Below, one piece after another: positions 1-64,000 of a stretch of 64,000 nucleotides of DNA. The DNA is from Paenibacillus sp. DCT19 (GTDB lineage Bacteria; Bacillota; Bacilli; Paenibacillales; Paenibacillaceae). Location of the stretch: positions 6,058,001 to 6,122,000 of the forward strand of contig NZ_CP029639.1 in the NCBI RefSeq assembly GCF_003268635.1, written 5' to 3'. The notes beneath the pieces are model-generated. The model saw only the letters and a list, made by a program, of their open reading frames with translations, was not told the origin of the DNA and made no database searches. Positions within the stretch are counted from its first letter, which is position 1; the number at the start of each line of letters is the position of its first letter. The position numbers were made by a program, and so were the translations under genes.

Positions 1-1101
1 GTGCTCACGGATGCGGCTCGCCATGCCATGGAGATTTTTCTCCAGCAGCCCAATCTCATCCACCCTTCCACTGCGAACCACCTCTTTATCCTTAATGAGT
101 CGAATGCCCTTCATGGCATTGGCCAATCTAACAATCGGTTTCGAGGTGCGCCATGCTACTAAAACTGCAATCCCAATAGAAAATGCAGCCGCCAGTCCGC
201 CCACCACAAGCCCGTATTTCATCGTTTCTAGCGCGCTCTCATTAATGACATGGGCAGGCACAACTTTAATAAGACGTAGCCCCGATGGCTCAATGGAGTT
301 ATAAAATACGTACGCGTTGGCTGTGCGAATTAAACCCGACTCATTGGTAGACTTCGTTACTTGTTGCAGCGCTTCCGTATATGGCGGTTGCGTGCGGTCA
401 GGCTGATAGAGAATTGCCCCTGATCGATCTGCAATGTACACCGAATAATCTCCCCGAGTGTCGAGTAGCTCCAGTGTTTGATTGAATTCAGCCCATTTCA
501 CTTCAAGACTGATTGCCCCAATCTGTTCCTGATCTTCAAACCGGTTCATGCTACGAGTCATATGAAACTTATCCGGGTCACTCTCATCATTGATGATAGT
601 AAAGTCCTTATGCTGATCAAAAAGCTCACGATACCCCTTCGGAATTTGTGTAACGGTTTTGATTCGGCTCTCCATCGAGTTGAAGGTGAACAACGTATCT
701 AATTCCTTCAAATACAGCTCCACACCAAATACATAATTTCCAGCGGAGTAATAGACACTGTTTAACATATTGAACATGGATTTTTGCTCATCAAACCGAC
801 TTGCCGCCGAAGCATCCTTATTCAATGCAAGGTATTGGTGAACCTCATCACTGATCTGGATGGAGTAGACGATATTATTCATGCGGGCGAATTGCTCGCC
901 CAGATAGATCGAAGCCCAGTTCATATTAGCGCGGTTCGTTTGCATAATCTCTTCTTCCATGGAAGAACGAGTATTCTCCGCAGCCATCGCCGTCATGACA
1001 ATGACAGGCAGCACGGCAAGCAGAGCCATCGTGAGAATCAATTTGTTGCGAATGCTACGTTTAAACGGATCTGTAAGCTTGCGATAAAGTTCGGTTAACA
1101 C
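1..1101 (-). CDS. YesM-type sensor histidine kinase, N-terminal part (runs off window)
   Basis: The minus strand is open from 1101 to the window edge. The translation shows a basic N-terminus, a membrane segment (LILTMALLAVLPVIVMTAM), an extracytoplasmic region of roughly 240 residues typical of Cache-type sensors, a second membrane segment (GLVVGGLAAAFSIGIAVLVA) and the start of a HAMP linker (VDEIGLLEKNLHGMASRIR). The His-kinase and HATPase domains would lie beyond position 1. I chose the GTG at 1101 because a GGGAG ribosome binding site lies just upstream; a second in-frame GTG is at 1110. It sits downstream of the GH42 beta-galactosidase gene, separated by a hairpin, so a role in sensing sugars is plausible but is inference. 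Confidence 0.85.
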   Translation of the reverse strand, partial: MLTELYRKLTDPFKRSIRNKLILTMALLAVLPVIVMTAMAAENTRSSMEEEIMQTNRANMNWASIYLGEQFARMNNIVYSIQISDEVHQYLALNKDASAASRFDEQKSMFNMLNSVYYSAGNYVFGVELYLKELDTLFTFNSMESRIKTVTQIPKGYRELFDQHKDFTIINDESDPDKFHMTRSMNRFEDQEQIGAISLEVKWAEFNQTLELLDTRGDYSVYIADRSGAILYQPDRTQPPYTEALQQVTKSTNESGLIRTANAYVFYNSIEPSGLRLIKVVPAHVINESALETMKYGLVVGGLAAAFSIGIAVLVAWRTSKPIVRLANAMKGIRLIKDKEVVRSGRVDEIGLLEKNLHGMASRIREH

Positions 1102-1120
1102 GGCGCCCACTCCCAAGCAA

Positions 1121-1175
1121 AAATAAGACAAACGCCCCAGCATATTGCCGAGGGCGTCTTGGTCTTTTGTTTTCA
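1121..1175 (-). terminator. bidirectional intrinsic terminator after GH42 gene
   Basis: An imperfect hairpin pairs AACGCCC with GGGCGT, extended by AAGAC/GTCTT, with T-rich tracts on both sides (TATTTTTGC on the minus strand, TTTTGTTTT on the plus strand). It lies between the GH42 coding sequence and the histidine kinase start. Confidence 0.55.
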
Positions 1176-1199
1176 ATTATTATGCGGCGTGCTTATCTG

Positions 1200-1390
1200 T
1201 ATAGATTGAACTAATTTTTTACACTGACCACTGCGATGACAGAACAACATTCCGATCGCTGTTATCCCCAGATTTTTTTGATTCCCCTTTATGAAGGGGA
1301 AAATCCGGGGATAAAGGCGAACGCTCCGCTTCTCCATGTTATTTCTGTCCTCTCCGTTCTTGTGTAAATGTGTAGTTCGATCTATATGAT
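1200..1390. repeat. family B intergenic inverted-repeat element, copy 1
   Basis: This is about 190 bp with imperfect terminal inverted repeats (TATAG.TTGAACTAA at one end, TAGTTCGATCTATA at the other, each followed inward by a TTTACAC/GTGTAAA box). Inside is a strong hairpin pairing TTATCCCC..GATTTT with AAAATC.GGGGATAA around TCCCCTTT/AAGGGGA. Closely similar copies occur at 6870, 27274, 38205 and 48121. No ORF of note lies inside. Confidence 0.85.
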
Positions 1391-3399
1391 CTACCCTTGT
1401 TGCTCGATAATCTGAATTCCCCACCGCTCCAGTTCAATCGTCTGACCTTTCTCTACCGCAGTTCCAGTCAGAAGCTCGGTTCCGCCTTCCTGTGTGTGTA
1501 CGAAGGAAACAGGCTGATCGGAATAATTGAAATAATAACGGATGGTGTTGCCTTGCTCATTCACACCTGTCTTCACGATGATTGGGAAAGCTAACTCTTG
1601 ATCCGCCCCCATACGCCCGCTTCTTTCATCACACGCTCCAGCACCTTCTGGATGACCGCCGAGCTAGTGAAGCATCCCACATAGGTTGCTTTTCCTTGAC
1701 CATAGCTGTTCTGAGTAATTGCAGCGTATTGTCCCCAGTGCGGGTGATCGTACCATGCCAGCACCTCTGCTGTGGTCGGTGTAATGAGTTCCATCCAGGT
1801 GTGGATCTGGTTCTGCTCTTCTCCTACGGCAAAAGGATCATCTCGCAACGCAACATTTTTCGGCTCAACGAAGAGACTGTAGTTAATCCCGCACGCTTCG
1901 CTGATGATTCCCGGCTGACGTGTCGAGCGAACCTTCACATGTTCATTCGTGAACCCACTCTTGAAGGAATAGACGACGTGGCCTCCATCCTGAACGAATT
2001 GATTCAGCTTCTCCAGCAGAGCATCGGATGCAGCATATAGTGCAGGCACGATGATGACATCATATCCTTCATAACTTTCCACGGATGGATCGATGAGATC
2101 GCACCCAATATTCATTTTGTACAGTTCATCGTACATCCAGCGCACAACGTCGTTATAGTTCTTATCACTGGTAAAGTTGAATCCGAACCACTTGATCGCG
2201 GTATATGCCTCATTGCTAAACAGAACAGCCACACGGTTGGTCTTCTTCATATTCACGAGCTGTGGACTGAGTCTGGCAAAATCACTGCCTATCGATTTGG
2301 CCTCGTCGTATACCGGATTAGGTTCAAAATCGTGGCTAAGCAATCCTTTCCAGTACGTCTCGAATGAATTGTGTATAGAATGCCAATGCCAGTAAGCGAC
2401 CATATTCGCACCAGAAGCCAGGTGGCTGAACGCCTGAAGGCGGAGTTGCCCCGGAAATGGAACCCAGTGCCAGAATGCCTGAGCTTCCGTCTCCAACACC
2501 AGATAATTAGATTGTTTCGTTGAACGTGCAACATCGCCGCCGAACGAGATTTCAATTCCGGTCAGATCATCCTGAGACGGATGATAGATATCTACACTGG
2601 TGATGTCGAAAGCCTTCGATGCGGCAAAATGATCCACATCTCCTTGAATACCGTAAGAGTATCCACGCCATTCAAAATCAAAGTTTTGAGTAACGAACTG
2701 CCCCTCCTGCTTGTATTCATTCACAATGCCAACCTGCCAGGCCAAGAAGTCTGTCACGAGCTTACGCTGGAACTTCGCAAACTCAGCACCGAGACTACCA
2801 TTAATCGTGCCTACAACCGAAGGGAAGTCCTCCCAGCTATTAATCCGGTTACTCCAATAGTCGAGTCCAAACTCTTTATTAAGCTCGTCCAAGGAGCTGA
2901 ATTGGCCTCGCATATATTTGACGAACTGCAACTGTACGTTATCCCCAGCTGTATTGTAGTGTTTGGTCTCATTATCGGTCTGATATCCAATAACAGCTGG
3001 ATGTTTGCTCACTCTGGAGATCAACTTGCGGATGATCCGCTCAGCATAGAACAGATAGGTTGGATTCGTAATATCCATGATCTGACGTGCGCCGTATCTT
3101 CCCTGTCCTTGCACCGTTGTTGCGAGCACATTCGGATGTTCCTTAACCATCCACGTCGGAACCGCATACGTTGGCGTGCCTACAATAACCTGAATCCCGG
3201 CCTGATGCATTGCATCCAGAACACGGTCTACCGATGAGAAATCGAATACTCCGTTCTGTGGTTCATGCGTGCTCCAGGTAGATTCTGCAATACGGACCAC
3301 GTTAATTCCTGCATCCTTCATCATCTGAATGTCTTGGTCTAATCGCTCATAAGGCATATATTCATCGTAGTAAGCTACACCGTATAATAACTTGTCCAT
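1391..3399 (-). pseudogene. GH42 beta-galactosidase, one frameshift near its 3' end
   Basis: The enzyme would hydrolyse terminal beta-galactosides in the cytoplasm. The start is the ATG at 3399, with GGAGAA upstream and the typical N-terminus MDKLLYGVAYYDEYMP; a longer upstream frame (to 3513) lacks support. The acid/base Glu is at about residue 144 (QTDNETK) and the nucleophile Glu at about 303 (VLETEAQAFW). The frame ends early at 1591 (GVWGRIKS), but the usual C-terminal beta-domain (GADQELAFPIIVK...GIQIIEQQG) continues in another frame to 1391. One extra G in the G5 tract at 1606-1610 would join them into a protein of about 670 residues, the family's normal length. Probably a sequencing indel; a true mutation is possible. 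A divergent AraC regulator and a cre-like site lie upstream. Confidence 0.88.
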
Positions 3400-3450
3400 T
3401 GTAAGTTCTCCTTCTGATGGGAAAAGTATGTTACTTCCGTTAAAGATGTC

Positions 3451-3471
3451 GTTCAAAAAGTCCGCTTTTGA
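3451..3471. repeat. family A terminal fragment
   Basis: GTTCAAAAAGTCCGCTTTTG here matches the right terminal inverted repeat of the family A elements at 4691, 31050 and 44276. It is only a fragment, between the GH42 start and the AraC gene. Confidence 0.6.
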
Positions 3472-3536
3472 ACATGCACTTAAAGCAATTAAGGCAATGC
3501 TCCACATATCCAACAGGCAATTCGTGATTCTGAGAA

Positions 3537-3550
3537 TGATAACGTTTACA
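3537..3550. promoter_or_regulatory. candidate cre (CcpA) site
   Basis: TGATAACGTTTACA matches the Bacillus cre consensus TGWAARCGYTWNCW at 13 of 14 positions. It lies in the divergent region between the GH42 gene and the AraC regulator, where catabolite repression of sugar genes would act. Confidence 0.5.
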
Positions 3551-3708
3551 TATCTAGTAATAACCGTGTACTATATATGCAGGCTATCCCTACTTCTTAC
3601 CAGAATCCAATGATTATGAATATCTGGGTTAAACTGATTATAATGAAGTATACTAAGGGTGCCGATTGTACAAAGCGAGTTGTTTTTACCCTTTTCCGAG
3701 GTGACGTT

Positions 3709-4692
3709 ATGGAAACTAAATTACAGCTTCGAGAAATGCCGCAACACCTGATGGCACACTGGCTGCCGATTATCGATTGCAACATCAAGCTTTACGGCGC
3801 ACATAGCCAGCAGGTGCAGATGGGCTGGATGATGCCAGAGGAGTCACACCCAGGCTTTGAGCTTCTGCTCATACTGGAAGGCACCCAAGAGAGTATCATT
3901 CATGGATATAGACATCTGGTAGAAGAAGGCGACATTCTCTTAATTCCTCCGGGATACAAACATACGAATCAATGTGTCTCTACCACAGGCATGACTTATT
4001 TTAGCGCTCACTTTAATGTGGACGATCCTGTATTTATATTAAAATTGATGTCCAGACACAGTCGAATCTACGAGGCAGGCACACCGGACAATCTGAAAAT
4101 GCGCGCTATCCTGGAGAGCTGGATGGGCATGATTAAACAAACGGAGGCTTATACTTCGACAGATAAGTTTATGATGCAGGCACGGATGTTTGAGTTATTT
4201 GCACTCTTGTCCCAGACAGCCGATCGTGAACCCGTCTCTACGATGTCTGGATCTGCGCCCAATACACCCGCACCGACGGCTATGCACTATGCAGGGGCGA
4301 TTGCAGAAGCGATTAAGCAGGCTTTTCACGCTCAGCTAAGAAATAAGGATGGCAACGTATCTACGATAAAGGTGGAGCAAATTATCGCTTCGTTCGGGAT
4401 CAGCCCAGGATATGGTCTGCAGATCTTCCGTAAAGTATACGGACGAGCACCGCGCGCATATCTATCAAGCCTTAAATTACAGGAAGCCAAAGTTCTCATC
4501 GAACAACCGGAGCTATCCCTAGGGGAAATTGCATGGAAGCTTGGGTATACCCATCTGTCTCATTTCAGCAGGCAGTTCAAACGTTGGACAGGTGAAAGCC
4601 CACTCCAATATCGCAACTCTACCTTGAAAAAAAACCGCAGTGCTCCGCTCGATTCTTCCAGCGCGATTTCAAGCGTGAACGGAATCGATTAG
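3709..4692 (+). CDS. AraC-family transcriptional regulator
   Basis: A 327-residue protein. The start is the ATG at 3709 behind GAGGTGA; upstream in-frame ATGs (3577 and others) have no ribosome binding site. The N-terminal half is a cupin-like sensor (PGFELLLILEGTQESIIHGY, then GDILLIPPGYKH). The C-terminal ~95 residues are a double helix-turn-helix of AraC type (ISPGYGLQIFRKVYGRAPRA, then LGEIAWKLGYTHLSHFSRQF). Divergent from the GH42 beta-galactosidase with about 310 bp between starts, so it most likely controls that gene and perhaps itself. The inducer cannot be read from sequence. Confidence 0.88.
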   Translation: METKLQLREMPQHLMAHWLPIIDCNIKLYGAHSQQVQMGWMMPEESHPGFELLLILEGTQESIIHGYRHLVEEGDILLIPPGYKHTNQCVSTTGMTYFSAHFNVDDPVFILKLMSRHSRIYEAGTPDNLKMRAILESWMGMIKQTEAYTSTDKFMMQARMFELFALLSQTADREPVSTMSGSAPNTPAPTAMHYAGAIAEAIKQAFHAQLRNKDGNVSTIKVEQIIASFGISPGYGLQIFRKVYGRAPRAYLSSLKLQEAKVLIEQPELSLGEIAWKLGYTHLSHFSRQFKRWTGESPLQYRNSTLKKNRSAPLDSSSAISSVNGID

Positions 4693-4865
4693 GGCGTGCC
4701 TGAAAACTCCGAAGAACGCAGATTTTGAAAATTTTCCGTTCCAAGCCAAGAAGTTTTCCGCAGGCGTACCGGGGTACGTCAAGGGAAAGTGACGAAGCAG
4801 GGGGCGATAAGGCGGTAAAGATGCACTTCGTAATCAAAAGCGGACTTTTTGAACAACCCCTAAAA
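4691..4865. repeat. family A MITE-like element, divergent copy
   Basis: About 175 bp that starts at the AraC stop codon. The ends form imperfect inverted repeats (GGGCGTGCCTGAAAACTCCG left; reverse complement of the right end GGGGTTGTTCAAAAAGTCCG). The right end (TTCGTAATCAAAAGCGGACT) matches the other family A copies but the interior differs, so it may be a subfamily. Confidence 0.65.
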
Positions 4866-4898
4866 GATCACAGGTTATGTCGGAGCTAAGTGGTACAA

Positions 4899-5510
4899 TT
4901 AACGTTCATGATTCCGAATAGACTGGTACTCTTCTGGTGTGTTCACATTGCTTAGCTGCACTACCGCATCGTGAACACCTACGCTTTCCAGTTCTTGCAC
5001 GTCGATATAGAGGGGGTTCATTTCCTCCAACCAACCTGTGACTCGTAACCGATCTTGGTCTAAGCACTGCGTAAGTTCTGTAAGCACACGCCTGTGATAT
5101 ACACCGGCAAGCGGATGAACACGTCCCGATATTCGTGGCACAATGACTGAATGTGGATCGCTGGATTCAGCCAATTGCTTCATGCCTGCGAAAAAGGAAG
5201 GTTTAAGCAATGGCATATCACAAGCGCATACGAGATTCCAATTCGTGTCCGAAGCTTGCAGTGCTGCGTGCAATCCAGCGAGTGGTCCTTTGCCGGGATA
5301 TTGATCCTGAACACATTCATAGCCCAGTTCTGCATATGTGGCGACATGAGAGCCACCCGCAACTATGATGCGGGCGACTTCCGGTATCATTGAACTAGCG
5401 ATTTGGCTAAGCAACGTCGAACCCTTCACTGATAATAGTGCCTTGTTCGATCCCATACGCCTAGATTGCCCACCTGCCAAAATGATACCTGTCCAATCCG
5501 TTGTATTCAC
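4899..5510 (-). CDS. mobA: molybdenum cofactor guanylyltransferase MobA
   Basis: About 203 residues. MobA transfers GMP from GTP to molybdopterin to form the guanine dinucleotide cofactor used by DMSO-reductase-family enzymes. The N-terminal nucleotide-binding signature LAGGQSRRMG (about residues 11-20) followed by KALL is clear, as are CACDMPLLKP and GRVHPLAGVYH. I chose the GTG at 5510 because GGAGGAG lies six bases upstream; the frame is open further to 5651 but without a site. It stands alone, divergent from an MFS gene. A likely client in the window is the YoaE-like oxidoreductase at 35855-37918. Confidence 0.92.
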   Translation of the reverse strand: MNTTDWTGIILAGGQSRRMGSNKALLSVKGSTLLSQIASSMIPEVARIIVAGGSHVATYAELGYECVQDQYPGKGPLAGLHAALQASDTNWNLVCACDMPLLKPSFFAGMKQLAESSDPHSVIVPRISGRVHPLAGVYHRRVLTELTQCLDQDRLRVTGWLEEMNPLYIDVQELESVGVHDAVVQLSNVNTPEEYQSIRNHER

Positions 5511-5575
5511 GACGATCTCCTCCAGTGCTATTATTTTCGAAGCTTGATAAGGAAAAGTAGCTTTTAGTCTATACA

Positions 5576-6853
5576 TTGAAACCCCATACAACAAATGATA
5601 CATTGAACAATATGATTCTGAAAGGAATGGCTCTATTGGATAAATATGCACCCGGAAGAGGCAATCCCTCTTTGGTCTCGCTGAAACTATATAATTTCTT
5701 CATCTATGGAGCAATCTCCATCTTCGCCGGATTTCTGCAATTATACTTGCAAGAGATTGGTATGACCAAATTAGAGATTGGTAGCCTCATGGCGATCGGC
5801 CCGTTTGTCTCCTTGTTTGCCAATCCGTTCTGGGGATTCTGGAGCGATAAATCGCGTAATATCCGTATTATTCTGATGATTATGATGGGAGGCACATTTG
5901 TGTTCTCTCAAGCTGTCTTTCATGCACCTACCTATGCCTGGATCTATACAGCTATGATCGTTTTTTATTTTTTTCAAAGTCCGTTATTCGCTCAAACCAA
6001 TAGTTTGATCCTTGGATACATTGACGGTACCTCGCAAAAGTTCGGTTCCTTCCGTCTCTGGGGCTCCTTAGGGTGGGCTCTGACTGCGGTGGCGGCCGGG
6101 CCGTTAATTGACCGACTTGGCATAGGCAGTGTATCCATCGTCTTCGCGTGTATGATCATCGTTGCCTTTGCATTTTCCGTATTTCTGCCCAGACAACCAA
6201 TCGCCTCGGATACGCCTGTGGTCACATTCCGCAGATTCGGTAAGGTGATGTTCAATCCCTATTTCATGGCATTCATTGGACTTGGCGTTCTTGTATCCGT
6301 GCCTAACGCGATGAATAGCACTTTCATGTCGCTCTATATTACGGAGATGGGCGGCAACAAACAGATGGTCGGCTGGGCGATCTTCACGTCTTCCATTCTG
6401 GAAGTCGGGGTCTTCTTACTGCTGGATCGATATCTGAAAAGAAAGATGAGCTTCCTGCTCGCCTCGCTTGTCCTGGTTAGTCTGCTGTTCGCCATCCGTT
6501 GGCAGTTGATGGCTGAGTCTACCCTTCCAATTGAGGTGGTGCTCATTCAACTGATGCACTCCATTACCTTCGGTGGATACTTCTATGTAGGCACACAGCT
6601 CACGATGCTATTTATTCCTAGACCGTATCGATCCTCTGGTCAAGCTGTCTACACGATGGCGTGGGGCGGTCTGTCCGGCGTTATCGCAGGTTTGTTTGGC
6701 GGCTGGTTGTTCCAGAGCTTCGGTGCTGAACTTATGTACAACATCGGAGTATTCTTCTCGCTGATTGGTGCCGCTGGCTTCGCCATCATGTGGCTGATTA
6801 ATCGGCGGAATGGATATCAGCCTGTTGTGTTGACGGAAATGGGTGATGGTTAA
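5576..6853 (+). CDS. MFS transporter (MFS_1-like, sugar/nucleoside type)
   Basis: Up to 425 residues with about 12 predicted membrane helices. Helix 1 begins at LKLYNFFIYGAISIFAGF and the conserved inter-helix loop reads NPFWGFWSDKSRNIR, followed later by GSFRLWGSLGWA, a pattern of the LacY/NupG-like branch. The second half contains GGYFYVGTQLTMLFIPRPYR. The start is uncertain: the ATG at 5576 has no clear ribosome binding site, and an in-frame ATG at 5612 or 5630 (behind AAAGGA) is possible. It is divergent from mobA. Substrate unknown. Confidence 0.85.
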   Translation: MKPHTTNDTLNNMILKGMALLDKYAPGRGNPSLVSLKLYNFFIYGAISIFAGFLQLYLQEIGMTKLEIGSLMAIGPFVSLFANPFWGFWSDKSRNIRIILMIMMGGTFVFSQAVFHAPTYAWIYTAMIVFYFFQSPLFAQTNSLILGYIDGTSQKFGSFRLWGSLGWALTAVAAGPLIDRLGIGSVSIVFACMIIVAFAFSVFLPRQPIASDTPVVTFRRFGKVMFNPYFMAFIGLGVLVSVPNAMNSTFMSLYITEMGGNKQMVGWAIFTSSILEVGVFLLLDRYLKRKMSFLLASLVLVSLLFAIRWQLMAESTLPIEVVLIQLMHSITFGGYFYVGTQLTMLFIPRPYRSSGQAVYTMAWGGLSGVIAGLFGGWLFQSFGAELMYNIGVFFSLIGAAGFAIMWLINRRNGYQPVVLTEMGDG

Positions 6854-6869
6854 TCTTTTGTTGGCAAAG

Positions 6870-7052
6870 GTTGAATAAGCTCGAAAGTTACACTGGATCA
6901 CTCAGATGACAGAACAATCTTCCGATCGCTGTTACCCCCAGATTTTTTGAAATCCCCTTTTCAAAGGGTAAAATCCGGGGATAAAGGCGAGCGCTACGCT
7001 TCTCCAGCTTTATTCTGCCCTCTCCGTTATGGTGTAAATAAAACTTCAAACA
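6870..7052. repeat. family B element, copy 2
   Basis: This copy has the same arrangement as at 1200-1390: TTGAATAAGCTCGAAAGTTACACT at the left, the hairpin around CCCCCAGATTTTTT and AAAATCCGGGGATAA, and GGTGTAAATAAAACTTC at the right. It is directly downstream of the MFS gene, where the hairpin could also serve as a transcript end. Confidence 0.8.
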
Positions 7053-7535
7053 TTCAAACAAAAGATTAAGGGCGGGGAGTAAGGTTAAACTCTTCGTTAC
7101 TGGTGCAGAACTAACATTATAAGAAACGAAAGATTAGGACATGTAGTAAGGCTAAACTCTTCGTTACGGTGTAACATTATCGTCCCTTACCTTTATTAGT
7201 CATGCAGCAGGGCACCACGTGCTGAGAGCTGCACGTGGTGCAAATTACGATTTATAAGTCATCTAAGTGTATCCTTCCTCCCAACCCAGCCTTGCTTTTA
7301 ATTCTGACGAACCTTAGACGTCTTATTTGCCACAATTTCAGAGTATTCCAAAGCTAAGGAATCTCAGCAACCTTATTGCGCGAAAAAGACCTTCAAATTA
7401 CTAAAAAGATAGGTCATACGACGAAATAAAGTGTCTACGATTCGTTACATTGTTGGAACGTTCAAATACACTTAAATAGCGCGTCCTCGATTCGTTAGGC
7501 TCTTACCTCATACGCAAGTTTTATGTTTGTGCTGA
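7053..7535. repeat. intergenic region with direct repeats and a perfect hairpin
   Basis: No gene is visible. Two direct repeats of about 55 bp (about 7058-7112 and 7125-7182) share GTAAGG.TAAACTCTTCGTTAC and TAACATTAT. Related TTCGTTA motifs recur near 7440 and 7490. A perfect 11-bp hairpin, GCACCACGTGC/GCACGTGGTGC with an 8-nt loop, lies at 7212-7241; no T-run follows, so it is not a standard terminator. Confidence 0.6.
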
Positions 7536-7990
7536 TGCGCATGGGCATGCTCATGTTTCTGATTGCGCTTATACTGAGACTCATATAGTCATGGATATGT
7601 TCGGCTTGTGCTCATGCTCATGGTCATGACCACATTCTGCTTATACTCAAGCTGGAGCACTTGGTCGTGCTTGTGCCTATTATTGTGCTTGTTTCTGAAA
7701 GTCATGGTCAGCCGTGTTCTGTTTGTGCTGGCGCTCATACTGATTGGTCATACTTATGCTTGGCTAATACTCATGGTCATGCATCTGCTTCTATTTGTAC
7801 TGATGGTCATGTTCATTTTTCTGTTCCCGCTTGTACTAACGCTAATTCCCATACTCATACTTAGCTTGTACTGACAGTCATGCTCATACACCTATTTCTG
7901 CTTCTTATGCTCATTGCCATACCCGTGCTTATTTTTACACTTGTGCTGACGCTAAAAGTCTCGCCTATACCTATGCTCAGACTATTCCTA
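7536..7990. repeat. degenerate short-period repeat tract
   Basis: About 450 bp made of decayed iterations of a 6/12/18-base motif around GCTCATGGTCAT and GCTTATACT. One plus-strand frame reads as strings of Ala, His, Gly, Thr and Cys/Tyr (for example ANTHGHASASICTDGHVHFS), but stop codons break every frame and there is no ribosome binding site. It is best read as a decayed minisatellite or a relic of a repeat-protein gene. Confidence 0.55.
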
Positions 7991-8011
7991 AACTAGTCCC
8001 CTCCCCCCTTA

Positions 8012-8072
8012 AAAAACTAAAAAGGCACCCTTCATCATGATTGACCATGACATAGGATGCCCCTTCTCTATC
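8012..8072 (-). terminator. intrinsic terminator of glnS
   Basis: On the minus strand the hairpin GGGGCATCCTATG...CATGATGAAGGGTGCC is followed by TTTTTAGTTTTTT. It is placed about 60 bases after the glnS stop. Confidence 0.7.
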
Positions 8073-8131
8073 TTATAACTTGTCTGCTCACCAACATGCT
8101 GATGAACAGACACTTATTTCATCCACTAACC

Positions 8132-9871
8132 TTATGCTTTTGGCAGTTGGAATGAGCTTTTGAGTGATACCACGCGGTTAAATACCGGGCGACCTGGCTC
8201 GGAATGCTTCGGATCTACGCTGAAGTAGCCGTGACGGAAGAACTGGAATTTATCTTGAGGCTGCGCCTCTTTCATCTCCTGTTCTACGTATCCGTGAACA
8301 ATCTCAAGCGAATTCGGGTTCAGTTGATCCAGGAATGTTTTCTCCGGTTGCTCTTCCACAACCTCAGCTTCAGCCCCAGCTACGACTACTTCTGGTTCGC
8401 TGTCTGCTTCCGGTGCTTCAGCCGAGATCAATGGCTCGTACAGACGGAATTCCGCAGGTACAGCTTGGCTCGCTTCCACCCAGTGGATCGTTCCTTTTAC
8501 TTTACGACCTGTAAATCCGCTGCCGCTCTTCGTCTCCACATCATACGTACAATGGATCTCCACTACATTACCTTCTGCATCTTTGATCACATCGTTACAT
8601 TTGATAAAGTAAGCGTGCTTCAGACGAACCTCGTTGCCAGGGAACAAACGGAAATATTTATTCGGCGGATTCTCCATAAAGTCATCTTGCTCAATATAAA
8701 TCTCACGGGAGAACGGAATTTGACGGTTACCCATCTCTGGATTCTCCACATTGTTCTCAGCCTCAAGCCACTCCACTTGACCCTCAGGGTAGTTCGTAAT
8801 CACGACCTTGAGTGGGTGTAGAACTGCCATCGTACGCGGAGCTTTCAGTTTCAAATCTTCCCGTACAAAGTGCTCTAGCGTTTGAATATCGATAACCCCT
8901 TGGCTCTTGGAAATGCCTGTCTCAAATACGAAATCACGAATGGCTTCTGGCGTATAGCCTCGGCGGCGTAGGCCGGAGATTGTTGGCATACGTGGATCAT
9001 CCCATCCATCTACATGACCTTCGTCGACGAGCAGCTTCAGCTTCCGTTTACTAGTCACCATCTGAGACAGATTCAAGCGACCGAACTCGTATTGATGTGG
9101 TTTACTCTCCATCTCGCACTCCGCGATGACCCAATCATAGAATGGACGTTGATCCTCAAACTCCAGGGAACAGAGGGAGTGCGTCACACCTTCAATAGCG
9201 TCTTCGAACGGGTGTGCAAAAGCATACATCGGGTAGATGCACCATTTGTCACCTGTGTTGTGATGGTGTGCATGTGAAATCCGGTAGATTACTGGATCAC
9301 GCAAGTTGATGTTTGGCGAAGCCATATCAATCTTGGCGCGCAGCACTTTCTCTCCGTTCTTGAATTCGCCTGCACGCATACGTGTGAATAGATCAAGATT
9401 CTCTTCTACCGAACGATCACGGTACGGACTGTTCTTGCCTGGCTCCGTCAGCGTTCCGCGCATTTGACGAATTTCGTCGGCGCTTTGGTCGTCAACGTAA
9501 GCTTTTCCTTTTTGGATCAACAAGACCGCACGATTGTACATCTCATCGAAATAATCCGAGGCAAAACGTTTCTCGTTCCACTCATATCCGAGCCATTTCA
9601 CGTCTTCCTGGATAGATTGTACATATTCTACGTCTTCCTTAACCGGGTTCGTGTCATCAAAGCGCAGATTCGTCTTGCCGCCAAACTCGCCGCCCAGCGC
9701 AAAGTTAATCCAAATTGCTTTGGCATGTCCGATATGCAGATAACCGTTCGGTTCCGGAGGAAAACGGGTAATAACTTCCTGGACTTTTCCAGACCGGAGA
9801 TCTTCGGTGATGATATTTTTGATAAAGTTAGGTGGGGTGGTACGATTGTCCACAGCTATCAAACCTTTCAT
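8132..9871 (-). CDS. glnS: glutaminyl-tRNA synthetase GlnS
   Basis: A class I synthetase that charges tRNA-Gln with glutamine in the cytoplasm. 579 residues, close to the usual ~550. The HIGH motif is at residues 46-49 ([12 protein letters not shown]), the [10 protein letters not shown] block follows, and the second signature is MVTSKRKL near residue 275, a KMSKS variant. The C-terminal beta-barrel anticodon-binding region carries a short Glu/Ala-rich insertion ([20 protein letters not shown]). The ATG at 9871 lacks a clear ribosome binding site; the in-frame GTG at 9853 has AAAGG about ten bases upstream and may be the real start. I saw no T-box leader in 9872-10133. Many Firmicutes lack GlnS and use GatCAB, so its presence fits Paenibacillus rather than Bacillus. 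Confidence 0.95.
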
Positions 9872-10133
9872 AAATGGATTGGAGCTTCAGGAATTGCAGC
9901 AATTCCGCTATCATCCTTTGGATATACGAAGACAGAAACCAGAGCATGTTGCTTTCTGGAAAGTTTCGTACGCGTTTCATTTAAATATACCTTTAACGGA
10001 GGATGAGTTCAATAAAGAACGGCACCAAAGTCAGGATCAAACGCATTCAAGATAGGCCTATAACCATTTTGACGGGTGCGCACGAATCATGTAGCATGAT
10101 AATAAAACCAAATTTTAAGGGAGGGTTTCCCAA

Positions 10134-10391
10134 TTGAACACGCTAAAACTGACCAAAGAACAGCAGGATGACGCCATACGCACCATCCAGTCGTATTTCG
10201 AAGAGGAACGCGGCGAAGAACTGGGCGATTTGGCAGCTTGGGGTGTACTGGATCTATTCATGACCCAGCTCGCTCCCTACATATATAATCAGGCCATCTC
10301 TGATGCACGCACCACCGCGAATCAACGTATGGCCTCGCTGGAAGAGGATCTGTTTGCGTTAGAACGCAAATTGCCCCCTAAGTCCCGTTAA
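10134..10391 (+). CDS. DUF2164 family protein
   Basis: An 85-residue protein starting at TTG 10134 behind AAGGGAGGG. The sequence LTKEQQDDAIRTIQSYFEEE, then GDLAAWGVLDLFMTQLAPYIYNQAI, matches my recollection of the small helical DUF2164 family. It is acidic with no membrane segment. The acetyltransferase at 10425 follows after 33 bases in the same direction, probably co-transcribed. Function unknown. Confidence 0.75.
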   Translation: MNTLKLTKEQQDDAIRTIQSYFEEERGEELGDLAAWGVLDLFMTQLAPYIYNQAISDARTTANQRMASLEEDLFALERKLPPKSR

Positions 10392-10424
10392 ACCCTAAAT
10401 TGACTAAGAAAGAAGGTTGCACTC

Positions 10425-10973
10425 ATGTTTACCTATTCATTGGATGAATATACTGAACTACGCCCTCTCTCGATGGAGCACACGAAACCATTATTTGAAC
10501 TTACAGATCGTTCACGGGATCAATTAAGACACTGGCTACCATGGGTGGATCATGTGACCGAAATCGAGCATACCTCAAATTTTATTACCAATGCCTTGAA
10601 GCAAGGTGCTGAAAATGGTGGATTTACCGCAGGTGTATGGTTAAAAGGTGAGCTTGCAGGCATCATTGGCTTCCATGAAATTAATTGGACGAATCGCTCC
10701 GTAAGTATTGGATACTGGCTTGGAAAAGGTTACGAGGGGCAAGGATTGATGACCAGTGCGTGCCGGGTGCTCGTAGATTATGCGCTAGTAACATTGGACC
10801 TGAACCGAGTGGAGATTCGTTCGGCAACCAATAACAAACGCAGCCGAGCTATTCCAGAGCGGCTTGGATTCGTGCTGGAGGGCGTCATTCGCCAAGCAGA
10901 GAAGCTGCCTAAAGGCTACGTGAACCACGCTGTATATGGCATGTTACAGCATGAGTGGGAACTTCTGCGCTAA
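10425..10973 (+). CDS. GNAT N-acetyltransferase, RimJ/RimL type
   Basis: 182 residues. GNAT enzymes transfer acetyl from acetyl-CoA to an amine. Features typical of the RimJ/RimL branch are the N-terminal LRPLSMEHTKPLFELTDRS-like segment, HWLPWVDHV, GIIGFHEINWTNRSVSIGYW and the acetyl-CoA loop LGKGYEGQGLMT. The ending LEGVIRQAEKLPKGYVNHAVYG is also characteristic. A ribosome binding site AAGAAGG precedes the ATG. The substrate could be a ribosomal protein N-terminus or a small amine. Confidence 0.88.
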   Translation: MFTYSLDEYTELRPLSMEHTKPLFELTDRSRDQLRHWLPWVDHVTEIEHTSNFITNALKQGAENGGFTAGVWLKGELAGIIGFHEINWTNRSVSIGYWLGKGYEGQGLMTSACRVLVDYALVTLDLNRVEIRSATNNKRSRAIPERLGFVLEGVIRQAEKLPKGYVNHAVYGMLQHEWELLR

Positions 10974-11088
10974 ATTAGTACATACGAATCCATTTCATAG
11001 TTCCTCTGCTTCTATACAAAATTATGACATGGATGAAACCAACATTTAAACTACACCTAGACTGCAAAATATGATCTACAACTCAATG

Positions 11089-11128
11089 AACCCCCTCTAT
11101 TCGACATATCGACTATAGAGGGGTTTCA
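11089..11128. terminator. bidirectional intrinsic terminator
   Basis: AACCCCCTCTAT pairs with ATAGAGGGGTTT across a 14-nt loop, between the convergent acetyltransferase (10425-10973) and SDR (11186-11974) genes. Confidence 0.7.
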
Positions 11129-11185
11129 CTATTAAACTTTTGATTATGCATTCCCATTATATCTAACGTCTGACTCAGACCTATA

Positions 11186-11974
11186 CTAGAGTGCTCGTAC
11201 CATACCTCCGTCAACCACGAGGGAAGCTCCTGTAATATACGTATTGGCACCAGATAGAAGGAACACGACGGCCTTAGCAAACTCCTCCGGTTGTCCGTAG
11301 CGCCCCAATGGTATTTCCTTACGGAATTGCTCGCCCACTTCTTCAATACTGATTCCGTTCTGCTCTGCCCGCGCAGCATCCAGATCACGTATTCGATCCG
11401 TGCCAATTCGTCCCGGGGATACGGTGTTAATTAAAATGCCATACGGCGCTAATTCCTGTGATAACGACTTCGCCATACCAAATACACCTGTACGGAAGGT
11501 GTTCGATAGAATTAGCCCTGGAATCGGCTGCTTCACTGAGGTAGAGGCGATGTTTACGATATGGCCGCCGCTCTCCTTCATATAGGGAAGAACGCCACGG
11601 ATTACCCTTACATAGCTGAGTACATTTAATTCAAATGCATGCTCCCAATCTTCATCTGTCAGCGATTCAAACGTACCTGAGGGCGGCCCGCCTGAGTTAT
11701 TCACCAGAATATCGATCCGACCAAATAACTCACCTGTCTTGCGGATCAGAGCTTCGATATCTTCCTTACGCGTCACGTCGGTTACACAAAATTCAACTCG
11801 TCCGCCGCCGCCAGCCGCAAGCAGTTCTTCCTTAACTGCCATCAGCTTCTCCTCGTTCCGGCTTGCAAGCATCACATCCGCGCCTTCTGCTGCCAATTGA
11901 GCTGCCACCGCTTTGCCTAGTCCTTGACTCGACGCGAGTACAAGTGCCTTCTTCCCTTGAAGTCCCATATCCAT
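11186..11974 (-). CDS. short-chain dehydrogenase/reductase-like protein with altered catalytic motif
   Basis: 262 residues with an ATG behind GGAGGAATAACG. The Rossmann fold is intact: LVLASSQGLGKAVA (variant of TGxxxGxG) near residue 12, NNSGG, and the C-terminal ITGASLVVDGGM. At the catalytic site the Ser is kept (IASTSV), but the usual YxxxK is replaced: aligning on the following TGVFGMAKSLS, the motif reads SNTFR, so Tyr becomes Ser and Lys becomes Arg. Such members exist in the SDR superfamily and may use a different mechanism or not be dehydrogenases. The GNAT gene 11994-12491 lies just upstream on the same strand (19-bp gap), so the two are probably co-transcribed. Confidence 0.85.
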   Translation of the reverse strand: MDMGLQGKKALVLASSQGLGKAVAAQLAAEGADVMLASRNEEKLMAVKEELLAAGGGGRVEFCVTDVTRKEDIEALIRKTGELFGRIDILVNNSGGPPSGTFESLTDEDWEHAFELNVLSYVRVIRGVLPYMKESGGHIVNIASTSVKQPIPGLILSNTFRTGVFGMAKSLSQELAPYGILINTVSPGRIGTDRIRDLDAARAEQNGISIEEVGEQFRKEIPLGRYGQPEEFAKAVVFLLSGANTYITGASLVVDGGMVRAL

Positions 11975-11993
11975 CGTTATTCCTCCTTCACGC

Positions 11994-12491
11994 TTATGCT
12001 TCGATAAAATAACTCATCAGAATGTCGTCTACATATTTCCCGTCAATATAAAATTCAGACACTAATCTACCTTCTGTTAAGAAGCCACATTGTGTATAAA
12101 AAGCGATAGCCCCCGGATTACTCGATAACACGCGTAACCGCAGCTTCCTAATTCCCTGCTCACGCGCATGCTGCTTCATCGCATCCATCAACGCTGTCGC
12201 AATCCCACAGCGGCGATCATGGGGATGAACTGCAATATTAATCTCATACACATGTTGATTAACAGGCATTGCTGTCGCTGGGTGGAAACCAACGTAACCA
12301 CATACGCGTTCTCCCTGTACGGCGAGTAACTGAGACCCCGGAGGACAGTGCTGTAGATATTGCTGTCTGGATCGCCATTGAAACGGTGCAGGTGAAGTGT
12401 TTTTGTCCCACACCAGCGCATCCAAATCCATCAGTTGACGCGTATCTTGGATCTCGGATGGTCGAATCGTATAGGTATGGCTTGTTAACAT
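11994..12491 (-). CDS. GNAT N-acetyltransferase
   Basis: About 165 residues from the ATG at 12491, which has AAAGGTTG upstream; the open frame reaches 12545 without another site. The central strand and acetyl-CoA loop are clear (YEINIAVHPHDRRCGIATALM), followed by LRLRVLSSNPGAIAFYTQCGF, a classic GNAT ending. It shares a transcript with the SDR gene downstream. Substrate unknown. Confidence 0.87.
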   Translation of the reverse strand: MLTSHTYTIRPSEIQDTRQLMDLDALVWDKNTSPAPFQWRSRQQYLQHCPPGSQLLAVQGERVCGYVGFHPATAMPVNQHVYEINIAVHPHDRRCGIATALMDAMKQHAREQGIRKLRLRVLSSNPGAIAFYTQCGFLTEGRLVSEFYIDGKYVDDILMSYFIEA

Positions 12492-12772
12492 AATCGCGCA
12501 ACCTTTCATGCAATAATATATCGCTGCGAATTGCAGCGTTCCCATAGAGATAAGTTTGTTCGTTTCACGGTCTAGTCTTGCAACTCATCCCATACGGCGA
12601 TGTCCCACGAATAGATAGAGGAATGTTGAAGACTACGTTGTTCTATATTGTAGCATAGCCTCAGACTGGACTAAAATTTTGCAAATGCACAAAACTACTG
12701 AACTGGAACGAAAAGTCGCCGCACTCTACTCCCTCCAGAGTTAGATGACATACCCTAATCTAAAAGTAACGC

Positions 12773-12803
12773 TTAACCTTAACGTAACGTCATGGTTTAT
12801 ACT
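12773..12803 (+). promoter_or_regulatory. MerR-type promoter with 19-bp spacer
   Basis: TTAACC (12773-12778) and TATACT (12798-12803) are separated by 19 bases, the over-long spacing typical of MerR-controlled promoters. The spacer contains the imperfect dyad TTAACGTAACG. It lies 25 bases before the MerR-methyltransferase gene, suggesting autoregulation. Confidence 0.6.
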
Positions 12804-12827
12804 GAAAGTACAAGGAGGTGCAGCAGG

Positions 12828-14030
12828 ATGAACATCAAGGAGGCAGCAGACAGGCTTGGTATATCTGCGAGGGCGATTCGTTTTTATGAGGAAAAAGGAT
12901 TGATATCTCCTGTGAAACAAACAGACAACGGATACCGAAGTTACACAGAGAATGATATATGGCGCTTACAGACCATTGTCGCGCTCCGTGAGATCGGCAT
13001 GTCGCTTGAGGACATCGCGCACGCCATCGGAGAGATCGACCAAGGTAATCAACAACGGCTGGAAGAATACTTGGAGCTGCAACAAGCCGTCATGTACGCT
13101 CAGTGGATCGAACTCAAACGTATGCTGGATACCACCCAGCGCATGATTGATCTGAATCGTCAGGAGGGGCCACTGGATGTCAGTCACCTGCATGTGCTTG
13201 CAGACAGCTCACGCCGCTTGCGTGAAGCGAGGCAGAACTGGCATGACCGCTGGAACTACGACACGCAGGCCGCCATCCATGACGAGAGAGTGCAGGTGGC
13301 GGACAGCGTCAGTAATGGACAAGCCAATTCAGAGGGCAAGCATCATTCGAATTATGCCCCGCCTATAAGCGATGAGCATGAAGTTCCACACCCACATCAT
13401 AATGCAGATACAGATCATTCCATGTTAAGCGACTCCAATAATACGGTACAGTCTTCCTTTTATCTGTATCACAACTATGACGAAGCGCTCGAACAGACGG
13501 CTCGTTGGATTTCTCCCGCCCTTGGAGAGAAAGGACTTGATATTGGTACAGGAACGGGTAATCTGGCTGGGAAACTGCTACAGCACGGCACTGACATGAC
13601 AGCCATCGATCAATCACGGGAGATGCTGCGTACCTGTCGTAACAAGTATCCGGAGATGCATGTGAAGCTCGGCAATTTTCTGGCACTGCCTTTTGAGGGA
13701 GATTCCTTTGATTTTGTTGTATCCAGCTTCGCCTTTCACCATCTAAGCCCCGACCAGCAGCTACTGGCACTGGAGGAAATGCAGCGGGTGTTAACCTCGC
13801 GGGGACGTATCTGCCTTACTGACCTTATGTTCACAGATGTTGACCACCGGAATGCATTTACGGATCAAGTTAAGCACACTGGACAGGAAGAATGGCTACG
13901 CGCTGTTCGAGAGCGGCACTTCCCCCTACTGGGTGAACTGTGCGGTTGGCTGGAGAGCCATGGGTATGTGACGAAGCATATCCGGTACAATGAGCTGTTG
14001 CACACTGTGCTGGCCGTCCCACTGCGATAG
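12828..14030 (+). CDS. MerR-family regulator fused to SAM-dependent methyltransferase
   Basis: About 400 residues from the ATG at 12828, behind AAGGAGGTGCAGCAGG. Residues 1-70 are a MerR winged helix (MNIKEAADRLGISARAIRFY, EKGLISP, NGYRSY), followed by a helical linker. A His/Asp-rich, poorly conserved stretch (about residues 165-205, with HPHHNADTDH) connects to a class I methyltransferase whose motif I is LDIGTGTGNLAGKLL, with FDFVVSSFAFHHL further on. The methyltransferase part resembles UbiE/Methyltransf_11 enzymes. The His-rich linker could bind metal, but this is speculation. It probably represses and activates its own promoter on binding a ligand or SAM-related substrate. Confidence 0.87.
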   Translation: MNIKEAADRLGISARAIRFYEEKGLISPVKQTDNGYRSYTENDIWRLQTIVALREIGMSLEDIAHAIGEIDQGNQQRLEEYLELQQAVMYAQWIELKRMLDTTQRMIDLNRQEGPLDVSHLHVLADSSRRLREARQNWHDRWNYDTQAAIHDERVQVADSVSNGQANSEGKHHSNYAPPISDEHEVPHPHHNADTDHSMLSDSNNTVQSSFYLYHNYDEALEQTARWISPALGEKGLDIGTGTGNLAGKLLQHGTDMTAIDQSREMLRTCRNKYPEMHVKLGNFLALPFEGDSFDFVVSSFAFHHLSPDQQLLALEEMQRVLTSRGRICLTDLMFTDVDHRNAFTDQVKHTGQEEWLRAVRERHFPLLGELCGWLESHGYVTKHIRYNELLHTVLAVPLR

Positions 14031-14079
14031 GCAGCGGAAAATCTCATTAAGTTCGATTGGATTTCCATCCTCATATATA

Positions 14080-14147
14080 AAGAAAAGAAGCCCCCCTTGT
14101 AAATGGACAAACTTACTTCCACTGATCAAGGTAGAGCTTCTTTTTAG
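14080..14147. terminator. convergent intrinsic terminator
   Basis: AAAAGAAGC pairs with GCTTCTTTT, with an inner CCTTG/CAAGG stem; T-tracts occur on either side. It lies between the MerR-methyltransferase gene and the convergent GH94 gene. Confidence 0.6.
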
Positions 14148-14212
14148 TGTATAGGGGACAGAAGAGAGTACCAACAAGATTGTGTATTATTTGCCTCTCT
14201 CCTGATTACACA

Positions 14213-17200
14213 TTACATATAAATATCAATAACTGTACGCTCAGCAGCACCACGTGCTTGTTTGAACGTCTCCTGCGAGATGCAGACACCGCCCTGACGA
14301 TAACGGTTAATCGTGCTTTCCGCATGGATCTCCTGGCCATTCACCGTCACACGGTTAACTGCACCTGTACTCAAGTGGTAGATAAATGTCACCGACTCAC
14401 CCGCATACTCGAATTCGAACTGCATACCATCCAGCTCTGCTGGCAATACAGGGTCAATGACCAGATCTCCACCCTCCTGACGGATGCCAAGTGCGTTCGA
14501 GATCAGTTGGTTCATGTAGATTCCAGGGCCGCTGGAGTAGATTCTCCATCCACCCTTCACCTGTACAGTTCCTTTACGCAACTGGTCAAAATGTTCCTGC
14601 GCTTCATAGCGTGTGTTGAATTTACCGTCAGAACTACTGAAGTAGGCGTTCGCTTGGCGGATCTCCGCATTTGGCACAACCTCATTGATACCGATCGGGT
14701 TGATCATCGCCAGACCATTCCATACCTGATCCGTCTTGCCCAGCTTCGCCATGGCTTCCACGTAACGGATATGCGCATGCACATACTGCAGACCAATCTC
14801 ACGTCCGAAGTTGGACGCCTGCTCGGCCCGTTTGAAGTGACTGCTCACACCGCCAGCATATTGAGCCGGACGATTCATCAGACGTACGCCATCCGGGCAT
14901 AGGAATTGCTCACGGATCAGGGCATAGTGTGATTCAGCCTGCTCCGCATTCAGCAATTCACCAATCATGCTGCGCGTCATAGGCAACAGACGATACTGAA
15001 TACCTGTTTCTGTATCTGTTGGATGCAGCATCAACTTCGCTTGATCCGCTTCCTCCATGTACACAAACCCCGGAATTACATCTGTACCTAACATGTAACG
15101 GTTAAAGTCCTCACGAATGCCTTGTGCCAGCACTTCAAGCTCCTGTGCAAATTCCGCATCCTTAGATTGCAGCGCTTGGGAGAGCACGTTCACGGATTGA
15201 TAAGTTAGGGCAACTGTCCAGCTGCTCACCATATATTGCTTGAGCTGTGCATTCGCCGGCTGGAGCGTATCATCCCAGTCGCCATCCCCGTAGGAAGATA
15301 AAAATGTATCGTGCAGGAAGTTGGCACGGATATATTCAATTTCTTTTTTGGCATGATCCAGCACCGTTGCTGTCTTTTCTGTAAATCCGAAGCTATGCTT
15401 AACGGTATACGGCACCTTCTCATCCAGAATCCCATAATCGCGAGTCGCTGTCAGATAGTCTGCAAGTACTTTGAGCGGCCATACGATAATATCACCATGA
15501 CTCTCTTCCTGTTGAATGGCAAAATATTTATCAAACATGAACCACTGAGGCCAGTTACCATCATCTTCATATTGGTGGGTATAGACCATTTTGATGATAT
15601 CGGCTACCTGCTCATATTTTTGCGTTGCCATGAAATACTCAACAGGTCCTTGGCATACATCCCGCGTACCCCATGCTGCTCCGCCGTATTGCTCCAATCC
15701 GTGAGGCACAGAGTAGTGAACTAGCATATTGTGCGTGTACCACCATGCCAGTGCATTAACTTTAAATAGATCCTCTGCATTCTGACCTTCACCGCGTGAT
15801 AAGCGGAACCCATTCATAACACCCGCGAAAAATTCACGATACGCCTGAACTTCTTCTTCAAACGTCAGGCTTGAATCAAGCGTTGCTGCCGAATCCTCTG
15901 CTTGACCTTCAAGTATTCCTTGGATCGTTAGCGTCCACTCAGCACTTTCCTCCAGACTGAGTGTAACTAGAGATGCACTACCACTACGTACACCGCTTGC
16001 CAGCAAGGATTCGTCGTCCACCTTAAAAGCAGTTCCTTCCACCGTCATTCGATATTGCAAGTCAGGATATGTTCCTGCACTAATCGCCTGGGAGTCTGCT
16101 ATGAAGATCAACGTATTGCCATCCTGCTCCATATGTAGCGGATACTCATATTCATTCACATTCATCGTCACTTGGCTCGTTACCAGATAGCGGTATGCCT
16201 GACCACTCGTTGAACGCACATCCATACGTACTTCGGTTGTATTTGTACCCGTGTAGTTTGTAATGATGAATGTGTCCGATTCGGTTTTGTACATCCAGCG
16301 TACATAGTTGAAACCTATTTCGAAGAGCGATGGCATGGTCAGCAAACGATAGACTCCATCCAGCTCCACGTAGATTCGTTGTCCTGCTGTCTTAGGTACG
16401 TTCAGGGCGTTGCGGGCATTGCTTATCATTTTATTAAAATTCGTATTCCCAATGACAAGCTGGGAGTTGAAAATACCGTACATGTATGATGTTGTCGTGA
16501 TCACCTGTGCTCCGAGCTTCACATTGCCACCGCTCATCAGAATATGACCATGCGGACGTTCTACGAGCAACTCTTTTGCCTTCAAGACAATATGCTCGTA
16601 ACTACCTGTGAAGAAGGATAACAGGGAGTCTCCGCTGCGCTCTTCCTGATGCCGTTCAGGGAACAAGTGATTAATCTCTTCTTCCGTCAGATCAACCGTC
16701 ACCAGCGGCTCACCAAGGCGTGCAGACCGTTTCACTTGCTCCAACGTTTCGCCATGCTGAACAGAATCTGCTTGAACTTTATTCCAAGCTGCCGCTACTT
16801 CATCCCCAAATTCCAGGGCAGAGATGCCTGTGGGATGATCTGGCTTCGCGAGTCCGTAGAAAACAACTTGTGCTTCTCCATCCAGTTTCAAGGCTTCCGA
16901 CTGTAGCGCCGTGTAGGCGAATTCGTACTGATATGTCTCATTAGCGAGCATTGGGTGACTCAAGCCCTCAGGCTTATTGGTTTCTTTGTAAGACAGACCG
17001 AAGAACTGGAATCCGTCCGTAGAGTAGCCTACCGCTTTGGTTAGTGATCCTTGCTGCATATAGGGAAATGCGCCGCCTTGAGGCTGATTCTGACGGGAAC
17101 ATACAACATACCCTTTGGTTGCATCTTCAAATACGGTGTGATCGATATATTGTGACAGATACGCCTCATTGCTCCGTACTGCACCTGGATCGGCAAGACC

Positions 17201-17608
17201 TACGTCTTGTCCGTACACGACATCCACATGATCGTGTTGTCCGTGAAGCTTCACATCCCAGAACCAGATCCCTTGCGCAGTAGCCGTAAACACAACCTGA
17301 TAACCAATCTCTTGCTCTTTGCCATCCAATGTTACTGTACCTTCCCAGATTAGCTGGTTGCTTGGCAAGGACTTACTTTTTACGACTTTGCTATTGGAGT
17401 GTGCTCCGAGCAATGGAACAGCATGAATGTTGCTACCCTCAAACACCCGTAGGTACAGGTTATTCAGTGACCCATCAATCGGGTTGCTAAGCAACTGGTT
17501 CAGCATCGTTGTGCCAGAAGTCGCCTGATACAGATCTCCACTATTCAAAAAGGTAAATGTCAGTTCCCCGGCAGTCAGCCGGATCGATTCATTAGTCATC
17601 GTTGTCAT
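14213..17608 (-). CDS. GH94-family phosphorylase, probably 1,2-beta-oligoglucan type
   Basis: 1131 residues, cytoplasmic (no signal peptide). GH94 enzymes cleave beta-glucosides with phosphate to release a sugar 1-phosphate. The two-part layout is visible: an N-terminal beta-sandwich (with YGQDVGLADPGAVRSNEAY) and a C-terminal alpha/alpha barrel with the catalytic-type motif SYGDGDWDDTLQ, where a GH94 general acid Asp is expected, plus NWPQWFMFDKY. The length and N-terminal signature resemble Listeria sophorooligosaccharide (1,2-beta-oligoglucan) phosphorylase more than the ~800-residue cellobiose phosphorylases, so that substrate is my inference. The start is ATG 17608 after GGAGTGG. A LacI gene lies directly upstream and a perfect operator sits 33 bases before the start. 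Confidence 0.85.
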   Translation of the reverse strand: MTTMTNESIRLTAGELTFTFLNSGDLYQATSGTTMLNQLLSNPIDGSLNNLYLRVFEGSNIHAVPLLGAHSNSKVVKSKSLPSNQLIWEGTVTLDGKEQEIGYQVVFTATAQGIWFWDVKLHGQHDHVDVVYGQDVGLADPGAVRSNEAYLSQYIDHTVFEDATKGYVVCSRQNQPQGGAFPYMQQGSLTKAVGYSTDGFQFFGLSYKETNKPEGLSHPMLANETYQYEFAYTALQSEALKLDGEAQVVFYGLAKPDHPTGISALEFGDEVAAAWNKVQADSVQHGETLEQVKRSARLGEPLVTVDLTEEEINHLFPERHQEERSGDSLLSFFTGSYEHIVLKAKELLVERPHGHILMSGGNVKLGAQVITTTSYMYGIFNSQLVIGNTNFNKMISNARNALNVPKTAGQRIYVELDGVYRLLTMPSLFEIGFNYVRWMYKTESDTFIITNYTGTNTTEVRMDVRSTSGQAYRYLVTSQVTMNVNEYEYPLHMEQDGNTLIFIADSQAISAGTYPDLQYRMTVEGTAFKVDDESLLASGVRSGSASLVTLSLEESAEWTLTIQGILEGQAEDSAATLDSSLTFEEEVQAYREFFAGVMNGFRLSRGEGQNAEDLFKVNALAWWYTHNMLVHYSVPHGLEQYGGAAWGTRDVCQGPVEYFMATQKYEQVADIIKMVYTHQYEDDGNWPQWFMFDKYFAIQQEESHGDIIVWPLKVLADYLTATRDYGILDEKVPYTVKHSFGFTEKTATVLDHAKKEIEYIRANFLHDTFLSSYGDGDWDDTLQPANAQLKQYMVSSWTVALTYQSVNVLSQALQSKDAEFAQELEVLAQGIREDFNRYMLGTDVIPGFVYMEEADQAKLMLHPTDTETGIQYRLLPMTRSMIGELLNAEQAESHYALIREQFLCPDGVRLMNRPAQYAGGVSSHFKRAEQASNFGREIGLQYVHAHIRYVEAMAKLGKTDQVWNGLAMINPIGINEVVPNAEIRQANAYFSSSDGKFNTRYEAQEHFDQLRKGTVQVKGGWRIYSSGPGIYMNQLISNALGIRQEGGDLVIDPVLPAELDGMQFEFEYAGESVTFIYHLSTGAVNRVTVNGQEIHAESTINRYRQGGVCISQETFKQARGAAERTVIDIYM

Positions 17609-17640
17609 CTAATCCACTCCTTGATGTAATATAAACTCAA

Positions 17641-17658
17641 ATTCGAAACGTTTCGAAT
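17641..17658. promoter_or_regulatory. LacI-family operator, perfect 18-bp palindrome
   Basis: ATTCGAAACGTTTCGAAT is perfectly palindromic with a central CG, as expected for a LacI-family site. It precedes the GH94 start. Matching sites lie upstream of the adjacent LacI gene at 18985 and 19163. Confidence 0.8.
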
Positions 17659-17815
17659 TGTCTGAAAAAGAATAGGGATTCCCTAAGGATCGAGCATGTT
17701 AAGCCTAATCCCGACGATGAACCCCTTTATTCACTGCGCACTTGTGAATCATTTTTAGCCATATCTTGCTTATATGTTCCAAAGCCACGCCATTACGAGC
17801 ATTTACCGCCGATTG

Positions 17816-18841
17816 TTAGGCAGGCTTTATGGGTTGTGTGTCATTACTTGATTGAACAGACCGCACGGAACGTCGTACCACCATATCAATTGTTAACGTA
17901 TATGATGGATTCACAGCTTCACCGTTCAGCATCTGGAATAACAGATGTCCTGCCAATGATCCCGCTTCATGCTTAGGCTGACGGATTGTTGTAAGCGGAG
18001 GATGCACGTATTCCGACAGCTGAATATCATCGAAACCAACAACTGAAATGTCATTCGGAACGGATATGCCGCTTTCCTCGAATGCCTTCAAACCACCAAT
18101 CGCCATCTCATCATTACCATAAAAAACAGCCGATGGAAGCTCGCCTTGTAGCATCATCATTTTGGTTGCACTATATCCACCTTCACGCACAAAACTACCA
18201 CTCAGCTTCCACTTCGAACGTTCCTCAAGCCCAGCTTCCTGGATAGCTCTAAGATATCCTTGATATCTCAGGGCATTGTCATACGAGTTGGACGGTCCAC
18301 TGATGTAGGCAATGGTGCGATGCCCTTCCTGGATCAGATGGCGCGTAGCAAGATAGCCACCCTGTTCCCCGTCCACCAGGACATTCACCAGATGATCCCC
18401 TGAAAGGTGGCGATCCATCACAATGATCGGAAAACGTGATCCTGCTGATTCTACCAAAATATCATCATGGATGTTATGTGCAAGTATAATCGCACCATCT
18501 ACCCTTTTTTCACGCAAAAATCGAACGGCCGTGGAATCACGCTCACCCATAGAGCTGCACGCAATCAGATCATATCCGTTAGCGAGCGCTACATCTTGCA
18601 CACTCCGAATCAGTTCCGAATAATACGGACCAGACAAGTCCGTCAAAATCAAAGCGATCGTATTCGTCCGGCTCCGCTTCAGGTCCATGGCAAAGCCATT
18701 TTTGCGGTAATTCAGTTCACGTGCTGCTTCAAGCACCTTACTCTTCGTTTTCGCACTCACCTTGCTATCCCCATTTAACGCATAGGAAGCTGTCGAGAGC
18801 GCTACGCCTGCTAGCTTTGCCACATCCTTAATCGTCGCCAT
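17816..18841 (-). CDS. LacI-family transcriptional regulator
   Basis: 341 residues. The N-terminal helix-turn-helix and hinge read MATIKDVAKLAGVALSTASY and VLEAARELNYRKNGFA. A type 1 periplasmic-binding-like sensor domain follows (TNTIALILTDLSGPYYSELI, ... NDISVVGFDDIQLSEYVHPP). The ATG at 18841 has AAGGAGCG upstream. Two operator-like palindromes in its own promoter region (18985 and 19163) and one before GH94 (17641) suggest that it represses itself and the GH94 phosphorylase, relieved by a beta-glucoside or sugar phosphate. Confidence 0.93.
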   Translation of the reverse strand: MATIKDVAKLAGVALSTASYALNGDSKVSAKTKSKVLEAARELNYRKNGFAMDLKRSRTNTIALILTDLSGPYYSELIRSVQDVALANGYDLIACSSMGERDSTAVRFLREKRVDGAIILAHNIHDDILVESAGSRFPIIVMDRHLSGDHLVNVLVDGEQGGYLATRHLIQEGHRTIAYISGPSNSYDNALRYQGYLRAIQEAGLEERSKWKLSGSFVREGGYSATKMMMLQGELPSAVFYGNDEMAIGGLKAFEESGISVPNDISVVGFDDIQLSEYVHPPLTTIRQPKHEAGSLAGHLLFQMLNGEAVNPSYTLTIDMVVRRSVRSVQSSNDTQPIKPA

Positions 18842-18984
18842 TCTACGTTCGCTCCTTCTACCTTGACCAAGTTTCTCTTATTAGCTACATTTTATACTGT
18901 AATGGGTTGTGACAACCACTATAACTAATATAATTCTACGGTTGTGGGGTACTTTGGCACTAATAGGATGTGCTTCAATATCAA

Positions 18985-19000
18985 TTCGAAACGTTTCGAA
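18985..19000. promoter_or_regulatory. LacI-family operator in lacI promoter region
   Basis: TTCGAAACGTTTCGAA is a perfect palindrome identical in core to the site at 17641, located 144 bases upstream of the LacI start. Confidence 0.75.
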
Positions 19001-19162
19001 CACTCTCCAAAAAAATGCCACATCATTGCTTCAAAAACCCTCTACTACTAAGCTTAACAAGATATTTATTATCATTCTATCAACATTATATTATACGTAT
19101 AAATATCATTTATCTTGCTTTTCCAAATACAGAAAACCGTTAATTACGCTTATAAACAGCAG

Positions 19163-19178
19163 ATTGAAACGTTTCGAC
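19163..19178. promoter_or_regulatory. third LacI-family operator-like site
   Basis: TTGAAACGTTTCGAC shares the GAAACGTTTC core with the two perfect sites. It lies between the divergent lacI and AraC/siderophore regulator genes, so it could affect either. Confidence 0.6.
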
Positions 19179-19325
19179 ATTTTCATTATAGTCTGAGTTG
19201 GTAGCGATTTCAACCTCTTTTTCCAATTTTAATTGAATTAAATGTTTCCACATGTTGCCGTCCACTTCGCTTCGTTATAGGTTATACTGCTTATTAACTC
19301 AGACGATCAAAGGAGATCATTGTTT

Positions 19326-20981
19326 ATGCGCAATTCGGAGCACGGCTTCTATAGCAAGACGCCACCTGCATCTGTTCCTCTGCATGAAATCTGTTCCATA
19401 CCCTCTGCTATGTACAAATTTCGGTATCTTGTAAAGATCCACGATCAAGAAGCTCTCTCTCGAACGGATCAATTATGGAGCGAGCTGCACACCATCTATG
19501 TTGTGACTGCCGGCCAAGCCAGACTAAGCACTGCGAACGAACATTTTACAGTAGATACAGGCTCAGTCATTGTTCGGCGAGCAGGAACTAACCTTCAACA
19601 TGAGCGTAAACGTGGCTCATTATCTCCGCTACAGGGTTTTGCTATCGCCTTTGAACCGCTGGAACAAGAAGTAGATACCTGGCCGTTTGGTTCGGTCACG
19701 TCCTTAACAAGCCATAGTATGACTGACTTCATATATGATTTGGCTCAAACCTGCATGACTCCAGAGGCTCACAATTCTTTTAAAGTACATATGTTGTTCT
19801 ATCAATTACTCGCAACATTACAGGAACAAGTCGGGCACATTTCACAGGAGAATCATTCTTGGCTGGATCTTACGATCAAACGTATTCATGACATGTATAC
19901 ACACCCTCTCTCCCGGGAGCAATTAGCACGAGAGTTCAGTATCAGCCCAGAGCATTTCTCCCGAGAGTTCAAAAAAAGGACGGGACTTACGTTTGTCGAG
20001 TATATTACTCGACTTCGCATTCGGATTGCGCAAGAACATCTTCTGCTCTCGAATCCTTCTCTACAGGAGCTGGCAGAACTGACAGGATATCGCGATACGT
20101 TTTATTTGAGCCGCAAATTCAAACAGATCGTTGGTTCTGCGCCGACACTTTACCGGAAAAAGCCGAAGAAAATTATCTCACTTACGTTCAATTATACCGC
20201 GTCGTTGATTGCATTAGGTCAGATCCCCCATATGGGTGCTGTTGCTAGCTGGATGAAGGATCGCTTACAAGAACAAGGGATGGATCAATTTGAACAGCGG
20301 GGCGAGCATGAATTTATTCACAATCTGGAGCTCATAGCAGATGCCGATCCGGATCTCATTGTCGGTTATGCACCACATGCCAATCTAGACAAGCTACGGC
20401 AGATTGCACCTACAATCCTGCTGCCTTTTGAGGAACTCGACTGGCAAGAACAATTGCTAAGACTCGGACGAATAACCGGGCTTGAGGCTAACGCCAGACA
20501 ATGGTTAACCCATTACGATACACTTCAACAAGAAGCCAACCTTACGTTAGATCGTTGCCTGGGGACTGCACGTGGAACAGCCGTATGCATCTTCTGGAAT
20601 GAGGAGAGCGGAGCCTATATCTACGGTCAAGGCTGGGGAAGAGCTTCATATGTGCTGTATCAATCGCTTGGTTTCTCTCCTCCTGCTCACATGAAAAGAG
20701 AGGGGCACTTACTCACGGGATATGCACATGTCCCTTTATCCGAGGTTCATCTGTATGCGGCAGATTATATCTTCATGTCGTATCCCTCCGAACTAACCCA
20801 GCGTGAAGCCGTCGATCACTTACTTCATCAGGCGTGTTGGAGCAATCTGGAGGCCCTTCGGAACAATCGAGTCTACACCATTAGTGATGACATGTTCTAT
20901 GGATTCGATCCGATCTCTATGATTGAGCAACTGAAACATATCACGCATCAGTTAACATCACATTTGTCCATGGATCAATGA
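19326..20981 (+). CDS. AraC regulator fused to siderophore-binding domain (Btr-like)
   Basis: About 551 residues from ATG 19326 behind AAAGGAGATC (a TTG at 19320 is too close to the site). Order of domains: an N-terminal cupin-like region (about 30-140), the AraC double helix-turn-helix (about 180-275: LSREQLAREFSISPEHFSRE and LQELAELTGYRDTFYLSRKF), then a periplasmic-binding-type domain (about 285-540: KKIISLTFNYTASLIALGQI, DADPDLIVGYAPHANLDKLR). This architecture matches B. subtilis Btr, which senses ferric bacillibactin and activates its uptake genes. Here a siderophore-binding lipoprotein gene follows in the same direction, fitting such a role. The ligand is not deducible. Confidence 0.9.
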   Translation: MRNSEHGFYSKTPPASVPLHEICSIPSAMYKFRYLVKIHDQEALSRTDQLWSELHTIYVVTAGQARLSTANEHFTVDTGSVIVRRAGTNLQHERKRGSLSPLQGFAIAFEPLEQEVDTWPFGSVTSLTSHSMTDFIYDLAQTCMTPEAHNSFKVHMLFYQLLATLQEQVGHISQENHSWLDLTIKRIHDMYTHPLSREQLAREFSISPEHFSREFKKRTGLTFVEYITRLRIRIAQEHLLLSNPSLQELAELTGYRDTFYLSRKFKQIVGSAPTLYRKKPKKIISLTFNYTASLIALGQIPHMGAVASWMKDRLQEQGMDQFEQRGEHEFIHNLELIADADPDLIVGYAPHANLDKLRQIAPTILLPFEELDWQEQLLRLGRITGLEANARQWLTHYDTLQQEANLTLDRCLGTARGTAVCIFWNEESGAYIYGQGWGRASYVLYQSLGFSPPAHMKREGHLLTGYAHVPLSEVHLYAADYIFMSYPSELTQREAVDHLLHQACWSNLEALRNNRVYTISDDMFYGFDPISMIEQLKHITHQLTSHLSMDQ

Positions 20982-21028
20982 TCATAGCCGTCCATGTACA
21001 AATGAGAACTCTTCCTCTATCTTATTAA

Positions 21029-21050
21029 TGAGAATAATAATCATTATTGA
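21029..21050. promoter_or_regulatory. candidate Fur box
   Basis: TGAGAATAATAATCATTATTGA resembles the Fur 7-1-7 consensus TGATAATNATTATCA in an AT-rich palindrome, 24 bases before the siderophore-binding protein start. Confidence 0.65.
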
Positions 21051-21073
21051 TTATAAACAGGGGGATATAGACT

Positions 21074-22108
21074 ATGTTTGTCGCAAAAAAACGCTTTGCT
21101 GCACTATTCATCATGCTTGCCATCTTAATGGTGTTAGCTGCCTGTGGTAGCAGTACAGATACATCCAGCACCACGGAACAAACAACCGCCGGGGTTGAAG
21201 CAACGGATGGCTCCGCACAAACAAAAGCAGCAGATACGTCATCCAATTCCGAGGGTACATCCAATGCTACACGCATATATGCGTCCGCAGAGGGGGATGT
21301 CGAAATCCCTGCTGAGCCCCAGCGGATTGTTACCGATATATACGTAAGTGATCTCCTTGCATTAGGAATGAAGCCTGTGGGTGCCGTGAAATACTATCTG
21401 GAGAATCCTTATTACGCCGATCAGGTTCAAGGAATTGCCGATATTGGTGATCGTGGAACGGTATCATTGGAGAAGATTATTGCGCTTAATCCAGATCTGA
21501 TTATCACTGCTTCTAAACAACCAGAAGAGGTTGAGAAATTTAAGAAGATCGCCACGACTGTCGTGATCACCCATGGCACGTTCGCTGATGTACATGAAGA
21601 GATTCGTGGATTCGGTGAGCTGCTGGACAGAGCAGATGAAGCCGAAGCTTGGCTGAAAACATACGACGAACGTATTACAGCTGCGCGCGACAAAGTTAAA
21701 CAGGTGATAAAACCGGAAGAAACCTTCTCCATCCTGGAAGCAACAGAAAAAGGGTATTATGGTTACGGGGATAACTTTGGCCGAGGTGGACAAGCAATCT
21801 ATCGTGCCCTAGCGCTAGCACCGCTTGAGATCACCAAGCAGGAACTTATGGGGGACACACAGTGGAAAGAAATCTCGCGTGAAGTCATCGGTGAGTATGC
21901 AGGAGACCATATCCTGCTGACGGTAGATGAGAGCAATGCGGGTTATGAAGGAGATGCCATCTGGAAGTCCCTTCCGGCGGTAAAAAACAATCAAGTCTAT
22001 GAATTGCAAGAAGACCGCTACTGGTACTTTGATCCGATTGCGATCCAAGGCCAAGCCGAGGAATTCGCCGACATGATCGTGGAGCGGGCAGAGCAGAACC
22101 GCAAATAA
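21074..22108 (+). CDS. iron-siderophore ABC transporter substrate-binding lipoprotein (FeuA/YfiY-like)
   Basis: 344 residues with a lipoprotein signal peptide ending in the lipobox VLAAC (Cys24), then a Ser/Thr-rich linker of about 45 residues. The mature part has the class III binding-protein pattern: RIVTDIYVSDLLALGMKPVG, LEKIIALNPDLIITASK and the long connecting helix. AAACAGGGGGATA precedes the ATG. It follows the Btr-like regulator and a Fur box. No permease or ATPase is adjacent, so it must use partners elsewhere; the orphan ATPase at 46114-47004 is a candidate. Confidence 0.9.
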   Translation: MFVAKKRFAALFIMLAILMVLAACGSSTDTSSTTEQTTAGVEATDGSAQTKAADTSSNSEGTSNATRIYASAEGDVEIPAEPQRIVTDIYVSDLLALGMKPVGAVKYYLENPYYADQVQGIADIGDRGTVSLEKIIALNPDLIITASKQPEEVEKFKKIATTVVITHGTFADVHEEIRGFGELLDRADEAEAWLKTYDERITAARDKVKQVIKPEETFSILEATEKGYYGYGDNFGRGGQAIYRALALAPLEITKQELMGDTQWKEISREVIGEYAGDHILLTVDESNAGYEGDAIWKSLPAVKNNQVYELQEDRYWYFDPIAIQGQAEEFADMIVERAEQNRK

Positions 22109-22166
22109 TACGTATTTGCCTACTGCCTACCTCTCTCTCGCTACTCTTCAATACAAATGAACAAAC

Positions 22167-22212
22167 AAGACGCTCCAGGCAGGTTCAACCTGCTTGGGCG
22201 TCTTGTTTTATA
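22167..22212 (+). terminator. intrinsic terminator of the siderophore-binding protein gene
   Basis: AAGACGCTCCAGGCAGGT pairs with ACCTGCTTGGGCGTCTT, followed by GTTTTAT. This is a long, nearly perfect stem. Confidence 0.85.
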
Positions 22213-22229
22213 GCATAGCCTTTTTTATT

Positions 22230-23933
22230 TCATTTCAGGTATCCTTTGGATTTCCAATATCGCTTCGCAAAGGATTCAACACCGTAGGGCAGTTCCCCAG
22301 TCAATAAATCCTCATTGGCCTGAATGAGCTCTTTGCGTCCACGTTCCAGCAATTGAACGGCATGCAGTAATTGGGAGCCACCCGCATAATGAAGTTCAAG
22401 CAACACCGGCTCATCCTCATCCTCGTCCTCCTGAGCCGAGTATTCAATCAGCACAATTTCCGTGCCGTCCGCATGCTGATGCAGCGTAAAGAAGTATTTC
22501 TCGACCTGCGTCTCCCCTTGTGCATCCGTATACTCTCTACCAATCCGCAGCATAGCTGGCTGGGGAACATCATCACACAATTGACCTGCTTGTCGAAATG
22601 CAAAGTAGAAGTCTCCAATCCACAGCCCGTGCCGATCATCATCATAATAATCGTCATAGGGCTCCACGATCGGCAGAGCTAATAAATCACGAATAAGCTG
22701 CGGCGAAATCAAGGTGCGAGCATACTGATAATTCGATACAGACTGCAACAACGTGTTCCATCCATTTATGCTCAACTGTTGAATATCCGCAGGTGAGTTC
22801 TCTGAGAATTCGCTCCATTCAGAGTTCTCTCCGTTCACATAACGATATGCGCCTGAGAGCATCCAGACAGAATTACCCGCATGTTCAGCATCTTCATCAG
22901 GAGTGCCCGAGGCTTGGTCTGCTGGTTCTACTTTAAGCAACAATGCACAGCCATGTTCGCCCTGAAAATACAAGCTTCGGAAGTAACCCTCCGTATACTC
23001 ATCCCCATAGACGGATGCTCGGCAAAACTGTTCACCAAGCCAAAACTCATAGCTGTTCAGCAACTCATCATCCTCCCTTACAGGCAATAATGAAGGATGC
23101 GTAAGACATTGTATGTTTGCAGCGCTAACTCGATGATCTTCGAACCAATCCGGTACATTCGGCTCTATTCCAGCGGCCTGAATATACTCTCGATGGATGA
23201 TAGGTTGTCCTTGCTGCAGCCGCTTTAACATCTCTTCTCGCCATGGAAACGGCTCTTCTGTATCTTCGTCAATGACACACTCAGGAACAAATAACTCCAA
23301 CATGTTGAAGCCCTGCCATGGTCCGAGATCCTCCCACTCTTCAACCTGACGCTTCACCTTCCGTTGTCCCTGAACCTGTATTCCATATTGCTCTGTACTT
23401 ACCAGCAACCCACCTTCTACGTTGCCTTTCACCGTCAATTCTCCATGGCTATAATCTCCCCAGAACATATCCTCCACAACAAGATTACCTGTAATATATA
23501 TTTCCTGCCCTCCCACGAGCATATAAGGCGTTGTAAGATCACCAAGCACAACCAGGTTGGAAGCGGCCGCGTCGGATTCTGTGTTTCCAATATAACGATC
23601 AACTGTCAGATTTCCCTCAACCATAATTAAAAAAGGCCCCTCATCGAGTAACAGCTCACTGAGATGAAGATCACCCGAATGCAGCCATACTTCCTCGGCA
23701 TCGAATTCACCGTCATGCGATTCATTCTGTGTATACATCCAGCTTTCGTGAGGCAACCTCGTTTTGATATCTGCAAATGTAACCTTTTGACCCATGTGAT
23801 GTATGGACATGTCCTGACACTCCTCATCGGTTGATATATGGATAACATCTTCCAAACTTCTAATCTTCGAAACTCCGAATCTATTGGCAGCATGACTACC
23901 CAGTTTAATTATACTAGAGGAAATATCCACCAT
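22230..23933 (-). CDS. hypothetical protein with bactofilin-like beta-repeat region
   Basis: About 567 residues, acidic and soluble. I do not assign a function. Residues roughly 85-200 read as stacked short beta strands (LHLSELLLDEGPFLIMVEGN, LVVLGDLTTPYMLVG, EIYITGNLVVEDMFW, GELTVKGNVEGGLLVS), which resemble polymer-forming bactofilin-type beta-helices. The rest has no motif I recognise; Asp/Glu-rich loops (YDDYYDDDRHG, QEDEDEDEP) stand out. The open frame begins at 23957, but that region overlaps a terminator hairpin, so I prefer the ATG at 23933. It appears to be a single-gene unit on the minus strand. Confidence 0.65.
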   Translation of the reverse strand: MVDISSSIIKLGSHAANRFGVSKIRSLEDVIHISTDEECQDMSIHHMGQKVTFADIKTRLPHESWMYTQNESHDGEFDAEEVWLHSGDLHLSELLLDEGPFLIMVEGNLTVDRYIGNTESDAAASNLVVLGDLTTPYMLVGGQEIYITGNLVVEDMFWGDYSHGELTVKGNVEGGLLVSTEQYGIQVQGQRKVKRQVEEWEDLGPWQGFNMLELFVPECVIDEDTEEPFPWREEMLKRLQQGQPIIHREYIQAAGIEPNVPDWFEDHRVSAANIQCLTHPSLLPVREDDELLNSYEFWLGEQFCRASVYGDEYTEGYFRSLYFQGEHGCALLLKVEPADQASGTPDEDAEHAGNSVWMLSGAYRYVNGENSEWSEFSENSPADIQQLSINGWNTLLQSVSNYQYARTLISPQLIRDLLALPIVEPYDDYYDDDRHGLWIGDFYFAFRQAGQLCDDVPQPAMLRIGREYTDAQGETQVEKYFFTLHQHADGTEIVLIEYSAQEDEDEDEPVLLELHYAGGSQLLHAVQLLERGRKELIQANEDLLTGELPYGVESFAKRYWKSKGYLK

Positions 23934-23940
23934 TCCATAA

Positions 23941-23971
23941 CAAAAACCCTCATCCATGCAGAATGAGGGTT
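23941..23971 (-). terminator. intrinsic terminator of the upstream binding-protein gene
   Basis: On the minus strand ACCCTCAT pairs with ATGAGGGT around a 9-nt loop, followed by TTTTTG. It lies after the stop of the gene at 24050-25345 and runs into the 5' end of the next gene. Confidence 0.65.
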
Positions 23972-23975
23972 AAAC

Positions 23976-24033
23976 TATATAAATTGAAAGATAAAGAGTA
24001 GTAACACTCGCCACTCTGATGACAGAATGACCT
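23976..24033. repeat. family B element, truncated copy
   Basis: CTATATAAATTGAAAGATAAAGAG and CACTCGCCACTCTGATGACA match the left end of the family B elements; the hairpin core and right end are missing. Confidence 0.6.
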
Positions 24034-24049
24034 TATCATTATTAGAATG

Positions 24050-25345
24050 CTAGGTCTCACTTCTCGTCAAAATGGCGTTGGCACGTTCACGAAATTGCTG
24101 CGCTGCATCGTCCGCCGTTAACTTGCCAAATAACAGCAGATCATACAGCTCACGCAGCACGGCAGTGACTTCGGAGCTACCTACAGGATCAGGAGCATCC
24201 ATTGGACTGCTATGGTCTGCGACCCAATCTATATAATCGAATACTTGTGCTTGCTCCGGTTCAACGATCCTTCTCATCTGCTCCCGCACACTGGAAGAAA
24301 CCGGCACACCACGCTCCCCTTTGAGCAGCAGATTGGCATCTAGATCATTGACGAAAAAGCTAATAAACTTCGCTGCCTCTTCCTTCTGTCTGGAATTACC
24401 CGCGATGGAGAAGAACATGCCTGGCTTCAGAAACAGCCCATCTGAGTTATTAGGCCCCGGCATTGGGGCAATAGACAACGGCTTCCCATAACGCTCTGTT
24501 GTACTGATGAATTGGTTGGAGTACCCCCAGCTAAACAGCGCCTCACCTAAATAAAACGGATCATTGTCCGGCTTACCGATATCTGAGGTCCAGATGTCTG
24601 GGGCAAAGATGAGTTTATCCTGCGCGAGTCGTTGCATCAGTCCAAAATATTCCACAAATAATTCGTCATTCTCATAACCGAGACGTGTCCCATCCTCCGC
24701 GTACAGCTTAGCACCATGCTGCCTCAAATAATACGCGAAAAACTGCTCTGGAGTAAGATAGGTGCCCAGATAGATGCCCCGTCCTTGGATGTGCTTGCCC
24801 ATCTGATCAAAATCGTCCCAAGTCCATGCATCTGTCGGGAATTCAATGCCGTTCGCCTGCAACACTTCCGGATCATAGATACTCATCAGCGCATTAACGC
24901 CTAGGCTCAGTCCATAAACTTTGCCGTCTATACTGCCACTATCCAACTGCTGTTTGTCCACGTCCTTCGTATCCAGTAATCCACGTTGCGCATACGGAGA
25001 TAGATCCTCCAATAGCTGTAGTGAGCTATATTGAGCCAAATACGAAATGTCCATCTGGATAATATCTGGAAGTGCGTTTCCCGCGGCCAGTGGGGCCATC
25101 TTCCTCCAATATTCGTTGAAGCTGCTGTATTCGTACTCAATGTTCACATGCGGATTCAATTGTTCGTATTGATGGATGACCTCAATCGTGGCATTGTTAC
25201 GGAATTCTCCGCCCCACCAGGCAATACGTAGCGTAATAGGTTCTTCTTCAATCACCATACCAGGCCTTTGAGCAAATTGGGGCACACAACCGAGCAGAGC
25301 TGCCGTCAGGCAGATGATGCCTATTGTTCGCAGTAATCTTCCCAC
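24050..25345 (-). CDS. carbohydrate ABC transporter substrate-binding lipoprotein
   Basis: About 431 residues. The GTG at 25345 is preceded by GGAGGAG and gives a compact lipoprotein signal ending in ALLGC (Cys20); a longer frame to 25396 has no such support. The fold is that of family 1 sugar-binding proteins: ITLRIAWWGGEFRNNATIEV, QYEQLNPHVNIEYEYSSF, WTWDDFDQMGKHIQ, LFSWGYSNQF. The start lies 25 bases inside the end of the histidine kinase gene, so translation is probably coupled. In YesM-type loci such a protein next to the kinase may present sugar to the sensor. A terminator follows at 23941-23971. Confidence 0.88.
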   Translation of the reverse strand: MGRLLRTIGIICLTAALLGCVPQFAQRPGMVIEEEPITLRIAWWGGEFRNNATIEVIHQYEQLNPHVNIEYEYSSFNEYWRKMAPLAAGNALPDIIQMDISYLAQYSSLQLLEDLSPYAQRGLLDTKDVDKQQLDSGSIDGKVYGLSLGVNALMSIYDPEVLQANGIEFPTDAWTWDDFDQMGKHIQGRGIYLGTYLTPEQFFAYYLRQHGAKLYAEDGTRLGYENDELFVEYFGLMQRLAQDKLIFAPDIWTSDIGKPDNDPFYLGEALFSWGYSNQFISTTERYGKPLSIAPMPGPNNSDGLFLKPGMFFSIAGNSRQKEEAAKFISFFVNDLDANLLLKGERGVPVSSSVREQMRRIVEPEQAQVFDYIDWVADHSSPMDAPDPVGSSEVTAVLRELYDLLLFGKLTADDAAQQFRERANAILTRSET

Positions 25346-27093
25346 AGCTTCTCCTCCTTCGGCAGCGGTAAGGGAACCGTGACCTTGGTTCCGCACCCCG
25401 GCTTGCTCTCCAGCCTGATGTCATGATCGTCGCCGAAGGCTAGACGCAGCCGCTCTCTGATGTTCATCAGACCAATTCCTGTACCTCGGGTCTCCACTTC
25501 ACCGCGAAGCACCTTCTCCACGAATTCCGGTTCCATGCCTGGCCCGTGATCTTCAACGACAAGCAACAGCTTCCCTTCCGACAGCTCCGCATACACACGA
25601 ATCTGACAGGCGCCCACTTGCGGCTCCAGCCCGTATTGGATCGCGTTCTCCAATATCGGCTGTAACGTCAACTTGGGAATAGCGCACCCTAGGTAAGGCT
25701 GTGGTACATGCAGGTGGAAATCCAGTCGATGCTGAAAACGATACTTCTGAATCGTAACGTAATGATTGACGATCTCCAGCTCTTCTGCCAAGGTGATGAC
25801 ATTCTGCTTGAAGCTGATCGATGTGCGTAGTAAATAGCCGAGTGACAGCACCATACTGGAGATCTGTTCCTGCTTATGCTTTTTGGCAAGCCAATGGATA
25901 GAATCCAAGGCATTATACAGAAAATGCGGATTAATCTGAGCCTGCAACGCCTTGAACTCCGTTTCCTTAATGACCAGTTGGCTTGCATAATTTTCTTTAA
26001 TCAGTGTATTGATGTGGGTGATCATCAACCGATATGTACGGTGCAATAACCCGATCTCATCCATGTGATGATGCGTTGGCACGGTTAGATTGGCATGATC
26101 GATATTGTCGAGATCGCCATACTGGACCTCTTTCATCTGTCCGATGAGCTGTCTAATCGGCCTCGTTAAGCTGCGTGCAAATACCATCCCAAGCGTTAGT
26201 ACGATGACAATGGCTATGACATAAACGACGATTAACGCATTTTTCAGCCATATGATTCGCTCAAAAATCTCGTGATAGGAGGCCATGTTATAGTAGACCC
26301 AGCCGGTGTAGGACGATTTCTTTTGCGCTAGAAATACTGCCCTTCCATCCAGGTTTTTGATCTCATATCCCCCACTGCCCGGTAAAGGCTTCAGCCCTTC
26401 GGATACCGTGTTCTGGAGCTGTCGATATGGATAAACGACGTCGTCCCCTGCCTTCAGCACAATATCGCTATTCTGGCTGTCCAATCCTGCGTATTCCTTC
26501 ACGAGACGTTCGATGTTAATCCGCAGAAACAAAATGCCGACAGGCTTGAGCGTCATCGGATCGTAGGCTCGTACCTGTCGAACCATAACCAGCATCGGGT
26601 CATCATCGTCTGGATACAGCCACCTGACAGCACCATTTGCATGCTCAGCAGCTGCAATCATACGATCGTACTTTTCCTCAGATACGGTTATTGTCTCGCC
26701 ATACTTATTCACTCTTCCCTGCGAATCAATTAAATGAACGGACTGCACGTAACGTGCAGCCCCGCTAATGTGTTCCCATAGTCGATCTGTAATCTTTTTA
26801 CGCTCAATAAAACTGGAATATGCCGTGTCATCCTCTAACAGAGATTTTAGCGCCCGCTGGATTTGCATATCGGAAATCATATTCAGTGATAACGCTTCCA
26901 ACTTCTGCAATTCAAGATCAACCGTAGAGGACGAGAGATTCAGCAGCCGAGAGGATTTATCGAATAACTGTTTATCATAAACGGAATACGTATAATACAA
27001 GGAACTGAAAGCCAGCGTGATAATAAATGCCATCATGAACATGATCATCAGGAACATTTTCATTTTGATACTTAGTTTGCGGTAGGCTATCAT
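25321..27093 (-). CDS. YesM-type sensor histidine kinase
   Basis: About 590 residues from the ATG at 27093, behind AAAGGAGC. Two membrane segments (about residues 10-32 and 285-308) flank an extracytoplasmic Cache-like sensor. HAMP follows (MVFARSLTRPIRQLIGQM), then the His_kinase box with the phospho-acceptor in QAQINPHFLYNALDSIHWL, and a HATPase domain (PILENAIQYGLEP, VVEDHGPGM, GTGIGLMNIRERL). It probably phosphorylates the YesN-type regulator at 31408-32958 in the same locus and senses sugar availability. The 25-bp overlap with the downstream binding-protein gene shows tight coupling. Confidence 0.93.
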   Translation of the reverse strand: MIAYRKLSIKMKMFLMIMFMMAFIITLAFSSLYYTYSVYDKQLFDKSSRLLNLSSSTVDLELQKLEALSLNMISDMQIQRALKSLLEDDTAYSSFIERKKITDRLWEHISGAARYVQSVHLIDSQGRVNKYGETITVSEEKYDRMIAAAEHANGAVRWLYPDDDDPMLVMVRQVRAYDPMTLKPVGILFLRINIERLVKEYAGLDSQNSDIVLKAGDDVVYPYRQLQNTVSEGLKPLPGSGGYEIKNLDGRAVFLAQKKSSYTGWVYYNMASYHEIFERIIWLKNALIVVYVIAIVIVLTLGMVFARSLTRPIRQLIGQMKEVQYGDLDNIDHANLTVPTHHHMDEIGLLHRTYRLMITHINTLIKENYASQLVIKETEFKALQAQINPHFLYNALDSIHWLAKKHKQEQISSMVLSLGYLLRTSISFKQNVITLAEELEIVNHYVTIQKYRFQHRLDFHLHVPQPYLGCAIPKLTLQPILENAIQYGLEPQVGACQIRVYAELSEGKLLLVVEDHGPGMEPEFVEKVLRGEVETRGTGIGLMNIRERLRLAFGDDHDIRLESKPGCGTKVTVPLPLPKEEKLWEDYCEQ

Positions 27094-27273
27094 GACACAA
27101 GCGCTCCTTTGATCCACGTGATTTTACTAGTGCGTGTTGAAGAACCTCTACTAGATATATCACATGCAGGAAAATTCTCCTATATCTTTTTAGCGCCCCG
27201 CTCATTTAGCAGCATTCAACGCTTGGATGATCCATGATCCTTCCGTTTTGTTCGCGCACAAATGTTGATTCGT

Positions 27274-27470
27274 CTATATAGCTTCAACTAAAGAAGGTTT
27301 ACACTTACCACTCCGATGACAGAATAACCTTCCGATCGCTGTTATCCCCAGATTTTTTTGATTCCCTTCTCCAAAGGGAAAATCCGGTGATAAAGGCGAA
27401 CGCTCCGCTTCTTCACGTTATTTCTGTCCTCTCCGTTCTCGTGTAAAAAGTTTAGTTGAACTTATATAAC
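27274..27470. repeat. family B element, copy 3
   Basis: Full-length copy: TATATAGCTTCAACTAAAGAAG at the left, TTTAGTTGAACTTATATA at the right as inverted terminal repeats, with TTTACACT/GTGTAAA boxes and the internal GGGAAAATCC hairpin. It lies between the lipoprotein gene at 27501 and the kinase gene within the sugar-transport locus. Confidence 0.85.
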
Positions 27471-27500
27471 ATATGAGGCGTAACCAACATTTCTTGCCTA

Positions 27501-29153
27501 TTATTTCGCCTTATACCGATCATACGCAGCTTGATGAATCTCGATGGCGCGGTCAATGCCCATGCTTTTGATCGTTTCAGCCATCGTGTCAAATTCCGTG
27601 ATTGGCTTCTGTCCGCTAATGATTGCGGTCATCGTCTCATTCAGATACGTATTCACCTGGCTCATAATGGACGTGCTTGTGCTGACCTCATCGGAGGACA
27701 AACGAATTGGCGGAAGTGTCAGTGCCGAGCTTGCTTTCATCCATTCCTCATTCGCTGCACGTTGCCCTTCATCAAACAAGAGTGCATCCAGATAGCGGCT
27801 GTCTTGGTTGATCGGGCCATCCATAATGGATAGTGCATATGAAGCCAGCGCCTGGTCATACGTCAAACCTTTTGGATTATCTACAATGACATCCGTGAAT
27901 TTGACGCCATCTCCTTCTTTTACATAACTGTCATTCTCAATCCCGAAGTTGAACAGATCACTGCCCTCTTCACTGTAGTTATAGTCCATCCACTGAACGA
28001 TATATTTCAGTTTATCTTCATCTGCCGAAGACGTAATGGCTTCACCATAACTGAGCACCTTCGCTTCCATGTTAAACGTCGCATAAGAGGTACCATCTGG
28101 CGACTGCGGCCATGGTGCACCTGTCACATCGAAGTTCGGATCAGTATCTCTCATGAGGTTAAAATATTTCCCCATACCGCTGAATACCCCGCCCTGATAA
28201 GCACCTGCCAAATTATTCGTAACTTTGTAGTCGAACGCTTTACCATCATTCGTCATAATCTCAGGGTCAATCAGACCTTCCTTATACCACTTCGCCATAG
28301 TCTCCAGGAAATCGCGGTATCCCGGTTGGATCGGGCCAAACTCGACCTTGTCTCCATTCATCTGGAAGCCGCCAATCACACCAAAGGCTGGAGAAAAGTC
28401 ATGCAGCTTGGTCAGGTTACCTGGTCCCCAGTTACCTGTGAAGGGTAATTCATCCTGTTTCCCGTTGCCATTCGGATCTTGCTCCTTGAATGCCTTAAGC
28501 ACGGTATACCACTCATCAATATTCGTCGGGGCTTGCAGGTTCAACTTATCGAGCCAGTCTTGGCGGATAATCAAACCAGAAGTTGCGTTCAGCTTGAGTG
28601 CATCCAGCTTGAGCAGTGGGAACATATAGATGGTTCCATCATCCAGGGCAATCTGCTTCTTCACATCCGGATCAGATTCGATGATGCGTTTCAGGTTAGG
28701 TGCATAGCTATCGATCAGCTCGTTCAAACGGATGATCCGGCCATCCTTGATCATTTTCTCCGGTCCGCCAACGGCGTCAGCCCAGTTGTAATAGATCACG
28801 TCAGGTAATTCTTTGGTAGAGATGAGCAGGTTAAATTGATCCCGCTGTTGTCCGAGTGGAGGATGCGTGAACTTCGCCTCGATCCCCGTTCTCTTCGCCT
28901 TTTCCTTGTAGGATGCCATATCTGCAAAATTGTTCAGTGAAGCCGTGAGCTTCGCATCATTGGCGCGCCAATAATCAATCGTGAAGGGTTCGCTCGTAAT
29001 TGGTAGCGGAATCTCAGTCAAGGCTTGAACCGCAGGCTTCGTCCCTTCTTCAGGCTCTGTAGCACTTGGCTCACTAGCTCCTCCAGTACATCCGGCCAAT
29101 AAAGACATGGTGAGCAGAGATGACAGTAGAATAGACCCCATTCTTTTTTTCAC
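27501..29153 (-). CDS. LplA-like extracellular solute-binding lipoprotein
   Basis: About 550 residues, large as in the LplA/LipO group that serves oligosaccharide importers. I chose the GTG at 29153 because GGAGG lies eight bases upstream (the frame also has a TTG at 29168). The signal peptide ends at SLLAGC (Cys22), followed by a Glu/Thr-rich spacer. Typical motifs are PFTIDYWRANDAKLTASLNN, DVIYYNWADAVGG and WMDYNYSEEGSDLFNFGIE. It follows the two permease genes, so the three form a canonical importer lacking an ATPase, which is usually supplied by a shared MsmX-type protein. Confidence 0.92.
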   Translation of the reverse strand: MKKRMGSILLSSLLTMSLLAGCTGGASEPSATEPEEGTKPAVQALTEIPLPITSEPFTIDYWRANDAKLTASLNNFADMASYKEKAKRTGIEAKFTHPPLGQQRDQFNLLISTKELPDVIYYNWADAVGGPEKMIKDGRIIRLNELIDSYAPNLKRIIESDPDVKKQIALDDGTIYMFPLLKLDALKLNATSGLIIRQDWLDKLNLQAPTNIDEWYTVLKAFKEQDPNGNGKQDELPFTGNWGPGNLTKLHDFSPAFGVIGGFQMNGDKVEFGPIQPGYRDFLETMAKWYKEGLIDPEIMTNDGKAFDYKVTNNLAGAYQGGVFSGMGKYFNLMRDTDPNFDVTGAPWPQSPDGTSYATFNMEAKVLSYGEAITSSADEDKLKYIVQWMDYNYSEEGSDLFNFGIENDSYVKEGDGVKFTDVIVDNPKGLTYDQALASYALSIMDGPINQDSRYLDALLFDEGQRAANEEWMKASSALTLPPIRLSSDEVSTSTSIMSQVNTYLNETMTAIISGQKPITEFDTMAETIKSMGIDRAIEIHQAAYDRYKAK

Positions 29154-29177
29154 GTAATTCGCCTCCAAGATTTTAAT

Positions 29178-30047
29178 TTATTGTTTCACAGCGCCGATTA
29201 AGGCACCCTGAACAAAATAGCGTTGGATAAACGGATACACCAGCATAATCGGAAGTGTCGAGATAATAATGGTGGCATATTTAATGTTCTCACCTATTGC
29301 AAAGCCTGTGTCCACGCCTGCCCCCATCGCTTCCGTGCTGCTGCTAATTAAGATATCGCGCATAATAATCTGGATCGGGTACAGTTCTTGACTCCGTAGA
29401 TAGAGCATCGGCCCAACGTAGTCATTCCAGTGATCCACGGCGTAGTACAGCATCATGACCGCTAGAATCGGCTTCGATAAAGGAAGCACAATGCGGAATA
29501 AAATCAAGAAATCATTGGCGCCATCCAGCTTCGCGGATTCGATCAGGCTGATCGGGATGCCTTCGAAGTTTGTTTTCATAATGAGAAAATAGAATGTGCT
29601 GATCGCTCCAGGGATAATCAGGGCAAAGCGCGTGTCCACCATCCCCAGATTCTGAATGAGCAGGAAGGTCGGAATCATACCTCCACCAAAAAACATCGTG
29701 AATGTAATCAGCTTCATCAGCGTTTTTCTACCCAGCAGATCACTACGAGATAACCCATATGCCGCGAGTGAGGTCATCAGCAAGTTGATTGCTGTTCCCA
29801 CCACCACGTAGAAGAGTGTATTCATATAGCCTGTGTAGATACGGGTATCCTGAAATACCGCTTTGTACGCTTCCAACTGAAAGCCTTCCGGCCAGAGCAT
29901 GAGTGAGCGGGAACGTAACATCTGATCCGGGTCACTAATCGAAGAGTTGAACACGTACAGCATCGGGTAGAAACACAGGATCATGACCACCAAGAGCAGC
30001 AGCGTATTAAATGCATCAAAGATATGTTCACCTGTAGACCTCTTCAT
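29178..30047 (-). CDS. carbohydrate ABC transporter permease, LplC/YtcP type
   Basis: About 289 residues with six membrane helices. The start is ATG 30047 (GGTGAAGCG upstream), not the TTG at 30062. The N-terminus FNTLLLLVVMILCFYPMLYV and the cytoplasmic EAA loop ESAKLDGANDFLILFRIVLP are typical of MalG-like permeases in the Lpl group. The gene lies 24 bases upstream of the LplA-like gene and 15 bases after the LplB-like gene, so all are in one transcript. Confidence 0.94.
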   Translation of the reverse strand: MKRSTGEHIFDAFNTLLLLVVMILCFYPMLYVFNSSISDPDQMLRSRSLMLWPEGFQLEAYKAVFQDTRIYTGYMNTLFYVVVGTAINLLMTSLAAYGLSRSDLLGRKTLMKLITFTMFFGGGMIPTFLLIQNLGMVDTRFALIIPGAISTFYFLIMKTNFEGIPISLIESAKLDGANDFLILFRIVLPLSKPILAVMMLYYAVDHWNDYVGPMLYLRSQELYPIQIIMRDILISSSTEAMGAGVDTGFAIGENIKYATIIISTLPIMLVYPFIQRYFVQGALIGAVKQ

Positions 30048-30062
30048 CGCTTCACCTTCCAA

Positions 30063-31028
30063 TTACCAGAGACTGGTTGAGTTGAGCTTTCTGCTGATTG
30101 CATTTGCAGCGATAAGCAGCGCAAAGTTAATGACTCCGTTAAACAGCCCTATAGCTGTTGAATACGTATAATTGCCTTCCAAAATACCGGAGCGGTACAC
30201 AAAGGTTGATATGACATCCGATGTCTCATAGGTTGGTGCGGTTTGCATGAGCAATATTTTCTGGAAATCGGCATTCATCACTGCACCCATCCGTAGAATA
30301 AGCATGATCACGATGGTTGGCATGATGCCAGGTAGTGTAATATGGAGCAATTGGCGCCAGCGATTCGCACCGTCGATCTTGGCGGCTTCATACAACTGGG
30401 GATCAATGCCGCTAAGTGCTGCCAAGAAGATGATGGACGCCCAGCCTGCTCCCTGCCAGATATTCGATAGAATGTACAGCGGACGGAACATATCCTTCTC
30501 TGCCAGGAACATCAGCGGCTGTAGATCGAAGAATCCACGAATGACGTTGAACAACCCGCCGTCCAAGGATGAGAACGTTTTCAACATTCCGACCACGACA
30601 ACGACCGAAATAAAATGCGGCATGTAGCTGACCGTTTGCACCGTGCTTCTGAACCATTTCTTACGTACTTCATTCAAGAGTAAGGCAAGTATAATTGGAG
30701 CTGGAAAGCCGAATACAATACTGTAAAAACTCAAGATCAATGTGTTCTTAATGAGTCTCCAGAAGTAATAACTTTCGAAGAACATGGTAAAATTGTCAAA
30801 ACCAACCCATTCCCCTGCCAATATGCCTTTGACCGGACTATACGATTCCTGAAATGCCATCAGGAGCCCATACATTGGCCCATAGCTAAAAATCAGATAA
30901 TAGGCGACGACAGGAAGCAGCATGAGATATACATACCTGTTACGAACAAGTTCCTTTTTCACAAAGCCCCATTTGCCAGCTGGCTTCAAATGTCCCGGCT
31001 CCATCACCGGACTTCGCTTCAGCTCCAT
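30063..31028 (-). CDS. carbohydrate ABC transporter permease, LplB/YtcO type
   Basis: About 321 residues with six membrane helices from the ATG at 31028 (GGAGGTACAGTGG upstream; a TTG at 31043 overlaps the ribosome binding site). VYLMLLPVVAYYLIFSYGPM is the first helix and the EAA loop reads EAAKIDGANRWRQLLHITLP. It pairs with the LplC-like permease downstream. Its promoter region (31029-31407) contains two family A repeat elements, which separate it from the response regulator gene. Confidence 0.94.
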   Translation of the reverse strand: MELKRSPVMEPGHLKPAGKWGFVKKELVRNRYVYLMLLPVVAYYLIFSYGPMYGLLMAFQESYSPVKGILAGEWVGFDNFTMFFESYYFWRLIKNTLILSFYSIVFGFPAPIILALLLNEVRKKWFRSTVQTVSYMPHFISVVVVVGMLKTFSSLDGGLFNVIRGFFDLQPLMFLAEKDMFRPLYILSNIWQGAGWASIIFLAALSGIDPQLYEAAKIDGANRWRQLLHITLPGIMPTIVIMLILRMGAVMNADFQKILLMQTAPTYETSDVISTFVYRSGILEGNYTYSTAIGLFNGVINFALLIAANAISRKLNSTSLW

Positions 31029-31047
31029 CCACTGTACCTCCAATTCT

Positions 31048-31250
31048 GATGTGGAAATCCTCTATAGGTTCGTGTTCAAAAAGAACGGTTTTCAGTACCG
31101 AGAAGATGGGATGAAGATAGAAATGGAGTAGCGGAGCGTAGGCAAACCTACGTGAGCAGCGGACATTTCGGCTGAATCCCATATTCGATGCTGAGATGCC
31201 TTCAGGCATCCTTCGTAATCAAAAGCGGACTTTTTGAGCAACCTCTACAG
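31048..31250. repeat. family A MITE-like element, solo full-length copy
   Basis: About 200 bp. Terminal inverted repeats are imperfect but long: AGGTTCGTGTTCAAAAAG on the left and, as reverse complement of the right end, AGAGGTTGCTCAAAAAGTCC, followed inward by CTTTTGATTACGAAG against GTTTTCAGTACCGAG. The interior (GAAATGGAGTAGCGGAGCGT, CGGACATTTCGGCTGAAT) is shared with the 185-bp tandem array at 44276. CTCTATA and CTCTACA flank it, a possible target duplication. Confidence 0.8.
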
Positions 31251-31317
31251 GTATAATGATAGGCCTTGGGTGGGTCTTCTTCCCATGCTCATTTCCGAGA
31301 TATGGATGTTCAAAACC

Positions 31318-31375
31318 GTGTTCTACAAGTTCGTATGTAAAAAGTACGGTTTTCAGCAGCCAGAAACTAAGGACG
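31318..31375. repeat. family A left-end fragment
   Basis: AGTTCGTATGTAAAAAGTAC and GGTTTTCAGCAGCCAGAAAC resemble the left arm of the neighbouring family A element. The rest is missing. Confidence 0.5.
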
Positions 31376-31407
31376 GACAACAAAAAACCTGCTGTCAATG
31401 AAGACAG

Positions 31408-32958
31408 TCAGGGTATGGCTTTCTTATATTCGGATGGAGAGAAGCCTGTATATTTCTTGAACACTTTGCTGAAGTAAGGCCAGTTCGATCCAAAGCCTGT
31501 ATACTCTGCGAGCAAGGACACTGTATAATTGCCATCCTGCTCCAGTAGCTCTAATGCTTTTTGTATCCGGTAGGTGAGGACGTAATTGGTGAATTTCTCG
31601 CCCGTCTCTTTCTTAAACATCTTGCCAATGTAATCGGGATTCATGTAGATCTCTCCGGCAATGGACTGGAGTGTTAACGTTTCATCCTGATAGCGTTTCT
31701 GTACAAGCTGCTTCACCTGGTGCACCATCTGAGACTGCCTGGAACGCTGCTGTTCATAACGGCGAAGGGTAATCTGTTTGGCGACGGTCAGCAGAAATTG
31801 CTGGAAGGAATGTAACGTACTCGTCTCGATCATATAGGGCAGTCGGTCCATATAATGTTTCATATCTGTGGCTCCGCTAAGCCGAATAATCTCCATAAAT
31901 ATTTGGATAAGGTATGATTTGGTCTGGGAAATATCGTAACGAAGATCAACGAGCAGTTGGAATATCCGATTCAGTTCCGCTCCCGCATCCTGCCAGTGTC
32001 CTGCTTGAATTGCGGTGACAAGCCTTCCCTGATCATATTCAAACTCAGGCACATCCCGCTCCTCTATTGCGGCAACATCCCGTTCCATAATAAGGCTGCC
32101 CTCTCCAAGGTAAAAGCGATGATTCAGGTACGCAATCGTTCGCATGTATAATTGACGCGTCTGTGGTAGTTCACCCGGCTCACTCAGCGCCATCGTCAGA
32201 TCATAGCGATAATATCGGGTAAAGGTAGCTCGAATCTCATCAATATTCCGAAATAGCTGCACTTCTGACATCGTATCTTCCATCATGACAAGCAGATGCC
32301 CTCTAACCGTTGTACTTAATATGGGATTATGAAAAATATCCTCTGCGATGTTCTTAACAGCGAACAAGTGCAGATACTCATGCTCGCCCTCAATCTCGAC
32401 CAGTAACAGGCGTACACGCTGACCGAGAAATTGCACACTAAATAGCTCGCCAAAATACTTCCATTCCTTCACGCCATACGTCTTGTTGGTGACTAATTCC
32501 TTCAGAAAATACTCCTTCGCATGTGGCAGCACTCGCTCTAAATTGTATTGAATGGCCTGCACAAAGTGCTCATGATCTGTAAGCTCCCGTTTCTCACTGA
32601 CCAGCTCGCCAATTGCCTGTACCAGACTCTCCTCACTGCAAGGTTTAAGCAGGTAATGCTTCACCCCATATTGCATGGCAGTCTTCGCATACTCAAATTC
32701 GGTAAAGCCTGTGAGCATAATAAACGAGATATCCCGATACTTCTCCGCCACCGCTTCAACAAGTTGCAGCCCATCCATACCTGGCATACGAATATCCGAA
32801 ATAATAATGTCAGGCCGTTGCCGTTCGATTGAAGCAAGCGCTTCCAATCCATCGTGAGCAATACCGATGAGCTCAGTACCCAGTAGGGACCAATTCACGA
32901 CACTGGAAATTCCGTCAGAGATCAGAAATTCATCATCAACCAACAAGACCTTGTACAT
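31408..32958 (-). CDS. YesN-type response regulator with AraC DNA-binding domain
   Basis: 516 residues. The receiver domain is at residues 1-120 (MYKVLLVDDEF, phospho-acceptor Asp55 in IIISDIRMPGMDG, conserved Lys in HYLLKPCSEE). A variable middle region is followed by a C-terminal AraC double helix-turn-helix (about 415-515: LTLQSIAGEIYMNPDYIGKM and VSLLAEYTGFGSNWPYFSKV). The ATG is preceded by AGGGGG. It probably activates the permease and binding-protein genes that follow, in response to the kinase at 25321-27093. Confidence 0.94.
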   Translation of the reverse strand: MYKVLLVDDEFLISDGISSVVNWSLLGTELIGIAHDGLEALASIERQRPDIIISDIRMPGMDGLQLVEAVAEKYRDISFIMLTGFTEFEYAKTAMQYGVKHYLLKPCSEESLVQAIGELVSEKRELTDHEHFVQAIQYNLERVLPHAKEYFLKELVTNKTYGVKEWKYFGELFSVQFLGQRVRLLLVEIEGEHEYLHLFAVKNIAEDIFHNPILSTTVRGHLLVMMEDTMSEVQLFRNIDEIRATFTRYYRYDLTMALSEPGELPQTRQLYMRTIAYLNHRFYLGEGSLIMERDVAAIEERDVPEFEYDQGRLVTAIQAGHWQDAGAELNRIFQLLVDLRYDISQTKSYLIQIFMEIIRLSGATDMKHYMDRLPYMIETSTLHSFQQFLLTVAKQITLRRYEQQRSRQSQMVHQVKQLVQKRYQDETLTLQSIAGEIYMNPDYIGKMFKKETGEKFTNYVLTYRIQKALELLEQDGNYTVSLLAEYTGFGSNWPYFSKVFKKYTGFSPSEYKKAIP

Positions 32959-33186
32959 GTAGAATATCCCCCTGATTGTTAACTGCTTTTTTTATTCTAT
33001 TATATGAGCATTATGCATAAATATGGGGGTTCGTTCCGAATGACAGTGTTCGTGTTATATGAGCCTGTGTTGTGAACAGTTCTGGATGATGTGATTTTAC
33101 ATGAAGATTACAGAGACACTATCAAGCTCTTAATGTACTGATATAAAATGGATTAATTGTTATGAATGGATGTGAGGTTAATCAAA

Positions 33187-33369
33187 GTGAAATTAAAAGT
33201 TTTTCTGAAATACTTTCTGGGCTTTTTTGTTTTATGGAATGTGTCAATGGCGGTTCTGAGTATAATCCTACTGGGCAAGTCATTGGATGAAATTGATTAT
33301 ATGCTTAACGTGTTTGGAGCAATGATTTATAGTACACTCGTCGCAATTTCAAAGGCACGAAATGAATGA
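33187..33369 (+). CDS. small membrane protein, hypothetical
   Basis: A 60-residue protein from the GTG at 33187 with GAGGT eight bases upstream; the frame could extend to an ATG at 33166. Two short hydrophobic segments (FLKYFLGFFVLWNVSMAVLS, then NVFGAMIYSTLVAI) are separated by KSLDEIDYML. No family recognised. A terminator follows immediately. Confidence 0.55.
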   Translation: MKLKVFLKYFLGFFVLWNVSMAVLSIILLGKSLDEIDYMLNVFGAMIYSTLVAISKARNE

Positions 33370-33414
33370 AGAAACAGCCTTCCCTCGTTAGAAGAGGAGA
33401 GGCTGTTTATGTTC
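33370..33414 (+). terminator. intrinsic terminator
   Basis: AAACAGCCT pairs with AGGCTGTTT, with an inner CCTC/GAGG stem, just after the stop of the small membrane protein and before the convergent methyltransferase gene. Confidence 0.65.
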
Positions 33415-33444
33415 ATTCGAATATGCCCTTTTGTCTGACTACAC

Positions 33445-34362
33445 TTATAGTTTTACCGCATGGATATAATGTACCGACTCAAATGCCGATAGATCATCCG
33501 TCCGATTTGAGAAAAATCGCTCTTGAATACCCACTGGAGAGAGATGCTCATAAATGAGTAGACCTGCCTCAGCCAGCAGCTTCTCCATCTCCGCATATGT
33601 GTAGCACGCTTGGATCGGCTCCCCGCCTACTGCAGCCATATGAATCATATTTTGCACACGATTAGAGATCCCCTTCTCTTCAAACAGATGCTCATCTGGA
33701 TAATCAAATACAATAGAGCTTCCCGAAGGTACGACAGCGAATATACGCCGAAGCAAGTTAGACAAGTTCTCTTTGGTCAAGTAATAGGATACGCCAAGCA
33801 AGCTGAAGAAGGTTTTATGATGATCCCTAAATCCAGCATTTATCATAGCCTGAACAGACAGTGGAAGCGTGAAATCCATAGGTATAAAAGTGAGATTACC
33901 GGGAACATTCCAATTCGCTTGTGCCAACCGACTCTGCTTAGATTCCTGTGTGGCTGGGGTATCCAACTCAAAGATGCGAAGCGTGTTACTTAGCTCCCTA
34001 TGCCTAAACGCAAACGTGTCCAAACCAGCCCCAAGAATAACATACTGCGTAGCTCCGAGTGTCACCTCATGAAGTAGAACCTGCTCACAATAGGCTGCAC
34101 GAGCCAGTGGTGTAGGGGCAAGCTGTACATGAACAATCCATTTCAAGATCGCATCTGGATCATCCTTCATTTTAGATGCCTTTCCTGCATCAAAAAATGA
34201 CATCCCTTGAATCATATTATTCCGGATCTCTGAATGCTCCTGAGGTGATATCAATTCCTTAGCCAGACTATCATTGAAAATGTAAGGTACATCATACTGA
34301 CTGTGATACGCTCGACTAAACGCTGACACTAATGAAGTTATACTTGCCTGTCCGTGCTTCAT
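33445..34362 (-). CDS. class I SAM methyltransferase, leucine carboxyl methyltransferase (LCMT/TcmP) family
   Basis: About 305 residues from the ATG at 34362, which has GGGAGG upstream; the frame is open to 34470 but lacks a start signal there. The family pattern is clear: AAYCEQVLLHEVTLGATQYV, motif I as VILGAGLDTFAFRH, FELDTPATQESKQSRL, and SLLGVSYYLTKENL. Members methylate small molecules such as polyketides, or protein carboxyl groups; the substrate is unknown here. The gene lies alone, with an upstream hairpin terminator that ends the MFS transcript. Confidence 0.87.
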   Translation of the reverse strand: MKHGQASITSLVSAFSRAYHSQYDVPYIFNDSLAKELISPQEHSEIRNNMIQGMSFFDAGKASKMKDDPDAILKWIVHVQLAPTPLARAAYCEQVLLHEVTLGATQYVILGAGLDTFAFRHRELSNTLRIFELDTPATQESKQSRLAQANWNVPGNLTFIPMDFTLPLSVQAMINAGFRDHHKTFFSLLGVSYYLTKENLSNLLRRIFAVVPSGSSIVFDYPDEHLFEEKGISNRVQNMIHMAAVGGEPIQACYTYAEMEKLLAEAGLLIYEHLSPVGIQERFFSNRTDDLSAFESVHYIHAVKL

Positions 34363-34377
34363 CTCGTGTTCCTCCCA

Positions 34378-34418
34378 CAAAAAAATAAGATTCCCCCTGG
34401 CCAGGAGAATCTTATTAT
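34378..34418 (-). terminator. intrinsic terminator of the MFS gene
   Basis: On the minus strand AATAAGATTC pairs with GAATCTTATT around the near-palindrome TCCTGGCCAGGGG, followed by a run of seven T. It precedes the methyltransferase start. Confidence 0.75.
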
Positions 34419-34479
34419 ATACGGGATATTTATATATGTAAATTATAGCATATAAATAAATTTTTGTCAATCATTTATT

Positions 34480-35702
34480 TTAGCCGTCAATTCCATATTC
34501 CTTCGCCTCACGGTGCCGATTCAGTGCCGCATGCAGTAGGAAACCAACGATCGCTACACCTGCCATCGCAGTCGCAAGCCAGGCTACAGGAATCAATCCC
34601 TGCTTGTCATACATGACTCCCATCGCATACGGGCCAATGACCCGACCAATTGCACCGATACCACCGGATACCCCAATATAGAAGGGCGCTGCTCGTCCAG
34701 CGTGCTCGGATATAAATGCCGGCGTTGCCGGAGAGATCAGCATTTCCCGAAGGTTGCGAGTACCATCGCCAGAACCATGCCGGGATAGTTATACATCGTG
34801 ATCATCACCAGATATGCCATACCGTAGAATACGGCACTAGCCGTCATCTGCGCATTGGAGGTACGAGCCATTGTACGTTTAATCCACGTTGTGAAGGGCT
34901 GCCCTACAAAGATCAGCACCCCGTTCAGGGTCCAGAGCAGACCATACATTCTTTTCTCCATACCTTCTGAAATAATGTACGGCGATACCCCTGTATTCCA
35001 GATTGAGTTACCGAATAACAAGAACAGCACACCTAGGCTCATAAACAGATACAGCCTCGTATTGCCCAGCAGTGCCCATACACTTGCACCACCAGTTTCT
35101 GTCTGGCGTTTGGTCAGATGTACTTCCCCTTGCTCAGGTTCAAGCCGCGACAGATAATACCAGAAAAATATCGCAAAGCCTGCCGAGGTGACCCCGTTCA
35201 ATATGAAGCTGAGGTGATACGAAAAGTCAGCCAGAAATCCACTAAGCGCTGTACCAATCGCTACACCGATGTTGTTCGCCACATAGATAATGTTGAACAG
35301 TTCACCACGCCGCTCTGCAAACCGGAAACCGATAAACGCTTGAATCGCCGGCAGCGACAAGGAACTGAATAAACCAATCCAGCCCATCGCGCAGATAAAC
35401 ACAACCCAGTATGCACTGATCCACGGTAGAGCAAACAGCCCTAAGGCGTTCAGTGCCAGCGATCCGATAATCAACTTTTTGACACCAACTCTGTGATACA
35501 GTGCGCCGCCAAGCAATTGCCCAAAAATACCGCCCAGAGATTGAATTAAAATGACAAATCCCGCGTTAGCCATCGTCCGACCTAATTCGTCAAACACATA
35601 CATCGTGGTCAGCGGCCACATCAAGGCACTGCCTGTCGCGTTGACCAGACTTGCCAGCAAAAATACTTTTACTTCCTTAGGATAGGAATCCAGCCATCTC
35701 AT
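34480..35702 (-). pseudogene. MFS drug/sugar-type transporter, one frameshift
   Basis: Two minus-strand frames together give one 12-helix MFS protein of about 408 residues. The first (35702 to 34737, 321 residues) runs from MRWLDSYPKEVKVFLLASLV through GRTMANAGFVILIQSLGGIF to YNYPGMVLAMVLATFGKC and stops. The second (34743 to 34480) continues with MLISPATPAFISEHAG, GIGAIGRVIGPYAMGVMYD and the last helix. One extra G in the G3 tract at 34746-34748 restores FGEMLISPA. This is the same type of break as in GH42 and the tubulin-like gene. The start ATG at 35702 has a distant GGAGC. Substrate unknown. Confidence 0.82.
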
Positions 35703-35854
35703 AATCTTCGTTCATGCTCCTTCGTACACCAACCTGCTTCCGTAGAAAAAGCTCCCACAACGACTGGCATGACCAGCCGAAGCGAAAGCCTGTATGGTAA
35801 AGTTTATATAATATGAATCTATATTACCTCAAAAAAACGAGCTTGCAAGCACAC

Positions 35855-37918
35855 TCACTGACGCTTCACTTCAACAGTGGCAGAGAAGAATGTTGCGCCA
35901 TTCCCCATATCAGACAGACGATTGGACGTCAGCGTATTGACGCGCTGTTTCTTCCCTTCGCCATCCCACCACAAACCTTGGCTAATTACCGTTCCAGGGA
36001 GCATCGCTTCAGTGATTTTCGCTGTAAGCTCAATCTGTCCACGTTCGTTCCACACGAGCACTGGGTCGCCCTCTTCCACGTTCCGACGTGCGGCATCCTC
36101 TGGATGAATCTGTAGCATAGGCAGTTTCTCCAGACGTTGATGCTTCTGCGTATTCGCAAATGACGAGTTCAAGAAGTTATGATTCGGCGGAGATACAAAC
36201 ATCAGCGGATACTCATCCGTAACACTGGCTGGTCGTTCTCCATCATAACCTTCCAAGGAAGCGCGGTACGTAGGCAGGGGTGGTAATCCACGCTGCTTCA
36301 TCGTTTCGGAGTACAGTTCAATCTTCCCAGATGGCGTTGGCAATCGATCCAGATAAGAATCATATGGCGTCATATCCAGCTTCACAAACCGCTGCTCCTG
36401 AAGTGCCTCCAGCGTTACTCCATTCATATACGGATTATCTGTATTCTGGAGTGCTGCTTCAATCATCTGTTCCGGCGTCTCGCCAAAGATCTCAGGATCA
36501 TATCCCATCGCCTGACCAAGTAAAGAGAACAACTCTACATTGCTCTTACTCTCCCCAATCGGCGCGATAACAGGCTCCTGCAAATGAACGTACTGATGCC
36601 AGTAGGACGTGTATAGATCGGTTGCTTCAAATGAGGACTTGGCAGGCAGCACAATATCTGCGTATTTGGCCGTATCTGTCATGAATAGATCATGTACAAC
36701 CGTGAATAAATCTTCTCTTGCAAAACCTCGCTGCACCCGCTCGGAATCTGGTGCAACAACCAATGGGTTGCTGCAATACACTAACATCGCTCGGATTGGC
36801 TGCTCTGCTTCGAGCAGCGCTTCACCAATCCGGTTCATGTTCACCACTCTCGGCTCTGGATTATGCCGCAGATCCGGACGCTCCAATGCATCGCTATTGG
36901 TGCTCGCATAGCTATTCGTGCGCACGGCACCGCCGCCGCGCTGCAACCAGTGGCCTGTAATCGCAGGCAGACAAGATATGCTTCGCACACTCATCCCACC
37001 ATGATCATGATGCTGGAGGCCATTGCCGATATGAATATGCGCTGCGTTCGCCTTGCCGTACAGCTCAGCCAGCTTCACGATGTCAGCTTCCGGCACGCCG
37101 GTAATGCGTGCTACACGCTCTGGAGTATAACTTTGAACATGATCACGCAGTGCCTCATGTCCTACGGTATACTTTTGCATAAAGGCTTCATTCGCCATCC
37201 CACGTTCAAACAACACATGCATGACTCCCAGTGCTAGCGCACTGTCTGTACCCGGGTAGAGCGGGATAAACCAGTCTCCCCATTGAGCGGTACGGTTGCG
37301 GTGTACGTCGATGACAACGATCTGAGCGCCCTGCTTGCGGGCTTTCTCTGCGAGTACAACCTGATGCATATTCGTGCTGACAATATTGCCTCCCCATACG
37401 ATGATGAGGTCCGCATGCTCGGTATCCTCTGGGATCGTCCCTTGATTAGCACCCATGGTATATTTCCAGCCGGTATTGCCCGCCGCATTACAGATCGTCT
37501 GCTCCAGCATGCTCGCTCCAAGTGCGTTGAAGAAACGCCGATCCATACCGTCAACGCCGAGAATGCCCATATTGCCATAGAAACTGTACGGCAGAATACT
37601 CTCTGAACCATACGTCTCCGCAATGGAACTGAATTTGGAAGTAATCTCACCAATCGCTTCGTCCCAACTGATCCGTTCGAACTTCCCTTCGCCCTTGGCA
37701 CCAACCCGTCGCATCGGATATTGAAGCCGCTCAGGGTGATATACACGCTCTGTCATATTTCTGACTTTATTGCAGATGGCTCCCTTAGTAATTGGATGAT
37801 CGGGGTTCCCCACGACCTTTACAATTTTTCCGTTCTCTTTATGTAACAGCAGACCGCATGTATCCGGGCAATCAAGTGGACAAACCGCCGGAAATACACC
37901 ATTCTCCTGATTAATCAT
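35855..37918 (-). CDS. molybdopterin-dependent oxidoreductase, YoaE-like
   Basis: 687 residues, cytoplasmic. A [4Fe-4S] ligand set opens the protein (Cys13, Cys17, Cys21, Cys49 in VCPLDCPDTC and GAICNK). Then come the molybdopterin domains: RISWDEAIGEITSKF, ADLIIVWGGNIVSTNMHQV, and the C-terminal molydopterin dinucleotide-binding domain (LQIHPEDAARRNVEEGDPVL, NRLSDMGNGATFF). Length and organisation match Bacillus YoaE-type putative formate dehydrogenase-like enzymes of unknown substrate. The ATG has GGGGAGGAAC upstream. A structured leader lies at 38075-38192 and a FocA-type formate/nitrite transporter is the next gene upstream. MobA at 4899-5510 would supply the cofactor. Confidence 0.9.
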   Translation of the reverse strand: MINQENGVFPAVCPLDCPDTCGLLLHKENGKIVKVVGNPDHPITKGAICNKVRNMTERVYHPERLQYPMRRVGAKGEGKFERISWDEAIGEITSKFSSIAETYGSESILPYSFYGNMGILGVDGMDRRFFNALGASMLEQTICNAAGNTGWKYTMGANQGTIPEDTEHADLIIVWGGNIVSTNMHQVVLAEKARKQGAQIVVIDVHRNRTAQWGDWFIPLYPGTDSALALGVMHVLFERGMANEAFMQKYTVGHEALRDHVQSYTPERVARITGVPEADIVKLAELYGKANAAHIHIGNGLQHHDHGGMSVRSISCLPAITGHWLQRGGGAVRTNSYASTNSDALERPDLRHNPEPRVVNMNRIGEALLEAEQPIRAMLVYCSNPLVVAPDSERVQRGFAREDLFTVVHDLFMTDTAKYADIVLPAKSSFEATDLYTSYWHQYVHLQEPVIAPIGESKSNVELFSLLGQAMGYDPEIFGETPEQMIEAALQNTDNPYMNGVTLEALQEQRFVKLDMTPYDSYLDRLPTPSGKIELYSETMKQRGLPPLPTYRASLEGYDGERPASVTDEYPLMFVSPPNHNFLNSSFANTQKHQRLEKLPMLQIHPEDAARRNVEEGDPVLVWNERGQIELTAKITEAMLPGTVISQGLWWDGEGKKQRVNTLTSNRLSDMGNGATFFSATVEVKRQ

Positions 37919-38071
37919 GTTGAAGTTCCTCCCCTGTAAAAGCTATCTCTCTATCATATCTTCTCTAATGCATTAACGTAAAGAGAACAGTTCATTTTCC
38001 CGTCTACACAAGACGCCATTTTTTTGCAAAAAAAGTTTTTTGCTTATGATTCATTCTCCAGATTCAGGGGT

Positions 38072-38192
38072 AAATAAAAAACAAGGCATTAGGCTAGTGT
38101 TTCCCCACTTCCTCCTCATGCCATATCATGGACCACTCCCGAAATTCGCCATGAACAGGTTTCGTTCCCCCGAACCTTGTCATGGCGAATTT
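38072..38192 (-). promoter_or_regulatory. structured 5' leader with two hairpins and a terminator-like T-run
   Basis: Read on the minus strand towards yoaE. A 13-bp stem (AAATTCGCCATGA/TCATGGCGAATTT, 38142-38192) with an inner AGGTT/AACCT stem comes first. It is followed by GGCAT/ATGCC (38085-38122) closing a G-rich loop and then TTGTTTTTTA, an intrinsic terminator about 155 bases before the yoaE start. This arrangement suggests transcription attenuation or a riboswitch. I could not match it to a known class. Confidence 0.45.
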
Positions 38193-38204
38193 ATTTTGTG
38201 TATT

Positions 38205-38396
38205 TATATAAATTAAACTAAAGAGCATTTACACTCGACACTCCGATGGCAGAATAACCTTCCGATCGCTGTTATCCCCAGATTTTTTTGATTCCCTTTT
38301 ACAAAGGGAAAATCCGGGGATAAAGGCGAACGCTCCGCTTCTTCTTGTTATTTCTGCCCTCTACGTTTGGTGTAGATGTTTAATTCAATTTATATA
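38205..38396. repeat. family B element, copy 4
   Basis: Full-length copy with TATATAAATTAAACTAAAGAG at the left, TTTAATTCAATTTATATA at the right, TTTACACT and TGTAGA boxes, and the internal hairpin. A second partial left end (TTTACAGCTGTCACTTCGAT) follows at about 38410-38455. Confidence 0.82.
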
Positions 38397-38485
38397 TTAT
38401 ATAAAACTAAACACATGATTATTTACAGCTGTCACTTCGATAGCAAAAAAACCTTAACTCTGCCTCACCGACAAAATTAAATATA

Positions 38486-38562
38486 AAAAACGATCTCGTT
38501 TCCGCTCTGCCACGGGGTTGCTCACCGTGATCTAGAACGTGACAAGATCGTCTGCACTGTCA
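38486..38562 (-). terminator. intrinsic terminator of the focA-like gene
   Basis: On the minus strand ACGATCTTGT pairs with AACGAGATCGT, with an inner CACGG/CCGTG stem, followed by TTTTTATA. Confidence 0.65.
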
Positions 38563-38581
38563 TACTTCCTGGATATAATCG

Positions 38582-39430
38582 TTACGCCTGTTTGCTCAGC
38601 ATCGGTCTAGCTTCAGGCTCGGTTGCCATTTTCAACTCCGGCTTCACCTCCGACTCGCTTTTACGTAGATACACCATATAGTAGGCTGCCGCGACAAACA
38701 GAGCACCGCCCGTCAGATTACCAAGCCATACCGGAATGAAGTTCATGATGTATTGCGCCCACGAATAATGCCCTTCGAAGATCGCTGCAGGAATCAAGAA
38801 CATATTCGCGACAACGTGCTGGAATCCAATCGCGACAAAGGCCATCGTAGGAAACCATATGCCGAGCACTTTACCACTCATCGTATCTGCTGCATAGCAC
38901 AACCACACTGCCAGAGCGACTAGCCAGTTACAGCCAACACCGGAGATGAAGGCTTGCAGGAATCCGTCATGCAGCTTGTGCCCCGCCATATCCACAACCT
39001 TCGCTAAGTAGACGCCCTCACTCGTTAGCCCTAATACATGACCGAACGCATAAGCCACGAAGATCGCGCCTAGAAAGTTCCCAATCGTCACCAAAGTCAG
39101 GTTCTTGAGCATACTTCTCACCGATAGTTTACGTGCGATTGTAGCTAGAGGTACAGCCATCATATTGCCAGTTAGTAGTTCTCCACCGCCGATAAGCACA
39201 AGAATAAGACCTAATGGAAAGACAGACGCACCGATTAGGTTCACCAGGCTTCCCCACTCCGCTGGAGCAGAGGCAACTACCCGAATATTTAACAGAAATC
39301 CTAGAGATATAAACGCCCCTGCCATAAAACCAAGGATAAGTACAGATAACACAGGATTGTGAGCCTTCTTAATCCCGCTCTGCACCGTGTATTGTGCAAC
39401 CTCAAGAGGTGTTTTGACCGCCATCGCCAT
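38582..39430 (-). CDS. formate/nitrite transporter family protein (FocA/NirC)
   Basis: 282 residues (an internal ATG at 39424 has better spacing from AAAGGAGAGA). FNT proteins are pentameric channels for formate, nitrite or similar anions, with six helices each. Characteristic segments are NPVLSVLILGFMAGAFISLG, GGELLTGNMM, AFISGVGCNWLVALAVWLCY and GFQHVVANMFLIPAAIF. An FNR-like site lies upstream at 39545. It sits next to a molybdopterin oxidoreductase with a formate-dehydrogenase-like fold, which suggests linked anaerobic formate metabolism (inference). Confidence 0.92.
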   Translation of the reverse strand: MAMAVKTPLEVAQYTVQSGIKKAHNPVLSVLILGFMAGAFISLGFLLNIRVVASAPAEWGSLVNLIGASVFPLGLILVLIGGGELLTGNMMAVPLATIARKLSVRSMLKNLTLVTIGNFLGAIFVAYAFGHVLGLTSEGVYLAKVVDMAGHKLHDGFLQAFISGVGCNWLVALAVWLCYAADTMSGKVLGIWFPTMAFVAIGFQHVVANMFLIPAAIFEGHYSWAQYIMNFIPVWLGNLTGGALFVAAAYYMVYLRKSESEVKPELKMATEPEARPMLSKQA

Positions 39431-39544
39431 TCTCTCCTTTGCTTCTCATATTGAATGGAACGTTCTTCAGTTCATGCCTAAGTTGTTACAGCTTCACTGT
39501 CTGAACTGTCTGATCTAATTGTATCTTGGCTGGAGATAAAACTT

Positions 39545-39560
39545 TGTGCAAATAATCACA
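39545..39560. promoter_or_regulatory. FNR-like site upstream of focA-like gene
   Basis: TGTGCAAATAATCACA matches the TGTGA-N6-TCACA pattern with one mismatch, 115 bases before the FNT gene start. It would suit anaerobic control. Confidence 0.5.
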
Positions 39561-39791
39561 AAGAATAGATGCATTTTTAGTTATTGATCGTTTTCATAAA
39601 GAAGACTCTCATTGCGTAACCTGCTTATATTCGCAGTGATCATACTTATAAATGAATAATGCATATCGAAATAAATTGCTACCGAAAACAGGATCAAAAT
39701 TAATTTTTCCAGAATATATGAATATAAAATTAGGAGACCCGTATCAGCCGAGGCTTCTTTTTAGAATTAGGGTTCGAAACATCACATCAGT

Positions 39792-39820
39792 GAGACAAGC
39801 AAGAAGTTCCATGGTACAAT
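39792..39820 (+). promoter_or_regulatory. sigma-A-like promoter of small peptide gene
   Basis: GAGACA (39792-39797), a 17-base spacer, and TACAAT (39815-39820). The predicted transcript would start near 39827 and leave about 75 nt of leader before the 47-residue peptide. Confidence 0.45.
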
Positions 39821-39900
39821 AATCCAAACGAGGGTTCAATTAAAATTGGTGGAGTTGTGGTCCGGTGTTTTTGCCTCCTAAGCAAAGGAGGTGATTGCCT

Positions 39901-40044
39901 GTGACCACAATATTGTTGGTTTTTGCATGGATCAGAGGATTGTCTGCATTAGCACGATTGGTATTAGACGTGAGGCGAGTCTATATTTTGATCAAGCGTC
40001 GGAGACGACAAGCCAAAACGAAAAAAACCACCATTCAAGGTTAG
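39901..40044 (+). CDS. small hydrophobic-basic peptide, type I toxin-like
   Basis: A 47-residue peptide from GTG 39901 with a strong AAAGGAGGTG ribosome binding site. A membrane helix (TTILLVFAWIRGLSALARLV) is followed by a highly basic tail (LIKRRRRQAKTKK), the composition of small type I toxins of Gram-positive bacteria. The ribosome binding site is sequestered: CCTCCT at 39874-39879 pairs with AGGAGG at 39886-39891. The leader segment GTTGTGGT/GGTGTT (39854-39869) is complementary to AACACCACCACAAC at 40104-40117, giving possible 5'-3' fold-back. Two terminators follow. No sequence family is recognised, so the toxin role is inference. Confidence 0.55.
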   Translation: MTTILLVFAWIRGLSALARLVLDVRRVYILIKRRRRQAKTKKTTIQG

Positions 40045-40068
40045 CCTCCTGACAGTGGTTTTTTATCG
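40020..40068. terminator. bidirectional terminator after small peptide
   Basis: AAAACCAC pairs with GTGGTTTT, flanked by T-tracts on both strands (TTTTTTAT plus, TTTTTTTCGTTTT minus). On the minus strand it could end a converging antisense RNA that overlaps the 3' end of the peptide gene. Confidence 0.6.
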
Positions 40069-40133
40069 AATATTTAATTTCTGGAGACACTTGCCGTGAT
40101 TGTAACACCACCACAACAATTTGATACTCGTCG

Positions 40134-40168
40134 GTCTTCACTGTTCCCGCAGTGAAGGCTTTTTTATT
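40134..40168 (+). terminator. second intrinsic terminator downstream of small peptide
   Basis: CTTCACTG pairs with CAGTGAAG, followed by GCTTTTTTATTTA. It would define a longer transcript that includes the segment complementary to the leader. Confidence 0.7.
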
Positions 40169-40207
40169 TACATTTTATATCGGCTGAGCTATCAGACATA
40201 ATACAAA

Positions 40208-40227
40208 ATGTAAATCATGATTTACAT
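40208..40227. promoter_or_regulatory. perfect 20-bp palindrome, candidate operator
   Basis: ATGTAAATCATGATTTACAT is perfectly self-complementary. It lies downstream of the small peptide unit and about 235 bases upstream of a short ORF. The binding protein is unknown. Confidence 0.5.
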
Positions 40228-40441
40228 CTTCATTATACTACCCATGTCAGCCCCAATTCAATCTAAAAAGTATACAAAACACTGAGTGTCCAGCGGAATC
40301 GGAATATTATGTGTATACATAATGAGGCGATTTTTTATTAATATTAAACATTTCTGTACAACAAATCAGTAATTGAGACTCGTATACCAGCGGTTTAAGT
40401 ATTTCTGTATACAAGATGACTTATAAGGAGGAATCTCAACG

Positions 40442-40540
40442 GTGATGGAACTACGTTTCCTTATGCTCATGCCTAAAGATGCGATTTTCAATCACAATAT
40501 TAGCTCTGGTGCAGCACCTATTGGGCCTAAACAAGTTTGA
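40442..40540 (+). CDS. possible 32-residue peptide
   Basis: GTG at 40442 (or ATG at 40445) follows AAGGAGG by ten bases, one of the best ribosome binding sites in this region. The product would be 32 residues (MMELRFLMLMPKDAIF, then NHNISSGAAPIGPKQV). The sequence has no recognised family. It could be a signalling or leader peptide, or not translated. Confidence 0.3.
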   Translation: MMELRFLMLMPKDAIFNHNISSGAAPIGPKQV

Positions 40541-41080
40541 ATCTATATCTTACGAACATGAGACACGCTATTTTGCCAATTCTGCACCGATCCGGTATCT
40601 TACGAACTCAGTGCACCTTATTGTTATCATTTGGAGTAGATCGGGACACTTTATGAGGCTTTTTCGCGAAATAGGGTTGCTGAGGTTCGTTACAATTCTA
40701 ATATTGCTCAAATATGGGTTATAAGCTCACCTGAGTTCGTTAGAATTTTGGAGATGAATTTAAATGGTTCGAGTTGCTACTTCTAGACCTAGACGATTCA
40801 CGTTAGTGCCCTTTAACCTAATGTTCCAATCGATTTTAAGTTATAGGAATGAAACGCTGGCGTGGTAACATTAGGAATTGTCACAGCCACTATTTTAGCT
40901 TTGATGCTGCACTTGCAGCATTCGAGGGGGGGGTTCAGGCTTTTCTCCACTAGGATACATTGTTACCAATCCAGAACAGCATTACAAAAACGCAGAAGTA
41001 AGAAATTCATCAGTAGTACATCCTACACACTATAGTTCGTCCATCTCCAGCTAATTTTGAGAATGCTGTTTCTCTCAGAA
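40541..41080. other. intergenic stretch with short dispersed motifs, no gene seen
   Basis: TTACGAAC occurs twice and GTTCGTTA twice in 40549-40755, resembling the TTCGTTA motifs at 7080-7500. A GATGCTGCA/TGCAGCAT hairpin and an eight-G run occur near 40900-40932. No convincing ORF. Confidence 0.45.
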
Positions 41081-41082
41081 CA

Positions 41083-41126
41083 ACCAAAAAGCCAGCGATT
41101 GCTCGCCAGCCTTTTGGTTTGTAAGG
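41083..41126 (-). terminator. intrinsic terminator of NADH oxidase gene
   Basis: AACCAAAAGGCTGGCGA pairs with TCGCTGGCTTTTTGGTT on the minus strand, a strong stem followed by GTTC; T-rich in its distal arm. Confidence 0.65.
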
Positions 41127-41192
41127 TTCCTTGGATTAATTCCTTGGATAGTTCCTAATTTACTTTTATGACATCCACTAATTCGAACTTGC

Positions 41193-42554
41193 TTACACCA
41201 ACGCCGGTGCTTTCACTTCAATTGGAGGTAGAGCTTGCAGTCCAGCTGTGTTCAAGAAGTTCCACGGTTTGTTGTAATGTGGCTGGAAGAAGAAATCGAT
41301 GAATGCAAGCTCATCTACCGTCATGTTGTTCTGGATGCAGACCGAGATGGTATTGATCGATTGTGTCAGATCCACCTGGGACATCACTTGTGCACCAACA
41401 ATGCGGCGAGTTGCTTGTTCATAGACCACTTTGAGCAGCAACTTCTCAGCTGTTGGCATGAACTCCGGACGGTAGCTATCCTCCAAGACGACAGCCTCAA
41501 CCACCAGACCTTCATCCGCCGCTGATACCTCCGTCATACCTGTACCGGCAATGTTTTGCTCATAAATTTTGATACCTGATGTACCCTGTGTGCCCATATA
41601 CGGTGTAGTCGGACGAACCAAGTTACGTGCTACGAGTGTTCCCATCCGTACAGCATTGGTTGCCAGTGGAATGTAAGATGCTTTACCTGTTGGGTTGTAA
41701 TGAATTGCACAGCTATCACCTGCGGCGAAGACGTCTTTCTGGCTGGTTTGCATATATTTATCTACAATGATAGCGCCGTTCGGCAGCATATCCACCTGAC
41801 CTTTGAGCAGCTCCGTATTCGGGCGGAAACCGATGCACAGGATAACGAGATCCGTTTCAAATTCACCTTTGGATGTAATAACTTTGCTCACTTTGCCATT
41901 CTCACCGGTAAATTTCTGTACCGTCTGACCCAATGCCAGCTTAATACCGCGGCTAGTCAGCGTGTCTTCGATGGCATCTGTGAACTCGGGATCAAGGTAT
42001 TTGTTCAAAATACGATCTACGCTATCAATCAAGGTAACTTCTTTACCGTTCATTTGGAAAGCCTCGACCAGCTCGACGCCAATGTAACCTGCACCTACAA
42101 CCGTGATGCGTTTGGCATCTTTGGCTTTTTCGATAATGGTATTGGAGTGGTTATAGTTTTTGCAGAGCAAGATGTTATCCATCTCAATACCTTCCAGCTT
42201 CGGAATAACCGGCCATGATCCTGTAGTGACAATGAGCTTATCGAAAGTATCTTCGAATTCTTCCCCCGTTTGCAGGTTTTTAGCCTGAAGTTTGTGATTA
42301 GCCGTATCAACGGCTGTAACTTCATGCAGCATTTTGGTTACAACGCCCAGATCGGCGAGCTGATTCGGGGAAGAGTAGAACAGTCCATCTGGATCTTTCA
42401 CCACGCCACCAACATATAGCGCAATACCACAAGATAAGAAGGAGATGTTGTCATTGCGCTCGTACACGGTGATCGTTGCGTCCGGATACAATTTGGCGGT
42501 GTTAACAATAGCTGCGGTTCCTGCGTGTGTACATCCGATAACTGCGATTTTCAT
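41193..42554 (-). CDS. nox: water-forming NADH oxidase / CoA-disulfide reductase family flavoprotein
   Basis: 453 residues. Nox enzymes use FAD to reduce O2 to water with NADH and so recycle NAD+ at low oxygen. The N-terminal FAD-binding segment is MKIAVIGCTHAGTAA, the redox-active Cys is Cys42 in SFLSCGIALYVGG, the NADH-binding Rossmann motif is ITVVGAGYIGVELVEAF, and FAAGDSCAIHYNP is the second FAD motif. The C-terminal dimerisation domain is present. An ATG with AGGAGG-like upstream sequence starts the gene. Three dyads upstream (42610, 42646, 42679) match Rex and FNR sites. Confidence 0.93.
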   Translation of the reverse strand: MKIAVIGCTHAGTAAIVNTAKLYPDATITVYERNDNISFLSCGIALYVGGVVKDPDGLFYSSPNQLADLGVVTKMLHEVTAVDTANHKLQAKNLQTGEEFEDTFDKLIVTTGSWPVIPKLEGIEMDNILLCKNYNHSNTIIEKAKDAKRITVVGAGYIGVELVEAFQMNGKEVTLIDSVDRILNKYLDPEFTDAIEDTLTSRGIKLALGQTVQKFTGENGKVSKVITSKGEFETDLVILCIGFRPNTELLKGQVDMLPNGAIIVDKYMQTSQKDVFAAGDSCAIHYNPTGKASYIPLATNAVRMGTLVARNLVRPTTPYMGTQGTSGIKIYEQNIAGTGMTEVSAADEGLVVEAVVLEDSYRPEFMPTAEKLLLKVVYEQATRRIVGAQVMSQVDLTQSINTISVCIQNNMTVDELAFIDFFFQPHYNKPWNFLNTAGLQALPPIEVKAPALV

Positions 42555-42609
42555 TTAAAATTCCTCCTTGAGTGTATGAAAAATTGTAGGATTTATAACG
42601 TTGATTAAG

Positions 42610-42627
42610 TTGTGAAATATTTCACTA
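42610..42627. promoter_or_regulatory. Rex operator
   Basis: TTGTGAAATATTTCACTA matches the Rex consensus TTGTGAAWWWWTTCACAA except at the last two or three bases. Rex senses NADH/NAD+ and represses fermentative and NADH-recycling genes; nox is a fitting target. Confidence 0.75.
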
Positions 42628-42645
42628 CTTTGTCGATACTGTTCA

Positions 42646-42661
42646 TGTGATTTATTTCACT
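42646..42661. promoter_or_regulatory. Rex/FNR-like dyad
   Basis: TGTGATTTATTTCACT is an imperfect TGTGA-N6-TCACA dyad between the other two sites. Confidence 0.5.
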
Positions 42662-42678
42662 TTATACACTCATTATAA

Positions 42679-42694
42679 TGTGATCTTTTTCACA
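42679..42694. promoter_or_regulatory. FNR/CRP-type site upstream of nox
   Basis: TGTGATCTTTTTCACA matches TGTGA-N6-TCACA exactly. A minus-strand TATAAT lies directly next to it (42673-42678). Confidence 0.65.
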
Positions 42695-42974
42695 TTGCAA
42701 TAGGTTTTTGAAAAAAAGTTGTCAAATACAGTTTAACTCGGCTTCCTGCTATTTAATACGATCCTCGTTCTTGGTACTAGCTATGCATGTGTTGCATACC
42801 TTCACGACGTTATTTTCCCCTGAAAATAAGCCCTTTATGCTCCAGTGTGATGATCTGAACTGCTTCAAAGAGGAACAGTAAATGGGTTAATTTTTACCCT
42901 CCCTTAACGTAAATTCAGGAAGGTAAATCCAATTTTTTTTCAAAAGCATAAGGTAAATGGGTTGATTTCATTAT

Positions 42975-42988
42975 AGTAAGCGCTTACA
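42975..42988. promoter_or_regulatory. cre (CcpA) site upstream of pectate lyase gene
   Basis: AGTAAGCGCTTACA matches the cre consensus at 13 of 14 positions, about 70 bases before the start. Catabolite repression is expected for a pectinase. Confidence 0.65.
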
Positions 42989-43056
42989 ATATATGCGTAT
43001 GATCCTTTATTTGGATTTTATATGATACAAATACCAAAATCACAGGAGGCGTTCAT

Positions 43057-44271
43057 TTGAAGAAACATTCAGTGCCTGCCACACTCAAATTGGTTCCCGT
43101 CGCGCTTGCCGTTGCCATGATGACAGCCGGAGTCGCTGTACCTTACGGTGCTTCTGCTGCTTCTGCTGCTTCCACTGCCCCTGCCGCTGCTCTCGATTCC
43201 CCACCCGTTACGATCAAAACCGAAGTTCTGTCCTCCAAAGCTTCAGCAGGTGTAGATGTCTCTTCTCTGCTTCATAAGTTTAGGGATTTCAGTAATTTTG
43301 CCACTGGTGATCTAGCTAAGGATACAGCCTATGCACTCAATATCGTTTCCTGGCAGATGCCGCATGGTGGATTCTACAAAGACATGGAAGAGCAATATGC
43401 AGCACCTTGGGACGGCGTGACAGCACGCTCAGGCTGGAAGGACCCAAATGGCACTGAACTGGGCACATTTGATAATGATGCTACAACATCCGAGATTCGT
43501 TTTCTGGCTGATATGTATAGCAAAACAGGAAATCCTGCCTTCAGAGACAGCGTCCGTAAAGCGGTTGGTTTTGTTTTGACCTCTCAATATCCGTCTGGAG
43601 GATGGCCACAGGTTTATCCTAAGCGAAGCAATTACTCCGACGCAGTGACTTATAATGACAATGCTATGGTACAAACGATGGTACTAATTGACGATATCGT
43701 GGAGCGAAGACAGGGATTCGACAACGATATCCTGAGCAACAGTGACCGCAATAAATTAAAGACTGCCCTTGATAAGGGTATCGATTATACCCTTAAAGCA
43801 CAGATTATCAATAACGGTCAGCCTACCGTTTGGGGTGCGCAGCATGATCCTGTGACCTATGCTCCTGTAGCAGGTAGAGCGTATGAATTGGCCTCCAAGT
43901 CGGGATCTGAATCTGTAGCCGTAACGGCCTTTCTCATGTCCAGACCCCAGACTCCGGAGATTGAACGAGCAGCCAAAGCAGCGTTGCGCTGGTTTGATAC
44001 CGTTCGGGAAAATGGAACCAAATATAATCGACAAGGACCTGTTTATTTTGAACCAGATGCGGGGAGCGTGATCTGGTACCGCTTCTATAACGTAGATGAG
44101 GATGTGCCTTTTTATGCGGATCGGGATGGATTAAAGTACATGAACATTCTGGACATCAGCGAAGAACGGCGACACGGGTATTCTTGGGCAGGAAGCTACG
44201 CGCGTAATCTGTTGAAGCTTGCTTCGGATAGCGGGTACTACCCTCTAAGCACACCTTTGCCTGGATCATAA
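43057..44271 (+). CDS. secreted pectate lyase, PL10 family
   Basis: 404 residues from TTG 43057 behind AGGAGG. A Sec signal peptide (KLVPVALAVAMMTAGVAVPY, cleaved near ASAA) is followed by an Ala/Thr/Pro-rich linker. The PL10 core is recognisable: WQMPHGGFYKDMEEQY, GTFDNDATTSEIRFLA, SQYPSGGWPQVYP, NDNAMVQTMVLIDDIV and RQGPVYFEPDAGSVIW. PL10 enzymes cleave polygalacturonate by beta-elimination with calcium. It probably acts outside the cell on plant pectin. Immediately downstream lies the 185-bp repeat array. Confidence 0.92.
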   Translation: MKKHSVPATLKLVPVALAVAMMTAGVAVPYGASAASAASTAPAAALDSPPVTIKTEVLSSKASAGVDVSSLLHKFRDFSNFATGDLAKDTAYALNIVSWQMPHGGFYKDMEEQYAAPWDGVTARSGWKDPNGTELGTFDNDATTSEIRFLADMYSKTGNPAFRDSVRKAVGFVLTSQYPSGGWPQVYPKRSNYSDAVTYNDNAMVQTMVLIDDIVERRQGFDNDILSNSDRNKLKTALDKGIDYTLKAQIINNGQPTVWGAQHDPVTYAPVAGRAYELASKSGSESVAVTAFLMSRPQTPEIERAAKAALRWFDTVRENGTKYNRQGPVYFEPDAGSVIWYRFYNVDEDVPFYADRDGLKYMNILDISEERRHGYSWAGSYARNLLKLASDSGYYPLSTPLPGS

Positions 44272-44275
44272 AGCT

Positions 44276-45255
44276 TATGCCGCTAGGCATCCTTCGTAAT
44301 CAAAAGCGGACTTTTTGAACAACCTCTTACAATCGAAGTTTACAAAGTTCGCTTTTCAGTACCAAGAAGATGGGATGAAGCTAGAAATGGAGTAGCGGAG
44401 CGTAGGTTGAGGCTACGTGAGCAACGGACATTTCGGCTGAATCCTATATTCGGCACTGATGATGCCGCTAGGCATCCTTCGTAATCAAAAGCGGACTTTT
44501 TGATCAACCTCTTACAATCGAAGTTCACAAAGTTCGCTTTTCAGTGCCAAGAAGATGGGATGAAGCTAGAAATGGAGTAGCGGAGCGTAGGTTGAGGCTA
44601 CGTGAGCAACGGACATTTCGGCTGAATCCTATATTCGACGCTGATGATGCCGTCAGGCATCTTTCGTAATCAAAAGCGGATTTTTTGATCAACCTCTTAC
44701 AATCGAAGTTCACAAAGTTCGCTTTTCAGTGCCAAGAAGATGGGATGAAGCTAGAAATGGAGTAGCGGAGCGTAGGTTGAGGCTACGTGAGCAACGGACA
44801 TTTCGGCTGAATCCTATATTCGACGCTGATGATGCCGTCAGGCATCCTTCGTAATCAAAAGCGGATTTTTTGATCAACCTCTTACAATCGAAGTTCACAA
44901 AGTTCGCTTTTCAGTGCCAAGAAGATGGGATGAAGCTAGAAATGGAGTAGCGGAGCGTAGGTTGAGGCTACGTGAGCAACGGACATTTCGGCTGAATTCC
45001 ATATTCGCTGCTGATGATGCCGCTAGGCATCTTTCGTAATCAAAAGCGGACTTTTTGAACAACCTCTTACAATCGAAGTTCACAAAGTTCGCTTTTCAGT
45101 GCCAAGAAGATGGGATGAAGCTAGAAATGGAGTAGCGGAGCGTAGGTTGAGGCTACGTGAGCAACGGACATTTCGGCTGAATCCTATATTCGACGCTGAT
45201 GATGCCGTCAGGCATCCTTCGTAATCAAAAGCGGACTTTTTGAACAACCTCTATA
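44276..45255. repeat. tandem array of family A elements, five 185-bp units plus a partial one
   Basis: Units begin (GAAGTTYACAAAGTTCGC) at 44335, 44520, 44705, 44890 and 45075; the period is exactly 185 bp. A partial right end precedes them at 44276-44334. Each unit carries the family A termini (AAAGTTCGCTTTTCAGT versus the inverted AAAAAGTCCGCTTTTGAT) and differs from its neighbours at only a few positions. Each minus-strand copy contains a 62-codon open frame (MNFDCKRLIKKSAFDY...), but there is no ribosome binding site. Confidence 0.92.
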
Positions 45256-45257
45256 AA

Positions 45258-45299
45258 ATGATAAAGGAGCCTGGTTTCTTAACAGAGACCAAGCTCCCC
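45258..45299 (-). terminator. intrinsic terminator of glutathione peroxidase gene
   Basis: On the minus strand GGAGCTTGGT pairs with ACCAGGCTCC, followed by TTTATCATTTTAT. Confidence 0.65.
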
Positions 45300-45310
45300 A
45301 CATCATGTAT

Positions 45311-45790
45311 TTAACCGAGCAGCTTCTCAATCTCTGCTGTCATGGCTTCTGGAGATTCTTTAGGCTCGTAACGACCTACAACCTCACCCTCACGATTCAC
45401 CAGGAACTTCGTGAAATTCCACTGAATCGTGTTATCTTCACCCTCACCTGGTTGCTGTTCACGAAGGTACTGGAACAATGGATGAGCGTCTTCGCCGTTA
45501 ACATCGACTTTGGCAAACACAGGGAAATTAACCCCATAGTTCACTTGGCAGAACGATTCTGCTTCCTCACTCGTGCCTGGCTCTTGCCCACCAAACTGAT
45601 TACAAGGGAAGCCCAATACAACTAGACCCTGATCGCGATAACGGTCGTATAACTTCTGCAATTCGCCGTATTGTGGAGTCAGTCCACATTTGCTGGCTGT
45701 GTTGGCAATCACCAATACTTTACCTTGATACAGATCCAGAGGTGCTTCCTGATTAGCGGTAGTTAACGCTTTGTATGAATATACGGACAT
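45311..45790 (-). CDS. bsaA: glutathione peroxidase family protein (BsaA-like)
   Basis: 159 residues, the usual length. These thiol peroxidases reduce hydroperoxides; in Firmicutes they usually take electrons from thioredoxin. The peroxidatic Cys replaces selenocysteine at residue 35 (NTASKCGLTPQY), with the Gln and Trp partners in GFPCNQFGGQEPG and IQWNFTKFLV, and the second Cys in PCNQF. The ATG at 45790 has GGGAGGAA upstream. Single gene, with its own terminator. Confidence 0.95.
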   Translation of the reverse strand: MSVYSYKALTTANQEAPLDLYQGKVLVIANTASKCGLTPQYGELQKLYDRYRDQGLVVLGFPCNQFGGQEPGTSEEAESFCQVNYGVNFPVFAKVDVNGEDAHPLFQYLREQQPGEGEDNTIQWNFTKFLVNREGEVVGRYEPKESPEAMTAEIEKLLG

Positions 45791-46026
45791 GACTGATTCC
45801 TCCCATGATTGAATTTGGTTTTGATTCTAGACATAAGCTTACCCAATCAGAACGATGTGCGCTCTTGAATAGCCTGTCTTACTAACTATTATAAACATGA
45901 ACCGTTTAATTACCAAATATCCTCAACACCTATCTGTCTGTAACCACTCGCCTTTCAATAGACTCTTCGCTATGGCAGCGTCCTACATAAAAGTTTAGTA
46001 ACAACCTCTTACAACCATCTCTAAAC

Positions 46027-46066
46027 AAAAATAAGCCACGTACAATACTGCACATGGCTTTATTCT
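46027..46066 (-). terminator. intrinsic terminator of the siderophore ATPase gene
   Basis: On the minus strand AATAAAGCCATGT pairs with ACGTGGCTTATT and is followed by TTTTGTTT. Confidence 0.65.
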
Positions 46067-46113
46067 ATAATTTATGACCTTCTATGAAGGGTCTTTAATC
46101 ATTAATTACCTGT

Positions 46114-47004
46114 TTAACTTCCCGTTGCCTGATGAACACGTTGTTCTGTACGTTCTCCAGCATGAACCATCGCACTGTTGATTACCCGTGGATCTGGTGT
46201 CGTAGATTGTTGTTGACGCTCCCCTGCAAGAGCATAAGGCAAGCAGAGAGGTACACCAGAACGTGGATCAATAACGATATCCGCTTCAATGTTGAATACT
46301 TCACGGAGTACATCCGAGTTCATAACCTCTACAGGCGAGCCTGTAGCGATTGCTTTACCCTTCTTGATTCCGATCATATGATGCGCATAACGTGAAGCAT
46401 GGTTCAAGTCATGGACAACCATCACAATGGTGCGGTTAGCTGTCGCATTAAGCTGTTCCAACAACTGTAACACCTCAAGCTGGTGAGCCATATCAAGGAA
46501 CGTTGTTGGCTCGTCCAAGAAGAGAATATCCGTTTCCTGCGCAAGTGCCATAGCGATCCAAGCGCGTTGGCGTTGTCCACCAGACAGTTGATCAATTGGA
46601 CGGTCATGGAACTCTGTCATGCCTGTTACATTAATCGCCCATTCAATCATGCGCTTGTCTTCAGCACGCATTGAACCAAAACCTTTTTGATAAGGGAATC
46701 GTCCATAAGACACCAGTTCCGTTACTGTGAGTCCTTCGGGAGCTGTAGGATTCTGTGGCAAGATCGCGAGTTGCTTCGCTACTTCACGCGTAGATTGCTT
46801 ATGAATGGACTTTCCGTCGAGCAGAACGTTACCAGCCTTAGGATTCATGATCCGAGCCATCGTTTTCAGGATCGTAGACTTTCCTGAGCCGTTGGCTCCA
46901 ACAAGTGCTGTGATTTTCCCTTGGGGAATCTGGATATTCAGATCCTCAACAATTAGTCTTTCCTCATAAGCGATATCCAGCTTAGACGTCTCCAGACGAA
47001 ACAT
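46114..47004 (-). CDS. yusV: iron-siderophore ABC transporter ATPase (YusV/FpbA-like)
   Basis: 296 residues. Walker A is GANGSGKST (about residues 37-45), the signature is LSGGQRQRAWIAMALAQ, Walker B is DILFLDEPTTFLD and the H-loop is MVVHDLNHASRYAHH. This is the FecE/FhuC group. In B. subtilis, YusV is an orphan ATPase shared by several siderophore permeases; this gene is also solitary and has a perfect Fur box upstream at 47111. The C-terminus carries an extra ~35-residue Gln/Arg-rich tail. It could power uptake for the binding protein at 21074-22108. Confidence 0.92.
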   Translation of the reverse strand: MFRLETSKLDIAYEERLIVEDLNIQIPQGKITALVGANGSGKSTILKTMARIMNPKAGNVLLDGKSIHKQSTREVAKQLAILPQNPTAPEGLTVTELVSYGRFPYQKGFGSMRAEDKRMIEWAINVTGMTEFHDRPIDQLSGGQRQRAWIAMALAQETDILFLDEPTTFLDMAHQLEVLQLLEQLNATANRTIVMVVHDLNHASRYAHHMIGIKKGKAIATGSPVEVMNSDVLREVFNIEADIVIDPRSGVPLCLPYALAGERQQQSTTPDPRVINSAMVHAGERTEQRVHQATGS

Positions 47005-47110
47005 TCGATCATCCCTCTCTCATTTATCCCGGTACCCCGGCTATCGACAACGAAAACGAAATTGTAATTCTGATTATTCCGGCGCAAAATATCTTATATA
47101 CTAAAGATAC

Positions 47111-47125
47111 TGATAATCATTATCA
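47111..47125. promoter_or_regulatory. Fur box
   Basis: TGATAATCATTATCA is a perfect match to the Bacillus Fur 7-1-7 consensus, 107 bases upstream of the siderophore ATPase start. Confidence 0.88.
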
Positions 47126-47410
47126 TTTGTCAACAGGTAATCGAAATTTTATCTATTTTTTCTAAGCTGGATCGACACATTTTAGCTACTGACTTCAGTT
47201 ATTTTCCCCTTAAATGCCTGTGTGAATGTGAGAGCTTTTCTCAGCATAAATGCTACTTATCGCAACATTTCTCCGCGAAAATCACCCCAATTATCAATAT
47301 GCTCTTGCGTTCCAATTATGCAGAAACTCGGATCAGGAGCTCAACCACACCCACATTCATAACACAGTATTCATCCGCCCTCGCATGCACTATATAAAAT
47401 GCACTCTATC
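47126..47410. other. intergenic, nothing recognised
   Basis: AT-rich DNA between the Fur box and the protease remnant. No ORF, hairpin with T-run or repeat stands out. Confidence 0.4.
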
Positions 47411-47542
47411 CTAACGCGTTAACAACACAGCAGTTGTATTAAACACACCATGAACGATCATGCCAGGCACGACCGATCCTGTACGTTCATAGGTCCATGC
47501 AAGTACAATTCCTCTAATAAAATTCACAGGCATGGCATTCAT
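47411..47542 (-). pseudogene. C-terminal remnant of CPBP-family membrane protease
   Basis: A 44-codon minus-strand frame (MNAMPVNFIRGIVLAW, then TYERTGSVVPGMIVHGVF) matches the last conserved block of CPBP/CAAX-type intramembrane proteases, including the ERTGS and the His of the metal site. The first conserved block (EExxxR) and most helices are absent, and an in-frame stop lies just upstream. A gene remnant. Confidence 0.6.
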
Positions 47543-47563
47543 CGTAGGATAGGGTGCAATTTT

Positions 47564-48076
47564 TCAATCCGATTGTATCTCATGAAGTTGTAAGATCATT
47601 CTTTTCTTATCATCAAATCCAGTTTCATCAGAGTCAAACCTCGCTTCTAATACCACTTGAATCTCATCCATAGGGATGTCTCGAAGCTGTTCCTGAGTCA
47701 GTTGAAGCTCTTTCTCTTCCGTATACCACTCGTTAGCCTTTAGGACGGTTGTAACTCCAAGGTCGATAGAGCTTCTTGGCGGAAAAATAGATTCCCCTTC
47801 ATGATGTAGATCAACATCGAACAGTGCAACTCCATGAAAGATTTCATGCTCGGTCTGCTCTCCAACATACTTGATGCTGGGACGAAAATGGATAAGCTGC
47901 TCCCCTTCAGGAGTCGCCACAAGCTGCAGCACATAATTCCCCACTTGCCTTGTTGCTGTAAGTGATCCATCTTGCTTCTCCATCTGATCCGGTGGGTCTG
48001 AGATTGGATCCCCTGCATTAGAACATCCCACTACGACACAACACATCAGTATGATTGCTAACCAAACTTTCATCAT
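47564..48076 (-). CDS. lipoprotein, hypothetical
   Basis: 170 residues. The signal peptide ends with VVVGC (Cys18), followed by a Pro/Asp-rich linker and a beta-rich domain with no motif I recognise (LIHFRPSIKYVGEQTEHEIF, SIDLGVTTVLKANEWYTEEK). GGGGGC precedes the ATG weakly. It is next to the protease remnant, and a family B element lies upstream. Function unknown. Confidence 0.75.
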   Translation of the reverse strand: MMKVWLAIILMCCVVVGCSNAGDPISDPPDQMEKQDGSLTATRQVGNYVLQLVATPEGEQLIHFRPSIKYVGEQTEHEIFHGVALFDVDLHHEGESIFPPRSSIDLGVTTVLKANEWYTEEKELQLTQEQLRDIPMDEIQVVLEARFDSDETGFDDKKRMILQLHEIQSD

Positions 48077-48120
48077 ATGCCCCCTATGTCATCTCATTTA
48101 TTATATAAACCGCTATATCC

Positions 48121-48353
48121 TATATAAAATTGAACTTAACATTTACACGAGAACGGAGAGGACAGAAATAATCTGAAGAAGCGGAGCGTTCGCCTGAAAG
48201 CTTTCTGCAAGAAAGCTACATCGGAAGCATTAGCTATCCCCGGATTTCCCTTTAGGAAAGAAGAATCAAAAAAATCTGGGGATAACAGCGATCGGAAGAT
48301 TGTTCTGTCATTGGAGTGGCAAGTGTAAATATTCTTTAGTTCAACTTATATAG
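48121..48353. repeat. family B element, inverted copy with a 45-bp insert
   Basis: In reverse orientation to the other copies: TATATAAAATTGAACTTAAC at the left and TTTAGTTCAACTTATATA at the right. The AAATCTGGGGATAAC hairpin arm is present, but about 45 bp with a GAAAGCTTTCTGCAAGAAAG palindrome interrupts the sequence near 48198-48230, where other copies are continuous. Confidence 0.8.
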
Positions 48354-48403
48354 ACAGCCAAAACCATCCAAATGTTACATGAAAATGAATTGCTGTTCAC
48401 AAA

Positions 48404-48442
48404 AAAATGACCCCGGCAAACCATTACCGAGGTCATTTAATA
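48404..48442 (-). terminator. terminator of the tubulin/vWA operon
   Basis: On the minus strand AAATGACCTCGG pairs with CCGGGGTCATTT, followed by a T7 run. It lies about 80 bases after the last gene of the large minus-strand operon. Confidence 0.8.
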
Positions 48443-48519
48443 TGAATGAATTGCATGACACAAGTCACTATACATAAGTTCATTACATTCAATACGTAAA
48501 ACGGACAGAAGACTGTCTT

Positions 48520-51500
48520 CTACGCTTCCGGTTGTGATGATAGCTCAATCTCAGTGGCTCCGCTTTGGATACTGACAATGTTCGCTGGATCCACATCCGT
48601 CGGGAGTGAAACCTGTTGGCCGAAAGGATATAAGCGATCTGCCGCCTCCACGGTAAGTGGTACTGTCACAGCAGAACCTTCTTCTCCAGACTCCGCTCCG
48701 TCAGAAGATCCTGATGGCGTTGTCCCCGCTCCATCTTGGGAAGACTCGTTCGTAGATTCCGTAGAATCGGATGTTGTGGTCGAATCGGAATCCTGACTTC
48801 CATCGTTACTGGATTGGGTATCATCGGTTGTGTCAGTAGAGGTACTCTCCGAACTTCCATCAGAGCTATCCCCCGTATTCCCTTCTTCCGTATCCTGTGA
48901 TTCACCATCAGATGAATCTACCGCATCTGGTTCCTCATTCCGGTTGAAGCTCTCCCATTCACTTGTGGCATCCTCCAGTTCAACGACGCTACCGTCCGCC
49001 AGCTTCAATTGCAGCTTATCCGTCTGCAATCCATCACGGTCTGCTTCATTACGGAAGCGAATGACGAGTTGCGGCGCAGTCGCTGTGCCGCTCTCTTCGG
49101 TTGCCGGTACAATGTATGCCATCTGATCGGCTAACGAAACTTCTGGTTCAGCCGGGATCGCAGGGTCTTGAACCGGTGTAGGTGAAGCTGCAGGTGGTTC
49201 TGCATTATTCCCCATTAAAGCATACGTTCCTCCGGCAATGCCGAGAATCAGAATCACCACGAATGACCCTAGAAAAACATTTTTCCTCTTCCCGGTCAAT
49301 AAACGTACCAGGGATGAAGATAACTCCGACTTCGCCCGGTCATAGGTTGGCTTCATGGTCTTACTAGCTCTAGCATAATATGGCTTAAAGGCTGACTTAG
49401 ACTTGAAGGCTTCACGATCATGCGCCTTGAAGTACGCTACGATCGCATCGGAGTATGGCTTACTCGCTTGAGATCCCCGGACAAACAGCCGTTGATTGCC
49501 CGACCATTCCAGAAACGGATACAGACCTCGCTCACTGCCTGCTGTGCTCCGAACAAATTCAATCAGACCTGCATAGTCAAGCTTAGCCCCATTACCTCCA
49601 CGATAAAAGGCAAGAGGCAAGGCTGCGAACGCATCCTGATCAGGACGTTCTCTAAGCTCATCGGCAAGCCAGCGTCTGGTCCAACGCTGGAGCTCATTAC
49701 GCTCTGTAAGGGAGAGGGCTTCCAGATCCTCTTCATCACGACCTTCACCACTGAGCCAGGCTCTCGCGGCCAGCATCATGTTCGTGCGTGCGGATACATC
49801 TGAGCCCTGACGTGCAGCCCAATCCCGAACCTCACGATCATGCTGCAAAATATCAATGCTTAACAGATGTGCCCGGCTCACTCGCTCTAGGTCAAGATCT
49901 TGGATCAGGAAGAGATTAATGACGTAGGCAAGCTTATCCGCTAGACGGGTTAATTGCTCTTGATATGACAAGGCTGCAGCGTCAGCTCCAGATTTACGTT
50001 CTGGACGGGCAACGGCCTCCGATTGACCGATCTGTCCCGTAATCCCCATGTCCACAGGCTCTTCCATGGAAGTCGAGACACGGTCCAATACACTCACTCG
50101 ACTGAGCGCTTCATTGGCGGATTGCACCGGATTCGGTGCAGAGCATAGTCGCTCACGGAGCTCTGTGGCTGTCCGTTCCAGCAAGAAAGCATTATGGATA
50201 GACGACGGATGGGATAGCACCCAATTTTCAATGACATCCACCACATTTGCCGCTGACTCTGTTTGTTTTAATTGAGCGTCCAGATAAGGCTCAAATAACA
50301 GCTTGGTCAATGATTCATTGGTTAACACCTTACCGAAAAATGCACGATTCAGCTCTTCATTCCGATTTAGCAAACTATATAATTCTTGAACGGCTCGCAT
50401 ACGTTTCTGTGTGCGCGCGTTGTTGATCGCATAGATGAAATAGTCCACGATTCGAGATTGCACGACTGGTGCGGCTACGGTGAAATAATCACTGATTCGA
50501 GCTGCAACCGGCTCCTCAGGCACATTTTCTCGTTTAACATTATTTAATTCCCGACTAAGCAGCGTCAGGAATAGCTCATTCAGACGAGCGCGGCGCTGGA
50601 TGGCTGCTTCGGGTTTCAGATATGTAAGAAGCCCACTTAGCACACCGCTTTTGTTATTAAGGTATAAGTCTTCATGTCCCTGTTCAAGACGGTAAAACAG
50701 AGATAACTCCCCGTACGCTTCAACCGAAAGCTCACGTCCAGGCTCCATGCCTGACAGCATCTCGTCGGCAAAAGAATAAAACGGCGTGGCTGCCTCCGGA
50801 TCATGCAGCAATGACCACGCAAAATCCATATAAGGAAGATTCGCCACTGCTGCATCCGCGTGGGTTACCCTGCCTGACATGAGATCAAACGTAAAGTCCT
50901 TCTCTGTATTACGATCTTTGGGACGAAGTGTGCCTCTCTCCACGAACTGAAGATGAATGCCTTTTTTGGCTTGCGGTTCCTTCGCAAACGTCATGAACCC
51001 AAGCTGTCTCCGGTAGGCGTAAGGTAGTGCCGTATAGAGCAGACGAAGCAACTCCTTCGCCCCTGCGGTGACTTGCTCTGCGGGCAGATCCAATGCGATA
51101 TACACTTTACGGCGTGTCGCAACAGCCTGCATCACAGCATAGAGCAGACGCTTGAACAATGCCTCATTCAGTTTTAACCCCGCTAGAATCTCGCTAGGTG
51201 CGGCTGAAGACGCTTCAGAGCCCTGCCCAACTTCCCTCTCCCTTGTAGAAACACGCGGTAACACAGACAGCGCAGGCAGCACTGTACCTTGCTCGATGTC
51301 ATAGGACGTGGCAAATGCCGTATCCAGCCAGCTACCCGTTCTCATCAGCTCTTCCGAGCGTTCAGGAGACAGTACATAGTTATGGGCGAAGAAAGCACTT
51401 CGAAGCCCAGTAAAGTCCGCCGCTTGGTACACATTCTGCCCTAGAATCGTCTCTCCACTGTCCAGATGCAGTAGATGTATTGCAGCTGGGAATTTGGTCT

Positions 51501-51699
51501 CGTCCTTCTCGCTCCGGCCAGTCAGCTCCGCAGGAGCATCATAGACACAGTACGGATGAAGTACTTTTTTGATAAAAGAAGGTTCCAGTCCCGGTGATGC
51601 CGCGACCGTATCGAAGCCTTCTGTGGTGCGAAATACCCCTCGCCGCTCTCGGGTATACATCTGCTGTTCAATCGGCGGGGTCATGGAAGACTGCATCAT
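48520..51699 (-). CDS. membrane-anchored GTPase-associated protein (GAP1-like)
   Basis: 1059 residues. The N-terminal ~280 residues (PIEQQMYTRERRGVFRTTEG, SPGLEPSFIKKVLHPYCVYD, then an alpha/beta segment with AVATRRKVYIALDLP) match my recollection of the GTPase-associated protein 1 N-terminal and middle domains. A long helical region runs to about residue 800. One transmembrane helix is at about 808-829 (VFLGSFVVILILGIAGGTYA), then a Pro-rich stretch, a Ser/Asp/Thr-rich low-complexity segment (about 924-1008) and a short C-terminal domain. So the bulk is cytoplasmic and the tail probably external. The start overlaps the GTPase gene by four bases (ATGA), indicating coupled translation and a shared job. 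Function unproven. Confidence 0.72.
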   Translation of the reverse strand: MMQSSMTPPIEQQMYTRERRGVFRTTEGFDTVAASPGLEPSFIKKVLHPYCVYDAPAELTGRSEKDETKFPAAIHLLHLDSGETILGQNVYQAADFTGLRSAFFAHNYVLSPERSEELMRTGSWLDTAFATSYDIEQGTVLPALSVLPRVSTREREVGQGSEASSAAPSEILAGLKLNEALFKRLLYAVMQAVATRRKVYIALDLPAEQVTAGAKELLRLLYTALPYAYRRQLGFMTFAKEPQAKKGIHLQFVERGTLRPKDRNTEKDFTFDLMSGRVTHADAAVANLPYMDFAWSLLHDPEAATPFYSFADEMLSGMEPGRELSVEAYGELSLFYRLEQGHEDLYLNNKSGVLSGLLTYLKPEAAIQRRARLNELFLTLLSRELNNVKRENVPEEPVAARISDYFTVAAPVVQSRIVDYFIYAINNARTQKRMRAVQELYSLLNRNEELNRAFFGKVLTNESLTKLLFEPYLDAQLKQTESAANVVDVIENWVLSHPSSIHNAFLLERTATELRERLCSAPNPVQSANEALSRVSVLDRVSTSMEEPVDMGITGQIGQSEAVARPERKSGADAAALSYQEQLTRLADKLAYVINLFLIQDLDLERVSRAHLLSIDILQHDREVRDWAARQGSDVSARTNMMLAARAWLSGEGRDEEDLEALSLTERNELQRWTRRWLADELRERPDQDAFAALPLAFYRGGNGAKLDYAGLIEFVRSTAGSERGLYPFLEWSGNQRLFVRGSQASKPYSDAIVAYFKAHDREAFKSKSAFKPYYARASKTMKPTYDRAKSELSSSLVRLLTGKRKNVFLGSFVVILILGIAGGTYALMGNNAEPPAASPTPVQDPAIPAEPEVSLADQMAYIVPATEESGTATAPQLVIRFRNEADRDGLQTDKLQLKLADGSVVELEDATSEWESFNRNEEPDAVDSSDGESQDTEEGNTGDSSDGSSESTSTDTTDDTQSSNDGSQDSDSTTTSDSTESTNESSQDGAGTTPSGSSDGAESGEEGSAVTVPLTVEAADRLYPFGQQVSLPTDVDPANIVSIQSGATEIELSSQPEA

Positions 51700-52961
51700 C
51701 CCACTCTCCCCTCAATGTACTTCAGCTTGTACAGTAGCCATAGGAATGGCTCGTCCACGCGGATCGGACTAACAACACCTTGTAGCTTCATATCTACCGG
51801 ATTGCTTCCTAGTGCGGACACAGCGAAGTATGCCGTATCTTTGAAGTAGACATCCATTGTGCCTTTGAACGGACGATCCACCTTCTCAATAAAGCGGCGA
51901 ATCTCTCCATCGATATTTTCAAACTCCGTCAAGTCGAACCAATCGCGGTGTACCATGTTACGGAACACGTTGCTGTTGGATTTGATGTAATCGCCATCCT
52001 CATCCTTCAGGGAATGCAGCATGTCACTTTTGGTCAGCACAACGGCTGTTGGAATGTTTGTTTTTGCCTTGTCTTGATAAGCGATAAAGTCACCGAACAA
52101 TGTCAGTACCACGTCGCGCGGTTCATCATATCGTGGTGTCCACTCACCCGGCTCATTGCCGAGGTTAATCCGGATTTTGTCCCGAATGGAGCGAATCTGA
52201 AGTGGGTCAACCATAAACAGAATGCCGGCTGAATTTTTGATATGCTGTCCGTGAAGTCCCAGATAATCCTGCTCCACCATACCTTCACCAGCCACGTCAA
52301 AAAACACCAATGTCAGTGGAGCTTTATCTTCGTCCTTGAACACAAATTGGAAAATAAACGGCTCCTGCAGCTTCTCCTTCTGCGTTGAATCCAGCAGATC
52401 CCCCCGCTCAAACAACGGCTCTTCATAATCCGCACGGAATCTACGGCTAATCTCTGCATTCAGCGGCATACAAGCAGCATCAAAATGATCGGCTGTGTAA
52501 TGCTGTAACGTATGGATGAGCGATGTCATGTACACCGATTTACCCACTTGGGAAGCCCCAATAATGGATATGATATTGCTTGGCGCCTTGCCTGCTGTCA
52601 CAGGTAGCTCATTATGACAATGCGGGCACAGTCTGCGGCGGGTAACGACACCATACCGATCATTTAATCCCATCACAATGTTATCTGAATAAATGCGATG
52701 CTCCTCTGGTACGTCATGCGGGGCAAGCACGGCCTCCATATCAAACACCGTATCAAGCCCAAAGCGTTCACGATAACGATTCAGCTTCGCATCTTCCCCG
52801 AGTGCGTAGTCTTCATCGTCGTCTCGGTGATGAGCTGCTCGGAATACAACCTCTTCCGGCGAGAATTTACTGAAACAATAGGGACATACAATATCGTAAA
52901 ATAGCGGCCGTTCTTCTGGCTGCTGTCTTTTCAAAAAACGACTAAAAAAGCTCATAGCCAC
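51696..52961 (-). CDS. zinc-ribbon P-loop GTPase (double-GTPase-type)
   Basis: 421 residues (the ATG at 52955 is better spaced from GGGAGGGGA than the GTG at 52961). Two CPxC pairs (Cys26/Cys29 and Cys112/Cys115) flank an insert and probably form a zinc ribbon. The GTPase core follows: Walker A GASQVGKSVY (about 135-144), DVAGEG (about 222-227) as the Walker B/switch II and TKSD (about 310-313) as the base-specificity motif. This resembles the DO-GTPase2 group predicted in conflict systems. It is translationally coupled to the GAP1-like gene downstream, so the two probably form a GTPase-effector pair. Confidence 0.78.
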   Translation of the reverse strand: MAMSFFSRFLKRQQPEERPLFYDIVCPYCFSKFSPEEVVFRAAHHRDDDEDYALGEDAKLNRYRERFGLDTVFDMEAVLAPHDVPEEHRIYSDNIVMGLNDRYGVVTRRRLCPHCHNELPVTAGKAPSNIISIIGASQVGKSVYMTSLIHTLQHYTADHFDAACMPLNAEISRRFRADYEEPLFERGDLLDSTQKEKLQEPFIFQFVFKDEDKAPLTLVFFDVAGEGMVEQDYLGLHGQHIKNSAGILFMVDPLQIRSIRDKIRINLGNEPGEWTPRYDEPRDVVLTLFGDFIAYQDKAKTNIPTAVVLTKSDMLHSLKDEDGDYIKSNSNVFRNMVHRDWFDLTEFENIDGEIRRFIEKVDRPFKGTMDVYFKDTAYFAVSALGSNPVDMKLQGVVSPIRVDEPFLWLLYKLKYIEGRVG

Positions 52962-52993
52962 TCCCCTCCCCTAATTGAAAGTCAACCTATTCA

Positions 52994-53641
52994 TTAGTCC
53001 GATATTAGCCGGTACACCGTTCCATACTTGGGGCCGTCCGTGAAGAATAGTCTGACGTATTCATCCTTCCCGACCTCAACAGGCGGCATCTCATTTCTTC
53101 CAGGTGCAAAATCATTTACAAATGGATACACCGTACCGTCTTCCTTGTTAAGCGGGACACTCCCCTGTTTACGAACATAACAGAGAGCCTCCTTCGGAAC
53201 CGGTGCTTCGGTCGTAACGGTCATGAATACACTTTTTCTTTTCTGAAAAAAACCACTCTTATACCGAATGGAAAATCGAATATCCGCCTTGCCTGCACTC
53301 GCCATCACCGTGTTCTCATCGTTCGACTGACGGAGCAAGACAGGCTCGGCATCATCCATCCTGCAGATATAAACCGTATAACGGATCGCTCCAAAACCGG
53401 TTATCCGATCCACGTATCCGTTACTTGCTTTGTATTCCTCACGCGTATAGAGCTTCAACTTACCTTGCGCATGTGCATCGCCGCTGTTCTCCTTGCCCAG
53501 CATCGCAACCTCCAGCCGTTCAACATACACAGCCTCGACAGCCTCTGGCCAGAGCCAGCGGAGCGTACACATGCCCTCGTCCACCGCCAGTGTCAGTTTG
53601 CGAATGGTGGGCGCCGAAGGATCTGCATCTGTAAATTGCAT
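52994..53641 (-). CDS. small beta-rich hypothetical protein of the operon
   Basis: 215 residues with no signal peptide or membrane helix. The ATG has GGGAGGT upstream. The sequence looks like one or two beta-sandwich domains (ITGFGAIRYTVYICRMDDAE, KADIRFSIRYKSGFFQKRKS), similar in feel to fibronectin-type folds, but I do not recognise a family. It lies 21 bases after the membrane vWA gene and 32 bases before the GTPase gene. Possibly an adaptor. Confidence 0.7.
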   Translation of the reverse strand: MQFTDADPSAPTIRKLTLAVDEGMCTLRWLWPEAVEAVYVERLEVAMLGKENSGDAHAQGKLKLYTREEYKASNGYVDRITGFGAIRYTVYICRMDDAEPVLLRQSNDENTVMASAGKADIRFSIRYKSGFFQKRKSVFMTVTTEAPVPKEALCYVRKQGSVPLNKEDGTVYPFVNDFAPGRNEMPPVEVGKDEYVRLFFTDGPKYGTVYRLISD

Positions 53642-53662
53642 GTTCCTAAGACCTCCCGATGT

Positions 53663-54958
53663 TTAGAATCCTTTGCTTCGTGTGTCTCTTGCGCGCCCTC
53701 CGAACCCTTCTGCCGAAGCGTTCCCTCTTCTGGCATCGCGCCGGCCGCGATTGCTCCGTGGTGTATTCTCCTTCATCGGAATAATCCATGTAAACAGGGT
53801 CAATACGGAAGCCAGCAGGAGCATTGCGCCAAGCCTTACAAATGCATCGCCGACAGGTGATCCGTCCAGCCCCCATTCTAGAAGGAGACCGGCTAACAGA
53901 CCTGAGACTGCTCCACCGACGCCGAAGCTGAGCGCCAGATGACGATTATCAAATACCAGTCCAAGAGATACACCCAGCGCTACCCCAATCAACAGCAGGG
54001 CAGCTACGCGGAAAATAGCCAGATACGTGCTATGCTCCATCATACCCGTACGTTCCGTAACCAGTGTTCGCTCATCAATCGTATCGTAAATCTGCTGGAA
54101 TGCCAGGTTAAGCCCACCTGCATCCGGCACATCATAATAAAGGCCACCTGTCTGCCCAGCAATGCTGCGCAAAAGATCCGTTCCCGAAGGGTCTACCAAG
54201 CTGAGTCCCACCGTGTTGACCGCAATCTGTTCATTCACGTATTCCGATAGAATGCCAGACGTATCGACTTCACTCATACCGTCAGATAACAATATCGCAA
54301 CGGTACCACGCTTCGGATCTTGTTTGCCCTTAATCTGTTCCATCGCTTCTTTCAAAGCCGCATCAAAATTCGTTCCGCCTGAGGTTGTCACGATGCTATC
54401 GATTTTGTCATATACCTCATTCTTAGCTGCTTCATTATCCAGCGCAATGAACGGCTGCAACAGTTCTGGCTCATCCGCAAATGTAATGACGGCTACCTGC
54501 TTATCGCTCTCCATTTGGCTAATCAGCGTCTTCGCGGCCTCAAAGCGGCCATTATTCGGATCGGTCTCTGTCATGCTGCCTGAATTGTCAATCATGAGCA
54601 CGATATCCTTGACCTGCTTCACACCGCCTGGATTGATCTGATACAGCAGTTGTACTACTAGCCCCACCACGAATAAGAGTGCGAGTGTTGCCGGGACAAG
54701 TAATTTCCAAGATAAGCTCAGATATCGCAGCTTCCATGAAGCACCGTTAAGCTTCGGTGAGATCATCTCAGCAAGTAGGCAGAATAGACCCACACTTAGT
54801 GCAACAACACCGAAATATAATCCCATCAGCAACAGACGAGGCATCTCTCCAAGCCACTGATGCAGCATGATTTCCCCTGCCGCAAATCCTACTGCTCCGC
54901 CAACGAGGCTGAACAGTACCAGGAGAAGATTGATTTTTCGCTGCATGTTCACATGCAT
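53663..54958 (-). CDS. vWA-domain membrane protein
   Basis: 431 residues. Two or three N-terminal membrane helices (about 9-30, 40-62, 88-106) precede a vWA domain with an intact metal-ion-dependent adhesion site, DNSGSM (Asp124, Ser126, Ser128), TSGGTNFDAAL and LLSDGMSEVD. Three more hydrophobic segments (about 315-395) follow, and the C-terminus is Arg/Gly-rich (NRGRRDARRGNASAEGFGGR). AAAGGATG lies before MHVNMQ; GTG at 54952 or ATG at 54946 are alternative starts. vWA domains bind protein partners through a metal ion; in this operon it probably links the GTPase parts to the membrane. Confidence 0.85.
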   Translation of the reverse strand: MHVNMQRKINLLLVLFSLVGGAVGFAAGEIMLHQWLGEMPRLLLMGLYFGVVALSVGLFCLLAEMISPKLNGASWKLRYLSLSWKLLVPATLALLFVVGLVVQLLYQINPGGVKQVKDIVLMIDNSGSMTETDPNNGRFEAAKTLISQMESDKQVAVITFADEPELLQPFIALDNEAAKNEVYDKIDSIVTTSGGTNFDAALKEAMEQIKGKQDPKRGTVAILLSDGMSEVDTSGILSEYVNEQIAVNTVGLSLVDPSGTDLLRSIAGQTGGLYYDVPDAGGLNLAFQQIYDTIDERTLVTERTGMMEHSTYLAIFRVAALLLIGVALGVSLGLVFDNRHLALSFGVGGAVSGLLAGLLLEWGLDGSPVGDAFVRLGAMLLLASVLTLFTWIIPMKENTPRSNRGRRDARRGNASAEGFGGRARDTRSKGF

Positions 54959-55021
54959 CCTTTCTACACCAGCCCTTAATGAGGCTGAATTAATACAAGC
55001 GTGAGTGATGACGAGGGCTGG

Positions 55022-55699
55022 CTACCGCACGGGAGACAGTTTGTCCGCAAGACCTTCAGGATGCAGCTCATATCCGTTATCTGTATAGGACTCGTAATAT
55101 ACCTTGGCATTACGATAGACCATCAGATCCTCGAGATGGAAGCCTCCCATAAGATTCAATTTCTCTACGCCGCTGCTGCGCTCTTCATACACGACACCAA
55201 GCTTGTAGATTCGTGAAGTTTCCTCGGCATGTGCCGCATAGTCCATGAAGGCACTATCATGGTCGCCAAAGAAATACTTTTCTTCGTACCGATGTTCCTG
55301 CGTATAATCGAACACCCTAACACGTACAACAGCCTGATCCTCTAACGTGCGATATAATCGACGGAACAGGTCATCACGCGTTAACACATTTTTATCTCCA
55401 TACGTAATCGTGACATTGGCACGCTGTAATAGCTCTTCTTCAAAAGGGACACGCAACGGTTCAGCGCTCAGTAACAGCGCATGACATACGTCCATAAGAC
55501 GCTCCAATACACGTTCCTTGCCCCGCGTAGCCAGATGGTTCATATCCCCCATATAGCGGTCTTCAAACCATACGGCCCGTCCACGCTTGGCCTCTAGATC
55601 CGTAACTAGGTCTTCCGTCACTTTGCCGTAGTATTCCATGACATTTTGTCCAATGTACTCATCCGCTGCGGCTATGCTCGCTTCGGCTGTCTCACGCAA
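55022..55699 (-). CDS. hypothetical protein, possibly the C-terminal part of the preceding gene
   Basis: 225 residues from the TTG at 55699. GAGGGA is twelve bases upstream, which is far. The N-terminal helix (RETAEASIAAADEYIGQNVM) reads on smoothly from the end of the 588-residue frame if one G is added to the G3 tract at 55713-55715, giving QSLRGLEQTLRETAEASI. The remainder is alpha/beta with no known motif (EDQAVVRVRVFDYTQEHRYE). It may therefore be a broken part of one ~813-residue protein rather than a separate gene. Confidence 0.6.
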   Translation of the reverse strand: MRETAEASIAAADEYIGQNVMEYYGKVTEDLVTDLEAKRGRAVWFEDRYMGDMNHLATRGKERVLERLMDVCHALLLSAEPLRVPFEEELLQRANVTITYGDKNVLTRDDLFRRLYRTLEDQAVVRVRVFDYTQEHRYEEKYFFGDHDSAFMDYAAHAEETSRIYKLGVVYEERSSGVEKLNLMGGFHLEDLMVYRNAKVYYESYTDNGYELHPEGLADKLSPVR

Positions 55700-57438
55700 T
55701 GTTTGTTCCAGTCCCTCAAGGACTGGGTGATGCCTCGACTAAAAGCGTGAAGCTGCTCCATCTCCGTATCGTAGATGCGCAGCAATTGCAGTTCATTTTC
55801 AATCCGTAATAACTCCACCTTCGGTACATACACTCGTTCAAGGATACAGTCAATCACGTTGCGTACATTTTGTTTATCACGGAATAAGGCTCTTTTGAAC
55901 GGTTGATCCTGTACCTGCTCCTGCAACCGCTGCTCAAGAACAGCTCGTGCCGATTCAAGCTGCATGGATTTGTCCCGAATCAATCCAAGCAAGCCTTCCC
56001 GTACACTTCCCATTCCATGATTACTCCAAGCCGCCCACTGGAAGTAACCTACCTCCGGGTGTTCATCCCGAGCTTGTTCTGCCTGCTGACGAAGAGCACC
56101 TTCGGTACTCCGCTGACGTACACGCTCTTCGACCTTACGTGCCACATTATCACGGAAGTACGCTTCAGCTCCATGACCGAACAGCGCTCTCTCCGCTTCA
56201 CGTAGCGATAGCGGCTTGAGATCAGCATAGCTGACGTTATGGGTCATGATGCCGCTCATACCACTGACCAGATCCTCACCTGGTAATAGCCCATCAATCT
56301 TACGTTCTATTGTAATCGGATCAAGGCCAAAGAACGAAAGCTTGTCCTTGATGCCCCAATCCTCCGGTTCCTTCCGCATCTGTTCAAGCAGATGCCGGTA
56401 GAAGTGATATAGCACAGCAAGCGCGATAGGCTTGTTGGGACGCCTGATCTCAGCATAACCTGCGCTGGCATAACCATGCTGATCTGAGGTGGTGCGAATG
56501 TTATTTTTGAATGAGGTATTGTTGTAGGTGTTCGCTCCTGTGCTCGAAATGGTGCCAGCAGCATCCATATCCTGTTTACGATTCTTGAGCAGACAGATGC
56601 GGCAGATAATCTCGGCATTCTCTATCCAACCACCAGATACCCCTGTGCCCCGTTCATTCTTATCTGACAAAATATACACCAGGTCAAACAGCGGCGAAGC
56701 CGGATGGGTGACCGGAATAGAAATGCCATCTTCCGTCACGAGCAGACGACCGCTAAAGGTATAATCCAAGCCCTGCATATAATCAAGCTCTCGCAAAAAG
56801 GCCAGTCCTGCTGCACTTGCATACCCGTATGAGTTCACTTGCTCCATTTCACTAACCAGAACATGCAGATCTGTCTGCACCGATTTGAAGGATTGAGCCA
56901 GTATCGTCTCCGTCAATTTCGTAAGCTCAGGCAAAAGCACATTCAATGGGTCATCCGCTCTAGTTACAACCGTCACATAGATGCGATCAAATGAAGAATA
57001 CAGACGCCCGTATTCAGCGATCCGGTTACTCACCCGCCGTAAAGTACGATTCAGACCCGCAAGTGCCTGATCTGAATCGTGAAACTGACGGTATATGTCT
57101 TTGCGCAATGTTTTGGATGATTCGGACTGTGCCGTAGACAGTGGTAAAATATGCCGAGCGACCTGACTATCCTCAGCTCGTTCGCCTCTACGCTCCTCTT
57201 GTTGATCCAAGTCTTCTGTTCCAACCTGTACATAGACCACGCCATCCCCGTTATCCCACTTCGTTCGGTTGATCTCACGGACAACAGGTAATGCCGGCGC
57301 AACCAGGTCACCTACGAACAAGAACAAGGCGGGGTAATGGATGCTGCTGCGACCATCACCCAGACTGCCCTGACGTTCCTGCTCCGCCGTATACGATGCC
57401 GCGAATTGCTCCAAGCTGTGCTTCATCCTGGCAGCCAT
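55672..57438 (-). CDS. large hypothetical protein of the tubulin-like operon
   Basis: 588 residues from ATG 57438, starting within two bases of the tubulin-like gene's stop, so the two are coupled. The N-terminal 250 residues look alpha/beta (YPALFLFVGDLVAPALPVVR, FDRIYVTVVTRADDPLNVLL, SYGYASAAGLAFLRELDYM), followed by a long charged helical region with likely coiled coil (EGALRQQAEQARDEHPEVG, ARAVLEQRLQEQVQDQP). I recognise no family. The last ~20 residues (DWNKHCVRQPKRA) look out of place and the frame probably continues into 55022-55699. By position it is likely a partner of the tubulin-like filament protein. Confidence 0.68.
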   Translation of the reverse strand: MAARMKHSLEQFAASYTAEQERQGSLGDGRSSIHYPALFLFVGDLVAPALPVVREINRTKWDNGDGVVYVQVGTEDLDQQEERRGERAEDSQVARHILPLSTAQSESSKTLRKDIYRQFHDSDQALAGLNRTLRRVSNRIAEYGRLYSSFDRIYVTVVTRADDPLNVLLPELTKLTETILAQSFKSVQTDLHVLVSEMEQVNSYGYASAAGLAFLRELDYMQGLDYTFSGRLLVTEDGISIPVTHPASPLFDLVYILSDKNERGTGVSGGWIENAEIICRICLLKNRKQDMDAAGTISSTGANTYNNTSFKNNIRTTSDQHGYASAGYAEIRRPNKPIALAVLYHFYRHLLEQMRKEPEDWGIKDKLSFFGLDPITIERKIDGLLPGEDLVSGMSGIMTHNVSYADLKPLSLREAERALFGHGAEAYFRDNVARKVEERVRQRSTEGALRQQAEQARDEHPEVGYFQWAAWSNHGMGSVREGLLGLIRDKSMQLESARAVLEQRLQEQVQDQPFKRALFRDKQNVRNVIDCILERVYVPKVELLRIENELQLLRIYDTEMEQLHAFSRGITQSLRDWNKHCVRQPKRA

Positions 57439-57439
57439 C

Positions 57440-60400
57440 TTACTTCAACCTTCTGCGAATGTCGTTCAGCTTGGACGACATCGTTCTGTAGAACTGATAG
57501 ATATCCTCGCCATTCGCCAGCTCGACACGTTCGTATTCCAGACGATCACGGGATTCCATGAACAGTGCAGCAAGTTCATCCAGTTTCGCAAGGAGAGGAG
57601 CGATATCCTCCGAAGCGGTCAGATCGTTATCCCGGCGTGAAGCTTTGCGAAGCAAGGTGTTCCGATCCTTCTCCGACAATCCACGGAAGTTGCCAAACAC
57701 CTCATATTCAGCAAAGTTACGGCTCTTCATCAGATTGGCGAACGGCTCCCATGCATCTTCCTCGGGGTCACGATCATAGACATACAGTGCACCCTTCTTC
57801 ACAATTGTGTCCGTATAGAGGGCTTCAATGAAGCGATCATACCACTGCTCTTCATCCTGATGCTGAGCAAGGATTGCTTCAAGCTCAGATGCTTTCACCG
57901 AGATTGCATTCATCTTCGCCAGTTCCTCGCGTACACGCGCAATCAGTTGTGGAGAACGCACCAGGTTTTCTTTGGCCATATCTTCATTAATACTTCCGAA
58001 AATATCCTTCACGCTGACCCGTGGCAATCCTTCGGATTGCAGACGTTTCAGTTCAATGACCGCCCGCTTCACTTCACCAAGGTTTGGTGTAGTTGATGTC
58101 AGACGCATGTCGTAGCTACCTAACTTCGCGGATAGATCAAACGGCTCTGTCGTTACTACCGCGTAGCGGTTGCTTGTGTTCTCATCCAACGTCTTCGCAA
58201 TAATGATGTTGTATCCGAGCGCTTGCTCGAATTCAGAACGAACACGGGCATTGTACTGCTTCACGCGGCTGTTCTCATACACATCGCCCCATGATTTCTC
58301 TGGAATCGGAGACGGAAGATACGTCCAGTTATTTTTCTCCGTTTGCACGAGGTGGCGGCCAATTCCTTCTTTGTCCAGAATGGTACGCTCGTAACTTTCT
58401 TCATATACTTTCAGCGGTGTATACACAAAGAGCGGCACACCGTTACGTGTGTTCAACCAGAAGATTCGGTTACGAACCTCGCTCTCCTTAACCGTAAAGT
58501 GAGACTTCCCTACCGCATTGTTCTGATAATTGCGAATTCCTTTGAGAATACCTGGTGCCTGTGTTGGTACGGATACGAATCCCCATGATGGGAAGTGAAG
58601 GCTACCCGTGCTATTGCTCAGGTTAAATACGGGCACCGCTTCATCATCCAGTTTACCTGCGATGTGCCGTTCTACGAACTTCTCAACAGACTCATCCTGA
58701 CCATATTTGATCACGAGGAAATCTTCCATCGAACGGGTAATCAGGTCGCCGAACTTCTCGGTCAAGAAGTCTGAGATGGAACTTACCACGTCAATCTCGT
58801 TCTCCTTCACCCACTGGTTGGAGTTCTCTAACAGTTCACGAGAGAAGTCACGGATCAAGTCATCCGTATCACGCTTGTCTAACAGCCCATCCACCACGCT
58901 GACGATATCCGGTACACTTACCACGTTCCAATAATACGTCTTGTTGCCTTTGTGATCTGCCTGTTCTTCCCCGCGGGTCAGAATATCTCCGTTCTTGGAG
59001 AAAATCGAGCTGAGTGCATTCAAAGTTTCGCTAAATACGTTATAGATGCGGCTGTTCTCTTGGTTGAGCAGTTCATACAGATCCTCATAGAACTCGATCA
59101 TCTGTTCGTTCCGCTCTACATCAGCGTGCAGCCAGTATTCATGAATTTTGGCTTCAATATAAGCATTCTTTTTCTTCTCTTTGGAGACGAAGGCGCTCTT
59201 CGCATCACCAAGCTTCTCTTCAGACTGTTCTTGGGCAGCCTCGATATCGCGTGGAATGCGGAAAGCATTCTCCCGTAATGTCTCAATGTACGATTGGATC
59301 ATCTTGAGAATACAGAAGCCTTTCTCCGTATAGATGAGACGAGAAACATAGAATGGCCCCTGCTCTGGATGCAGGAACATCCGGCGAATCTGTTCGGTGA
59401 ATTGCCCTGCAATCTCACCCGGATGCTGTTTTTTCGCTTTGATATATTCTTCACGTGCACGTGCTAGGAAGTTCTGTTCCAGCTCTGTGTCCATGTTCAC
59501 CACTTGGGATTTCACGACATTGTTGTAGGACAGACGTTCACTGTTCTGATAACCTGGAAGCGGCTCCGGCACGCGGGATTCGAATGCCTTCACTACGCTT
59601 TCGAGATCAATGCCTAACTTACGAGCGAATTTCTCGGTATCTTCCTGATTTGGTGCTTTGGAGAACATCGTGCTCATCTTGTCGAACATCCGGTACGCCA
59701 GATATGTCGTCATTTCTTCAATCGGCAGTACAGCCGAGGATGCACCGATGATGTTGTAATCATAGTTCGCTGGGTACACCTTGTTCATCTGTGCAATGTT
59801 GGTACGAATGTTGCTAATGTAGTCATGGATCGCGAACTCTTCACCAGACTGCTTCTCTTCACTCGCCATGAAGTTGGTGATATTCTCTGCCGTAACATTC
59901 ATACAGTAATCGTACGCATTTTCCAGCAGTTTACCTTCCGTGTTCGTGGCTGAGATCAAGTGACACAGATTAAACGGTGGCAACGGGGAGTTAACGGTCA
60001 GGATATTACCGTACTTCTGCGTAAAGCGTTCACCGCGGCTGTCCACGTTCATCCAGTAATCCAGCTCTTTAAGCGCAGCATAACCGTTCTTGCGGATATA
60101 TTCCCGCGTATGCTCACTCAAGCTTTTGTTGGACAAGTTCACGTCTGGCGTGAACAGGTAGCCGAGTGTATTAACGCGGTCAATCCCCGCTGAGCCATGA
60201 TCACGTTCGATGATGCCACGCACAATATACGAAATATCGAGGAAGCACCCACTGCCAGTCCCCCGGACAGACCCGTGAGCAGGAACACCATCAATTTCTT
60301 ATTTGTACCTACGGAAAGTGTCTTAATCTTCTTATCGATGGCTTGCACCACTTGGTTGATCTTCGTGAATAACAGCAGACGACCTGCCTGACGAACGCCT

Positions 60401-60828
60401 GCGGCTCCGTTCATGCCATCCGTAATGCTCAGCTCTGGCGAGAGCCAGTCCGTAATATAAGGCTCCAACACACTGCGGTTCTGCAGCAATCCGCCAATCT
60501 CGGCATTGGACAGTAACACGAATTCGTTAATCGGGTCTAGACCGATTCCTTTGTATCTCTTGGCACGATCCTGTTCGTTCGTTTCGAATGCAAGAAACTC
60601 GACGTTGTCTGGCTTCTCCATTTTCTTCTTAGACACTGGATCTTGTGGCAGCTTGAAGCGACGATTAATCTGATACTTGAGACGAAGCAATGCATCGATC
60701 CCTGTTCCCCCAAGACCAATAATCAACATCGGGTTATCGATGGTATCAACCCTGATTTTTTCGCTGACAATTCCTCCGCCAAGCGATACATCCAGTTGCT
60801 GAATATGTTCTCTAACAATCGGTTTCAT
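57440..60828 (-). pseudogene. tubulin/FtsZ-like GTPase (Tubulin_2), one frameshift in the GTP-binding loop
   Basis: The two frames (60828 to 60139 and 60223 to 57440) together make about 1128 residues. The N-terminus (DNPMLIIGLGGTGIDALLRL) is the tubulin-type nucleotide fold; the tubulin signature GGTGSG is spread across the break. The first frame reads LLTGLSGGLAVGAS and goes astray; one extra G in the G5 tract at 60260-60264 restores GLSGGTGSGCFLDISYIVRG. The C-terminal ~700 residues are helical and charged. Such proteins are predicted to polymerise with GTP. The ATG at 60828 has GGAGG upstream. The gene is second in the operon, after the signal-peptide vWA gene. The break is most likely a base-calling gap, but a real disabling mutation cannot be excluded. 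Confidence 0.85.
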
Positions 60829-60846
60829 TCCATGTCCTCCCTTTGG

Positions 60847-62640
60847 TTACACTAAATACTCAATCAAAATGGTTTTATCCGCTTGTTGCAGCGGGATGCT
60901 CAGCCGATCACCGTTCTTCAGTTCAACGCCTGAGCTTGCATCGACCGCACGGCCGGATTTCTCCAGCGTGCCTCCTGCCGTGTTGCGTATCATAATCCGG
61001 TCACCATTGCCGGGTGTGAATATATATTTTTCGGTTTCCTTAAGTTCAGGGTCTAGCTGCAGCAATTGATGCAGATGGAACTTGCCCCGGAATGATGCTA
61101 GCTTTTTGTATTGCGGATAGGACTTGTCTCCTGTGTTCTCATCACGAATCTCAACGACCATCTGACCGACAAACCCGCGATTTTTACGTTTCAGCCAGCC
61201 CATCAGGAACCAGCCTCCAACCGCTACAACGATCAGAGCGATGACACCCAGAATCACAGGTAACCATGGGAATGGCTTGTCCTCTCCACCGGCTGATGTC
61301 GTTGGCTGAGTTCCACTTCCTGCTGCTCCGCCAGCATTAATGATGACTGGAGCGCTCTCCCGGTAAAAGCTATCTTCCTCTGCTCGAATAATCAACTCGT
61401 ATTGATGGTTATCTGGAACGGTGAACGTACCAGCAAATCCATCTCCTGTGTTCTCGATCGGCTGTTCCTCACTTTTACCTGTATCCACATCATTGATCAC
61501 CAGCGTTGCTTTCATATCAGCATACAGGTCTTGATCCTGTAATGGTTGACCACCATTCTCCAGCTTCGCGGTTAGATCAATCTTGTCGCCTTTTTTATAG
61601 GACTTGGTCTTAATTGGATCCACGACGAGTTGCAGATCGTAGTTAAACAGCAGATTGATATCAATACTGTCCTTCGGAGCCCCTTTGACTCGCAGCTTCC
61701 AATCTCCCTCTTCCGGTTTGAGCAACTTCACCAAGGAATAGCTCTTCGAAGTAGATAGCTTGGCTGCATCGGAGTTCAGATCGACAGCATTGCCAGCTGG
61801 ATCGGTTAATTGGATCTCGACTGGCTTCGATGACATGATCGAGATGTTAGCTTCTAACACACTATCATTCGGCACGTTCACGGTAACTTCCTGATAACTG
61901 CCGTTTCCCGTAATGGAAGGCAGCTTTACGACATTTAATTTGGCATGATCTGCGAATATTTCGCTTAGAATCTGTGGCAGATCATCCGGCGTATCCGTGA
62001 TAAAGGACTTACCACCTGTCTGCTCGGCTAGGTCAGCGAGTGCATCCTTGTTCAGTTTGCCATCGGCATTCAGACCAATCGTATACACGGGAATGCCTTG
62101 TGCCTGTGCTTCCTTAACGGCTATGTCCAGATCCGCATCGGACTGTGCCTGTGTACGACCTTTTGTTTTGTTAAAATCGTTGTTACCATCCGCCAGCAGT
62201 ACGATCATCGGGGAATGAGACGGATCAGCACCATGGTTCAGGATGTTCACAGCCTCGGCAACACCTACTGAAATGTCGGTGTATGGCCCTCTACCCAGCT
62301 GATCAATAAAATCCTTCAGGTTGCTTTTGTCTGCATCTGACTGAATCTCTAGCATCGCCTTCTCCCGCTCGACCTGATCGGTGTATGCGACAATCCCTAC
62401 CTTGTCCCCTTGGACAGGTAACATATCAATAAACATTTTCATGGCTTCATTGCTAATCTTGTCACGATCACTTGTGTTCATCGAATTACTTACATCGGCC
62501 ACAAGTACCGCATCAATTCCGCTTGATTGTGTCTGAGCCGCTACCGCCTGAGGCAGCAACGTCGAAGGCAGCAGTAGCGTTAGTAATACCAGCAGAACCA
62601 AGGTTCCACTAAGCCAGCGTATTTTGCGTGTGCGCAGCAT
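60847..62640 (-). CDS. vWA-domain protein with signal peptide and C-terminal membrane anchor
   Basis: About 597 residues from the ATG at 62640, with GAAGGAGT upstream. A signal peptide (about 1-35, WLSGTLVLLVLLTLLLPSTL) places the vWA domain outside; its MIDAS motif is DVSNSM (Asp49, Ser51, Ser53) with YTDISVG and DGNNDF. A beta-rich region follows (about 230-455), then a transmembrane helix (WLPVILGVIALIVVAVGGWF) and a C-terminal cytoplasmic domain of about 110 residues (KKLASFRGKFHLHQL, PGNGDRIMIRN) resembling an FHA-type beta-sandwich. It is the first gene of the operon and could sense an external ligand and pass a signal to the inner components. Confidence 0.85.
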   Translation of the reverse strand: MLRTRKIRWLSGTLVLLVLLTLLLPSTLLPQAVAAQTQSSGIDAVLVADVSNSMNTSDRDKISNEAMKMFIDMLPVQGDKVGIVAYTDQVEREKAMLEIQSDADKSNLKDFIDQLGRGPYTDISVGVAEAVNILNHGADPSHSPMIVLLADGNNDFNKTKGRTQAQSDADLDIAVKEAQAQGIPVYTIGLNADGKLNKDALADLAEQTGGKSFITDTPDDLPQILSEIFADHAKLNVVKLPSITGNGSYQEVTVNVPNDSVLEANISIMSSKPVEIQLTDPAGNAVDLNSDAAKLSTSKSYSLVKLLKPEEGDWKLRVKGAPKDSIDINLLFNYDLQLVVDPIKTKSYKKGDKIDLTAKLENGGQPLQDQDLYADMKATLVINDVDTGKSEEQPIENTGDGFAGTFTVPDNHQYELIIRAEEDSFYRESAPVIINAGGAAGSGTQPTTSAGGEDKPFPWLPVILGVIALIVVAVGGWFLMGWLKRKNRGFVGQMVVEIRDENTGDKSYPQYKKLASFRGKFHLHQLLQLDPELKETEKYIFTPGNGDRIMIRNTAGGTLEKSGRAVDASSGVELKNGDRLSIPLQQADKTILIEYLV

Positions 62641-62683
62641 GAGGTGTACTCCTTCACGTTTGAGATTAAAATGGGAATAGTTT

Positions 62684-62689
62684 ATTATA
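62684..62689 (-). promoter_or_regulatory. candidate -10 box of the tubulin/vWA operon
   Basis: TATAAT on the minus strand, 44 bases before the first gene. No good -35 is visible at 16-18 bases (AGATTT), so an activator may be needed. Confidence 0.4.
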
Positions 62690-62802
62690 GGCGTCAAGCC
62701 TTAAGGAAATCTTAACAGTCTACTAATAAATTCTGAAAAGCACCCCTATCTTGAGTTACAATTCTGTAATGACTGGCAATAATCGACGATTTTAGCCTTT
62801 TG

Positions 62803-62822
62803 GTTGGAACAAATATTCCAAC
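62803..62822. promoter_or_regulatory. palindromic operator candidate in the divergent region
   Basis: GTTGGAA-CAAATA-TTCCAAC is a perfect 7-bp inverted repeat with a 6-base spacer, in the 290-bp region between the divergent operon and the plus-strand pair. It may coordinate both. Confidence 0.5.
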
Positions 62823-62928
62823 TATGGAAATATGATATAGTTATTGCCATCAAACCGCAATATAACAACGTAGCGTGCGATCACCTTTATTTGTACGCAC
62901 AATAACGCTATCTAGAGAGGATCGAATT

Positions 62929-63072
62929 ATGGTTACATACGTATGTCTCGCCATATTGTTTCTTTTTGTCCTAATTAGAGCGGTTCGATTCTATCTTCAC
63001 AACCGGAAGCCCGTGACCCGAGAAGATTCAGATCGCACGCTGTACACTATACTGAACGGTGAGCGTGATTAG
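62929..63072 (+). CDS. small single-pass membrane protein
   Basis: A 47-residue protein from ATG 62929, behind GAGAGGATC; the open frame starts at 62875 without support. One N-terminal helix (VTYVCLAILFLFVLIRAVRF) is followed by a short charged tail (HNRKPVTREDSDRTLYTI). It lies three bases before the next gene, so they are co-transcribed, divergent from the tubulin/vWA operon. Confidence 0.6.
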   Translation: MVTYVCLAILFLFVLIRAVRFYLHNRKPVTREDSDRTLYTILNGERD

Positions 63073-63075
63073 AGC

Positions 63076-64000
63076 ATGAGCACAAAACAAGTGGTTTCTA
63101 TTAGACCTTTTAACCGGACGACATATGCCTTTGAAAAGTTGCGTGTGTGCAAGCGATGTGGACAATATACCTGCTTATGGGAAGATGAATGCACATCCTG
63201 TGGCCGCAGCACACTGATTCATGTTCAGGAACATGCTGGCTCAAGGGTTAAGCGCCGGATCGCTCGTGATTTCCTATTTACGATTATTCTGGGGTCTGCT
63301 GCTACCTATTTCGGTGAGACGACCGATCAAACGATGCTAGCCGCAACCGTGTCTCTCCTGCTCATCGGATGGCTCATCTATATTCATAAACGCGCCTTTC
63401 CTGTCCAACAACTCCGCCAGATGAAGCGGTTGTTGTACGAGGAACGGGAAAAGATCCGTCAGGGCATCAACCGCAACTGGGCGCTAGTCGCCGAAGCTCG
63501 ACAGGAGGATGAAGCTCTCGCATATGAGATGCTGCGTGAGATTGGCTCACTCGTATACAATGATCGAATTCGTCTTCAGCAAGTGGCTCTACTTCAATCC
63601 TTCGTCCTTCGGAGTGACATGGATTTACAGTTGAAACCACTGCTGCTTCGCAATTTTGAGCGACTGCTCGCTGAATATATCGGTGAGATTGCTCGAATCA
63701 AGCCTGATCTGGTTCGTGAAGATGCCATTCGTTACATCGCTACGTACGAAGTGAATATTTTACAGCTACACAATGGCATTCAGATCCTAACTGCCGTGGC
63801 CGCCGCGGCTGTACGCAAAAGCAAATATATTGAGTTATTCCCTAGTCTTATTACCCGCTACGCCCGCTTTATGCCCAAGGATCGATTCATGCGCTTGTAT
63901 CACACCATAGAACGTTACCCCCATAAAGCGCGAGGTGGACTGGCAGAATCAGTCGGTCGGGTATATGACGAGAAATATCGAGATCATTACGTCGAGGTAC
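63076..64000 (+). CDS. zinc-ribbon membrane protein, 3' end beyond window
   Basis: An open frame from ATG 63076 with no stop before the window edge (at least 308 residues). Cysteines CKRC and CTSC (in LRVCKRCGQYTCLW and DECTSCGRSTL) form a likely zinc ribbon. Two adjacent hydrophobic helices follow (FLFTIILGSAATYFG, MLAATVSLLLIGWLIYI). The rest is helical and charged (LLYEEREKIRQGINRN, RLQQVALLQSFVLRSDMDLQ). No family recognised. Its divergent position and the shared zinc-ribbon theme with the GTPase suggest it belongs to the same system. Confidence 0.75.
   Translation, partial: MSTKQVVSIRPFNRTTYAFEKLRVCKRCGQYTCLWEDECTSCGRSTLIHVQEHAGSRVKRRIARDFLFTIILGSAATYFGETTDQTMLAATVSLLLIGWLIYIHKRAFPVQQLRQMKRLLYEEREKIRQGINRNWALVAEARQEDEALAYEMLREIGSLVYNDRIRLQQVALLQSFVLRSDMDLQLKPLLLRNFERLLAEYIGEIARIKPDLVREDAIRYIATYEVNILQLHNGIQILTAVAAAAVRKSKYIELFPSLITRYARFMPKDRFMRLYHTIERYPHKARGGLAESVGRVYDEKYRDHYVEV

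Follow-up and report, generated by a model that had tools for sequence, protein, structure and literature searches.

Gene sets that join tubulin-like proteins with GTPases and vWA proteins have been predicted twice, in 2010 and in 2020. Makarova and Koonin (2010; PMC2875224) defined FtsZl1 and the operons in which it occurs together with vWA and GTPase genes, and proposed that they act in membrane remodeling. Kaur et al. (2020; PMC7159879) defined the DO-GTPase and GAP1 families and proposed conflict systems, in which they stressed inactive enzyme copies as possible decoys. In the available text of that study, the Firmicutes form consists of two tubulin genes, two vWA genes, a DO-GTPase, and a GAP1 protein with a polar tail; a vWA domain fused to YtkA and a component with FNIII repeats also belong to the theme. 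Tubulin is named in 10 places of that text, none of which calls a Firmicutes copy inactive or degenerate. The Tubulin_2 family has elsewhere been treated as a divergent group, apart from FtsZ and tubulin (PMC9871819).

We analyzed a window of 64,000 nucleotides, which sits in the 6.67-Mb single-contig genome of Paenibacillus sp. DCT19 and whose closest named homologs are Paenibacillus proteins. On the minus strand, a gene run extends from 62697 to 48520 as a single operon, the 3' end of which is an intrinsic terminator (48405..48438, minus strand) with a 15-pair stem, a 4-nt loop, and a T run. A terminator scan of positions 48100-63200 found 14 candidates against 12 expected, with one 15-pair stem standing out, and a consensus promoter scan of the same region found 15 against 19.7 expected. 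In the order of transcription, the seven operon proteins are a vWA protein (vWA1), a tubulin-like protein (tub1), its putative degenerate partner (tub2), a membrane vWA protein, a 215-aa conserved protein, the DO-GTPase, and GAP1. Gene ends abut or overlap at 57440/57438 and 51699/51696. Together with a divergent pair (62929-63072 and 63076-64008), consisting of a 47-aa micro-ORF and a zinc-ribbon gene, these make up a nine-gene set, and membrane spans are predicted in five proteins of the cassette. A first-pass annotation of this DNA had described the minus-strand operon with its strong terminator, the overlapping ends, and a divergent pair including a zinc-ribbon membrane protein, and all of these were borne out. 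What it had called a large helical protein, maybe split, was a misreading of tub2, which is broken into two ORFs in the window.

Judged from gene content, the system is the Firmicutes form of the previously predicted DO-GTPase/GAP1-N2 tubulin (FtsZl1) system. Like the theme of Kaur et al., it has a zinc-ribbon DO-GTPase followed by a GAP1-N2/GAP1-M protein with a transmembrane helix and a polar tail, two tubulin genes, and two vWA genes, one of them encoding several transmembrane helices. Unlike that theme, it includes a degenerate tubulin, a micro-ORF, and a divergent zinc-ribbon unit, which go unmentioned in the passages of PMC7159879 on the theme, and its inheritance looks largely vertical, whereas Kaur et al. 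describe a mobile gene neighborhood. The likeness to the FtsZl1 family (PMC2875224) lies in the N domain of tub1, which is tubulin-like, carries GGTGSG, and in a weak structural model is followed by long helices (the family has a coiled coil and then a helical C domain), and in the vWA and divergent GTPase genes of the operon. The window's operon differs from it in that the families found there include neither an OmpA nor a kinase gene and in adding a second, loop-less tubulin partner. The arrangement had been thought unreported, which does not hold, since in their available text Kaur et al. describe it closely and Makarova and Koonin in kind; that there is no experimental account of it stands, none being among the literature matches listed. 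Two details appear to be new, the inactive-looking tub2 and the tiny membrane protein.

We compared the window with two sets of loci. Twenty loci were picked from tub2 matches in the same family, and 80 were named loci (73 Paenibacillus, 6 Brevibacillus, and one labeled Bacillus); four genomes occur twice among these 100 loci (L040/L123, L041/L086, L042/L084, and L043/L106). A gene order not conserved in relatives had been set beforehand as grounds for giving up the first reading. The eight large genes (seven operon genes plus the zinc-ribbon gene) kept the same order and orientation in 20/20 loci by tblastn and in 75/80 named loci by profile search, and gene order is thus conserved far beyond chance. 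The exceptions among the 80 were L080, L108, and L112, which lack a GAP1 ORF, L098, which lacks a zinc-ribbon ORF, and L141, which is cut. The membrane vWA ORF is short in L038 (250 aa) and in L258. GAP1 was unmatched in L258, L259, and L260, whose fetched stretches end near there; in L053, where the stretch also ends at GAP1, no GAP1 ORF was called, yet tblastn matches GAP1. Within the family, tub2 was found in 95 of 197 genomes and 10 of 19 genera, including 22 of 23 own-genus genomes, the window's own among them, and at class level the same 42 of 299 genomes carry both tub1 and tub2.

The DO-GTPase (51696..52961, minus strand) matched PF19993 at 29.6 bits (cut-off, 27), and its GxSQxGKS, FDVAGEG, and TKSD motifs (a complete G1/G3/G4 set) as well as the two CPxC zinc-ribbon halves are invariant in 16 sequences, in agreement with its earlier description as a zinc-ribbon GTPase with complete G-motifs. 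Downstream of it lies the gene for GAP1 (48520..51699, minus strand), which matched Pfam GAP1-N2 at 142.7 bits and GAP1-M at 89 bits (cut-offs, 24). The middle part of GAP1 matches no known family, one transmembrane segment lies at about residues 808-826, and the C-terminal tail is polar, rich in Ser, Thr, Asp, and Glu, and poorly conserved (median identity, 20%); this tail would lie outside the cell. The membrane vWA protein (53663..54958, minus strand; VWA, 2.3e-19) has six hydrophobic segments, three on each side of the vWA domain, and DxSxS can be read in its sequence. For vWA1 (60847..62640, minus strand; VWA, 1.5e-13), the ORF opens at 62697, 62640 being the likelier start. Its predicted layout comprises a signal peptide, an outside vWA domain with further domains, one transmembrane segment, and a cytoplasmic C-terminal domain, the hydrophobic segments spanning residues 10-28 and 462-480. 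VWA was found in 19/19 aligned members, and YtkA was absent among the best 25 of 42 families listed for them; the same best 25 of 42 speak neither for nor against the FHA-like inner domain suggested at first pass. Pfam matches thus support the initial assignments of vWA in two proteins, Tubulin_2, DO-GTPase2, and GAP1-N2/GAP1-M. The 215-aa protein (52994..53641, minus strand), described as beta-rich at first pass, is present in 20/20 and 79/80 loci. It matched Pfam no better than chance, the 18 members compared with FN3 gave no match, and no PDB relative was found; it is a candidate for the FNIII-like component.

On the plus strand, the 47-aa micro-ORF with one transmembrane segment (62929..63072) lies just upstream of the gene for the zinc-ribbon membrane protein (63076..64000, running on to 64008 past the window; full ORF at L034 77-1009). 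The latter gene is present in 20/20 and 79/80 loci, and four cysteines of its product are invariant in 17 sequences. A hydrophobic small ORF occupies the micro-ORF position in 74/79 loci, as counted by permissive rules with no shuffled control, and tblastn with the 47-aa protein (E up to 1, filters off) gave matches in 95/100 loci, 58 rows being full length. Compared with L134, the micro-ORF differs by 7, 6, and 19 changes at codon positions 1, 2, and 3, and over the 58 rows by 1020, 786, and 1448 changes; dominance of third-position changes among near relatives is the pattern expected for a coding gene. Permissive regular-expression counts had pointed to an ECF-type promoter in the stretch separating the divergent units, an idea that we dropped because the enriched words AGAAACA and CCGTATG fall in the micro-ORF coding sequence. 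Another enriched word of the divergent region, TATATCAT, occurs in 51/79 loci. A third divergent gene, encoding a transmembrane protein, follows the zinc-ribbon gene in 55/100 loci (bacterial SH3 in one member scanned). As none of the six own-genus loci L035-L040 has this gene, we do not count it in the window's system.

Among 20 relatives, the median pairwise identities were 91 for RpoB, 87.5 for FtsZ, 82 for the DO-GTPase, 81 for tub1, 60 for vWA1, 54 for the membrane vWA protein, 51 for the 215-aa protein, 49 for tub2, 40.5 for the zinc-ribbon protein, and 37 for GAP1 (19 genomes). The splits shared with the rpoB tree, out of 17, numbered 8 for tub1, 7 each for vWA1 and the zinc-ribbon protein, 5 for tub2, 4 for the DO-GTPase, 8 for the joined operon, and 5 for the FtsZ control; GAP1 shared 7/16, and label shuffles gave about 0.2. 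Supported conflicts with the rpoB tree numbered 4 for tub2 and vWA1, 3 for tub1 and GAP1, 2 for the zinc-ribbon protein and FtsZ, and 1 for the DO-GTPase. Six genes of the flanks were followed; two of them, encoding an ABC protein and a helicase, are found again in 5/6 own-genus loci. Over all 100 loci, many of which have short flanks, the ABC gene recurs in 12, the helicase gene in 20, and a SulP gene in 13, and the remaining flank genes in 0 to 3. From these trees and neighborhoods, the cassette looks mostly vertically inherited and seems also to have been gained, lost, and moved from genus to genus at times.

Both tubulin genes are broken in the window, and we analyzed them as found, without sequence repair: tub1 (57440..60828, minus strand) into ORFs 60139-60828 and 57440-60223, and tub2 (55022..57438, minus strand) into ORFs 55672-57438 (588 aa) and 55022-55699 (225 aa). 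Each is one ORF in 20/20 fetched relatives. Thirty-six ORFs of relative G025 align over at least 90% to the window, at 34 distinct places in and around it; the length difference is not a multiple of three at 6 of these 34 places, which include both tubulins, and at the four others either genome may be the one that is off. Because of the single ORFs in relatives and these 6/34 non-triplet differences, an assembly error is the likely cause of both breaks. Genuine breaks in strain DCT19, whether from a programmed frameshift, phase variation, or a decaying system, have in their favor that both are present in the sequence and that one falls at the GTP loop; with 20/20 relatives carrying single ORFs, one of them with a tub2 98% alike, and with the non-triplet differences pointing to assembly error, we consider them improbable.

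The two pieces of tub1 match Tubulin_2 at 2.6e-27 and 7.1e-33; the protein had been correctly recognized as Tubulin_2-type at first pass. In relatives, intact tub1 has 1129 aa, and its T1 and T4 glycine loops are intact in 100/100 loci, the window's own copy being broken at T4, in the region of the GTP-binding loop. A weak structural model places long helices at residues 503-618, after the tubulin domain. Median identity over residues 30-400 was 92.7%, compared to 92.8% for the FtsZ core, although the minimum was lower (78.2 versus 89.3); by median, the tubulin domain therefore appears about as conserved as the FtsZ core. Tub1 is of the active type and presumably binds and cycles GTP.

On profile evidence, tub2 is a second tubulin-like protein, homologous to tub1. 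Deeper hhalign profiles of the two matched with probabilities of 92% and 96% (E, 6e-7 and 1e-8) over 206 columns with clean controls, and Tubulin_2 matches 19/27 tub2 homologs (E up to 0.1; best, 3.2e-6), although the window's own piece reached only 17.2 bits, below the Pfam cut-off of 27. That tub2 might instead be an unrelated Rossmann-type protein is suggested by Foldseek, in which every match had E > 0.03 (TubZ ranking first), by other Rossmann folds lying close in Z, by a weak earlier hhalign comparison with few sequences (4%), and by the absence of a match between the tub2 profile and FtsZ. Given the deeper alignments and the Tubulin_2 matches, we find this hard to credit. The GTP-binding loop GG[TS]G[ST]G was found in tub2 in 0/100 loci and 0/96 distinct sequences, and a conserved non-glycine motif occupies the columns of the phosphate-binding glycine loop. 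The closest homolog is a single 805-aa protein, 98% alike. In tub2, the GTP-binding loops thus appear to be gone, and the protein may be a nucleotide-free partner.

In BtubA/BtubB and in alpha/beta tubulins, both subunits keep their nucleotide sites. The window's proteins resemble these in that two members of the tubulin superfamily are encoded as a pair. Unlike BtubA/BtubB, tub2 lacks the glycine loop, and both window tubulins carry large extra parts.

Our best explanation, to which we give about even credence, is that a membrane-anchored GTP switch links the vWA domains outside the cell with the assembly of two unlike tubulins, with a role at the envelope favored. At the inner membrane face, tub1 and tub2 would come together as an asymmetric pair or polymer, in which tub1 alone would cycle GTP and tub2 would set the register, the nucleation, or an end. 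The DO-GTPase and GAP1 could act as the switch that permits or stops tubulin assembly. The two outside vWA domains may use their metal site to read a ligand on the wall or surface and feed the switch through the membrane spans, and the micro-protein and the zinc-ribbon protein might tune or anchor it. The earlier suggestion of a polymer or switch that senses the surface and acts across the membrane fits this anatomy, but the conflict or stress role attached to it stays unproven. The core of the system behaves like machinery of the core genome that has been retained for a long time. We lean toward an envelope role (wall or membrane damage) over mobile defense for this reason and because of the FtsZ-like constraint on tub1, the near-fixation in the genus, and the near-absence from phage and plasmid records.

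An anti-phage or conflict system, as Kaur et al. (2020; PMC7159879) class this gene set, would have the DO-GTPase and GAP1 sense an invader and set off the assembly of tubulin, which would wall the cell off or kill it, with tub2 as a decoy or dominant-negative copy of the kind that they stress. Its presence is patchy, and the reading stays alive because GAP1, tub2, and the zinc-ribbon protein change fast. However, PADLOC (2023) returned only two matches, both at chance level (E, 0.032 and 0.041), and a search with tub1, as the intact homolog P0121, found nothing among 50,697 phage records and a single remote match among 72,556 plasmid records. The presence of tub2 in nearly all sampled own-genus genomes, the FtsZ-like median conservation of the tubulin core, and a fixed member order with no swapped effectors also speak against it, and we judge it unlikely. 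A membrane remodeling or vesicle machine with tub1 as a force-making filament (Makarova and Koonin 2010) overlaps with our best explanation and can be entertained tentatively. Tub1 is of the FtsZl1 type with modeled long helices past its tubulin domain, and vWA proteins, a GTPase with a Cys-rich part, and membrane proteins occur as in the operons of PMC2875224; yet the authors of that paper were themselves unable to find some of the filament elements in FtsZl1, one of its reviewers doubted the topology, and our data show neither force nor vesicles.

Returning to the membrane-anchored switch, a more specific form is possible, which we would still bet against: that these Paenibacillus and Brevibacillus groups have an obligate asymmetric pair of a GTP-binding tubulin and a regulatory or capping tubulin without a GTP site, wired by DO-GTPase/GAP1 to extracellular vWA sensors. 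If true, this would be a prokaryotic transmembrane cytoskeletal switch, set apart from alpha/beta tubulin and BtubA/B by its nucleotide-free subunit. Among the literature matches listed, this tubulin-superfamily system seems to be without experiment so far, and many easily grown soil bacteria keep it, with its tubulin core under FtsZ-like constraint. The fixed nine-gene set offers clear partners for one-by-one deletion, and a natural pair of active and dead tubulins would provide a simple test of the role of a nucleotide-free subunit in a filament.

A 3' neighbor of the divergent zinc-ribbon membrane-protein gene was found in 55 of the 100 main loci, where a transmembrane protein of about 590 amino acids is encoded directly downstream; it is also encoded at 4775-6544 of locus L259 and at 14194-16038 of locus L260. 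The one member that we scanned carries a bacterial SH3 domain at its C-terminal end. This protein was absent from all six loci of the window's own genus (L035-L040). By word count, TATATCAT was present in 51 of the 79 intergenic regions separating the operon from the zinc-ribbon gene, compared to 1.2 expected.

Four further open reading frames (window 3666-4692, 22232-23893, 34480-35702, and 45311-45829) differed in length from their counterparts in G025, a relative, by a number of bases not divisible by three. This suggests single-base errors in the assembly of either the window or G025. Beyond the window end, the end of a SulP-type transporter frame, assigned by eye (5362-6699 of L034, a stretch of the same genome; about window 68361-69698), appears to be frameshifted, consistent with assembly errors of this kind.

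Among the public homologs of tub2, the degenerate tubulin-like partner (P0002-P0120), many are labeled "transcription initiation factor TFIID," a name that looks spurious, and a few are named tubulin-like. P0159, a cluster of the active-type protein tub1 with 92% identity to the query region, bears a Gram-negative source name and is probably contaminated or mislabeled. Finally, weak, partial Tubulin_2 matches in four other class genomes without tub2 (G519, G552, G632, and G641) may represent another tubulin-like group.
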